DNA of 41,261 bases, taken from positions 1 through 41,261 of the IMG/VR virus record IMGVR_UViG_3300020470_000046, one strand, 5' to 3'. Both the position numbers and the translations under genes were made by a program. Each line of letters begins with the position of its first letter. Position 1 is the stretch's first letter. The notes under the pieces were generated by a model, which was not told the DNA's origin, ran no database searches, and saw only the letters and a program-made list of their open reading frames with translations. Source of the DNA: a virus. Shown one piece after another: positions 1 through 41,261 of this stretch.

Positions 1-423
1 CCTGTCTAGCATTTTGCCAGACTCGCATACGCCCCCACCGAACTCATCGAGAGTTTCGTCAGAAATACCACGGTCATTCCAATATTTATTATTTTTAATT
101 AAATTATTTAAGAATTCATCATTTAGTGTTTTTCTTTGTTTTACCTCTGGCTTTACTACTTTGGTTGTTCTATCTGAACCTTTTGATTGTAGGAACTTTC
201 TGGCATCTTCTATGTTGCAATCTAATGTTAATTTAACTAAATCTTCAAGACTGCCAGATATTCCTTCCTTAAAGTCCTTCCATCTTCCTGTGTCCTTATT
301 AATCGAAAGGATAACGTCGTTATCTGAGTCACGATACAGTGGGCGGGTTCTAAAGTAAGCACCGTAATCTCTTAGGGTGTAACCCAAGTCTCCCAGAACC
401 TGCCTTATGTATTCACTGTTCAT
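1..423 (-). CDS. DNA primase, N-terminal part (cut by window edge)
   Basis: Reading leftward from an ATG at 423, the frame is open for 141 codons to the window edge and has no stop. The first ~65 residues follow the pattern of a DnaG-type CHC2 zinc-ribbon domain (short core 'YFRTRPLYRDSDNDV', then 'RWKDFKEGISGSLEDLVKL'), which in normal primases reads SPFHxEKTPSF...GKGGD. The zinc-binding Cys/His residues are missing; only two isolated cysteines are visible. Its start codon overlaps the helicase stop (ATGA), so the two are probably translationally coupled, as expected for primase and helicase acting together at the phage fork. The catalytic TOPRIM part would lie outside the window. It could instead be a stand-alone primase-like accessory protein; the helicase neighbour favours primase. 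Confidence 0.68.
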   Translation of the reverse strand, partial: MNSEYIRQVLGDLGYTLRDYGAYFRTRPLYRDSDNDVILSINKDTGRWKDFKEGISGSLEDLVKLTLDCNIEDARKFLQSKGSDRTTKVVKPEVKQRKTLNDEFLNNLIKNNKYWNDRGISDETLDEFGGGVCESGKMLDR

Positions 424-1928
424 AATAATTCTCCATCATTGTTATTAAGATCATCAATTTGATACATCTCATTTTCGCGCTCGATAATATGACGTAACGA
501 ACCTTTTTCTTCAACACCAAAGTTTTTTACGTCAAAGTTTATATAGTTAGGAACCCATCTCTGAGACCTGACCTCTCTGCCCCCAAGGTTATCTACCATT
601 GTTCTGCGCATAATATCTTGATGCCCTGCCGCGTCCTTGCCCTGAAACCTCGTCTTGAGCGGTACGAGCTTATGCGTTCCGAACTCTTCTGTATCCATGG
701 CAATTTCATCCTGTACTTTACGCCTAAAAATACCAACAAAACTTGCAAACCATTGGAGACGGTCAGACTGAGCGGCTGTGGATGAATCATCAACAATATT
801 GGAAGCTTTCTTATTGATGTGCTCACCGCTACGGTTCTGCTGCATAGCTGTGATAATTGGTGCGTTAATTTCTTCTGCAATTTTTTTAAGTTTGTCAATT
901 TTTCCGCCGATAGCTTGATACTCGGCCCAATTTGCTCCGACCTTTTCACCCGTGAGCTTGATATAATCGTATGCGATAATACACGGATTACCCCTGCCTA
1001 CTTTAGAATAATACCACCGGCGAATCACAGAGCATACCTCATCAACGTTCATATTGCCGACGGGGTAATGGTAGTAGGATCGCCCCTTCATTTGTTTCCA
1101 AGCCTCTCGTACTTTCTCTATCATTTCTGGATTCTGTCTCCAGTTACCAGTTTGGATATACCATAGGGGAACGCCTGAAACAGCCGAGGCTGTGCGGAAC
1201 TGAATCTCCTCCGTGCTCATTTCGGTATCAAGCACTAACGCTGAGCACCCGTTAATTTCTGCACTTTTGGCGCACATGTCGTTTATCCACGTGGTTTTGC
1301 CTTCGCCGGGGCGAGAGATAATAGAATATATATTCCCGGGCAAGAGTCCACCAAAGAGTCTATTAAATTCTGGATATGGAGTCGTAAACCCGTTTTCCTC
1401 GGACGGATTGTTACCTCGCTCTTCTACTACGTCTTCTAGGGATTCGAAGATGTCAACAGGTTCATGTCCAAAAGAAAAGCTTTCGAGTTTATCTCCATAT
1501 ATTTTATCGCAGTTAGCAATAATTTCGTCAACACCATCATTTAAATTTTCTTCAATATATTTTCGCCCTTCATTAAATGTCCCATGAATTTCGCGGCACA
1601 TTCTAAGTTTGGATAACTCTCTAGCGGAGTCCATTGCCGCCTCTTCAGTTATCTGAGTAAAGAATAAATCCTCTACGTAATCGAAAATATTAATTTCATC
1701 TTTAAAGCTTATACCAAGGTTTTTAATCTTATTAGCGATTAATACTTTATCCACTTTTTCTTGATTAAGAAGTGATTGCTTGACTACTGAATAAATAGTA
1801 GAATGAACATCTTGATAGAAATCTTTTTCGGTTACGAAAGGATCTATGTCTGGAAAAATCTGTGGGTATTGTAATAACCCACCCAACGTATGTTTCTCAA
1901 CTTGATGAGAGAATATCTGTTTAGCCAT
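420..1928 (-). CDS. dnaB: Replicative DNA helicase, DnaB family
   Basis: This 502-residue protein is a hexameric 5'-3' fork helicase of the DnaB/RecA-fold family. The N-terminal DnaB domain (about 10-110) has the usual 'EKHTLGGLLQYP' opening. The C-terminal ATPase domain begins near 180 with 'YPEFNRLFGGLLPGNIY', followed by Walker A RPGEGKTT (206-213) and a Walker B strand 'CIIAYDYIKL' (about 318-327). Length is typical. The ATG at 1928 lies 30 bp after the upstream giant gene's stop and has no Shine-Dalgarno sequence, but a sigma70-like promoter ends 5 bp before it, so it may be made from its own leaderless mRNA. The downstream primase start overlaps its stop. The family assignment is secure. 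Confidence 0.95.
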   Translation of the reverse strand: MAKQIFSHQVEKHTLGGLLQYPQIFPDIDPFVTEKDFYQDVHSTIYSVVKQSLLNQEKVDKVLIANKIKNLGISFKDEINIFDYVEDLFFTQITEEAAMDSARELSKLRMCREIHGTFNEGRKYIEENLNDGVDEIIANCDKIYGDKLESFSFGHEPVDIFESLEDVVEERGNNPSEENGFTTPYPEFNRLFGGLLPGNIYSIISRPGEGKTTWINDMCAKSAEINGCSALVLDTEMSTEEIQFRTASAVSGVPLWYIQTGNWRQNPEMIEKVREAWKQMKGRSYYHYPVGNMNVDEVCSVIRRWYYSKVGRGNPCIIAYDYIKLTGEKVGANWAEYQAIGGKIDKLKKIAEEINAPIITAMQQNRSGEHINKKASNIVDDSSTAAQSDRLQWFASFVGIFRRKVQDEIAMDTEEFGTHKLVPLKTRFQGKDAAGHQDIMRRTMVDNLGGREVRSQRWVPNYINFDVKNFGVEEKGSLRHIIERENEMYQIDDLNNNDGELL

Positions 1929-1933
1929 GAATA

Positions 1934-1962
1934 ACTATCGCATTAATCCGGGCGAAAGTCAA
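1934..1962 (-). promoter_or_regulatory. Sigma70-like promoter of helicase, leaderless geometry
   Basis: Reading leftward: TTGACT (1962-1957), 17 bp, GATAGT (1939-1934), 5 bp, ATG of the helicase. The -35 box overlaps the TGA stop of the giant upstream gene. Transcription would be expected to start at or within a base or two of the ATG. No Shine-Dalgarno sequence lies before the ATG. Confidence 0.6.
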
Positions 1963-4900
1963 GATCTATTAGGTACCTTAGGCGGTTTATTTGTTGCCCA
2001 GTACTTGTTAGTCTTAAATCCTGTTCCCCATGCTTGTCCGTTGGGGCGATCGCACGAATCATATCCGCCACCGGATTGCGCTAAAACGGGCATAGGTTTG
2101 TTTGGGTATTTTCCAAGAGCACCGCCGCAACTTGCAAAACAAACTGCGTTGCCGTGGTTGGCTGCTGGACTACCATTAAGCTGACCAAGTCGTAATCCTC
2201 CTCCCACGCCGTATATGGTGTAAAGGTTAAAGGCATTGCCTTCGGGGGATATGTCTGGAGAGCCAACGACTGCTGTTATTTTATTCATGGCGTTAGCGAA
2301 ACTAACCGGGCATTCTGACGCATTTATTCTGGCAAGCAACTTTTTAAATCTCTCCTGAGAGCCGCCAAGCGTAGGCGCCTTTACTTCGATACCGCCTGTC
2401 GCCATTACTTCATCAATATCATTCAGATCTTTAAGAATCGGATTTTTACTTTTTGCTTGGAAACCGTACCAGTGCCCTTCCAGTTTAGCCTCGCCGCCAT
2501 TTTTTAGCCAATCTAATGGACAGAGGAAGGGTGAACCCATACCACTAGTTACTGCCGATGTACGCTTTCCTAAATGGTTTAACAAGTGGTATCTAAGAGA
2601 CCTTTTCCTTGCTTCCTTGTTTACGTTAAAGGCTGGACCAATATTGCTCCATAAACCGCATATCGCTGCGCCAAAGCTAGGTATAGAGCCCACGATTATT
2701 GGGTGCCACGAATATACATGGCTGGAATAATTAGCTTGACCGACGGTCGTTGTGTTTGTGTCTGCTGCTGTGGGGGAGTGATGCATGGTTCCGAAATCGC
2801 CTGCCGTTGTCCCCTTGGGTACTGCGTTACCGGGTTTAACCCCTGCTGTAGCAGCACTTTCTTCAAACCATAAATTAAAATCAACATCAGAAGACGCAAC
2901 GTAATTCCAGCCTGCTGGACTAGTTATATCTGAACCGTCGTAACTTTTCGTAACATAACTAGCATTAGGGAACGACTTACCCCTATAGCCCGTACCCGTA
3001 TATCCATGTGTAACGTTGCCGGCAGATCCGCTGGGAAAGTCTCTGCCCATTGAAGCTTGCAGGGTAGCAGCTATTTCCATTCTACCTACTTCGATAAACG
3101 CTACTGCATCATTTGCTACATTGCTAAGTAATGCCTTGGCGATCGACACATCCAACGCATTACCTCCAGATCCGGGTCCGCTAACTACGGTATTTTTCAC
3201 TTTCGTAAGAAGGTCTAGAGCTAGGGTTGCCAAGGACATGTTCGCTGCAGTATTCATGTGAGAAAATACTGTCTGCCAGCCCAATAATAATTCACCAATA
3301 GTACTAAAGCCTCCGGAGCCACCCAAGTTAACTGCCGGTAATATAACATCATTATCGGCGTCAATCTCCGAGGCTTCGGATGCCATTGCTGATAGGTCCA
3401 ACACTGTTATAGTTTCTGTCCCACCCCAAGGATCAGTTATAGTTTTAGAAAATTGGGCATTTGCGCTCCTTGACCGCGTAGTGTTCCATAAATAATACTC
3501 AGGGTGAGTTATAACGAAAAGTAAATCTCCTCCCCCTCTTCCCTTGCTGATTTCTTTAAGCATTAACTGTAGGTTTGTATCAATTGTTACTATGTCATCA
3601 TAACCAACCGCTGCGGTGCGGGTGGCATTGGCGTTAATGCGAGAATCCGTCGCACAATAAGTTCGGGTGCCACTGCCGGGTCCACCTCCAGCGTCGGTGC
3701 TAACGAGGGTCCCTGCGCCGCCCTGTGCGTGTAATGCAAAAAAACGATCGTGAGCGTCGTTACCCACTGAACCATCAACCTCGGCCGGTATTGTGCTATC
3801 TGTTCTATATAAATAACCCTCTCGTTTTACTCTATGACTACCTACAACATACCACTGAGGAGATTGGTTGGGAGAAGTCGATAATGTGCTGGTAGCATTT
3901 CTATGCGCAGTCCAATCATTATCATGAGGCTTTGCGTAAACAGCATAATTGGGTGCGGCAGGGTCTGTAGTTTGATACTCGCCGTCTACTAATTTACCTA
4001 CGTCGTATCCTTTTGCTCGACCATCACTATCATAAAGCTCGTAAAGGGGCACTTCTTTACACGTTTCGCTTTTGTAAACAAAATTTAAAGGTATTAATGA
4101 TATGGAATCATAAGCTTGCTGCAAAAATCCGCCCACCTGTGGAAGTTTAGAATAAATATTCTCATACAAATTCCTGTATTTATATTGCTCACAACACAAT
4201 TTATCCCCCGTTACGGCGCCACCGCTTGTTACTCCGAAACTCAATCTACCTGAAAAACTAGGTTGGCAGTCAGATAACATGCAGTATTTAAAGTTATCGT
4301 ACTCCGCGTAATAATCAATTAACCATTTCGTGTAGCTATCATATATTTGTTGACAGGTCGACTTTCCAAGTGATCCCGAACAGCAATTTTTCTTTGTCAA
4401 ATTGAAAAGCTCAATACCTTTATTCTTAACAAGTTCAATAACATTCTGCTTGGCACTCGCGTCCTTCAGCCACTTCCTAATACATTTTTCAACGCAAGCG
4501 GCATCGGGGTTTATTGGTGGGTTGTTAGACGCCCAGAGTTTAGTAAATCCCGCCGGAGCCTCACACTGGCAGCCACCGCCGTCTCTGCCGGCGTCGTGAG
4601 TTCTATCGTCATTCTCGTCTTCAGTGCCCGCTTCTTTACAATAGGTTAAGTTTTTTCCTGCGTGACCCCACGAGTCGTCTTCCCATTTATCTCTATACGC
4701 GCTAACTATTGCGGCGGCTAGCCCGTCTTTAAAGCCCGAGTTATTGAAATCATTATAGGTGCCGTCCCGATTTTCTGCACAATCGGTCATTATTCTATTA
4801 TAAACGTAGTTATCTACGATGTCTAGAATATCGCCAATGTAATCCGGCATATCCGTGTACTTATTAATATCGTGTAATTGAGTGTGTTTGGATCCAACGT

Positions 4901-7900
4901 ACTTCTGAAATTCAACTCTCATGCATGAACAGGGTGGGTTTGCTTGCAGCCACTGAGGCCACAATTCAAGATTTATCATCTCCTTGACTACCTTAGAGCT
5001 TATTGGTCCACCGGGCGTTAATGAACACCTGCAATTCGACATTGACCCGTTCTGGGGAAGAGCTCCGCCAAAACTGCCAGAATTAATTCTCTTAATTGGC
5101 TTATTATCTTTGTAAAGAGTCTTCCCGTCGGGGCTAAGTGAGTAGTTACCGGTCTGAGGTAAGCACATTGGTACACTACCATCTTTAGCCATTGCATTCT
5201 GCACGGCCATTTGCTTGTTAAACATGGCCACCTTCGCTTTGTCTCGAAGCGCTTTGCAATTATCAGCGGCTTGACCGAACGCCATATACGCTCTAAACGA
5301 ACCTGCTCTAGCCAAGTATTGTAATTCGTTTTCTTTGCTGCCAATTTGCCCAAGTAGGGGAACGGCCGCTGCAAGCGTGCCTATTAGTGGGATTTCCCCT
5401 AACCAAGCGTTTCGTCGCTGCTCTAAGTGGTTCCTGAGTTTATCTACTGGCGCTAAATTCCAGCCAATGGGACCAATGAACATCACGCTTTGGAAGCCGC
5501 CTCCAGTACCCCCAAATGAAGATTTTGCGTTAAATGAAAAACTAGCACCAAAACCAATACCAACAGAAGGAACTAAGTTAAATGGAAAACCCATCCACTC
5601 CAATATTCTATTGCTCCAAGTAATTCCACATTGACCATATACCCCTCCATTTACTCCACGGTTAACAATACCTCCGCCCGTGCCTGCTCCTCCAGCGCTA
5701 ATGTTGGCTACCGCATTAGCTTTTAATTTTAAATGACCGCCCCATCTTCCAAAATCGCCCACTCTCTTTTCAAATTTGTAATCAGCCCCGAAAGTGAAAA
5801 CTGGCGCGTTAGGGTCTCCGACCTGAGCTTCCCAGCCCCATTTTACTTGAGCGGTGCCAGCTGGGTTGGTTGTCATTTTGGTCGCGTTACTTAATTTGAG
5901 CTTGCCTTCTGCTAGATTAATATCATACTCAAAGCCTTTTAAAGCGTCGATTGGTGTCGTGCCGGTTCCAGTCTGACCAAACTTACCATGAAAACTATAA
6001 CTCGGTTGAAATCTACCCCCAAGGCTATTTTCGGAGAACGGGCTTGCGTCTACGTTAACTCCAATGCTAGCGTATGCGGTAAACGGTTGCCCGCCAATTT
6101 CTGTTTCTGTTAATTCAATATCATCAGGCTTGTAGGCTATTGCTAGTTCGGGAGCCATAGTGCTACTTATGGGAGTCCAATCCAGTGTGTATTTAACCTT
6201 ATCCCACTTGGGTATTTTTCCTGAAAAGGATAGCACGGGATCGACGTCAAAGGCCCACCCGTCGTTGGGGTCGTAGATTGTGCCAAAATCGCATGTTAAG
6301 CCCCAGCTGTTAGCCTTTTTAATTGAATAACTTGCTGTTATTTTTTGCACAGAAAAAAGACCGTTCTCAAAAGCGTTTTGGCTCGTTTGAAGAACTGCTT
6401 GCTTTTTTCCTCGAACCGCACGATTATTCTCGCCAGTCCATGTCGAAGAGTCTTTAATCTCTTCCCAACTGTAACTTGAGGTACCTCCAGCCGAGCCCAT
6501 ATCTATATTTATTCTTAACTTGTCTTTAAACTTATCATCAGTCCAGTTTTCCAAAAGACCAGTCATGATGTCGCTCCATTGCATGTAAGCTGAACACCCC
6601 ACGTTGAAAGAGCTAGATCCGGCCGCATTGCCCCATTCGTTTACTTTCTCGGTTTTAACTTGTGAGACGTTTAGGGACAGACCCACTTCAAACATTTTGT
6701 TAATGTTTCCTCCACACTTAAGGGACGCTGCTGACCGCATTGTTTTTTCAGCGAAAAGTCTTACGTATTCCGGGTCCCATGCTCTTGTAACGGTATATTC
6801 TACGTCCTCTCCTCCAGCAGCACGGCTTTGAGTTTTGTTTACGTCCATTTCAATTTCTTGTTTCCACCTTTGGAAAAAGTCAAAAGATTGACTGGTCGTA
6901 TTTTGTATATTGTACCAGAATGAAACAGAGTCTATAACTCCGTTGCGATCTGCAGCGTCAGTTTCGAATGTGGTTTTTCCTGACCAGTTATAGCTTGATG
7001 CTCCCCCGGGCAATGAACACTTTTTATCGCGGGTATGTCCTGCACCCTTCATTCTCGTGATTGTTATCTCTTTGGCTTTGCCGCCGCCAGTTACACCAAC
7101 ACCCTCTAGCGATCCTTTAAATCCCGTTATTTCAAATTCACCTATTCCTTCTCCCCATCCAGCTGAAGCCAAGGCGTTAGTGAGAGCGTCTGATATGTGA
7201 TGTTCATCCAATGACTGTAAACCAACGCATGTGCCTTGCTCGCCCGATTCTAGATTTTCTATTTCTGATGGATCGCAAGTATATAAACCGGGCTGACACA
7301 CGCCAAATGGGTTCTGTTTGTTTTCGTCAAAAAAGTATAATTTTTTTAAATTAAATGCTCCGCAGTTATCATTCCAAGTCTCGTCGTGAGTCGTTCCTTC
7401 AAATACAAGCTCGTAACATTCATCGACCCCGAGGTGAGAACTGTCCTCGGTAAGATCTACCGTTAGACAATTTAAATCACATTTTAATATGAATCCAGCT
7501 ACTGGGGCTGACCCTTGCGCGTAGTCGTCAGTATCGACAGCTACATAATTAAATTTGTGTGAGAGGCATACCTTTCCTGCTGTGGGCGTTGTTTCGTTAG
7601 GCTCCGCTTCTCCAATATATGTAGCCTTATTGCTGCCCTTGATTGAGCTACAAGGGTCTTTACTTACATTCCATCTTTCGTCCTGACCTTGCTCTGTACC
7701 CAGAAAGCCCGGTAAAATCTCTACGTTGTTAATGGTGGAATCTGCAATGCAGGGTTTAAGTGAATAGTAGTTTAACTCTTTAACTTCCCAGTTAAGTGAA
7801 AACTCTCGAGTTTCATCATCAATATTATTAACACTAGGTGCTACATTTCCATTTAATACATCCTCCGCGTGTGAGGGATCAGCATAACTCCAGACTTTTA

Positions 7901-8258
7901 ATCTACAAGCTCTATAGTTTCCTCCTGAGTAAGCGTTTGGATTTGGGCAGCTATTAAGCAACATTCCGATTTTAACAGAGTCTTTGTTGGCCTGCATTTT
8001 TAACGATCGGTAGTTGTTCGGGCCCGTACCCGGAAACATCATAAAATTACCTTGAGCAGTTGGCCCCACAAGTTTGGAGCCCGGCACGTTCGCTAATTGA
8101 ATTGAAGCGTTGCCGAAACCTTCCATTGGCGACCCATTAATTGTATCAGGGTCCCACTGTAGGAACTGTATAATGAACCAAAAATCAACGTCATTATCAA
8201 GAAACCTATTTATGTTAACTTGAAAGTGTCCTTGATTGGTTGAGGTTGCAGTTGCCAT
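1959..8258 (-). CDS. Giant 2099-aa protein of unknown function, probable virion protein
   Basis: I do not recognise a family. The protein has no N-terminal signal peptide or obvious membrane anchor (it starts 'MATATSTNQGHFQV'), so it is more likely built into the particle than secreted by the Sec route. Residues ~1-350 are Cys-containing and globular. From ~400 to ~1000 it is rich in long alternating hydrophobic/polar beta-strand segments and Gly-rich turns, as in large beta-structured fibres. From ~1100 to ~1450 it is Cys-rich, with CxC, CC and CxCxC pairs. The ATG has an AGGA ribosome-binding sequence 5 bp upstream, and a GTGTAAAT motif lies just before that. It sits 23 bp downstream of the 1286-aa gene and was probably inherited with it. 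Candidate roles are tail fibre, virion decoration or a large ejected protein; none is proved by sequence. Confidence 0.6.
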   Translation of the reverse strand: MATATSTNQGHFQVNINRFLDNDVDFWFIIQFLQWDPDTINGSPMEGFGNASIQLANVPGSKLVGPTAQGNFMMFPGTGPNNYRSLKMQANKDSVKIGMLLNSCPNPNAYSGGNYRACRLKVWSYADPSHAEDVLNGNVAPSVNNIDDETREFSLNWEVKELNYYSLKPCIADSTINNVEILPGFLGTEQGQDERWNVSKDPCSSIKGSNKATYIGEAEPNETTPTAGKVCLSHKFNYVAVDTDDYAQGSAPVAGFILKCDLNCLTVDLTEDSSHLGVDECYELVFEGTTHDETWNDNCGAFNLKKLYFFDENKQNPFGVCQPGLYTCDPSEIENLESGEQGTCVGLQSLDEHHISDALTNALASAGWGEGIGEFEITGFKGSLEGVGVTGGGKAKEITITRMKGAGHTRDKKCSLPGGASSYNWSGKTTFETDAADRNGVIDSVSFWYNIQNTTSQSFDFFQRWKQEIEMDVNKTQSRAAGGEDVEYTVTRAWDPEYVRLFAEKTMRSAASLKCGGNINKMFEVGLSLNVSQVKTEKVNEWGNAAGSSSFNVGCSAYMQWSDIMTGLLENWTDDKFKDKLRINIDMGSAGGTSSYSWEEIKDSSTWTGENNRAVRGKKQAVLQTSQNAFENGLFSVQKITASYSIKKANSWGLTCDFGTIYDPNDGWAFDVDPVLSFSGKIPKWDKVKYTLDWTPISSTMAPELAIAYKPDDIELTETEIGGQPFTAYASIGVNVDASPFSENSLGGRFQPSYSFHGKFGQTGTGTTPIDALKGFEYDINLAEGKLKLSNATKMTTNPAGTAQVKWGWEAQVGDPNAPVFTFGADYKFEKRVGDFGRWGGHLKLKANAVANISAGGAGTGGGIVNRGVNGGVYGQCGITWSNRILEWMGFPFNLVPSVGIGFGASFSFNAKSSFGGTGGGFQSVMFIGPIGWNLAPVDKLRNHLEQRRNAWLGEIPLIGTLAAAVPLLGQIGSKENELQYLARAGSFRAYMAFGQAADNCKALRDKAKVAMFNKQMAVQNAMAKDGSVPMCLPQTGNYSLSPDGKTLYKDNKPIKRINSGSFGGALPQNGSMSNCRCSLTPGGPISSKVVKEMINLELWPQWLQANPPCSCMRVEFQKYVGSKHTQLHDINKYTDMPDYIGDILDIVDNYVYNRIMTDCAENRDGTYNDFNNSGFKDGLAAAIVSAYRDKWEDDSWGHAGKNLTYCKEAGTEDENDDRTHDAGRDGGGCQCEAPAGFTKLWASNNPPINPDAACVEKCIRKWLKDASAKQNVIELVKNKGIELFNLTKKNCCSGSLGKSTCQQIYDSYTKWLIDYYAEYDNFKYCMLSDCQPSFSGRLSFGVTSGGAVTGDKLCCEQYKYRNLYENIYSKLPQVGGFLQQAYDSISLIPLNFVYKSETCKEVPLYELYDSDGRAKGYDVGKLVDGEYQTTDPAAPNYAVYAKPHDNDWTAHRNATSTLSTSPNQSPQWYVVGSHRVKREGYLYRTDSTIPAEVDGSVGNDAHDRFFALHAQGGAGTLVSTDAGGGPGSGTRTYCATDSRINANATRTAAVGYDDIVTIDTNLQLMLKEISKGRGGGDLLFVITHPEYYLWNTTRSRSANAQFSKTITDPWGGTETITVLDLSAMASEASEIDADNDVILPAVNLGGSGGFSTIGELLLGWQTVFSHMNTAANMSLATLALDLLTKVKNTVVSGPGSGGNALDVSIAKALLSNVANDAVAFIEVGRMEIAATLQASMGRDFPSGSAGNVTHGYTGTGYRGKSFPNASYVTKSYDGSDITSPAGWNYVASSDVDFNLWFEESAATAGVKPGNAVPKGTTAGDFGTMHHSPTAADTNTTTVGQANYSSHVYSWHPIIVGSIPSFGAAICGLWSNIGPAFNVNKEARKRSLRYHLLNHLGKRTSAVTSGMGSPFLCPLDWLKNGGEAKLEGHWYGFQAKSKNPILKDLNDIDEVMATGGIEVKAPTLGGSQERFKKLLARINASECPVSFANAMNKITAVVGSPDISPEGNAFNLYTIYGVGGGLRLGQLNGSPAANHGNAVCFASCGGALGKYPNKPMPVLAQSGGGYDSCDRPNGQAWGTGFKTNKYWATNKPPKVPNRS

Positions 8259-8268
8259 ATATATCCTA

Positions 8269-8276
8269 ATTTACAC
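8269..8276 (-). promoter_or_regulatory. GTGTAAAT motif before the 2099-aa gene
   Basis: GTGTAAAT reads leftward in the 23-bp gap between the two giant genes and ends 10 bp before the ATG at 8258. An AGGA sequence lies between motif and start. It is one of five exact copies in the window, all just upstream of start codons. It is a candidate late promoter element. A weak sigma70-like alternative (TTGGTT, N17, TAGGAT) overlaps it. Confidence 0.45.
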
Positions 8277-8281
8277 CTTAT

Positions 8282-11200
8282 TTAAAACCAATTCCATCCG
8301 TTTTGGAATTGTTGTAGCCACGCTTGACATGCGGCATCGCACTGTGTTGCTTCTATAGATGGCTCGTGGGGAACTCCAAAATCTTCAGCAACCTCTATGG
8401 TGAACTGAACTGTCGTCTTGGTTGCTCCCGCTTGATTAAATGCGGGCTCTGTTCCATTTCCATAATCTCTATTAATTACAGTAAACTCGTGCTCCATGGT
8501 ATAAAAGCCCCCGGCACTACCCTCACTCTTAGAAACGTCATTAAACATTTCGTACAGGTTCCAATGGAGGCTACCTTCGTGCATGAGACCCCCTCCGGCT
8601 CCACCAAGTCTACTGCAGTCCTCGCAACCTCCGTCCTGAACGGGCCATGGGCTGGGGCTAGCTATTCGTGCGTGATTCATATTCGTGAAGGAATTCTTGG
8701 TGCCTATACTGCTCATATCTAAATAATCGCACTTGTTTCCGGCAGAACATTTCACAATTGCTGAACCTATTGATCCGGCGTCCGAAGACCTATATATTTT
8801 TGCCGTCCAGTTTGAGACCCATAAAGCGCCAATTCCATTATTAAGCATACTTAACGTATATTTCAATTTCTGATTATCCTTCGATCCTACCGCGTTGCCG
8901 TCAGCGTCCATAATTTCCGAACGCTTTCTAATTGTATACTTTTTAACCTCTTCGGTATCAAGCTGACTTGGGAAAGTCCCCCCACTATTTGAACCGTCAT
9001 CAACCTTCAACTCAATGGTCCAAGAGTATTTACGGTCAGTGGTCCATTTATTTACGTTTTTAAATGTTTCAATCGCTTCACATGTTATAGGTTTGGTTTT
9101 GCCGGTTCCGTCAGACTGCGTTAACTTAACTGCTGGTGCCGAACTCGCATCAAAAGTATTTACAATTTTGCTGCCCAGTTGCATGCGCCACCCCAGCTTT
9201 TCCATTATTACATCATTGGTTGTAGGAAGTATACCTAATTCACTTATGGAGTCATGTTCGTACTCCATGTGTTGCCCGTTAACTCCTCCGTATCCGCCTG
9301 AAACTATGTTTTCTTCGTTTTTTGGGTCCGTGTCTGATCCTATGAAGTTTCTAGTACACCTCCAGCTTGGGTAAATTGAGTGATCATTTACCTCTAGCGA
9401 ACTTTGGCCTCTGCTACTTTTCGCTGTCAGCGGTGTTATGTCTACTTTTTTGCTGTCTGTACCATCAAGATAACACTCGGACTTGAAGGAAGCTTTGAAT
9501 TTATACTTGTTAAAATCATCCGCTGTGTTATTTTTATTGCTTAGAGTTACTTGGTACGTGCCCGCTCCTGTAGTTTCTGTGTCTTGACTTTTTTCTGAGT
9601 CACCATATTTTAATGTGGATTTTGCACAATCGACAGGGTGATCTAGGGCTGTCCAGCCTTTTTTAGCTACTTCTACGCCGCCGACTGTAATTGTTAAATT
9701 GGGTTTTGCCGCATCTGTACCCGAACATACAACACAACTAGCTACGTGTCCTGAAGCGTCAGCGAAATCAGCGGACGAAGAACGAACGGTAGTGTACGAA
9801 TCAAAAATGTCCGTAAACCATCGCTGAATCATGGTGCCTATTTCCGACCCCCCGACATTAAAGTCGCCCTGTTGAAAGTTGGCGTGTCCACCGCCGCCGT
9901 CTTCCAGCCAGTGTTTCTGGAAGGCTTGATAGTTTCCATCACATTTTGCCAAGCGCGCAGACGCACTGTCACCAGCGAGACTTTGCATAAATACTAACAC
10001 CATTCCGGGGGTCGGCTGCCCAGCGTTTGGGCCTTCTCCGCGGGCCGCTTCAGCATATAGGGACAAATCTATAAAAGCTATACCCTTGGTGCCGCTGCCG
10101 GAATAAAAGTCACTTCTCCAGTCTTCTGCTGGATTAGTTTTGTGAGTCCAGAAGCAATCACCCTCGGAGGATCCGCTATCATCCACGTTCAGTTGGTTAA
10201 AAGAAAACGCTGACGAGCCCCCCGAGGAGTGCGCGTTCCATTGTCTCCAAGCGTCTTGACTAGTTAAACCTACCATAAAGTTGTCCGGTAAGCGGATAGT
10301 CTTATTCTTATCCCACTCGGTCGACTGAACGGCTGCACAATTAGGTAATTGACCAAGCACGGCAAATTCCGGAGTGTTAGCTACCGTTACTGTCGCTGTA
10401 AATGTTGCCGTTTCACTTCCAGTTCCGGTAAGTGTTTCTGTGGGTGTAAGTGTGCCGGTTTCTGTCGCGGTGAAAGTCTCGGTATCTGTAAGCTGATCCG
10501 TAACTGTGGCAGTACTAGTAAACGTACTTGTAAATGTCGGTGAGAAACTTGACGTTTCCGTGCCGGTTAACGTCACTGTTGCCGTGTCTGTCGCGGTAAA
10601 AGTTGGCGTAACTTCTGTAGCTGTTACTGTTGCCGTTAAGGTTTCTGTGCCGGTTGTAGTCTCCGTCCATGTTGGGTCAAAAGAATGAGTCGCTGTATAT
10701 GTAGCCGTACTTGTTGGGCAAAATTCACCGCAAGCTTGCTGGGCGCCACTAAGGCTCTTCGCGTATTTTGTGTTCGAATAAGTATCTCCACTACCCCATA
10801 AATAATCTGCCTGAGTCCAAGGTCCCGTGACGCTATCGCCATACAACCATGGGTCACAGGTGGCGACGTTGGATGACGCAGTTTCAAATACTAAATAGCA
10901 CTCTCCGTCAATTTTTACGGGTACAACATAATCTCTATTTACGCCGGAGCAGCCAGTCGAACCGCCGGTCCAACCAAGAACATTATTTACTTTATCATGA
11001 ATGGCTGCTCTAAGAGTGGCGTTCTGCACAATTGGAATGAATAGCTTATACTCAGTCAAGCCGCTGAGGCTCGATGCTGTCGCAACTTCAGAACACCTCC
11101 ATGCTTTAGCGCTTGCAGCAAAAGACAATGTCTGAGTTGCTGTATAGCTTGCCGTTCCTGAAGCTGTTTCTGTAGCGGTTTCTGTTGTCGTTTCTGTCGC

Positions 11201-12142
11201 CGTATACGTTGGGGTATCACTTACCGTCGCCGTTTCTGTCGCGGTTGCCGTTTCTGTATTCGTACTGGTTTCCGTTGTTGTTTCTGTCGCCGTATACGTT
11301 GGGGTACCAGTTCCTGTCGCCGTCTCTGTCGCAGTTGTTGTATTTGTACTGGTTTCCGTTGTCGTTTCTGTCGCCGTATACGTTGGGGTATCACTTACCG
11401 TTGCCGTTTCTGTCGCTGTGAATGTCGCCGTCTCAGAAGGCGTAGAGAGAGTGGCTGTAGCTGTCGATGTAAAAGTATAACTATGCTCCTCTGTTACAGT
11501 CTCGGTAGCTGTATGCGTAAATGTCGGTGAGTAACTTTCTGTCGCCGTAGCCGTGGTGGTTGAGCAACCGCACTCAACTTTATCCGATTCGCTTGGGGTG
11601 GGTAATGGTTTGCTTGGGCTACCTTTCCAAAGTGCCTCATAACTCCAGTCACACAGGGCTGTAGACTTAAGGCTACCAGTGGAAAACCACGTTTCAACAG
11701 TGGTCTGATCGCAAGTGCAATCATCACTACCTGTATAATCTATATCATAAGCGTTATCACCCTCGAAGCCGCCCTCATCAAGCTCTGCTACGCTCTCGCA
11801 AGGATCAGTAATAGCCGCGCCAGATGGATCACTGGTATCTCTGTAATAGTAATAACAAAAAGTACCATGAACGTCAGTCTGCCCAGTATCCGCAGACTCA
11901 TTTCCAATGTACCATGTACCCTCTGGGAAGGTAGCAGCGGGGCGGGAGCAATCTAGACCCATAAAGTCTACTTTAATCTTACCCGCTCTGGCGGTAGTTG
12001 AGCCATCATCTAAAGTACAAACAGTAGTACCTATTGGAAAAGTTTCGTAGCCATTGCTATCCGTGCTTACCGTCGCAGTATGGCCCGAGCAATACCTTTT
12101 TACCCTATATACAAATAAGCAATTTTTACTGGAGCACGACAT
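8282..12142 (-). CDS. 1286-aa Thr-rich, mucin-like protein, probable virion or adhesion protein
   Basis: No family is recognised. The order of parts is clear. Residues 1-190 form a Cys-rich globular domain. Residues ~192-345 are a Thr/Glu/Ala tract made of TATET-type units. Residues ~345-468 form a second globular domain with Cys and Trp that may be a diverged copy of the first (both end in a CDxxxY...CxxxC-like stretch leading into Thr-rich sequence). Residues ~469-591 are a second Thr-rich tract, and ~592-1286 are a large C-terminal domain with Cys pairs. There is no signal peptide. Such tracts usually act as extended, often O-glycosylated, spacers. The gene lies directly upstream of the 2099-aa gene, and the genome encodes several sugar-transfer enzymes, so glycosylation of the tract is an inference worth testing. 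The start lacks a good Shine-Dalgarno sequence. Confidence 0.6.
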   Translation of the reverse strand: MSCSSKNCLFVYRVKRYCSGHTATVSTDSNGYETFPIGTTVCTLDDGSTTARAGKIKVDFMGLDCSRPAATFPEGTWYIGNESADTGQTDVHGTFCYYYYRDTSDPSGAAITDPCESVAELDEGGFEGDNAYDIDYTGSDDCTCDQTTVETWFSTGSLKSTALCDWSYEALWKGSPSKPLPTPSESDKVECGCSTTTATATESYSPTFTHTATETVTEEHSYTFTSTATATLSTPSETATFTATETATVSDTPTYTATETTTETSTNTTTATETATGTGTPTYTATETTTETSTNTETATATETATVSDTPTYTATETTTETATETASGTASYTATQTLSFAASAKAWRCSEVATASSLSGLTEYKLFIPIVQNATLRAAIHDKVNNVLGWTGGSTGCSGVNRDYVVPVKIDGECYLVFETASSNVATCDPWLYGDSVTGPWTQADYLWGSGDTYSNTKYAKSLSGAQQACGEFCPTSTATYTATHSFDPTWTETTTGTETLTATVTATEVTPTFTATDTATVTLTGTETSSFSPTFTSTFTSTATVTDQLTDTETFTATETGTLTPTETLTGTGSETATFTATVTVANTPEFAVLGQLPNCAAVQSTEWDKNKTIRLPDNFMVGLTSQDAWRQWNAHSSGGSSAFSFNQLNVDDSGSSEGDCFWTHKTNPAEDWRSDFYSGSGTKGIAFIDLSLYAEAARGEGPNAGQPTPGMVLVFMQSLAGDSASARLAKCDGNYQAFQKHWLEDGGGGHANFQQGDFNVGGSEIGTMIQRWFTDIFDSYTTVRSSSADFADASGHVASCVVCSGTDAAKPNLTITVGGVEVAKKGWTALDHPVDCAKSTLKYGDSEKSQDTETTGAGTYQVTLSNKNNTADDFNKYKFKASFKSECYLDGTDSKKVDITPLTAKSSRGQSSLEVNDHSIYPSWRCTRNFIGSDTDPKNEENIVSGGYGGVNGQHMEYEHDSISELGILPTTNDVIMEKLGWRMQLGSKIVNTFDASSAPAVKLTQSDGTGKTKPITCEAIETFKNVNKWTTDRKYSWTIELKVDDGSNSGGTFPSQLDTEEVKKYTIRKRSEIMDADGNAVGSKDNQKLKYTLSMLNNGIGALWVSNWTAKIYRSSDAGSIGSAIVKCSAGNKCDYLDMSSIGTKNSFTNMNHARIASPSPWPVQDGGCEDCSRLGGAGGGLMHEGSLHWNLYEMFNDVSKSEGSAGGFYTMEHEFTVINRDYGNGTEPAFNQAGATKTTVQFTIEVAEDFGVPHEPSIEATQCDAACQAWLQQFQNGWNWF
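10380..10720 (-). repeat. Second Thr-rich low-complexity coding tract
   Basis: This stretch encodes about 115 residues of degenerate T-x-T units (TFTATDTATVTLTGTETSS type). The units are less regular than the upstream tract, with no exact long repeat seen. It separates the middle domain from the C-terminal domain of the 1286-aa protein and is probably an extended stalk. Confidence 0.7.
11191..11390 (-). repeat. Tandem 84-90 bp coding repeats in first Thr-rich tract
   Basis: Three copies of an identical 26-bp core start at 11191, 11281 and 11365, giving periods of 90 and 84 bp (30 and 28 codons). Each unit encodes a peptide of the type TPTYTATETTTETSTNT. The periods are multiples of three, so length change keeps the frame. 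Near-identity at third codon positions suggests recent duplication or ongoing slippage. Confidence 0.85.
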
Positions 12143-12165
12143 TTAAATACTTTTTCTCAATTTTA

Positions 12166-12582
12166 TTATATAATTTTTTTCTTATTTTTTAATATAAAAT
12201 CTTTACCTAATTTAGGAACTTCGTCCTCTTCTATCTCTATTAGGGTGAACCCGTTCAATTCTAACCATTTAGCCTTCTCTACATCCCTTTTTATTGATTT
12301 TAAATACTCCGCGCGGGAGTTATTATGAAAAAAAGAATTAAAGCTGCTGTGTTGCCTTCCGTTAACTTCAATGGCCACCTTCTTTGTGGCATTTAATATG
12401 TCCACTTTCATGCGAGTGCCATAGACCGGAAATTCCTCATAAACTATGTGGTTCTCCCAGTAAGGCTTAAGAAATTGCTTTACTTTGAATTGAATTTTTG
12501 AGCGAGACTTTTTATTCCAGTCAATTAGGAATTTTGTTACTAATCTGGATTGAAGTTTACCCCTGATGTTATATAGTCTCAC
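12166..12582 (-). CDS. PD-(D/E)XK-type nuclease, DUF559/Vsr-like
   Basis: This 138-residue protein has the signature of a small restriction-fold endonuclease: a conserved Glu region (49-50), 'MKVDIL' with D61, then 'AIEVNG' with E72 and N74, followed by QH and a 'RDVEKAKWLELNGFTLIEIEEDE' type helix-strand end seen in DUF559/Vsr-like proteins. It probably nicks or cuts DNA, either as a recombination nuclease next to the recombinase gene or as a free-standing homing-type enzyme. The start is GTG, and a sigma70-like promoter ends 6 bp before it. It lies 147 bp downstream of the recombinase gene. Confidence 0.65.
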   Translation of the reverse strand: MRLYNIRGKLQSRLVTKFLIDWNKKSRSKIQFKVKQFLKPYWENHIVYEEFPVYGTRMKVDILNATKKVAIEVNGRQHSSFNSFFHNNSRAEYLKSIKRDVEKAKWLELNGFTLIEIEEDEVPKLGKDFILKNKKKII

Positions 12583-12588
12583 GGAGTA

Positions 12589-12617
12589 AAGTTATCACAA
12601 ATACGTGAAGAAATCAA
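12589..12617 (-). promoter_or_regulatory. Sigma70-like promoter of nuclease gene, leaderless geometry
   Basis: Leftward TTGATT (12617-12612), 17 bp, TAACTT (12594-12589), 6 bp, GTG start. The -10 box is weak (three of six consensus bases, including TA...T), but its placement equals that of the other leaderless candidates. Confidence 0.4.
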
Positions 12618-12624
12618 AAGGGAC

Positions 12625-12680
12625 CCTGACGAAACGGGAGTGTTTGATCCCGCCTATTTTTACGCGATTTAACGTCAGAG
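12625..12680 (-). other. Nested inverted repeat in leader upstream of nuclease
   Basis: An outer 6-bp stem CTGACG/CGTCAG encloses an inner hairpin CGGGA-8 nt-TCCCG with an asymmetric internal region. It lies in the 147-bp gap between the recombinase and nuclease genes, downstream of a strong leftward promoter. It has no run of T after the stem, so it is not a classical terminator. It may be an RNA control element or a protein-binding site. Confidence 0.4.
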
Positions 12681-12690
12681 CCTCTATATA

Positions 12691-12719
12691 AATATACACC
12701 GCATTGTAACAAGTGTCAA
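12691..12719 (-). promoter_or_regulatory. Strong sigma70-like promoter with ~100-nt leader
   Basis: Leftward TTGACA (12719-12714), exactly 17 bp, TATATT (12696-12691). This is the best consensus promoter in the window. Transcription would start near 12684, about 100 nt before the nuclease GTG, and run through the nested inverted repeat. It overlaps the region just past the recombinase stop. Confidence 0.65.
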
Positions 12720-12729
12720 ATGTGCTTTA

Positions 12730-13827
12730 TTATGCTTTTTTTAGGACGTCTCTGAATTTATTAAATAGGTATTTACCAATATCTTTATTTTCCTCAAAGT
12801 ACTTACGAAGATTGTCCATGCCTTGGTGCTGCTTTTTAAGCTCGAGCTTGGTCTCTTTTTTAACCTCTTCTATTAACTCGTCTGAAATTGTAACCCACGC
12901 CCCTTTTGCCTTGGCCATATCCCAAGCGATAAGCATGTCCACCACTTCATATTCCACCCATATACTTTTACCTGATGCAGCGTGGTACCTAATCGGGTAA
13001 CGGACTTCTACTCCGGTTTTTTCGTTTGTAGACTTGCGAAAAATTATTCTGCACCAGTGGCCGAGTTGGTCTCCTTTACCGCTTGGCTGCGTTGTAATCA
13101 AATCTTTATTCCACCTTTGCTGGAACTCTAATATCCAATCACTATAATGCAACATTGCGTTGCCACCGGATGCGTTCGTCAGACGCGGGTCAGTTTTTTC
13201 GTAAGGGTTGATAGACACCTTTGTTCTAACCTGAGAAATCATATAACAGATATGGCCTCGCGTTGCTAATCCTAGCGCCATGCGCTTTAAAAAGTCTGAA
13301 CTTAGGAGTGAACCTCCCGCCACTTTGATTGCTTCGTCTGCGCCTTTTTCTAAATCACCCCTAGGAACCAAAGCGTCCATAGAATCAATGATAAACATGT
13401 ATCTTGTGTCAGAAGGATTATCCTTAACCATTTGTCGCATAAAATCAATAACAGCCTCATATACATTACATTTAAAAATAAACCATTTATCTTCATCTGT
13501 ACTTATACCTGACCTTTCTATCATTTCAGCAGAGAGTCTACCTTCTGACTTAATATAGATAACCATTGCGTTATCCATTTTTTGAAAATTGCGAGCAAAG
13601 GCTAAGGCACACGAAGTTTTTCCGCCTTCAGACACACCTGAAGCGCGTATGATTCCCGGTTTGATTCCTCCACCCATCTCAATATCCAACAGTAAGCTTC
13701 CACTGGAAACATTATAAGTTCTCTCTTCTTCAAAGTTATAATGATCACCCTTGTGCTGTTCAAGGTAAGCTTGGATTTGCTGCTGGGGAGATATGGCTGG
13801 CCCGTCGTTAGTTTTCTTTCTTGCCAT
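12730..13827 (-). CDS. RecA/UvsX-like recombinase
   Basis: This 365-residue ATP-dependent strand-exchange protein catalyses homologous pairing during phage replication and repair. The RecA core starts near residue 40 ('SSGSLLLDIEMGGGIKPGI'). Walker A is GVSEGGKTS (64-72), altered from the cellular GPESSGKTT, as is common in phage proteins. Walker B is 'MFIIDSMDAL' (~143-152). The motif 'SQVRTKVSINPYEKTDPRLTNASGGNA' type region corresponds to RecA loop L1/L2. The first ~38 residues and the Lys-rich C-terminus are phage-specific. Its start overlaps the upstream hypothetical gene by 20 bp. Assignment to the RecA superfamily is firm; UvsX versus RecA subgroup is open. Confidence 0.92.
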   Translation of the reverse strand: MARKKTNDGPAISPQQQIQAYLEQHKGDHYNFEEERTYNVSSGSLLLDIEMGGGIKPGIIRASGVSEGGKTSCALAFARNFQKMDNAMVIYIKSEGRLSAEMIERSGISTDEDKWFIFKCNVYEAVIDFMRQMVKDNPSDTRYMFIIDSMDALVPRGDLEKGADEAIKVAGGSLLSSDFLKRMALGLATRGHICYMISQVRTKVSINPYEKTDPRLTNASGGNAMLHYSDWILEFQQRWNKDLITTQPSGKGDQLGHWCRIIFRKSTNEKTGVEVRYPIRYHAASGKSIWVEYEVVDMLIAWDMAKAKGAWVTISDELIEEVKKETKLELKKQHQGMDNLRKYFEENKDIGKYLFNKFRDVLKKA

Positions 13828-14179
13828 CTCTTATAAAATCCAAAAGATTCTTTTTCTTATTAATCTCTTTATCTGTACCTAATTTACCATACATCTGTAC
13901 AGAAGTCAAGTTATCTTTATACTTCATGTTCATGAGTTTCTTTTTGGATTGCAAAAACTCTAGACCTTCATCGGTGGTAAAATATGACGGACACTGCACT
14001 TTGAAATTACAGTTAATAAACATCCAGTCCCAAAACTCTGGGTCTGGGTTAACAGCGTAAGCCTTTATCGCTTGATTCAGCTTGGCTCCGTAAGTACCTT
14101 TCTCATACTCGCAGAACTGGCTAACGATTAACCTATGGTAGTCTGTAGGACTCTTCTTTTTGTCTGTTTTTAATATCAT
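13808..14179 (-). CDS. Hypothetical 123-aa protein
   Basis: No family is recognised. It is a small, charged, soluble protein with Lys-rich ends, one 'PDPEFWDWMF' aromatic stretch and three cysteines. It overlaps the gmd-like gene upstream by 47 bp and the recombinase downstream by 20 bp, so it is embedded in the leftward operon and probably coexpressed with the recombinase. Only one plausible upstream ATG exists. It may be a recombination accessory factor, but this is position-based only. Confidence 0.6.
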   Translation of the reverse strand: MILKTDKKKSPTDYHRLIVSQFCEYEKGTYGAKLNQAIKAYAVNPDPEFWDWMFINCNFKVQCPSYFTTDEGLEFLQSKKKLMNMKYKDNLTSVQMYGKLGTDKEINKKKNLLDFIRDGKKEN

Positions 14180-15224
14180 GTTTCACCATCTTTTCTACAA
14201 GGGTATCAAAGTTCCCCTCTGGAGTCCAGCCTAATTCTTCAATAGCTTCCGTCGGATCACCCATTAGCTGTTCTACTTCGGCTGGCCTATAGAACTCTGG
14301 GTTAATTTTAACTAGTGTGTATTTGTGGGGTCCGGCATTTTTAACATATTTTTCGTCTAAGCCTTCACCTTCCCAGTAGCCTTTTAGGTCTCCGGCTTCA
14401 AACGCTTTTTCTACAAACTCTCTAATTGAGTGCATTTCTCCACTGGCTAGCAAATAGTCTTTAGGATCATTTTGGTTTAACATTAACCAAATCCCTTTAA
14501 CGAAGTCCTCGCTGTCACTCCAATCTCTTTTTGCGTCTAAATTTCCTAACTCAATAGGCGTGTGTTTTTTAGGTTGATCGTGCCTGTCACTCCAGCACTG
14601 TTGCTGCCTAATCTGGTGAGACAGCTTGGCTACACCCATTGTAATTTTTCTAGTTACAAACTCCTCGCCCCGCTTGGTGCCTTCGTGATTAAATAAAAGC
14701 CCATGTACTGCGTACATGTCGTAAGACTCGCGGTAGACTTTAACTATATGGTGTGCTGCGCATTTGGAGGCTCCGTAGGGACTTCTAGGCTTCATTGGGT
14801 GCTTCATGTCTTGCGGGGAATAGTCTACATCCCCAAACTCTTCGCTGCTACCCGCACTGTAGAACCTGCAGTCTGGAGCGTAGCTTCTGATTGCTTCAAG
14901 GCATCTAATAACGCCCATGGAGTTTACGTCAAATACGTGCACTGGCATATCCCAGCTAACACCAACAAAGCTATTTGCCGCAAAATTAATAAAATAATCT
15001 GGCTTGATATCTTTTACTAGTTCATTGATGCTTACTTCGTCTGTTAAGTCTCCTAACACCAGTTTAAAGTTCTTGTTCTTCTTAAACTTTAATATGTTAT
15101 CGTAATTTGGGTTTGCGACCCTCCTCATCATGCCGTAGACATGGTTAGACTTGTCTCGCAAAAGGTACTCGGCCATATTAGCACCGTCTTGACCCAAGAT
15201 GCCCGTGATAATTATCTTTCTCAT
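14133..15224 (-). CDS. gmd: GDP-mannose 4,6-dehydratase (short-chain dehydrogenase fold)
   Basis: The enzyme would convert GDP-D-mannose to GDP-4-keto-6-deoxymannose, the precursor of fucose, rhamnose and related sugars. In the 363-residue protein the NAD(P) loop is GILGQDG (8-14), the active-site SSEEFG lies near 126-131 and the catalytic Y150xxxK154 reads YGASK; the C-terminal 'EFYRPAEVEQLMGDPTEA' segment is typical of Gmd. I chose the ATG at 15224 rather than an upstream one at 15281 because it follows the nrdB stop by one base and gives the correct N-terminus. Its presence in a phage implies sugar-nucleotide synthesis for virion or host-surface glycan. Specificity for GDP-mannose over another NDP-hexose is likely but not proved. 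Confidence 0.88.
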   Translation of the reverse strand: MRKIIITGILGQDGANMAEYLLRDKSNHVYGMMRRVANPNYDNILKFKKNKNFKLVLGDLTDEVSINELVKDIKPDYFINFAANSFVGVSWDMPVHVFDVNSMGVIRCLEAIRSYAPDCRFYSAGSSEEFGDVDYSPQDMKHPMKPRSPYGASKCAAHHIVKVYRESYDMYAVHGLLFNHEGTKRGEEFVTRKITMGVAKLSHQIRQQQCWSDRHDQPKKHTPIELGNLDAKRDWSDSEDFVKGIWLMLNQNDPKDYLLASGEMHSIREFVEKAFEAGDLKGYWEGEGLDEKYVKNAGPHKYTLVKINPEFYRPAEVEQLMGDPTEAIEELGWTPEGNFDTLVEKMVKHDIKNRQKEESYRLP

Positions 15225-15225
15225 A

Positions 15226-16239
15226 TCAAAAATCGTCTTCCAACATACCAGAACTCTGGTAGTCTTTAACCTTTCTTTCAAAAAAGTTAGTCATTGCTCC
15301 CGTGTCAACAACTTCAGAGAGCCATGGAAAGGGGTTTTGGTCGCTATCGAAACGAAAGTCTATACCTATCCCTTCCAGTCTTCTGTTTCCTATATACTGC
15401 ATGTAGTCCACAAACATCTCCGCGTTAAGCCCTAGAATTCCGTGAGGTAGTACGTCATGGGCGTATTGAACTTCTAATTCTACCGCTTGTTTTATGTGGT
15501 TTACGGTTTCTTGTTCAAACTTCTTTGTCCATACTGATGGGTATTGCTCCTTAATAGTATTGATTAAATAAGTTCCAAATTGAATATGAAGGCTTTCATC
15601 TCGCAGAGTATAACGAATTTGATCGGATAGACCGGGTAGTTTATTTTGTCTACCAAGCGCAAGCAGCATTGCAAAACCACTAAAAAAGAATGTGCCTTCG
15701 CAAACAATATAATAACTAATTAGGTTCCTGAGAAATTCCCTTTTTCCTTCCACTGTTTTTGTTGAAAAATCTTGACGATTCACATCTGTCGTGATTTGCA
15801 TTAAAAAGTCATCTTTAGCTTTAATACTTGGTATGTTTAAATAAGCTTCGTAAACTTCATTCACTTTTAAAGAATAAGAATCGCAACACGTTACTACGGT
15901 CCAGTTATGCAGCGACTCTTCGTAGGCTTGACGAAGGATATACTGTCTACATTCCGGATCCGTTACGAACCTGTTAACGCTAAGCAACAGATTGTTTGCT
16001 ACTAAAGATTCTGAGCCAGCAAAAAAGCCCATGCACCTTTTAACTAAAAGCTTTTCGTCGTCAGTCAAGAGATCTGATTTCCACTGATCCACGTCATCAC
16101 TCATGTTGATCTCTGCGGGGGACCAATTATTAGCTACCCCTTTTAAAAAAAGATCCCAAGCAAATTTATGCTTGTGGGGTAAAATTTGATTTACGCCCGC
16201 AACCTCTTCACCTAAAACTAACCCGCTTTTCGTGCTCAT
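15226..16239 (-). CDS. nrdB: Class I ribonucleotide reductase beta subunit, radical Tyr replaced
   Basis: This is the metal-containing radical-generating subunit that works with NrdA to make dNDPs for phage DNA. Aligned by spacing to E. coli NrdB, the metal ligands are E77, E108, H111, E181, E215 and H218 (spacings 31, 3, 34 and 3 match). The radical-tyrosine position (four residues after H111) is V115, within EESLHNWTVV, so no Tyr radical can form there. The first ligand is Glu rather than Asp. Both traits recall class Ic/Id beta subunits that use Mn/Fe or Mn2 cofactors. The gene lies 3 bp after the 100-aa gene and is separated from nrdA by three genes. Family assignment is secure; the subclass is inference. 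Confidence 0.95.
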   Translation of the reverse strand: MSTKSGLVLGEEVAGVNQILPHKHKFAWDLFLKGVANNWSPAEINMSDDVDQWKSDLLTDDEKLLVKRCMGFFAGSESLVANNLLLSVNRFVTDPECRQYILRQAYEESLHNWTVVTCCDSYSLKVNEVYEAYLNIPSIKAKDDFLMQITTDVNRQDFSTKTVEGKREFLRNLISYYIVCEGTFFFSGFAMLLALGRQNKLPGLSDQIRYTLRDESLHIQFGTYLINTIKEQYPSVWTKKFEQETVNHIKQAVELEVQYAHDVLPHGILGLNAEMFVDYMQYIGNRRLEGIGIDFRFDSDQNPFPWLSEVVDTGAMTNFFERKVKDYQSSGMLEDDF

Positions 16240-16242
16240 AAT

Positions 16243-16545
16243 TTAAATTTGTTCGTTGTTATTCTCTATAATTTTTTGACGCTCTTCTTCCGACAAGTCA
16301 CTTTCCAGAACTCTCTGCCCATCCGGCTTGTAGTAATCTGGGAAAGGAACGTTGCCTTCTCCGCCAAATTTTTGATCTAAGATTTGTTTTAAAATACTTT
16401 TAATCAAAACATCTTCTTGATGCTCGCTGTCTATTTTAACTAAATCCTGATAAATTTGCAAGCATAAACCAGCTTGATCTGTAAAATCTCCATCTGAAGC
16501 TTTTAAGTTACTTTCTTCTGACAATTTAATTGTGTATTCAATCAT
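16243..16545 (-). CDS. Hypothetical 100-aa acidic protein
   Basis: No family is recognised. It is an acidic, mostly helical-looking protein with 'QIYQDLVKIDSEHQEDVLIKSILKQIL' type amphipathic sequence. Its ATG overlaps the stop of the FkbM-like methyltransferase by 8 bp and it ends 3 bp before nrdB, so it is cotranscribed and likely coupled to both. Position next to nrdB is not enough to assign a role. Confidence 0.6.
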   Translation of the reverse strand: MIEYTIKLSEESNLKASDGDFTDQAGLCLQIYQDLVKIDSEHQEDVLIKSILKQILDQKFGGEGNVPFPDYYKPDGQRVLESDLSEEERQKIIENNNEQI

Positions 16546-17152
16546 ATAATTTAACCCTTTCTACGCACTCTTCCCATGTTAAATTTTTACCTCCTATATT
16601 ATTATATACGTTTTCACTGAAATAAGCAGGATTAATCCACCAGTCTTCCCAAGGGGCTCCTTCCCTTTTTGGAAGTGTAACGTCTTCAAATAGCATGCGG
16701 TATCCATTTTTTGTTAATAGCTCTCTCTGTTTCGAACGAAGACTGTCTCCATGTCGGTAAAAATCGTGCTCTATCGTCATTGTTTTAAATTTAATTTCAG
16801 CAAAAATAATTTGCTTTAAGCAGTCTACTGAGCCTTGATCTATATCTAATGATATGTAGTCTACGTTTTTTGGTACATATCTAATCAGTAGGTCTCTAAA
16901 TTCTACCGTAGTACAATCTATCCTTATTACTTTATTAAGCCTTCTTCTGGCGTGCTTTCTTGAGATAGTGCTGTCTCCGTGAGCTATATCAAAAAGTAAA
17001 CCGTACCAGCCTTCCAATTCTAATAGCTTGGAGTTACTGCCTGTGCCCTTGGTTCTGCTAGGATTGCATCCAATATCTAAAAAGTAACCCACTTTACCCT
17101 TGTTCATATAATAAGCAAATAGGTCTTGCCCTTGGTAAGAGTAACTTTTCAT
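16538..17152 (-). CDS. FkbM-like SAM-dependent methyltransferase
   Basis: This 204-residue protein starts with 'SQGQDLFAYY'-type sequence (here SYQGQDLFAYYMNKG) and a SAM-binding loop FLDIGCNPS (24-32), then 'NVDYISLDIDQGS' and 'IEHDFYRHGD', all typical of FkbM/Methyltransf_21 enzymes that methylate sugars or small molecules. Its start overlaps the upstream methyltransferase stop by 4 bp (ATGA). With gmd, GTs and a second methyltransferase nearby it probably decorates a glycan. The substrate is unknown. Confidence 0.78.
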   Translation of the reverse strand: MKSYSYQGQDLFAYYMNKGKVGYFLDIGCNPSRTKGTGSNSKLLELEGWYGLLFDIAHGDSTISRKHARRRLNKVIRIDCTTVEFRDLLIRYVPKNVDYISLDIDQGSVDCLKQIIFAEIKFKTMTIEHDFYRHGDSLRSKQRELLTKNGYRMLFEDVTLPKREGAPWEDWWINPAYFSENVYNNIGGKNLTWEECVERVKLYD

Positions 17153-17778
17153 GACTTACGATATTTTAGGTCATTAGTTTTAATAAATTTCCAGCTATAT
17201 TCTGAGTAAGTTTTACCAGAGGGGGCTCCTAGTACTCCTTCGCCGGGTGCGTCACCAAGTAACGCCATGAGCGCTCTGTAAACTTTAGGGTCTCTGTAGT
17301 CGTGTCCGGAGATAACTCCGCCAGTTTTTACTTTCGGGGTCCAAGTCAATATGTCCTCCGTAACGGCCTCCGTTTTGTGAAGGCCATCTATGTATACCAT
17401 ATCTATAGACTCATCTTCAAAAAGTTTAGACGCCTCAACGCTGAAATTCTGAATGGCTTCAACATTGCTGTAGTTTTCAAATCTGGTATTAAATTCAACT
17501 CGAGCGTATGATTGAGGCATGGAAAAAGCTCCCTCTTTGTAGTCTGTGAGTAAATCCCAAGGGTCAACAGCATATATTTTTTTACAATGCAAAGCAAACA
17601 GTTCCGTAGACACTCCTCTGTGGGAGCCTATTTCCACCATAACTGTATCTTTTGATACGCAGTCCTTTATTAAGTCATACAGGCCTCCTAGTCTATTGCC
17701 CCTTATCGCAATTGGGCTTTGGAGTGCGCCATTGCTGACCATACGCTCTTCTTTCAGTAGTTCTTCTAACCTTTTCAT
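17149..17778 (-). CDS. Class I SAM-dependent methyltransferase (Methyltransf_24-like)
   Basis: The 209-residue protein has motif I VMVEIGSHRGVSTE (46-59), an acidic residue after strand 2 in 'IYAVDPWD', and 'DMVYIDGLHKTEAVTEDI' followed by 'GGVISGHDY'. The D-G-x-H and GGxxxGHDY signatures are shared with Methyltransf_24 and CmcI-type enzymes, commonly found in glycan and antibiotic clusters. Its ATG overlaps the nrdA stop (TAATG). It forms a coupled pair with the next methyltransferase. The likely substrate is a sugar or sugar-nucleotide; this rests on context. Confidence 0.78.
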   Translation of the reverse strand: MKRLEELLKEERMVSNGALQSPIAIRGNRLGGLYDLIKDCVSKDTVMVEIGSHRGVSTELFALHCKKIYAVDPWDLLTDYKEGAFSMPQSYARVEFNTRFENYSNVEAIQNFSVEASKLFEDESIDMVYIDGLHKTEAVTEDILTWTPKVKTGGVISGHDYRDPKVYRALMALLGDAPGEGVLGAPSGKTYSEYSWKFIKTNDLKYRKS

Positions 17779-20252
17779 TATTGACAGCTTTCACACGTGG
17801 GGTCTAAGATACTACAAGCCTGAGGAGAAGGCAAATTGTCATTATCACTATTTGTATCACTATTATCCACGTTACTTTCTTCTTTAGAGACTTCTGTCGA
17901 TTTTTCAATTTCGCTTGCACTTTTATTCCTTAGGTAATACGTGCTCTTTAGGCCGCAATTTCTTGCATGCATGTATAAATCATTTAAATATTTTAATGAG
18001 GTACTGTTGTTAAATAAGTTTAACGACTGACCCATGTCAATCCATTTTTGTTTTGCTGCTGCAGCTTCAATTAATTTGAACTGATCATGGTCAAAAGCTG
18101 TACGATAGCGATCTTTAATATCCTGAGGTATTTCTCCATTTAATCTTAATACGTCTCCATTGACCGTCTTAAGCATTCCTATAAGTGTTGGATTCCATAT
18201 ATTTAATTTTTTACATTCCCTTACAAACCATTCATTCGTAATAAAAAGGTTTCCACTTTTATTTTCATATACAAAAAGAGTCGAAAAATCTGGCTCAACA
18301 GAAGGCGAACAACCTTGTATGTAAGATATAGTAGCAGTAGGAGCGATAGCCATAGTATTACTGTTGCGCATACCGTGATTAGCAATATGGTCCCGTAAAA
18401 CTTTCCAATCGCATTTTGGTGCATACTTTTTATCCCTATAGTTGATGGGTTTTTGCTCTAAATATTTCATTAGGGACTTGTAGGTGTCCATTGGTAAAAT
18501 ATTTTGACTCCAGAGCGAGCCGTCATAGGTGCTGTATGCGCCTTTTTCCTTTGCGATTTTACTGGAATTCAAAATGCAATTATAAGAAATAAACTCGTAT
18601 AACTCTTCCGAAAATCTAACCGCCTCGTCGGACGAAAAATTTACTTTATAAGAATGAAATACGTCAGCCCAGCCCATTGTTCCTGCTCCAACTGGGCGGT
18701 GTTTCATGTTGGCATTTTCAGCTTCTTTAGTAGGGTAAAAATTTAAATCAATAACATTATCCAGCATTCTCATTTGGATAGCTATGCTCTTTGCTAATTT
18801 ATTATAGTCTAGTTTGCCGCTATCTTTCAAGTGCTCTTTTAAGTTAATTGAGCTCAAATTGCACACCGCAGTTTCTCCCACCTCAACTTTTTCGCCCTGT
18901 TTAAAGAGCGATGGTTTTGTGTGTAGAAAGATTTCTGTACAAAGGTTAGAGCTATGAACTACCCCCTCGTGAGAGTTAGAGTATCTGAGGTTTGCGTTGT
19001 CCTTAAAGGTCATCCAAGGGTGGCCAGTTTCGAAAAGAGCTCTAAGCATCTTCTTCCATAGGTCTTTAGCTTTTATGACTTTAAAGTTTTTTATGGTTCC
19101 TTTATCGGCCTTCTTGCAATATTTAGCGTACGCCTTATCAAAGTTTTCTCCGTAGAGTTCGTGGAGATCTCTGACGTCTGACGGGCTAAACAGATACCAG
19201 TCTCCATCTGATTGAACTCTACGAAGAAATAAATCGGGAAGCCAATTGGCTGTATTCATGTCGTGGCAACGGCGGCGCTCATCTCCAGTGTTCTTTTTTA
19301 AATCAAGAAAGCTTTCAATGTCTAGATGCCAAGGCTCAAGATATGCGCAACCGGCACCGGGGCGCTTACCGCCTTGATTAACTGCCACAAGAAGGTCATT
19401 GTAAATTTTAAGCCAAGGAATGAGCCCACTAGAGGACCCATTTGTTCCTTTAATGTACGAGCCGGAAGATCTAAAGTTTGTAACGTCAAAACCTAATCCA
19501 CCCGCAAACTTTGATTTCCTAGCTTCTTGCCATGCTCCTTCAAAGATTCCGTCAATGGAATCGTCAAAAGTATTAAGATAGCAAGAGCTAAGCTGGGAGC
19601 GTACAGAGCCACTATTAAATAAGGTCGGGGTTGATGGACAAATTCTAAATGAGGAAATAGCGTGATAAAATTCGATTGCTTTTTCTTCTTTATTTTTTTC
19701 ATTTAGGGCCAGTCCCATGGCTACCCTCATCCAAAAGGCTTGGGGAGCCTCCATTCTTGTTCCTTCTATGTGATGGAAGTAACGATCATATAAAATCTGT
19801 AATCCAAGGTACTTAAACTTATAGTCTCTATCAAGAACTAGAGCTTCTGATAGTTTTTTCAGATCATAACTCAGGAGTTTTTTATTTAAGATATCCTGCT
19901 TGACTAGTTTTTTAACATTCCTTATAAAAGAAAGTCTGTACTGATGTTCGAAGGCGTCTTTATCTCTGCTTTCGGCGAAAACTTCCTTGTGGATATTTCC
20001 CAGTAGTAGTCTAGCTGCTACGTAGGTATAGTTTGGCTCTTTTTCTATTTTGGTACGAGCCGACATGATTAACGCTTGATCAATCTCTTTAGTTGTGATC
20101 TTATCGTAAAACTGAACCTCCGCATCGAGAACTACCTCGCTTGCTGAAACATCATCTAAAGCGTCACAGGCTCTGGTAGCACATAGGTTTATTTTATTGA
20201 TATCTAAGTTTTCTAATCGTCCGTTTCTTTTTTTTACGTGAAGTGTGTCCAT
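17778..20252 (-). CDS. nrdA: Class I ribonucleotide reductase alpha subunit
   Basis: The 824-residue catalytic subunit reduces NDPs to dNDPs. An ATP-cone allosteric domain covers ~1-95 (HVKKRNGRLENLD...). Catalytic residues are all present by alignment to E. coli: C224 and C464 (redox pair), N436/C438/E440 (NLCTE), the Y772-Y773 radical-transfer pair, and a C-terminal CESC at 820-823 that receives electrons from thioredoxin or glutaredoxin. A Ser/Asn/Asp-rich linker precedes the tail. The presence of the ATP cone suggests retained overall-activity regulation by dATP. A 106-bp gap upstream holds possible promoter sequences. No intein or intron interrupts it. Confidence 0.97.
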   Translation of the reverse strand: MDTLHVKKRNGRLENLDINKINLCATRACDALDDVSASEVVLDAEVQFYDKITTKEIDQALIMSARTKIEKEPNYTYVAARLLLGNIHKEVFAESRDKDAFEHQYRLSFIRNVKKLVKQDILNKKLLSYDLKKLSEALVLDRDYKFKYLGLQILYDRYFHHIEGTRMEAPQAFWMRVAMGLALNEKNKEEKAIEFYHAISSFRICPSTPTLFNSGSVRSQLSSCYLNTFDDSIDGIFEGAWQEARKSKFAGGLGFDVTNFRSSGSYIKGTNGSSSGLIPWLKIYNDLLVAVNQGGKRPGAGCAYLEPWHLDIESFLDLKKNTGDERRRCHDMNTANWLPDLFLRRVQSDGDWYLFSPSDVRDLHELYGENFDKAYAKYCKKADKGTIKNFKVIKAKDLWKKMLRALFETGHPWMTFKDNANLRYSNSHEGVVHSSNLCTEIFLHTKPSLFKQGEKVEVGETAVCNLSSINLKEHLKDSGKLDYNKLAKSIAIQMRMLDNVIDLNFYPTKEAENANMKHRPVGAGTMGWADVFHSYKVNFSSDEAVRFSEELYEFISYNCILNSSKIAKEKGAYSTYDGSLWSQNILPMDTYKSLMKYLEQKPINYRDKKYAPKCDWKVLRDHIANHGMRNSNTMAIAPTATISYIQGCSPSVEPDFSTLFVYENKSGNLFITNEWFVRECKKLNIWNPTLIGMLKTVNGDVLRLNGEIPQDIKDRYRTAFDHDQFKLIEAAAAKQKWIDMGQSLNLFNNSTSLKYLNDLYMHARNCGLKSTYYLRNKSASEIEKSTEVSKEESNVDNSDTNSDNDNLPSPQACSILDPTCESCQ

Positions 20253-20358
20253 ATTAACCCGTGTTCCTTACTCTAATTAATTTACAGCTTTTCCGATTAA
20301 AAGGAAAGAAAAAAAGCTTAACAAGCAAAGAAAAAATAAAAAAAGTTTATAGCGTGTA
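20253..20358 (-). promoter_or_regulatory. Intergenic region upstream of nrdA
   Basis: This 106-bp AT-rich gap holds a T-rich stretch just past the FmdB-like gene, a weak sigma70-like pair (TTGTTA, N17, TTTAAT) and a CTGTAAATTAATTAG sequence that differs by one base from the GTGTAAAT motif. A possible AAGGA ribosome-binding site is 13 bp from the ATG. No single element is convincing. Confidence 0.3.
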
Positions 20359-20730
20359 CTAAGACTTTTTATTTTTAGCGTTAGACTCAGCTATTGCCTT
20401 ACGCCGCCTCTTTTTTACTGCGTCGTGTGAGTCTTTTCTCTTTTTTTCGTGTTCGTTTTTTACGTGGTCCTCACCTCTTTTTGATAACCTTTTCTCACTT
20501 AATTCTTTAGAGTAGTCCCACATATCACCCGCGTTCCAACCAGATGTTTTTCTCACAAATTGATCTGAGGAGTCCATGTCCGAGTTCATGCCCATGGCCG
20601 CGTTAGGCGCGCTCCACACCCTTTCGTACTTCACTCCACTTTCGTCTATATAAGTATGATCATCGCTCATTTTTTGAACGACTTCAATGATATCGCCCGT
20701 CTTGGGGTTTCGATATTGATATATAGGCAT
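20359..20730 (-). CDS. FmdB-like small protein with degenerate zinc ribbon
   Basis: The first ~45 residues (MPIYQYRNPKTGDIIEVVQK) match the MPIYEYxCxxCG start of FmdB-type zinc ribbons, but the two Cys pairs are replaced (RNPKTG in place of RCPxCG). The remainder is highly charged, with Lys/Arg/Glu-rich sequence that may bind nucleic acid. I chose the ATG at 20730 because MPIYQY is the family start and it overlaps the glycosyltransferase stop (TAATG); an upstream start at 20754 would add eight residues. Proteins of this type are common small phage genes of unknown role. Confidence 0.65.
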   Translation of the reverse strand: MPIYQYRNPKTGDIIEVVQKMSDDHTYIDESGVKYERVWSAPNAAMGMNSDMDSSDQFVRKTSGWNAGDMWDYSKELSEKRLSKRGEDHVKNEHEKKRKDSHDAVKKRRRKAIAESNAKNKKS

Positions 20731-21824
20731 TACAAGTTTTCTAGCTCGAACCAAACTCTGTCCAGCATTTTTCCGTAAGAGAATTCATTTTGTAATTTTA
20801 ATCCTTCATGGTTTACTTTATCGGTTTCGACCCTTTTGATGGCTTCTTCACAGGCATCGATAAAATCATCCTCATCCCAGTCAAACATCTGACCCTGATT
20901 GAACTCTTGCCCTTTTTTGAAAAAGATATTATCTACGCAGTCAATCTTTCCTGAGGGCTCCACTAGAACACTATTTTTTTCATTAGCCCACCCTTTGTAG
21001 GCGTGGGCGTCTAGTATAACGCCATGTTTTCCGAGGGCTAAACCTTGAAACTCGGGCAGTCCCCAGCCTTCCCCGCCAGACATTCCTATTGAAATATCTC
21101 CTGAGTTTATATAGTCATTGTACTCGGAGTTTTTAGACATGTATGGTAGAAATACTACATTAAAATATTTCTTATGCCCCATTGCTCTTGCAACTAGTTC
21201 GTTATTATCTTGGGGGCTAAGAAATGGGTTGAATAAGGCGCAGTGTAAAAATACTTTTTTATTATTTCCGTATTTTTTTACCCAAGCAGAAAGTACTTTC
21301 TCGTGATGTTTTCTAAATTCAAACTTGCCTGATAGCGTAAATACTATCCTGTCGTCATCATAATACTGTTTATCGAGGGGTGAGAAGTTATTGGAGTCAA
21401 AGCCTAATGGCATATACTTTACATTGTCTAATCCCTTGCTTTTAAAAATGTCTACTGCGTACTCAGACGACATGAGAACTAGTCGTTGTTGTTTAAGTAT
21501 GTTTAGTTCTGTGTCTGTTGGGTCGTCTAACTCATAAAAAGTTAATAGAGCCTGTTTATCGCTCAAAAAACCAATAGAACCATTGATGTGCCATAATCTG
21601 AAGGTAGGATGAACTCTTGCGTCGTGAGACTTTTGAAAATCTTTAACTGTCAAGTCTAGCCATTTTTGAAAGTTGACCGGAGGATCTTGAGAACTAAGGT
21701 CAATTTTTTCTCCAATGGGGACAAGGGAGAGTCCCATTTCCCTGTTGTAGGCTTCTCGCAGCAACGCTACTGAGACTTGGCCAAAGGAAACGCTGTTGAC
21801 TGGACAGTTAAAAGTTAATTTCAT
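20730..21824 (-). CDS. GT4-type glycosyltransferase (GT-B fold)
   Basis: The 364-residue enzyme has the GT1/GT4 C-terminal donor-binding signature 'GGEGWGLPEFQGLALGKHGVI' (EX7E-like, about 253-275), preceded by 'FTLSGKFEFRKHHEKVLSAW' (start of the C-terminal Rossmann domain). The N-terminal half would bind the acceptor. It would transfer a sugar from a nucleotide donor. The start overlaps the DUF736-like stop by one base. Neighbouring gmd, methyltransferases and other GTs suggest a shared glycan. Donor and acceptor are unknown. Confidence 0.85.
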   Translation of the reverse strand: MKLTFNCPVNSVSFGQVSVALLREAYNREMGLSLVPIGEKIDLSSQDPPVNFQKWLDLTVKDFQKSHDARVHPTFRLWHINGSIGFLSDKQALLTFYELDDPTDTELNILKQQRLVLMSSEYAVDIFKSKGLDNVKYMPLGFDSNNFSPLDKQYYDDDRIVFTLSGKFEFRKHHEKVLSAWVKKYGNNKKVFLHCALFNPFLSPQDNNELVARAMGHKKYFNVVFLPYMSKNSEYNDYINSGDISIGMSGGEGWGLPEFQGLALGKHGVILDAHAYKGWANEKNSVLVEPSGKIDCVDNIFFKKGQEFNQGQMFDWDEDDFIDACEEAIKRVETDKVNHEGLKLQNEFSYGKMLDRVWFELENL

Positions 21825-22093
21825 TACAGGAGATCTTCTTGCTGTTCGGCAGAGGAATCTGACTGCGTTGCTCCTTCCTGCTGCGCTTCTTGGCGCGGCT
21901 CAGACTTGTATACTCTAAAGTCTGGTTGGTTATCTTTGGTCTTATTCTTGTTAGAGAAAATGACCACTTGTTGCTCAGTGCCATCGGCACCCTTCATTTT
22001 GCCCGTAAGATACTTTTGATTACGACCTTCGCGTTTCCACAAAGCTCCAATTTCCCTTTCGGACCACTCGTTATTTTTTGGTGTATCACTCAT
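21824..22093 (-). CDS. DUF736-like small protein
   Basis: The 89-residue product has 'SEREIGALWKREGRNQKYLTGKMK' and 'NKTKDNQPDFRVYKSE', which resemble the strands and the PDFRV motif of DUF736 proteins, followed by a Gln/Ser/Glu-rich tail. The fold resembles small ssDNA-binding-like beta proteins but the function is not known. I start it at 22093 rather than at 22144, because a TTGACA/TATCGT promoter lies between the two and ends 9 bp before this ATG, and because an N-terminal SDTPKNN is more typical. It is followed directly by the GT4 gene. An acidic tail after a small beta domain is also seen in single-strand binding proteins. Confidence 0.6.
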   Translation of the reverse strand: MSDTPKNNEWSEREIGALWKREGRNQKYLTGKMKGADGTEQQVVIFSNKNKTKDNQPDFRVYKSEPRQEAQQEGATQSDSSAEQQEDLL

Positions 22094-22102
22094 GTTATCA
22101 AA

Positions 22103-22131
22103 ACGATACCTTATATCCACTCCTATGTCAA
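22103..22131 (-). promoter_or_regulatory. Sigma70-like promoter of DUF736-like gene
   Basis: Leftward TTGACA (22131-22126), 17 bp, TATCGT (22108-22103), 9 bp, ATG. Perfect -35 box and spacing. The expected transcription start is within about 3 nt of the ATG, so a leaderless or near-leaderless message is predicted. It lies inside the end of the upstream gene. Confidence 0.6.
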
Positions 22132-23048
22132 GAGGAATATACATTTTTTGTAATGTTCACAAAAGCTCTTACTGTATTTAGGGAATCTTTTTCTAGTTCT
22201 TCTAGTCGTTCCTTTACTAAATGCTTGGTTTCTTTGGCGTGATTAATTTTATCTGCGCCGTAGGCTATTCCAGCACTCCAAACCGGTGACCTTGAAGAAA
22301 AGTATTCCTCTTCATTTTTCTTACTTCTGCTGATTATGATTGAATTGCAGCCGCATAAAGCGGCTAGAACTAATAGGTATGTATCTTCATCGTATGAATA
22401 AAGATTTTCATACTTATTAAATATTTTGGGTAAAATTGTAAAAGCGTCATCACTTAAGGTTTCTGCTTCTACGCTAACTGCGCCGTCTGGTAGAGGATCG
22501 CGGTAACCGGCATTACCCTTTCTGGTTATATAGCAAGATCCCGACCTTTCGGGATCATTGTAATTTTTAAAAACGTCAAAATTATTGTAAATTGTTGTTA
22601 ACCTATTAGCAATCTCAAAACCATATTTTTTTTGGGTGCCTTCTGCTATCCAGTCAGCGTAAGCAAAATAAAGTTCTGAATCTGGGTTCCACTTGCTTGG
22701 AACTTTCCAGTTATGAAAACCGGGGTAATGCAAGAGCCATCTTACCACGCGTTTGGATTTAAGTGGGTTTCTGGTTGTTACCTCTGGGTATATCGCCACG
22801 TAATCTGATAAATCTTTATCGGTTACAATTTCACCTTTATCATTCCACCCCTCGGTAAGAAAATCGGAATCTACTAAATTGTCTTGCAGTCCCGGAAGGG
22901 GTATGGTTTGTTTTGGTTTTTCTGATAGATATACTTCTTCACCGAGACTTCTTAAGTCGTGAAACAATTTATACATTGCAATACACCCACCGCATTTAAA
23001 AATGCTAGGGGTATTCATTGAGTCAGTGTTAAATATAACGTATTTCAC
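22128..23048 (-). CDS. Putative glycosyltransferase (GT-B like)
   Basis: The 306-residue protein begins 'MKYVIFNTDSMNTPSIFKCGGC', contains 'VVRWLLHYPGFHNWKVPSKW' and 'ELYFAYADWIAEG', and ends with 'ENLYSYDEDTYLLVLAALCGC', which resembles the donor-binding strand-helix of capsule and LPS glycosyltransferases. The start is GTG, three bases after the TauD-like gene stop. The fit to a named family is weaker than for the GT4 gene downstream. It is likely part of the same sugar-transfer set. Confidence 0.6.
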   Translation of the reverse strand: MKYVIFNTDSMNTPSIFKCGGCIAMYKLFHDLRSLGEEVYLSEKPKQTIPLPGLQDNLVDSDFLTEGWNDKGEIVTDKDLSDYVAIYPEVTTRNPLKSKRVVRWLLHYPGFHNWKVPSKWNPDSELYFAYADWIAEGTQKKYGFEIANRLTTIYNNFDVFKNYNDPERSGSCYITRKGNAGYRDPLPDGAVSVEAETLSDDAFTILPKIFNKYENLYSYDEDTYLLVLAALCGCNSIIISRSKKNEEEYFSSRSPVWSAGIAYGADKINHAKETKHLVKERLEELEKDSLNTVRAFVNITKNVYSS

Positions 23049-23051
23049 AAA

Positions 23052-23810
23052 TTAACTGATTCTCCACATGGATTGGAGTAATATTCTATCTTTTGGCTTC
23101 TCGGCCTTAAAAGAGGTGCGGGCATGCAGTAGGCGTTGGTCATTAAAAGCGAACGCGTCTCCACTTTCGGCTCTTAGTTTAAAAACTGAACTGCTTTCTC
23201 TTTGTACTTGTAGGAAAGAAAAAAATCTTTCGCACAGTTCGTTTACAAACGCGTCAGTTTTAATAGTTCTGTAATAATTCCAGTGTGTTTTATATCCAGT
23301 TTCGTCATTTGTGATAATCTTGGTGACGTTTTGGTTATCATCTGCGCCCTTACTTATGGTGACTTCTGTGTTTAAGAGGTCATTAAGGAGTGTTTGGTCT
23401 GCAACTTCTAGATCTTGTATTAATCTAGATACTGGGTAAATGAGTTGTTCCCCTCCTTCAGCTACTTGTTTTTTCATGATAAAGAAATTAACTTCGGCAG
23501 CGTCGCCAAACCAAGCGTTATCATTATGAAAAGGCTGAGGTGTTGTGCTATGTGCGTAACTACTTTCTTTGTCTGGTTGGTTTGATATTTCCCACCACTT
23601 TGCTTGTTGTAGGTTTTCATCAAAATCGTATTGCCTGTGGTCTAGAGTTAAGCCGCATTTTTCTGACAAGAACTTACCCCAATAGTTTCTGTTTCTGACT
23701 TCGTTATGTGCGCCTCTTATTACTAGTGGGTACTCTTCGTTCTCGAGCGCTAGTAATAGTTCTGGTAAGTCTTTTTCTATTTCCTGTGCATAGTGTAATT
23801 GTTTAGTCAT
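23052..23810 (-). CDS. TauD/TfdA-type Fe(II)/2-oxoglutarate dioxygenase
   Basis: The 252-residue protein has the facial triad H95-x-D97 in PFHNDNAW and distal H229 in 'NDQRLLHARTSF', with R242 positioned to hold 2-oxoglutarate. This family hydroxylates or desaturates diverse small molecules, using iron and oxygen. It overlaps the WbqC-like stop by 8 bp and lies in the sugar operon, so a tailoring reaction on a glycan, amino sugar or linked amino acid is a reasonable inference. TauD-like taurine catabolism is unlikely in this context. The substrate is unknown. Confidence 0.8.
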   Translation of the reverse strand: MTKQLHYAQEIEKDLPELLLALENEEYPLVIRGAHNEVRNRNYWGKFLSEKCGLTLDHRQYDFDENLQQAKWWEISNQPDKESSYAHSTTPQPFHNDNAWFGDAAEVNFFIMKKQVAEGGEQLIYPVSRLIQDLEVADQTLLNDLLNTEVTISKGADDNQNVTKIITNDETGYKTHWNYYRTIKTDAFVNELCERFFSFLQVQRESSSVFKLRAESGDAFAFNDQRLLHARTSFKAEKPKDRILLQSMWRIS

Positions 23811-24474
23811 TTAATTTATATTCCTTTATTTTTTCTAACGTTTCTTCCTTGCTATGGTTCATCATATGGTCTACTACTGATAATGAAGGTCTCGTATTTA
23901 TGAATTTTAATTCAATGTTATTTTTATTGAACTGCTCTTTACTGTATAATTCTCTGCCGCCCATTGGGTTTACATATGTGCTGACTCCTTCTCTTTTGCA
24001 AATATCTATTATTCTTTCTTGTCCTTTTAAGCCATTTTTAGGATAAACCGAAGAGCTATCAACGAACTCCACGCTTAGTTTTAAAAAGCTACATATAGAC
24101 TTAATAGAGTAAAGTAAATATTTGGATAAATTTGTTTCTTTGTTATATATTATATCTGACACAAGACCATTAACATTATTAAATCTAGCGCATTTTTTGC
24201 TGTATGCGGCGCTAATTTTGTTTAGCACTTTCTTTTTCCAGTTGTGATCTGCGGATAGGTATAATTCTTTTATTAGTTTATTTTGGCTAGCTTTTTCTAT
24301 GCAGAGGTTTATTTGATGATGTTTGTCATTTAAGTTGATGGTGTTCCTGTGTATCCACCCTTTCTTGATGAAGTTAACGTCATCTAATATCACGAATTTA
24401 TCTACAGAATGTATTAGTTGCCAGTAGCCTAGGTACGGAAAGAAGTAGGGCTGCATTATTGCGATCTTTTTCAT
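23803..24474 (-). CDS. WbqC family protein
   Basis: This 223-residue protein shows the family start 'IAIMQPYFFPYLGYWQLI', then 'FVILDDVNFIKKGWIHRN' and 'TYVNPMGGRELY'. WbqC proteins occur in O-antigen and capsule clusters, often beside DegT aminotransferases, and are thought to act in amino-sugar acylation or glycine transfer; the exact chemistry is not well established. Here the gene overlaps the DegT-like stop by 4 bp, reproducing that bacterial pairing. It has probably been acquired from a bacterial surface-polysaccharide cluster together with its partner. Confidence 0.88.
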   Translation of the reverse strand: MKKIAIMQPYFFPYLGYWQLIHSVDKFVILDDVNFIKKGWIHRNTINLNDKHHQINLCIEKASQNKLIKELYLSADHNWKKKVLNKISAAYSKKCARFNNVNGLVSDIIYNKETNLSKYLLYSIKSICSFLKLSVEFVDSSSVYPKNGLKGQERIIDICKREGVSTYVNPMGGRELYSKEQFNKNNIELKFINTRPSLSVVDHMMNHSKEETLEKIKEYKLND

Positions 24475-25067
24475 TTATATACCTCAAACTTAGAAAGGTC
24501 TTGATATTCTTGAGAAACGTCTAGGTTGTCTTTCATCCCTGCCATTAACACTAGTCCTCTAGCAGCCGTTTCGGGGGGCATGTACATGTTCCACCCTAAC
24601 ATGTGAAAGTGATCACTAATGTGAGGAACTGCGTTTCTTCCGTGGTACCTAGCTTTCCGGAACCAGTTTGCCGCCTTTTCGTTATCGGTTAAAATAGCCC
24701 CACCCTTTCCGAGTTTTAATATTTTACTGGGACCACTAAAAGAGAGGCACATATACTGATCTTCCCTGTACATTCCTTTGGTGAACCTTAGAGCGCTGTC
24801 CCAGACTGGGGTCGGTGTAAGTCTGTAGGCACCCTTGAGGAATTTTTGCGAGGGTTGAAATTTAACTTTTGCGCCCGCGTGAATAATTTGGCAGGGCACG
24901 GACATGTAGGTGTGACTTGGGATAGTAATCTCTTGATCTTTGACGTCAAGATATTTCAAGGATAAAAATATAGCATTACTGCATGAATCTAACGCTATTG
25001 CGTGTGGCGCGCCGGTGTATTCACATAGGGCTTGTTCAAAATCTGCTGTAACTCTGTGTGGGTTCAT
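24471..25067 (-). CDS. DegT/DnrJ/EryC1 aminotransferase, short form
   Basis: The 198-residue protein matches the large PLP-binding domain of sugar aminotransferases: 'ALDSCSNAIFLSLKYL' near the N-terminus, 'TPVWDSALRF' with the cofactor-binding D90, and 'LSFSGPSKILKLGKGGAILT' with candidate Schiff-base K115. Usual members have 370-400 residues, so the C-terminal small domain is absent and the N-terminus is short too. Key PLP residues are kept, so it may still be active, possibly as a dimer or with a partner, or act on a smaller substrate. The start overlaps the sigma factor stop (ATGA); the stop overlaps the WbqC start. Confidence 0.8.
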   Translation of the reverse strand: MNPHRVTADFEQALCEYTGAPHAIALDSCSNAIFLSLKYLDVKDQEITIPSHTYMSVPCQIIHAGAKVKFQPSQKFLKGAYRLTPTPVWDSALRFTKGMYREDQYMCLSFSGPSKILKLGKGGAILTDNEKAANWFRKARYHGRNAVPHISDHFHMLGWNMYMPPETAARGLVLMAGMKDNLDVSQEYQDLSKFEVYK

Positions 25068-25642
25068 TTTTTCATCTTTCGCTTTAGTATTTTTCTACCC
25101 TTAGTGTGAAGGTTGATTATTGTTTGTGGGGTTAGGTCGAATCTGTCTGCTATTTGTTTCCAAGTTAGTTTTCCGCTGTCATTTAGGTATCTTAATTTAA
25201 ATATTTTAAAAATCCTTTTGTCACTGAGTTTTTCCAAGATGGTAAATGCTTGTTCTATGTCGCACTTAGTTTGTTCAGTTGGGTCGAAGTCGTCCATAGA
25301 CTTCTTGTTATAGAAATGATTAATTGCCTCGTCTTCTACATTAATGTACTTGCCGTTGTGTTTTATATAGTTCAGGCAATGATACCTAGTGTAGTTTGCT
25401 AGCCAAGTAGAGAACTTAGCCTTCTTGTCTTCTTTAAATGAATTAATTGCTCTATAAAAAACAAAAAATTTATCCTTGTATACGTCATTTACATCCAGTC
25501 TGGATGAGAACTTATTACACATAGAATAAAAGAGATTTTGGTGTCTCTCTGTTAGAGTTCCAAAACTATCACTACAATTCTTATTTTTAATTAATTTAAT
25601 TAATTTTAAATCATCTTCTACTTTATTCTTTTCTTTTTTCAT
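25064..25642 (-). CDS. Phage-encoded sigma70-family RNA polymerase sigma factor
   Basis: This 192-residue protein has a two-domain ECF/late-sigma layout. Region 2 lies at ~28-105 ('LTERHQNLFYSMCNKFSS' ... 'AKFSTWLANYTRYHCLNYI'), and region 4 at ~135-192, with the helix-turn-helix 'LTWKQIADRFDLTPQTIINL'. It would bind host core RNA polymerase and redirect it, probably to late phage promoters. I place the start at an inner ATG (25642), which overlaps dNMP kinase by 20 bp; an ATG at 25663 adds seven residues. It lies in an early-type operon. The GTGTAAAT motif found before virion-type genes is a candidate target. Confidence 0.82.
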   Translation of the reverse strand: MKKEKNKVEDDLKLIKLIKNKNCSDSFGTLTERHQNLFYSMCNKFSSRLDVNDVYKDKFFVFYRAINSFKEDKKAKFSTWLANYTRYHCLNYIKHNGKYINVEDEAINHFYNKKSMDDFDPTEQTKCDIEQAFTILEKLSDKRIFKIFKLRYLNDSGKLTWKQIADRFDLTPQTIINLHTKGRKILKRKMKK

Positions 25643-26234
25643 TATACCATGTGACAAACTCAAGTACCTTATTGTTCAAGTACTCGTTTTCAAGGGGGGT
25701 GTCACACTTTACTTTTTCCCATTCAATAGAAAAATCTGCATGATTTTTTAAAATGGGGTCTTGGCGGGTTTCCTCACTGTTTACTGGGTCTTTCCAGATC
25801 CTCTTACCGTCTTTGTTTTGGTATTGAGAAACATGAACAAGAACACCAAATAATTCATTCTTCAGCCAGCTAACTTCATCTTTTTCGTACTCTTGGTAAC
25901 GGATATCTGTTATTACGGGCACATCTTCTGTCTGGGCATTTGTTAGGAACGATTTTATGTTTGGGGTTACTTTATCTATCCAATGCCTGCCATTGGATAA
26001 CTTACGTTTAAAAACTCCATGAAAAACTAAGAATTCTCTAACCTTCTCTTTTTCTTCTCTGCTGCAATTAGAGGGGTCTATTCCATACTCAGAAAGGCAC
26101 CATTCGGCGCAAGCTTGTTTTAATTGATCTGCCAGAGCAAATCTTCTTACTGGTAAATGTTTAGATAATAAGCTAAAGAATAAATCCTTACCCGCTCCTG
26201 CAACGCCGCTTATGCCTATTACCTTTCTCTCCAC
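25623..26234 (-). CDS. Deoxynucleoside monophosphate kinase
   Basis: This 203-residue P-loop kinase would phosphorylate dNMPs for phage DNA synthesis, like T4 gp1. Walker A is GVAGAGKD (10-17). 'RFALADQLKQAC' and 'DVPVITDIRYQEYEKDEV' are characteristic of phage dNMP kinases. The start is GTG, with no Shine-Dalgarno sequence but a sigma70-like promoter ending 6 bp before it. It heads the operon that carries the sigma factor, DegT, WbqC and TauD-like genes. It complements the ribonucleotide reductase and dCMP deaminase. Confidence 0.87.
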   Translation of the reverse strand: MERKVIGISGVAGAGKDLFFSLLSKHLPVRRFALADQLKQACAEWCLSEYGIDPSNCSREEKEKVREFLVFHGVFKRKLSNGRHWIDKVTPNIKSFLTNAQTEDVPVITDIRYQEYEKDEVSWLKNELFGVLVHVSQYQNKDGKRIWKDPVNSEETRQDPILKNHADFSIEWEKVKCDTPLENEYLNNKVLEFVTWYNEKRKE

Positions 26235-26240
26235 TTCTTG

Positions 26241-26268
26241 ATGTTACCATATATCTTTGAGAAATCAA
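26241..26268 (-). promoter_or_regulatory. Sigma70-like promoter of dNMP kinase-sigma operon, leaderless geometry
   Basis: Leftward TTGATT (26268-26263), 16 bp, TAACAT (26246-26241), 6 bp, GTG start. No Shine-Dalgarno sequence is seen. It lies in an 86-bp divergent gap opposite the GTGTAAAT promoter of the kinase-fold gene. Confidence 0.5.
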
Positions 26269-26305
26269 GTAATAAGTTCATTCTCGACTTAGTGGCAAAA
26301 AATAA

Positions 26306-26313
26306 GTGTAAAT
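26306..26313 (+). promoter_or_regulatory. GTGTAAAT motif before kinase-fold gene
   Basis: AGTGTAAATATA is followed by the ATG at 26321, 7 bp after the GTGTAAAT core. There is no ribosome-binding sequence between them. The same motif at the same distance precedes the next gene. No good -35 box at 16-18 bp is seen. Confidence 0.5.
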
Positions 26314-26320
26314 ATAGTAC

Positions 26321-27133
26321 ATGAGAGTAGGACGAACTACAAAATTAAAGCGTAAGGTAAAAAAAAGATCTAAAAATGCACCAAAACAAGTGGCAACTCC
26401 ATTTGTATTGCCGATAGATGAGTACTGGGAGCCCAAAGAAACAAAGATGACCTGTGAGTTTATCGAAAAAGAATTGGCCGTGCAAATTAACGAAAAAAAA
26501 TATTACTGGCAAAACCCCACGAGAAGATACGACAGGAACGATGCCAAATGGAATCCCACATGGAAAGGGTACGCTGGTCAAGGATTTGTTTTACCCTCGG
26601 AACAGTCCGAAAATCATTTTCGAACAGGCTGTAGGAATATATTTTTATGGTCCGAGGGGGACGACTTTGGGTATAAAATATTTACAAGGGGGGAAAATCA
26701 AAAAAGAAGAATATATAGAACTCTATTTAAAGAGCGAATGAGAAAACTGTGGTTCTGTAATCGAGCAACGGTGGAGACCCTTCATTGCGCTCATAATTAT
26801 TTAGCTCATTTTAATCTTGCTCCCAAAAGTTACGAATTGATAAACTTTAATGACGGTGAGCTCTGGGGCTTAAAGGTGCAAAGAATAATGGGAGAAAACA
26901 AATGGAAAGATTTTGAGAGCATGCGTGATGCGGGGTTCGAGGAAGGCGAGTATTTAAATAAACTTACGGGACTTATGCAAAAATTAGATTTAAACCTAAT
27001 GGAGGGCATAGATTGGAACCCTACGAATTACATTCTTTGCCATAAAACCAACAATATCTATTTTATAGACATAGAGTACAAGCACTTGAGGTTCGGGTAC
27101 AATAAGGTCCGAAAACATTTTGTTATTAAATGA
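26321..27133 (+). CDS. Kinase-fold phosphotransferase (APH/LPS-kinase-like)
   Basis: This 270-residue protein has a Lys/Arg-rich N-terminus and a C-terminal half whose motif 'GIDWNPTNYILCHKTNNIYFIDIEY' matches the catalytic and metal-binding elements of aminoglycoside-phosphotransferase and LPS-kinase folds: D231 with N236 (DxxxxN), and D250/E252 (DxE in place of DFG). 'ATVETLHCAHNYLAHFNLAPKSYEL' resembles the hinge region. It would transfer phosphate to a sugar or another small acceptor. Function in LPS or virion-glycan phosphorylation is suggested by the glycosyltransferase next door. A weak homolog or inactive relative is possible. Confidence 0.6.
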   Translation: MRVGRTTKLKRKVKKRSKNAPKQVATPFVLPIDEYWEPKETKMTCEFIEKELAVQINEKKYYWQNPTRRYDRNDAKWNPTWKGYAGQGFVLPSEQSENHFRTGCRNIFLWSEGDDFGYKIFTRGENQKRRIYRTLFKERMRKLWFCNRATVETLHCAHNYLAHFNLAPKSYELINFNDGELWGLKVQRIMGENKWKDFESMRDAGFEEGEYLNKLTGLMQKLDLNLMEGIDWNPTNYILCHKTNNIYFIDIEYKHLRFGYNKVRKHFVIK

Positions 27134-27144
27134 CAATAAATGCA

Positions 27145-27152
27145 GTGTAAAT
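27145..27152 (+). promoter_or_regulatory. GTGTAAAT motif before GT-A gene
   Basis: AGTGTAAATATAT, 7 bp upstream of the ATG at 27160, as for the preceding gene. The motif lies in the 26-bp gap between the two genes. Both genes also begin ATGAG. The shared spacing suggests functional constraint or copying of the promoter block. Confidence 0.5.
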
Positions 27153-27159
27153 ATATTGC

Positions 27160-27999
27160 ATGAGCGGGAAAAAACCTACCACTTTAATGGTTGTGGCCCT
27201 GTGGTCTGGAAATAGAAGAATCTTCTCTAATGTGAGTGAGGATATAAAATATATAGACCGCAGGCCATCCTGTGTAGGGCCCATTTTTTCAAGGGACGAA
27301 ATACTAAAGCGCAGGGTAAAGGTATTAATGGAGGTAGATCACGGCGAGCCAATGGACACAATATTTGTTAATCCACGCAATGATGAGAATCCGTGCTACA
27401 AAGAGTATTTAGACTACTTAAATTCCCTAAACGGACAAAAAACAAAAAATGGGAATATAATTGTAGAACATAGGGAAAACACTGGAATAAGCTTTGGTTC
27501 CATGAACTACGCTTGGCAAAAATACAAAGATGATTATGATTACTTTTACTTTACTGAAGATGACTATGTCAATATTTCTGAAGGATTCGTTGGTGCTGGA
27601 GTGAACATATTAAAAAACAACCCCGAATTCGGCATGGTAGCCACCCTTCAAAGAACAGAAAGGAAATACCCCAAAGGCAACAGTGCTATTTATTCAAATA
27701 AGGCACTAAAGCTTACGTTTGGGAATGGCAACATTCCTCATGTTACTGAGCCTCACTTGCAGCACAGCATGAGAAGACACACGGATCAGGAAAGAAGATG
27801 TGGGCTACGCGTACGAAATGCTGGTTATGATATATCCAATCTCCCAGAGGGTTTTGATGTAATTGAGAAAATTGGTTACAATGATAACTCTACAGATGAC
27901 CGATCCGAGAAGGCAAAGAAAGCTGGCTGGGGTTGGTCTGCGTATGTCAGGCAGCAGTGGAAAGTAGATTGGGGCAAGTACAAACGTTTTGATATGTGA
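27160..27999 (+). CDS. GT-A fold glycosyltransferase
   Basis: The 279-residue protein begins 'TTLMVVALWSGNRR' and has 'ENTGISFGSMNYAWQKYKDDYDYFYFTEDDYVNIS', where EDD is a DxD-type metal/nucleotide-sugar site in a GT2-like fold; 'GMVATLQRTERKYPKGNSAIYSNKAL' follows. It would transfer a sugar from an NDP-sugar. Preceded by the kinase-fold gene and followed by a strong terminator, it forms a two-gene rightward unit with its own promoter. Acceptor unknown; virion Thr-rich proteins or host surface glycan are candidates by context only. Confidence 0.7.
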   Translation: MSGKKPTTLMVVALWSGNRRIFSNVSEDIKYIDRRPSCVGPIFSRDEILKRRVKVLMEVDHGEPMDTIFVNPRNDENPCYKEYLDYLNSLNGQKTKNGNIIVEHRENTGISFGSMNYAWQKYKDDYDYFYFTEDDYVNISEGFVGAGVNILKNNPEFGMVATLQRTERKYPKGNSAIYSNKALKLTFGNGNIPHVTEPHLQHSMRRHTDQERRCGLRVRNAGYDISNLPEGFDVIEKIGYNDNSTDDRSEKAKKAGWGWSAYVRQQWKVDWGKYKRFDM

Positions 28000-28024
28000 A
28001 TTACATTTTTCTAGAACATAGACA

Positions 28025-28049
28025 CAAAACCCCCTGTAAAGGGGTTTTG
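28025..28049. terminator. Bidirectional rho-independent terminator
   Basis: A 9-bp perfect stem CAAAACCCC/GGGGTTTTG with a 7-nt loop. The A-run on one side and T-run on the other let it work in both directions. It would end the rightward GT-A gene transcript and the leftward transcript coming from 28371 across the non-coding gap. Confidence 0.8.
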
Positions 28050-28370
28050 CTAAAGAAGTATATGCGAAACATTTTTCTTAGACCCAGTGATTTAATTGAT
28101 GGGGCATTCAAGACATATACGCAACTCTTTCGAGAACCATCTCCCATATAGGGTGAGAAACTGTGCTTAAAAACTCATTACAATGGTTAACCACAACACG
28201 CCGGGGCATTGCAGCGGGAACTACCCACTAGTTTTTTTAGGACGTATAAATTCCTAGGCATCCCTTGAATATGGACTTCTGCCAAAGTCCCGACTCTTAA
28301 AGTCTCATCTCAGGAAAACTCCACTGTTTATTCTCAGCGAGCTTAAAAAGGATTTTACTTTTTGCAAAGA
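28050..28370 (-). ncRNA. Candidate structured non-coding RNA in convergent gap
   Basis: This ~320-bp stretch between convergent genes has no open frame of note on either strand. It is unusual for this densely packed genome and contains many local hairpins. Read leftward: GGACTT/AAGTCC (28290-28273), TAGGA/TCCTA (28256-28238), AGTGGG/CCCGCT (28229-28213), a TCTC-CCC/GGGAGA hairpin (28158-28140) and a CTC-GAAA-GAG GNRA tetraloop hairpin (28134-28125), ending at the terminator. A self-complementary TGGTTAACCA lies at 28184-28193. AATGCCCC occurs twice. The GNRA loop and the downstream terminator favour the leftward strand. No tRNA, tmRNA, RNase P or known riboswitch was recognised. Confidence 0.5.
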
Positions 28371-28805
28371 CTAACTCATGTCCGCTTCAGAGTCAAGAGG
28401 TTTTTCATTTTGAGTGAGTATTTCACAAATAAACATTATATTCTTAATGTCGTTCTCTTGTATTGATGACGGATCACATTTATCTGTATCCATTTGCATT
28501 TTTTCACAAAAAACATTGATTAATTGTGACATTTTTAAAGCAGTATCTGGGGAAATATCAACATTTTGAGTATATGATAAAAACGATTTTTTAAGAATCC
28601 AGTACTTTCTGTGCTTATCTGGATCGAATTCACTATCGATCATACCAGATTCCTCAAAAGATTTCAGAGCGCACAAGAATGCAACCTTGTCTTCATTTGG
28701 TGTTTCAGTTATCGTAATGACTTTCATAAAATTATCTTCCATACAGAAAGAGTCATTATTTGAAAACCATTCGTATAAGTATCCAGAAGCTTCAAGGGTA
28801 GTCAT
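28371..28805 (-). CDS. Hypothetical 144-aa protein
   Basis: No family is recognised. The product is a soluble acidic protein with several cysteines and a predicted-helical middle ('ALKMSQLINVFCEKMQMD'). It is the only leftward gene between two rightward groups. A perfect TATAAT box ends 5 bp before its ATG, so it is likely transcribed alone and early. A transcript reading past its stop would enter the structured non-coding gap, so it may be the host transcript of that RNA. Early single-gene units often encode host-takeover proteins, but nothing in the sequence shows it. Confidence 0.65.
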   Translation of the reverse strand: MTTLEASGYLYEWFSNNDSFCMEDNFMKVITITETPNEDKVAFLCALKSFEESGMIDSEFDPDKHRKYWILKKSFLSYTQNVDISPDTALKMSQLINVFCEKMQMDTDKCDPSSIQENDIKNIMFICEILTQNEKPLDSEADMS

Positions 28806-28810
28806 TACAT

Positions 28811-28816
28811 ATTATA
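28811..28816 (-). promoter_or_regulatory. TATAAT box 5 bp before hypothetical gene start
   Basis: Leftward TATAAT (28816-28811) is a perfect -10 hexamer, followed by 5 bp and the ATG. The -35 is poor (TTGTTA at 19 bp). It is divergent from the promoter of the AT-hook gene. Confidence 0.5.
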
Positions 28817-28819
28817 ACG

Positions 28820-28872
28820 AGCAAACACAAATAAATAACAAAAAAACCTTGCTTTGAGATTTGGTTTGTGCT
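28820..28872. promoter_or_regulatory. Imperfect inverted repeat between divergent promoters, possible operator
   Basis: AGCAAACACAAAT (28820-28832) faces ATTTGGTTTGTGCT (28859-28872). The arms are related but not perfect complements. They lie between the two -10 boxes of the divergent 28805 and 28885 genes. A shared repressor or activator could use them. Confidence 0.3.
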
Positions 28873-28877
28873 AATAT
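28849..28877 (+). promoter_or_regulatory. Sigma70-like promoter of AT-hook operon, leaderless geometry
   Basis: TTGCTT (28849-28854), 17 bp, TAATAT (28872-28877), 7 bp, ATG at 28885. The expected transcription start is at or next to the A of the ATG. No Shine-Dalgarno sequence. Confidence 0.6.
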
Positions 28878-28884
28878 ATAACAT

Positions 28885-29151
28885 ATGAATACAACTCCAG
28901 AAGAATCAAATATTACAATGAATGAAACTGCTGAAGTGCAAGCATCAAAAAAGCGAGGGAGACCTAAAGTAGAGATTGTTTGGCCAGAGGGGAATTTTAC
29001 CTTTGACTCGTTAAAACAGACTAACGTATTGTCTTCATCCTCCCTAAGGAAAAAGATGCGTACCGAATTAATGCGTGGGGGTATCCTAAAAGTAGATACG
29101 TTAAAAACCGCATTTGGTAGACCTCATAACGTATACAAGAAAGCTCAATGA
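28885..29151 (+). CDS. Small AT-hook DNA-binding protein
   Basis: This 88-residue protein has a classic AT-hook core KKRGRPK (22-28), which grips the minor groove of AT-rich DNA, then a basic segment 'SLRKKMRTELMRGG' that may add DNA contacts. It heads an operon with dCMP deaminase, a membrane protein and a GT9-like protein. It could be an early regulator or nucleoid-modifying factor. An AT-rich phage genome suits such a protein. AT-hook recognition is clear; the role is inferred. Confidence 0.65.
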   Translation: MNTTPEESNITMNETAEVQASKKRGRPKVEIVWPEGNFTFDSLKQTNVLSSSSLRKKMRTELMRGGILKVDTLKTAFGRPHNVYKKAQ

Positions 29152-29615
29152 GTCGCATAGACTGGAAAGCTTATGCGCTAAAGCTAGCTATTGTTGCCTC
29201 AGAACGAAGCGAGGACAAACATCACAAGGTGGGAGCCTGCGTTCTAAGGCACGACAATAGCGTTGGCGGCTTGGGTTACAATGGTGCGCCCAGCGGGGTA
29301 AACATTGATTGGGATAATAGAGACGAAAGGCGAAAGCGTGTAGTTCATGCTGAGGTGAACGCTTTAAGATACGTTAAACCCAATGAGTGTTACCTGCTGG
29401 CGTGCTCAATGCTACCCTGTAATGAATGCCTAAGGATGATAAGTGCTTACAACATTACAGAGCTTATTTTTAATGAAAGCTATTTAAGGGATGAATCCTC
29501 GTTAATACTAGCCAAAGAGTTTAACATGACCCTTTACGCCACGAAAAAGGCGGTAGCTACGGTTTCCAAAAGCGTAGTCGATCAAAGTGACTTAATTATT
29601 ATTGAAGATGTTTGA
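29148..29615 (+). CDS. Deoxycytidylate (dCMP) deaminase
   Basis: The enzyme converts dCMP to dUMP, feeding thymidylate synthesis. The zinc-binding and catalytic signatures are H67-A-E69 (VVHAEVNAL) and P90-C91-N-E-C94. Length (155 aa) is typical. The 5' region 'DWKAYALKLAIVASERSEDKHHKVGACVL' matches phage dCMP deaminases. The start overlaps the AT-hook gene stop (ATGA). Together with dNMP kinase and ribonucleotide reductase it completes a deoxynucleotide supply set; a thymidylate synthase may lie outside the window. Confidence 0.92.
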   Translation: MSRIDWKAYALKLAIVASERSEDKHHKVGACVLRHDNSVGGLGYNGAPSGVNIDWDNRDERRKRVVHAEVNALRYVKPNECYLLACSMLPCNECLRMISAYNITELIFNESYLRDESSLILAKEFNMTLYATKKAVATVSKSVVDQSDLIIIEDV

Positions 29616-29952
29616 ATTAATTTTTATTTTATTTACGGTTGTAACGCTACTTTTAATATGGTTTAATTCCGAAGCGTTTATTGAATACGCTTTGCTTTTT
29701 AGTGGCGGAAAGTTTTTTCATATACACGACTTTAAGAAAAAAAGAATCAAAGATCCAACCCTTGACTGGATAAGCTACCTACAGTTAAATCACGACTCTT
29801 TCTTTGTAAGACTAATAACTTGCCAGCTATGCCTTAGCTTTTGGTTAAACTTGGTTGCATGTTTAGCTATGGACAAGTTGGTATTTTTACCCATTTCTTA
29901 TGTAATTTCACTTATAGTATACAAGCTAACAGTCAAAGTATTAGAATCTTAA
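29608..29952 (+). CDS. Small membrane protein with CxxC motif
   Basis: The 114-residue protein has three likely membrane segments: ~2-19, ~68-90 ('LITCQLCLSFWLNLVACLAM') and ~92-112. The CxxC followed by FW within the second segment recalls small DUF1360-type membrane proteins. I place the start at the ATG at 29608, overlapping the deaminase stop by 8 bp; a TTG two codons upstream is possible. Function unknown; it could act on the host envelope. Confidence 0.6.
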   Translation: MFELIFILFTVVTLLLIWFNSEAFIEYALLFSGGKFFHIHDFKKKRIKDPTLDWISYLQLNHDSFFVRLITCQLCLSFWLNLVACLAMDKLVFLPISYVISLIVYKLTVKVLES

Positions 29953-29953
29953 T

Positions 29954-31156
29954 ATGCACCTAGTAGAATCATTCGCCTTAAATACCGGCCTCAGAATAGG
30001 AAAGCCCGAGATTATAGACAAGTTCATACCACTTGCCTTTCAGGACTCCTACATAACTCTACAACCGCAGGGAGCGTTCCCTTGCAGAAAGTATGATTAC
30101 TGGAATGAGGTCATTGAAATCTTAAAACCGGTGCTGTTAGATAATCATATTCAAGTAGTTCAGTTAGGTAAAAAAGACGAAGACGGAGTAGTTGGAGCGT
30201 ATGATATGCGCGGTAAAACTACTTTTTGTCAAGCGGCTTATTTAATCAAAAACGCGCTCCTACACGTTGGAGTGGACAGCTTTGGTATACACTTTGCTTC
30301 CGGATACAATAAAAAGATCGTTGGACTTTACAGCAATATGCTACCAGAAAACTCCGGTCCCTACTGGAGTAACAGTAATGATGTCAGAATACACCAACCG
30401 CCAAGGGAGCAGGGCCAAAGGCCAAGTTACAAACCTGAAGAAGATCCGAAGACTATCAACAAAATTAACCCAGAAGACATAGCAGAAAGCATCTGCAACT
30501 TACTTGGGGTAAGCTATGAATATCCATATAAAACATTATACATTGGCAAGGACTATCTATCTAAGAAAGTAGAACTGATACCAGTAACGCATTTAACTAA
30601 CTATAATATCCTTGAAGTAGACTCGCTGATTATGAGAATGGACAGGTACTTTGATGAGTCCGTACTCTTAAGGCAGTTACAGATATGCAAGTGTTCCATT
30701 GTAACAAATAAACCGATAAACATAGACATTTTACTAAGAAATAAAGATAGAATAATTGAAACCGTATTCTTATTAGATGACGTCGATCAAGACATATCTG
30801 AATACCTTACGAAATTAAAAGAGTCTGGAATAAAGTTTTTCTTAATGAGTAACCTACCAGATGATGAGCTTAATAAAATTAAATTAAAGTACATAGACAT
30901 TGCTCCAATTTTACCAAAGGATAAATACAAAAAGCAAGATATAGATAAAATTCTCAGGGGTAAAAATTATGATGATATTTACTTTAAGACATCTGCGCTA
31001 AACGTACTTAGGACTGGTGTATACGCAGGGCATCCATTTACAGAAGGTATTAAGCCAGTAAATCTTATTAAAAATATACCTCCGCAAAAAATGATAATGG
31101 ACGAAGTCCTTTGGCAGGATATCAATCACTTCCTCATTCTAGAAAAAGTTAAGTAA
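29954..31156 (+). CDS. GT9-like glycosyltransferase with extra C-terminal domain
   Basis: Residues ~50-190 resemble the donor-binding half of ADP-heptose-type GT9 enzymes: 'VVQLGKKDEDGVVGAYDMRGKTTFCQAAYLIKNALLHVGVDSFGIHFASGYNKKIVGLYSN' is the D-x-RGKT, 'xGxDSGxxHLA' and 'xVxLYG' pattern. The usual N-terminal acceptor domain is short. Residues ~200-400 are an unrecognised alpha/beta domain. The gene starts one base after the membrane protein stop. It may modify LPS core or a virion sugar; the acceptor cannot be read from the sequence. Confidence 0.7.
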   Translation: MHLVESFALNTGLRIGKPEIIDKFIPLAFQDSYITLQPQGAFPCRKYDYWNEVIEILKPVLLDNHIQVVQLGKKDEDGVVGAYDMRGKTTFCQAAYLIKNALLHVGVDSFGIHFASGYNKKIVGLYSNMLPENSGPYWSNSNDVRIHQPPREQGQRPSYKPEEDPKTINKINPEDIAESICNLLGVSYEYPYKTLYIGKDYLSKKVELIPVTHLTNYNILEVDSLIMRMDRYFDESVLLRQLQICKCSIVTNKPINIDILLRNKDRIIETVFLLDDVDQDISEYLTKLKESGIKFFLMSNLPDDELNKIKLKYIDIAPILPKDKYKKQDIDKILRGKNYDDIYFKTSALNVLRTGVYAGHPFTEGIKPVNLIKNIPPQKMIMDEVLWQDINHFLILEKVK

Positions 31157-31164
31157 AAGAGAGC

Positions 31165-31193
31165 TTGACTAAGTATCGGAAATAACTTATTAT
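31165..31193 (+). promoter_or_regulatory. Sigma70-like promoter of annealing-protein gene, leaderless geometry
   Basis: TTGACT (31165-31170), 17 bp, TATTAT (31188-31193), 6 bp, ATG at 31200. The AAGG between box and ATG is too close to the ATG to act as a normal ribosome-binding site. The predicted transcription start is the A of the ATG. Confidence 0.65.
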
Positions 31194-31199
31194 AAGGCA

Positions 31200-31901
31200 A
31201 TGAAGAAAATCGACCGTAACGAAGACGGGCTTATCAATGGTGTCGATTACCTCTTTACTGAGGATGGACTTATTGATTGGCGTAAAATGGTTAAACCGGA
31301 ACATCTTGTTCCCAATAAAGACCGCACAAGCGAAACAGACGTAACCAAGCTTAAGGATTACCAATTGATTATCCTCCTCGGAGGAATTAAAGAGCTCGCT
31401 CAAATTCGTGGATATACAGACGTTACCTATAACGTAACTTCCCCGAGCTCAGACTATGTAGTAGCTACTTGTACAATAACGTGGAAGCCCAATTACGAGA
31501 CGGAAGGCGAAAGCGTAGTCTTTTCCGCTATCGGAGATGCTTCCCCTCACAACACAAATAGTTTTGCTAGAAACTTTCTTGGGCCAATCGCAGAAAACAG
31601 AGCCTTTGTTCGTTGCGTTAGAAACTTTTTAAAGATTAATATCGTGGGCAAAGAAGAATTGGGCGGCGCAGACGCACCCCCTACGGCAACTAACACCTCA
31701 ATGGTCACCGCAGACACATCTATGGATCCAAGAAGCATGCTACAAACCGTAATGAACGAAAAGGGTGTTTCTTTCGAAAAGGTTAAAGCTAAATTAGTTG
31801 CGGAGGGGTTTGATGGCGCAGAGGACCTATCTGGACTAGAACAAATTCCAAAACTTAAAGCGTTTGAGTTAATCGAAAGACTTAAAAAAGTTAAGCGCTA
31901 A
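31200..31901 (+). CDS. Putative single-strand annealing protein (Rad52/ERF-like)
   Basis: The central part of this 233-residue protein, 'VVATCTITWKPNYETEG' then 'GDASPHNTNSFARNFLGPIAENRAFVRCVRNFLKINIVGKEEL', has the layout of phage single-strand annealing and Rad52/ERF-like proteins: a beta region followed by a GDAS...AENRAxxRxxRNxL helix and an acidic end. The C-terminal third (Thr-rich linker, then a helical 'ERLKKVKR' end) is like SSB-binding or oligomer tails of such proteins. It would pair ssDNA during replication-linked recombination, beside the RecA-like protein. Homology is inferred from pattern, not tested. Confidence 0.5.
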   Translation: MKKIDRNEDGLINGVDYLFTEDGLIDWRKMVKPEHLVPNKDRTSETDVTKLKDYQLIILLGGIKELAQIRGYTDVTYNVTSPSSDYVVATCTITWKPNYETEGESVVFSAIGDASPHNTNSFARNFLGPIAENRAFVRCVRNFLKINIVGKEELGGADAPPTATNTSMVTADTSMDPRSMLQTVMNEKGVSFEKVKAKLVAEGFDGAEDLSGLEQIPKLKAFELIERLKKVKR

Positions 31902-32998
31902 TAGGTGATCTGTAAATCGTTAAGCCCACCCGTAACGTTATAGCCCTGAGTGGAGGTAGTTTGTCCTCCTTGGGTTATAACTGTTATGGGCGCGTGATAT
32001 CCAGAGATTATATCTGAAGAAATATCAAAAGATATAGCGGTGCTAGAAACGGACCTTACGTTACATGGGAATTCTCCAATTAAAACTTTTTCTACGTTAA
32101 CAAAATTGTTGCCTGCTATATTTACGATAGAATGAGAAGGGTCCTCTGAAACTGTTGAGGGTGCTCCCTTAGAACTTAAACCTCCTTGGGTAGCGAAAGA
32201 GGTCACTGAGGGTTCAGAGCCCTCCAAGAGCCCCATTCTTGCGGAACCTATATTGTAACTACTGATAACATTGTCGCCAACCGAAAATTTGGAGGATTTT
32301 TGTAATACTCTTCCCGCTACAACTAAAGATGACAACTCGACACCGTTTTTATTGTTTAAATTAATTTTAAAATTTTCTTCCAAACCGGTAACGGGTAAAG
32401 ACATATCATACTCGTACAAGTCCAAAGAACACTCAATCTTTTTTTGTCCGTGAGCAACATCGTCAGGCAGTCTTTGACCAATTTTTCGAACGGGCTGAAT
32501 TGACGTACTATAGTTGTATTTTAAGCTTAGTATATTTTCCTGAGATACGTATTTACCCCCCTCAAAAGTGGCAGACGAAGAAGTAATCATGTCAATATCT
32601 TCTGGGTAAATCGTGCTTTGTGCGGAGCTTGGGTCAAAATTACCTGTTATTTCTCCGTAAAACTTAAGGCGAGCATTAACCTTAATACTTGAATGATTTT
32701 GAAAGTCGACAGAGTAATTCATTAAGTGACCAGACTTTATTTCCAAACCCGCTATATTTAACTGGACATATTTTTTTTGATCGTACATTTGGGTCATCAA
32801 TGGATCTTGCCCCGTGTAATAGTAGTCCAACGAAACGTCTCCTTCGGGCGCTGAAGCAGCAACAGTATCAAAAGAAGAAGGGCTTTTTATTGTGTAAGCT
32901 GGAGCGGGATTAGTTTTATAGTCTACAGATATGCTATCACAACAGATTTGAGCATTATCTACCAGCACCTTTACGTCTTTGTGGGAATAAATGACCAT
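31898..32998 (-). CDS. Putative tail-tube-like protein with C-terminal IPT/TIG domain
   Basis: The 366-residue protein is beta-rich. The N-terminal ~120 residues ('VKVLVDNAQICCDSISVDY' ... 'SIKVNARLKFYGEITGNF') resemble tail-tube or minor tail beta-sandwich domains; a second similar unit may follow. Residues ~265-355 form an IPT/TIG Ig-like domain ('GNNFVNVEKVLIGEFPCNVRSVS...' and 'APITVITQGGQTTST'). I chose the inner ATG at 32998 because the extra residues from 33061 run into the divergent promoter palindrome. Its stop overlaps the annealing-protein stop by 4 bp on the other strand. A surface Ig-like decoration would fit the position next to the tail-tip operon. Confidence 0.55.
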   Translation of the reverse strand: MVIYSHKDVKVLVDNAQICCDSISVDYKTNPAPAYTIKSPSSFDTVAASAPEGDVSLDYYYTGQDPLMTQMYDQKKYVQLNIAGLEIKSGHLMNYSVDFQNHSSIKVNARLKFYGEITGNFDPSSAQSTIYPEDIDMITSSSATFEGGKYVSQENILSLKYNYSTSIQPVRKIGQRLPDDVAHGQKKIECSLDLYEYDMSLPVTGLEENFKINLNNKNGVELSSLVVAGRVLQKSSKFSVGDNVISSYNIGSARMGLLEGSEPSVTSFATQGGLSSKGAPSTVSEDPSHSIVNIAGNNFVNVEKVLIGEFPCNVRSVSSTAISFDISSDIISGYHAPITVITQGGQTTSTQGYNVTGGLNDLQITY

Positions 32999-33022
32999 TT
33001 TTTTAATTGAATTACATAAATA

Positions 33023-33045
33023 ATTTACACTATTATAGTGTAAAT
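33023..33045. promoter_or_regulatory. Perfect 23-bp divergent promoter palindrome
   Basis: The arms ATTTACACTA and TAGTGTAAAT (10 bp each) flank a 3-bp centre. Each arm carries one GTGTAAAT motif reading outward, toward the IPT gene on the left and the tail-tip operon on the right. A -10-like TATTAT/ATAATA core lies at the centre. Arms end 21 and 24 bp from the two start codons. Confidence 0.7.
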
Positions 33046-33066
33046 AAGATATAAGGTACAAGGAAT

Positions 33067-33588
33067 ATGGCGTCTATTTACAACATATCATCATACAAGG
33101 GTCACGTAACTTACAATACTAACGATATTGTAAACAATAATGGCTTTTTTTATTATTCAAAAGTAGACAATAATCATGACAATACACCCTCTGCAACTTC
33201 CACCCACTGGGGAGGAACTATGGAAATTAAAGTCGGATCAAGCTACGTAGAAAAGCCCTACTTTTTTTGGTCACCTTCTTACGGGGCATCTGTTAACCAA
33301 CAACCTAGAATACAACAAATTCAATTTGGAGACGGATACAAACAAAGACTTACGGATGGGGTACACAATAATTTATTGACTCTAAATTTAACTTTTGGTC
33401 AAAGAAGTCTAAAAGAAACAACGGCAATAGTTCACTTTCTATCCTCCAAAGAAGGTAGCCAATCGTTTTATTTTAAAGCAATCGCTCCATATTCTGTAAT
33501 TAAAAAGTTCATCTGCACTAATTGGTCAACAGTAATGGAATACGAGGACAATCATAGCGTATCACTAACGTTTGAAGAGTCTGCTTAA
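33067..33588 (+). CDS. M: Tail tip protein M-like with N-terminal CBM5/12-like segment
   Basis: The 173-residue protein has two parts. Residues ~10-50 ('YKGHVTYNTNDIVNNNGFFYY' then 'THWGG') have the Y-x-GD-V-y-g-YY...W pattern of CBM5/12-type modules. Residues ~60-173 ('QPRIQQIQFGDGYKQRL', 'QRSLKETTAIVHFLSSKEG', 'SVSLTFEES') match the lambda gpM fold, which sits at the tail tip. It opens the tail-tip operon, with AAGGA 3 bp before the ATG. Lambda gpM is shorter because it lacks this N-terminal part. Assignment to gpM is supported by gene order M-L-K-I-J. Confidence 0.82.
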   Translation: MASIYNISSYKGHVTYNTNDIVNNNGFFYYSKVDNNHDNTPSATSTHWGGTMEIKVGSSYVEKPYFFWSPSYGASVNQQPRIQQIQFGDGYKQRLTDGVHNNLLTLNLTFGQRSLKETTAIVHFLSSKEGSQSFYFKAIAPYSVIKKFICTNWSTVMEYEDNHSVSLTFEESA

Positions 33589-33606
33589 AAATAAAAACGA
33601 AAAGTC

Positions 33607-34731
33607 ATGAGTAACACGCCAATTTCGAAAATAGAGCCAGATGTAGCCTCCACTACAGTTAATCAAATAAATAAAGAGGCTCACGCCCTAGAGTCCTCTT
33701 CAATTATTAATTTATATGAGCTAGACATTTCAGCGATAAAGAAAAATCAAGCACTCAATGACTCTTCGAGCATACCGGAAGATTATTTGAGATTTCACAA
33801 TGACCAAGTTATCGGTAATAAAAAAATCATATTTAAGGGGCACGCCTTTCATCCTATTCCAATCATGACCTCTGGTTTTGAACTGAATGCTAGCGGGGAA
33901 CTCCCTCGACCTTCATTAACTTTTGCGTCCATGAAGGGCATTGAAAAAGAAGCTGAAGAAACCGTATCAAAATTTACTTCATTAAAAACGGCAATCCTAA
34001 AACTTAATAACCTAATTGGGGCAAAAGTTACAAGGTACAGAACTTACAAAAAGTTTCTTGATGACACAAATTTATCCATCCCGGGGGTTGGGCAATTTAC
34101 AGGCACAAATCCAGAATTTCCTAGGGAGGTATTCTATATAGATAGAAAAGTCTCCGAGAGCAAAGAGTCAATGGAATTTGAATTATCGTCCGTGTTAGAT
34201 ATGCAGAATTTTAAACTACCCGGAAGAAGGGTAGTAGCGACAAGATGTCCTTGGTCTTACAGGGGAGAAGGTTGCTGCTATGAATTTAAAGAGTCGGGCG
34301 CAGAGCTCGATAAACAGTTAGAAATATTTGGAGCGACAGATCATTTACCTCTCGCTGCGGCACCAATAGCAAATGACGAGGACGAATTAATAAGTGAAAC
34401 GGTAGCCGGATACTCGCCTTCAAGTGTTACGGTTTCTAATATTAGTGAATACGACCCTACTCAATCTTATGCAAAGGGTAAAGTGGTATACATAGTAGGC
34501 AACACTAACGGTTTAAGATATTTTTATGTCTCTAAAGGTAACGACTCTGGAGGTAGCGTTCCAATAAACGTTTCGCCCCCAAACACAAAGTTTTGGGAGC
34601 CAGATACTTGCTCGAAAACTCTTAAAGGGTGCAAGTTAAGGTGGGGTAACCTAGGTGCAGCTTCTCCCAAAAGTAAATTTTTACCTTTCGGAGGATTTCC
34701 GGGTACTAACTCTAAATATATTATTCAATAA
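33607..34731 (+). CDS. L: Tail tip protein L-like, Fe-S Cys motif with domain insertion
   Basis: The 374-residue protein has the gpL N-terminal domain (~70-210) and four cysteines C214, C223, C335 and C342. The pair spacings (CX8C and CX6C) equal those of the lambda gpL [4Fe-4S] ligands, but the two pairs are separated by 111 residues instead of about 22. The insertion at ~279-333 ('EYDPTQSYAKGKVVYIVG' ... 'NTKFWEPD') has the CBM5/12-like pattern also seen at the start of gpM. C224 is an extra Cys next to C223. The family fit is firm; the insertion's sugar-binding role is inferred. Confidence 0.88.
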   Translation: MSNTPISKIEPDVASTTVNQINKEAHALESSSIINLYELDISAIKKNQALNDSSSIPEDYLRFHNDQVIGNKKIIFKGHAFHPIPIMTSGFELNASGELPRPSLTFASMKGIEKEAEETVSKFTSLKTAILKLNNLIGAKVTRYRTYKKFLDDTNLSIPGVGQFTGTNPEFPREVFYIDRKVSESKESMEFELSSVLDMQNFKLPGRRVVATRCPWSYRGEGCCYEFKESGAELDKQLEIFGATDHLPLAAAPIANDEDELISETVAGYSPSSVTVSNISEYDPTQSYAKGKVVYIVGNTNGLRYFYVSKGNDSGGSVPINVSPPNTKFWEPDTCSKTLKGCKLRWGNLGAASPKSKFLPFGGFPGTNSKYIIQ

Positions 34732-35057
34732 TGAATTTAAATAAGGAAATAAAAGATTATATTAAAGAGCATGCGATAAGTGAGCTCCCCTATGAATGCT
34801 GCGGAATTCTTATAGAAAAAAATAGTAAATTAAAAGCTATAAAATGTGAAAATGTATCATACAATAAAAGGGAATTTTTTGAAATATCCTCCTTGGATTA
34901 TCTTTCGGCATTAAAAGTGGGAGAGATTAGGGGTTATTATCATTCACACGCAGATAATAACACTGAGCTCTCTAGTAGAGATAAACAAATAAGTATCATA
35001 AACGATTTACCTTTAATAATGTACTCAGTTAAGTCAAATGAATTCAAGATTTGTTAA
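34731..35057 (+). CDS. K: Tail assembly protein K-like, JAB/MPN peptidase only
   Basis: The 108-residue protein is the JAMM metalloprotease-like domain of lambda gpK: E22 in 'PYECCGILIE', H71-S-H73, and D84 after ten residues, with Ser81/82 between (HSHADNNTELSSRD). All JAMM residues are present, so the metal site should be intact. Lambda gpK also has a C-terminal NlpC/P60 peptidase domain, which is absent here. The start overlaps the L stop (TAATG) and the I start lies 20 bp before its stop. Confidence 0.9.
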   Translation: MNLNKEIKDYIKEHAISELPYECCGILIEKNSKLKAIKCENVSYNKREFFEISSLDYLSALKVGEIRGYYHSHADNNTELSSRDKQISIINDLPLIMYSVKSNEFKIC

Positions 35058-35664
35058 CATAAACTTTCATGGAAAGATGGGAGAAAGCTTAAAAAGAAAA
35101 AGCTGGAGACTAAAAGTATCTAGTATTGGAGAAGCAGTGCACGCCGTAAACATGCAAACAGACAATGGAATTAAAAGGTACCTACTAAATAGAAAAAACA
35201 TTGGATCAAACATTAAGGTAATTCTAAACGGAAAGCAAGAAATATCCCCAGAAGATGTAAAAAATGAATTCTCCTTACTAAGGGAAGATATAGATACCGT
35301 TGACATAGTTCCAGTATTAGAGGGGTCAAGCCTTGACTGGGCGGCTTTAGCGGTTGGGCTTACTGGCATGTATTTTGCAGAGACTAAATGGGGTATGTTT
35401 GCCAGTTTGGCGCTAACGGCTTACAGTATAAGCAATATGCTATCCGATCTGCCAGAAATGCCAGAGAACAGGCAAATAACCAACCCAAGCTCTGACCCAA
35501 CTGCGCTAGCTAATTCCTATTTATTTAATGGCCCGGTAAACGTATTAAACGACGGAGGACCGGTACCAATAGGTTACGGTAGAGTAATAGTGGGAAGCCA
35601 AGTTGTAATGGCAGCTTATGCCATAAAACGAATATTAATAAGAGACGCTGGAAGGGTGTTATAA
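35038..35664 (+). CDS. I: Tail assembly protein I-like
   Basis: The 208-residue protein has the gpI pattern: a ubiquitin-like N-terminal half ('NINFHGKMGESLKRKSWRLKVSSIGEAVHAV'), an Ala/Gly-rich hydrophobic middle ('DWAALAVGLTGMYFAET' ... 'LALTAYSISNML'), and the C-terminal 'FNGPVNVLNDGGPVPIGYGRVIVGSQVV' segment which links to gpJ. It overlaps gpK by 20 bp and ends 1 bp before J. Lambda gpI is needed for tail-tip assembly and is not in the mature tail. Confidence 0.85.
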   Translation: MNSRFVNINFHGKMGESLKRKSWRLKVSSIGEAVHAVNMQTDNGIKRYLLNRKNIGSNIKVILNGKQEISPEDVKNEFSLLREDIDTVDIVPVLEGSSLDWAALAVGLTGMYFAETKWGMFASLALTAYSISNMLSDLPEMPENRQITNPSSDPTALANSYLFNGPVNVLNDGGPVPIGYGRVIVGSQVVMAAYAIKRILIRDAGRVL

Positions 35665-35665
35665 A

Positions 35666-38600
35666 ATGCCGGAAGATCATGACAATCAATTTTACGTTAG
35701 TAACGTTAGTAATTCCGATGGTAGCGTAGTAGACGGAGCCAACAATAACGCTCAAGAATACGGCTCTGATATATCTCAAATTAATAAATACTATGAAGAT
35801 AATTTCATAACAGAGAATATTACTCACTTTAATAGCACTGGAGCGGGTATTTTTTCAGGAAAGTTTCCAGACGGCACCACAGGATTTTTTACTTCGAGAA
35901 CGATAGCTAAAACTATCGACCTCGTATCCGAGGGTTTAATTGAAGGTATAGTAAGCGGTGAATGGATACCGGATCCCCCTTCAGACAAAGAGGACGTAGC
36001 GGGACAAATTGGTTGGAACAGAGTAAAGTTTGAGCCTTATGTAGACGGCGTGCAGCCTGAAGCTTTTTTAAGATCGGTTTATTTAAATGATACCCCTATA
36101 GTAAACAGGTATGGACAATATAACTTTCAAAATGTTGAGTGCGCTATTTCCAATGGTACGCCTTCGGGTATTGGGCCAAATGATAATTTCTTGTTTGTTG
36201 GGGAAAATAACAAATTAGAAAAAACCAGAGTAATAAACGAAAGATTACGTGGACCAGACAAAGGGGGAACCAATGAAAACCCATTCGCCTATCACCCCAA
36301 AGTATATAGAGTATTAAACCCAGAGGCAGACAAACTTAAAGTTAACATAAAAATTGCCTCACTATCCTACACTAAGCAGGGAGACGAGTGGCCGATGGAA
36401 GAGTGGGGTCAAACAGTGGGCACTTCAATAACTATTAACTTTAGGTATCGCCCAATTTATAAAGATAAAAACGGAATACTAGACCTAAGTGTTTCCAGAG
36501 ATTGGGTAAACCCCGATCAACCAATAACTACAACTATACAAGGTTTAGTTACTAGCGCCTACATACACCCCGTAGAAATAGAACTAGACGACGATTTACG
36601 TAATGAATACTTGGCGGGTTACGAGGTGGAGGTTATAAGGACGACGATGGACTCTATCGAAGCTAACGTTTCCAACCAATCTTTTGTAGACACAATAACT
36701 ACTGTATTTGCCGACACACTTGCTTACCCAAATTCAGCGATTGTATCGATGAATTTTAATGCTGAATACTTTTCTCAAATTCCTACGCGCTCGTACGATA
36801 TGAGATTACTGAAGGTCAAGGTACCAACTGGGTATGACCCCAAAAGTAGAACTTATGCTGAAGCGCACTGGGATGGCACCTTCCAATCTAAAAAACAATG
36901 GACCGATAATCCAGCTTGGATTTTTTATGATCTTTTAACCAATAAAAGGTATGGGGTAGGAAAATATCTAGATACAGTGAATATCGACATTTGGACGCTT
37001 TATGAAGTGTCTAAATTTTGTGACGTACTTGTACCAAATGGAGAAGAAGGTCTAGAGCCTAGGTTCACATGCAATACCCTAATAAACACTAGAGAAGACG
37101 CATACAAGGTTCTTCAGGACTTTGCTAGTGTGTTTAGGGCGATATTATACTACGGACTGGGATCGATACACACGTCCATAGACAAACCCAGAAACCCAGT
37201 AACTCAATTTACAAATGTAAACGTAGAGGATGGAGACTTTAGATATACGTCTTCATCCGCAAACGTTACGCATACAGTGTGCGTTGTTCGATATAATGAT
37301 AAAGATAATTTCTATAAACCCGCTATAGAATACGTGGAAAATGCAGAGGGTATAAGAAAACACGGCATTAAAGAAAAAGAAATCACAGCGTTTGCATGTA
37401 CTAGTCGGTCCCAAGCCATTAGACTCGGTCGATGGCTCCTTGCGACAGAAGCAGCGGAAACCGAATTAATACAATTCAACACTGGACCAGAAGCGTCCTT
37501 ACTAAGGCCGGGCGATTTAATTAAAGTAAACGACACCAATAGGTCTGACGAAAAATACGCGGGCAGACTCGTACAAATAGAAGAAAATAAAGTAATTCTT
37601 GATCGAGACGTGAGATCGTCCCTAGGATCATCCAGTAATTACCAATTAACGGTAAATACACCCGCGCAATACTACGATACATCTTTAGTAAATATTGATA
37701 GTCAATCGCACTTTTCAGGAATAAGACCAACGCACATACAAAATTTTGATTTTTCCCCGAGTACTGAGACAATCACTTTGAGCTCTACAGAGATAAGAGA
37801 TTCCGAATTGATCGGGGGAGCCATCTCAGGAACGGTAATTACCAACAGTAGTTCGGACCCCATGTTCGTCACTCATTCCGGACACCAGCTTCTGGAGGGG
37901 GCGACTTGGAGTATATCAAATATAAGTACCTCACAAAACTTGTTTTCAATTACCTCAATTAAAGAGGAAGAACCATCCTTATACTCTGTTGAGGGCATGG
38001 TTCACAATCCAAGTAAATACGACTATATAGAATCCGGAGTTCTTTATTCTTTCGTGCCTTCTCCCCAAGGGGTTACAGAACCACCGCCTCATCCATTATT
38101 TGTAGCATTAGGTGAAAGACCTTTTCCGGGAAGCTCAAATAGTAAAAGGGTTAGAATTAAAATAGCCAAGCCTGATAATATAGGTACAACGATAGGCTAC
38201 CAAGTATACATCAAAGAGGGTAGTAACTTTACGTCTTCAGACACGAGGAGTAACACGTCAATTCCAAAAGCTACCTTTTTGTACGCCACAACTTACTTAG
38301 ACGACCTTTTACCCGCAGACGGACACCCCGAAGTTTTTTACTTTCCACCCAGAAATAATAAAAGATATTACGTTAGAGTTTTTGCAATCAACAGTGTGGG
38401 GGGAATGTCTAGCTCGCATCAAGACGGAAGAATGTACGACGGCTCTGTTGGTTACCCCATATCAAACCACTACCCAATAAGAGATGTTCAAGTTCATTCG
38501 TTAAGATTATATACCGAATTTAATCCATTCGGTCCTGCCTCATCAGCGACAAAAAGTTATTTTAACGAAATAACGTCAACAGATGCCACCGTTACTTGGG

Positions 38601-40675
38601 AGGCCTCATTTTTTGGGCAGACCATTAACAGCAGTGCGTCAAGCATACAGTTTCCAATAACTTACAGAATTAACATTCATGAAGCTAACACCGGCTCCTC
38701 TACGCCATTAGCAACAATAACAAATTACTCAACAGATACAAATGTATTCACATACAGCTTTGAAGCAAACAGTCAAACTTCAGGCGGGCCAAGAAGACAT
38801 TACGATTTAACTGTGGAAGCGCTGAATGAAGATGGAGACTCCTCATCTGCGAATACCGCAGGAGAACAATTCAAAAACACCACTGGCTGGGATATAATTG
38901 AAATTCATAACCCAAGACCCAAAGGTTATTGCCTTACCCCCAGAAGATTAGCTGGCACAAGACCCGGTGATCCAGAAGCCTGCGACCTTATACATACGGA
39001 ACAATTTATAGATAAAGATGGATTGATTGATTTTAAATTTTTATTAAATAGCTTCACTGACTTAGCTGGCGGATACATGTACCTATCTAAACATCCATTT
39101 TCAGGAGCAGATTTTAAAGCGGACGGGACGCCACTTACTGTTCAAGAAAGACCAAACATAGCACTAAATGATGCAGAAATAAGAGACAGGATTGGTGAGT
39201 ACCAAATTATTGAGGCTCCGTTTAGCGGTAACAGCACCATACTACCCGGAGAATTCAGTGTGAGCCCACCAGCGGTAGCGGGATCAACAGATACCTTTTT
39301 GTATAGCGATACATACTATATGTCTGTAAAATTCTTCGACTCTTTTGATAGAGCAATAGGAGAGCAAGGGGGATCTATTGATAAGTCTAAATTATGGATG
39401 GGGTTTGCCAGAGATAATGTAGATACACACGGCAATGTTACTAAACTTAAACACAGATTTTCAGCCGACTCATACCATGACGCTATTGGTGATTATGAAA
39501 ATGGTACAGCAAGATGTTGTAGCTCTTCCCAGCCGGGAACTTATGCGGTACCATTGACGCCCACCAGATTTGCGAGTTCTCAAGCTGGAGGTTTTAGGTG
39601 GTGGATAAGGTTAAATGTAAATGGTCAGTGGGAAGGACAGGGAATATCTCACGTAAAAACAATGACAGCCAAAGACGTACAAACCCTATATGATTATAAA
39701 GGCTATTATGAATACGGCTGTGAAAATACCGAAGTATACGCAAGTGATGTTATAGGTGGTATGAATTTTTCAAGATGGATGCCGTTCCACGACGACTCTC
39801 ACACTAGATGTAGATTCAAGATGGCTAAGATTGATTTTTCGGCGAATCCTGACACACCACAAGCAACAACGACCAACACACCGAATCTAGCGTATGCCGT
39901 TCCTCCTTCACACTCCTTTGTTCTAAATATGTTTAAGGTTACGGGTTCAACAAATCCACCTAATGGACTAAGAAGCTCTGATGTTCCATTACCCAGAGCG
40001 GGTATAGCTTACGGCGGATGGGGAGAAGATATAGCAGTGTTTAACTATAACTTGGACAAGATAAATTCCTATAACGAAAGAGATCAATTAATTGCGGGTA
40101 AAGATAGACCATTAAGAGGTTTCAGGCGCTTTAGGGTATATTTTGATCCCAACAACCTTCCACCAAGGCCATCCGAAAATCAACTATCTTCTTACTCTGT
40201 AGTAGGAATGAACTCTTGGAATGGCCCATACGAAACGTACCCCGGTAGCGATGATTTAGGTGAGAGCATATTAGGAGCAAAAGACATAACGTTCGCAGGA
40301 ACTAATCCCGCAGGCACATCATACTCATTTGGAATATTCACCGAAAGCGTCAAGAGCTACATGCGAGAAGGTGACCTTTTTGAAAATATACCGGGAGTCT
40401 GGAATCACCACCCCGCTGGATTTGGTCAGGGCTTTGGTGGATTAGTAAAAACCGAAAAATATTTTGACGTTCACTTGGGTCGAATGATTGACGATAGTTA
40501 TCTAAACGAAGGCTTTTTTGGAATAGTCACAGCTAATGATTACTCAATTGTAGAGCAAACCGCCCTGCATTACGACGCATCTCAATTCACCTTGCACGAA
40601 AGCGTTTACCAAGCAAGCCCCTTTATAACACTTTCTACTCCTCAGGGTGGAGACGGAGAATCCAAATATCCATAA
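35666..40675 (+). CDS. J: Tail tip attachment protein J (host-recognition protein)
   Basis: This 1669-residue protein is the central tail-tip/receptor-binding protein. Diagnostic gpJ segments are 'RTIAKTIDLVSEGLIEGIVSGEW' (~78-99), 'LRSVYLNDTPIVN' (~133-145), and the HDII/HDIII region with 'YDMRLLKVKVPTGYD' and 'NPAWIFYDLLTNKRYGVGKY' (~378-440), then 'EASLLRPGDLIKVND' (~610-625). Fibronectin III-like segments lie at ~810-930 and ~955-1080. The C-terminal third (~1200-1669), the likely receptor-binding part, has no recognisable domain. It is longer than lambda gpJ (1132 aa) because of that C-terminal part. Tail tube contact and receptor binding are inferred from family. Confidence 0.94.
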   Translation: MPEDHDNQFYVSNVSNSDGSVVDGANNNAQEYGSDISQINKYYEDNFITENITHFNSTGAGIFSGKFPDGTTGFFTSRTIAKTIDLVSEGLIEGIVSGEWIPDPPSDKEDVAGQIGWNRVKFEPYVDGVQPEAFLRSVYLNDTPIVNRYGQYNFQNVECAISNGTPSGIGPNDNFLFVGENNKLEKTRVINERLRGPDKGGTNENPFAYHPKVYRVLNPEADKLKVNIKIASLSYTKQGDEWPMEEWGQTVGTSITINFRYRPIYKDKNGILDLSVSRDWVNPDQPITTTIQGLVTSAYIHPVEIELDDDLRNEYLAGYEVEVIRTTMDSIEANVSNQSFVDTITTVFADTLAYPNSAIVSMNFNAEYFSQIPTRSYDMRLLKVKVPTGYDPKSRTYAEAHWDGTFQSKKQWTDNPAWIFYDLLTNKRYGVGKYLDTVNIDIWTLYEVSKFCDVLVPNGEEGLEPRFTCNTLINTREDAYKVLQDFASVFRAILYYGLGSIHTSIDKPRNPVTQFTNVNVEDGDFRYTSSSANVTHTVCVVRYNDKDNFYKPAIEYVENAEGIRKHGIKEKEITAFACTSRSQAIRLGRWLLATEAAETELIQFNTGPEASLLRPGDLIKVNDTNRSDEKYAGRLVQIEENKVILDRDVRSSLGSSSNYQLTVNTPAQYYDTSLVNIDSQSHFSGIRPTHIQNFDFSPSTETITLSSTEIRDSELIGGAISGTVITNSSSDPMFVTHSGHQLLEGATWSISNISTSQNLFSITSIKEEEPSLYSVEGMVHNPSKYDYIESGVLYSFVPSPQGVTEPPPHPLFVALGERPFPGSSNSKRVRIKIAKPDNIGTTIGYQVYIKEGSNFTSSDTRSNTSIPKATFLYATTYLDDLLPADGHPEVFYFPPRNNKRYYVRVFAINSVGGMSSSHQDGRMYDGSVGYPISNHYPIRDVQVHSLRLYTEFNPFGPASSATKSYFNEITSTDATVTWEASFFGQTINSSASSIQFPITYRINIHEANTGSSTPLATITNYSTDTNVFTYSFEANSQTSGGPRRHYDLTVEALNEDGDSSSANTAGEQFKNTTGWDIIEIHNPRPKGYCLTPRRLAGTRPGDPEACDLIHTEQFIDKDGLIDFKFLLNSFTDLAGGYMYLSKHPFSGADFKADGTPLTVQERPNIALNDAEIRDRIGEYQIIEAPFSGNSTILPGEFSVSPPAVAGSTDTFLYSDTYYMSVKFFDSFDRAIGEQGGSIDKSKLWMGFARDNVDTHGNVTKLKHRFSADSYHDAIGDYENGTARCCSSSQPGTYAVPLTPTRFASSQAGGFRWWIRLNVNGQWEGQGISHVKTMTAKDVQTLYDYKGYYEYGCENTEVYASDVIGGMNFSRWMPFHDDSHTRCRFKMAKIDFSANPDTPQATTTNTPNLAYAVPPSHSFVLNMFKVTGSTNPPNGLRSSDVPLPRAGIAYGGWGEDIAVFNYNLDKINSYNERDQLIAGKDRPLRGFRRFRVYFDPNNLPPRPSENQLSSYSVVGMNSWNGPYETYPGSDDLGESILGAKDITFAGTNPAGTSYSFGIFTESVKSYMREGDLFENIPGVWNHHPAGFGQGFGGLVKTEKYFDVHLGRMIDDSYLNEGFFGIVTANDYSIVEQTALHYDASQFTLHESVYQASPFITLSTPQGGDGESKYP

Positions 40676-40686
40676 GGCTAAAGAGT

Positions 40687-41261
40687 ATGAAAAATTTATA
40701 TAAAAATAGAATATTATTAATTGTATTAAATGACGATACATTATTAACCTTTACTGTCCCCCTTGACATTAAGCCTGAAGATCACTTTAAAAATATCTTA
40801 CTACAAGAAGGTATAGACCCATCAAAAGTAAAAAAGAACTTCTTTTTCCCATGGACAGAGTACTCCTTGGATCAGTACCAATATCACTTTGATATAGAAA
40901 AAGAAAAAATAGACGAAACATCATTAGCTATAGAATTTAAACTAGAGGAGTTCAGAAAACGCAGAATGTCTATGTTTAACGTATTAGATTTAGAATTCAT
41001 GAAATCCCTAGAGGAAGATTGCCAAGAGTGTAAAGACCATGTAGTAGGCCTAAAGAATTTCTTCAGAGATTTACCTAATACTCTTACAGAAAAACTCTTG
41101 GAATTACCCGTAGAAGACATAATAAATTTTAATCCATTTAATAATGTCTTAAAAGTGAATATAATAAATGGTGGATCAGGGTATCCCTCTCCACCAACCA
41201 TAGAAATTGACCCACCTAATGGGTCACGCCCCGGTCTACACGCAAAAGCGGTAGCCACAAT
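40687..41261 (+). CDS. Virion-type protein, partial (cut by window edge)
   Basis: An ATG at 40687 opens a frame that runs to the right edge with no stop (191 codons). The N-terminal ~160 residues are acidic, with a coiled or helical part ('LEEFRKRRMSMFNVLDLEF'). At ~165 a beta repeat starts: 'GGSGYPSPPTIEIDPPNG...LHAKAVA', the GxGYxxxPTxxIxxP unit that is widespread in phage tail fibres and other virion proteins. It follows J by 11 bp, so it is cotranscribed and is probably a tail-fibre or tip-accessory gene. Much of it is outside the window. Confidence 0.65.
   Translation, partial: MKNLYKNRILLIVLNDDTLLTFTVPLDIKPEDHFKNILLQEGIDPSKVKKNFFFPWTEYSLDQYQYHFDIEKEKIDETSLAIEFKLEEFRKRRMSMFNVLDLEFMKSLEEDCQECKDHVVGLKNFFRDLPNTLTEKLLELPVEDIINFNPFNNVLKVNIINGGSGYPSPPTIEIDPPNGSRPGLHAKAVAT

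Follow-up and report, generated by a model that had tools for sequence, protein, structure and literature searches.

How a class I ribonucleotide reductase (RNR) could generate its radical without the tyrosine on which class Ia enzymes rely is the question raised by the nrdB gene of the viral record IMG/VR IMGVR_UViG_3300020470_000046. The stretch analysed here, 41,261 nt long and hereafter called the window, is part of a tailed-phage genome; it carries lambda-like tail-tip genes and encodes a DnaB-type helicase, and no tRNA was found within it. The original prediction, made from residue spacing, held that the NrdB product has a valine at the radical-tyrosine position and a glutamate as first metal ligand, and that the phage may reduce ribonucleotides with a manganese-based cofactor, thereby avoiding iron limitation. 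The nrdB open reading frame was verified (337 aa, ATG start; Table 1), and its product matches Ribonuc_red_sm in Pfam (E 2.5e-76) and PRK07209 in NCBIfam, the latter at 442.6 bits, above the model's cut-off. The closest solved structures are NrdB of C. trachomatis (1SYY; phmmer E 3.3e-109) and R2 of S. erythraea (6Y2N; 1.2e-101). The score against the NrdF model is far under its cut-off and no NrdI match was found in 15 long contigs of relatives, all possibly incomplete, and class Ib was rejected on these grounds; no flavodoxin match was found among the window ORFs scanned either.

The phmmer alignment with 1SYY is gap-free around the metal site, with an offset of +12 from window to C. trachomatis numbering up to the C-terminal tyrosine (Y327/Y338), and it pairs the metal ligands as E77/E89, E108/E120, H111/H123, E181/E193, E215/E227 and H218/H230. 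In the same alignment, V115 falls on F127, while W39, F185, Y210 and D214 fall on W51, F197, Y222 and D226, respectively. When NrdB of E. coli MG1655 was included, V115 came to lie on the radical tyrosine (Y122) and E77 on the first aspartate. Thus, the valine and the six ligands beginning with a glutamate, both placed by spacing, were confirmed by alignment with the two reference proteins. Additionally, 8 of the 8 tabulated first- and second-sphere residues (E77, E107, E108, H111, E181, D214, E215 and H218) are those of the C. trachomatis class Ic enzyme. A replacement tyrosine near site 115, the observation that was to speak against the original prediction, was rejected on residue tests, Y122 in the window protein's own numbering being Y, F or L among relatives.

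Table 1. Coordinates of the genes, codons and neighbouring regions discussed in the text
Feature	Coordinates	Strand	Basis or remark
nrdB, class I RNR radical-generating subunit, class Ic type	15226..16239	-	PF00268, PRK07209
Codon 39, Trp39 = C. trachomatis W51 / E. coli W48, electron/radical path	16123..16125	-	alignments
Codon 77, Glu, first metal ligand (class Ia Asp, Ic Glu)	16009..16011	-	alignments
Codons 108-111, metal ligands E108 and H111, motif EExLH	15907..15918	-	alignments
Codon 115, Val, radical-Tyr site (E. coli Y122, C. trachomatis F127)	15895..15897	-	gapless alignment; V/I in 130/130 clade members
Codon 181, metal ligand E181	15697..15699	-	alignment
Codon 210, Tyr210 = C. 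trachomatis Y222, Mn/Fe-activation electron relay	15610..15612	-	alignments; role per PMC4118035
Codons 214-218, D214 (radical path, second sphere), metal ligands E215 and H218	15586..15600	-	alignments
Codon 224, Tyr224	15568..15570
Codon 327, Tyr327 = C. trachomatis Y338, C-terminal radical-transfer Tyr	15259..15261	-	alignments
nrdA, class I catalytic subunit, 824 aa, N-terminal ATP-cone	17778..20252	-	profile matches, residue check
1286-aa Thr-rich protein	8282..12142
Region with many surface-sugar genes	12730..31156
GDP-mannose dehydratase ORF, as listed (TTG start)	14133..15281
Three genes upstream of nrdA	20359..22144
DegT/DnrJ-family ORF	24471..25067

A sequencing error or a chance substitution at V115 can be dismissed, since all 130 distinct members of the clade to which the window gene belongs have valine or isoleucine at this site (Val in 106, Ile in 24, Tyr or Phe in none) and every one has Glu as first ligand. 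This set was reached by additional queries that extended to more distant viruses, and the best 80 of 350 matching IMG/VR viral stretches, together with one genome contig, all showed Val or Ile at this site with Glu as first ligand. Across 171 NrdB sequences the two traits were completely coupled: Tyr occurred with Asp as first ligand in 33 of 33 cases, and Phe, Val or Ile with Glu in 138 of 138 (Phe 8/8, Val/Ile 130/130). Position 114 is Thr in every non-Tyr member and mostly Ala in the Tyr-type NrdBz. Class Ia was therefore rejected, V115 not being Tyr and E77 not being Asp; the NrdBz proteins of that class (Pseudomonas, Acidithiobacillus and Acaryochloris plasmids, and phage vB_PpuM-Peetri), although 42-48% identical to the window NrdB and bearing the same NrdB annotation, have a Tyr radical site and an Asp first ligand. 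Class Ie, in which carboxylate ligands are replaced and Tyr/DOPA is present, was likewise rejected, given that all carboxylates are present here and the Tyr is missing.

A phylogeny had been proposed as a check on the assignment. In two trees, computed without the trait columns (77 and 113-115), the viral Val/Ile clade, with the window gene, grouped with C. trachomatis and the haloarchaeal Phe-type Ic proteins, with support of 100/97 and 99/97. The haloarchaeal Phe group had already been joined to the Chlamydiae by Lundin et al. 2010 (PMC3019208). Because branches are long, support for the precise branching order within the Ic group is weak (SH-aLRT 18 to 52). A rhizobial/S. erythraea Phe group was placed apart from the C. 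trachomatis/haloarchaeal Ic proteins, which gives two changes on the tree, and a single origin of Tyr loss was not rejected (AU p 0.264). The Phe-type groups may thus have lost the Tyr independently, and 'Ic' may not be one lineage.

The partner subunit points to a functional enzyme. The window NrdA scores above the cut-off for NCBIfam PRK07207 and retains the full set of nine catalytic, radical-transfer and C-terminal Cys residues, which is also complete in 115 of 115 full-length relatives. The window nrdA and nrdB are separated by three small genes, of which two are methyltransferase-like; nrdA and nrdB are neighbours in most relatives, with a gap of less than 250 bases in 68 of 133. These observations bear on the idea that NrdB is inactive or has another role, being either an R2lox-like oxidase or a decaying gene. 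E. coli-type NrdB is inactivated by the loss of Tyr122, which would favour this idea, and R2lox models do give weak matches to the window protein. However, the R2lox scores are far under the cut-off and that of PRK07209 is far over it, all residues of the radical path, the C-terminal Tyr among them, vary hardly at all across the clade, the adjacency of nrdA and nrdB is kept in most relatives, and the bulky F185 occupies the position of the R2lox ligand channel (PMC4118035). An inactive or repurposed NrdB is hardly credible in the light of these points, and R2lox identity as such was rejected on residue tests.

The best explanation, with a probability of roughly 0.75, is that nrdB encodes the beta subunit of a complete, working phage class I RNR of the NrdBz/class Ic type, predicted to carry a Mn(IV)/Fe(III) cofactor. 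Its basis at the sequence level is the lack of a radical-site Tyr, Glu as ligand 1, an intact six-ligand dimetal site, the radical path W39/D214/Y327 and an intact NrdA. In the C. trachomatis R2c, Mn occupies site 1 and Fe site 2, O2 leads to a Mn(IV)/Fe(IV) state, and one electron arriving via Y222 and W51 produces the active Mn(IV)/Fe(III) form, the substitute for a tyrosyl radical (PMC4118035); the window NrdB has the residues named in that study for this chemistry. The phage NrdB would bind Mn and Fe in sites 1 and 2, respectively; O2 would take the metals to the Mn(IV)/Fe(IV) state, which a single electron delivered via Y210 and W39 would reduce to Mn(IV)/Fe(III), with the metal cluster rather than a tyrosyl radical storing the oxidising equivalent. 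From there, the oxidising equivalent would travel through W39 and Y327 of NrdB and then the YY pair of NrdA to the NrdA Cys, and the RNR would supply dNTPs for phage replication in infection. Since Y210, W39, F185 and the second-sphere residues are found in Tyr-type NrdBz too and are not diagnostic of Ic, the distinction between Ic and Ia comes down here to Glu77 and the absence of the Tyr, together with Thr114. Sequence cannot reveal which metals are bound, and the Mn/Fe assignment is one that we infer. The part of the original prediction that concerned a Mn-based cofactor without a Tyr radical is nonetheless well supported by inference, as an Ic-type enzyme, through fold, phylogeny, the eight residues, and Y210 and F185 matching C. 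trachomatis.

The predicted structure is consistent with a Chlamydia-like enzyme. An AlphaFold2 model was built from 23 viral sequences (pLDDT 84, pTM 0.85), a single-sequence AlphaFold model (pLDDT 43) having been set aside, and its top structural matches are C. trachomatis NrdB entries, with the Mn/Fe-loaded 4M1I, 4D8F and 4D8G leading (E 6.5e-25, TM 0.88). These are followed by 6Y2N and then, with E-values weaker by many orders of magnitude, by proteins of classes Ia and Id. The class Id NrdBi proteins (F. johnsoniae, L. blandensis, F. ignava) resemble the window NrdB in their Glu first ligand and in leaving a Tyr radical unused, but they are only ~20% identical to it in the structure match, keep the Tyr residue and have a conserved Trp at ligand+7 and usually a Lys at ligand+4, the latter present in characterised members. 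The corresponding residues here are V115, L84 and A81 (Ala or Gly in the clade), and class Id was rejected. The same markers weigh on the alternative that the clade's cofactor differs from that of Chlamydia, for example as a homodinuclear Mn2(IV,III) site like that of class Id, reached by convergence. First-sphere ligands are identical between Ic and Id, class Id is a precedent for a Tyr-independent Mn2 site, and the clade has many private residues and a long branch; on the other hand, the Id markers are missing, the residue preceding ligand 2 is Glu as in Ic and not Cys as in F. johnsoniae, and both fold and tree favour Ic, which makes such a convergent Mn2 site quite improbable.

The Val/Ile clade is essentially all viral in origin and comprises two subclades, that of the window (motif HNWTV) and another at ~74% identity (HNLTV/I). 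A genome search across 84,980 species returned a sole match, a contig of the Woesebacteria MAG ARS1183 (NZCP01000046.1); the genome and viral search patterns detect close relatives only, so that a distant cellular member could be missed. Alongside the viral nrdAB, this contig encodes a phage head-maturation protease and a DNA-polymerase exonuclease. Because of these phage genes it was rejected as a sign that the clade has a cellular source, and it is probably a mis-binned phage contig, that is, binning contamination. Among cultured phages the best identity to the window NrdB is only 42-45%; NrdB of Pseudomonas phage vB_PpuM-Peetri and that of the top-ranked 'Acinetobacter phage' record both have Tyr with Asp, and ordinary bacterial genes lie beside nrdB in the latter.

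Within the clade, Y210 and F185 are conserved, and a fast tree implies at least 17 switches between Val and Ile at site 115, a pattern that fits a packing role for this site and not redox chemistry. Val/Ile115 would then provide aliphatic packing in place of the Phe of other Ic enzymes. The branch leading to the clade is long (1.2-1.6 changes per site), with ~35 clade-specific residues. It is possible, though on balance unlikely, that the Val/Ile clade forms a class I subclass of its own in functional terms, using a cofactor or oxidant unlike that of Chlamydia, with private residues (Y224, V116, T183, F186, T211 and others) that would tune metal choice in marine hosts. Tyr224 is invariant in 130 of 130 Val/Ile-type viral NrdBs, and the position is Asp in all Phe-type Ic and close Tyr-type relatives examined. 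This distribution could be read in favour of a diiron enzyme in which a residue other than the standard Tyr, such as Tyr224 itself, stores the oxidising equivalent; yet this tyrosine lies six residues after H218 and, judging by helix geometry, would be turned from the metals, and Glu as ligand 1 always accompanies Tyr loss, as in Ic. We know of no diiron RNR with such an alternative radical residue, and a diiron cofactor of this kind is highly improbable compared with the Mn/Fe site of the class Ic type.

A marine viral 'subclass Ic-like' clade, with 269 GOV 2.0 alpha sequences adjoining NrdAz, was described in a February 2026 preprint by Harrison et al. (PMC12918982). The beta subunits of this clade carry Ile or Val in place of the radical Tyr, their cofactor was left open, and the group was kept separate because Val/Ile is absent from the Ic references (PMC12918982). 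The window NrdB has the Val radical site, the W48 and Y357 equivalents and the metal ligands; every tested feature fits and no difference was seen, the identity of the two clades resting on the published description. Therefore, the Val/Ile feature is already known and the window gene is not a new discovery; what is new with respect to PMC12918982 is that the beta subunit is placed with the Ic proteins of Chlamydia and haloarchaea, that the Asp/Glu coupling is complete, that class Id can be excluded on the markers of that class and that the active site is matched in full. In the literature consulted, no purified member of the clade is reported. The class Ic definition given in 2019, with Phe, Leu or Val at the radical site (PMC6370689), is one that V115 satisfies; it conflicts with the 2026 text of the same group, which has only Phe or Leu in the Ic references (PMC12918982).

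The C. trachomatis class Ic NrdB (R2c; 1SYY, 4M1I) is ~50% identical to the window protein and shares with it the eight metal-site residues, the W51/Y222/D226/Y338 path, the fold, the Glu first ligand and the lack of a radical Tyr. It differs in its Phe127 and in a His at the 113 position, where the window clade has Val/Ile and Trp or Leu, respectively; the clade is, in addition, viral and set apart by its private residues. The Cyano SP/class O RNR of cyanophages P-SSP7 and S-CBP4 is also a phage class I-like enzyme, and in the P-SSP7 beta subunit, too, the radical Tyr is missing and the first ligand is Glu. However, P-SSP7 NrdB is shorter and divergent, with Asp at the Glu107 position, and its alpha subunit comes from another clade.

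The surroundings of the two genes were also recorded. Read from its listed TTG start, the GDP-mannose dehydratase ORF shares 56 bases with nrdB, and an in-frame ATG at 15224, directly past the nrdB stop, is the likelier true start. This ORF lies in a region with many surface-sugar genes, namely GDP-mannose dehydratase-like, FkbM-type and other methyltransferases, WbqC, a TauD-like dioxygenase, a DegT-like aminotransferase and a GT9-like glycosyltransferase. The DegT/DnrJ-family ORF may be a shortened or decayed aminotransferase, as it is only 198 aa long and matches a 360-position profile in two separate stretches. Upstream of nrdA lie genes for a 131-aa weak Zn-ribbon, a 364-aa glycosyltransferase-like and a 106-aa DUF736-like protein; among about 68 close relatives, they are retained in 63, 52 and 43, respectively. 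Elsewhere in the window, the 1286-aa protein has long Thr-rich (TxTxT) tracts and adjoins a 2099-aa protein, both without a Pfam match.

The last step of the original prediction, the avoidance of iron limitation, is possible but finds no support in the present evidence, because the Mn/Fe cofactor still contains iron, one per Mn(IV)/Fe(III) site. A relation between R2c and iron limitation is offered as speculation in PMC4118035, where assembly is efficient only with substoichiometric Fe. The only field data on the Ic-like clade and iron are those of PMC12918982, in which the group is anti-correlated with predicted iron, no single trace metal explains the pattern and the observations are perhaps too few.

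For the NrdB family, the pairing of Asp with Tyr versus Glu with a non-Tyr residue provides a clear rule for sorting its members from sequence. For marine viruses, these results link a widespread RNR clade to an enzyme class in which the oxidising equivalent is stored in a Mn/Fe centre. Confirmation of the cofactor would mean that many marine phages need both manganese and iron in their hosts and produce DNA precursors with no tyrosyl radical open to quenching by nitric oxide or other scavengers.
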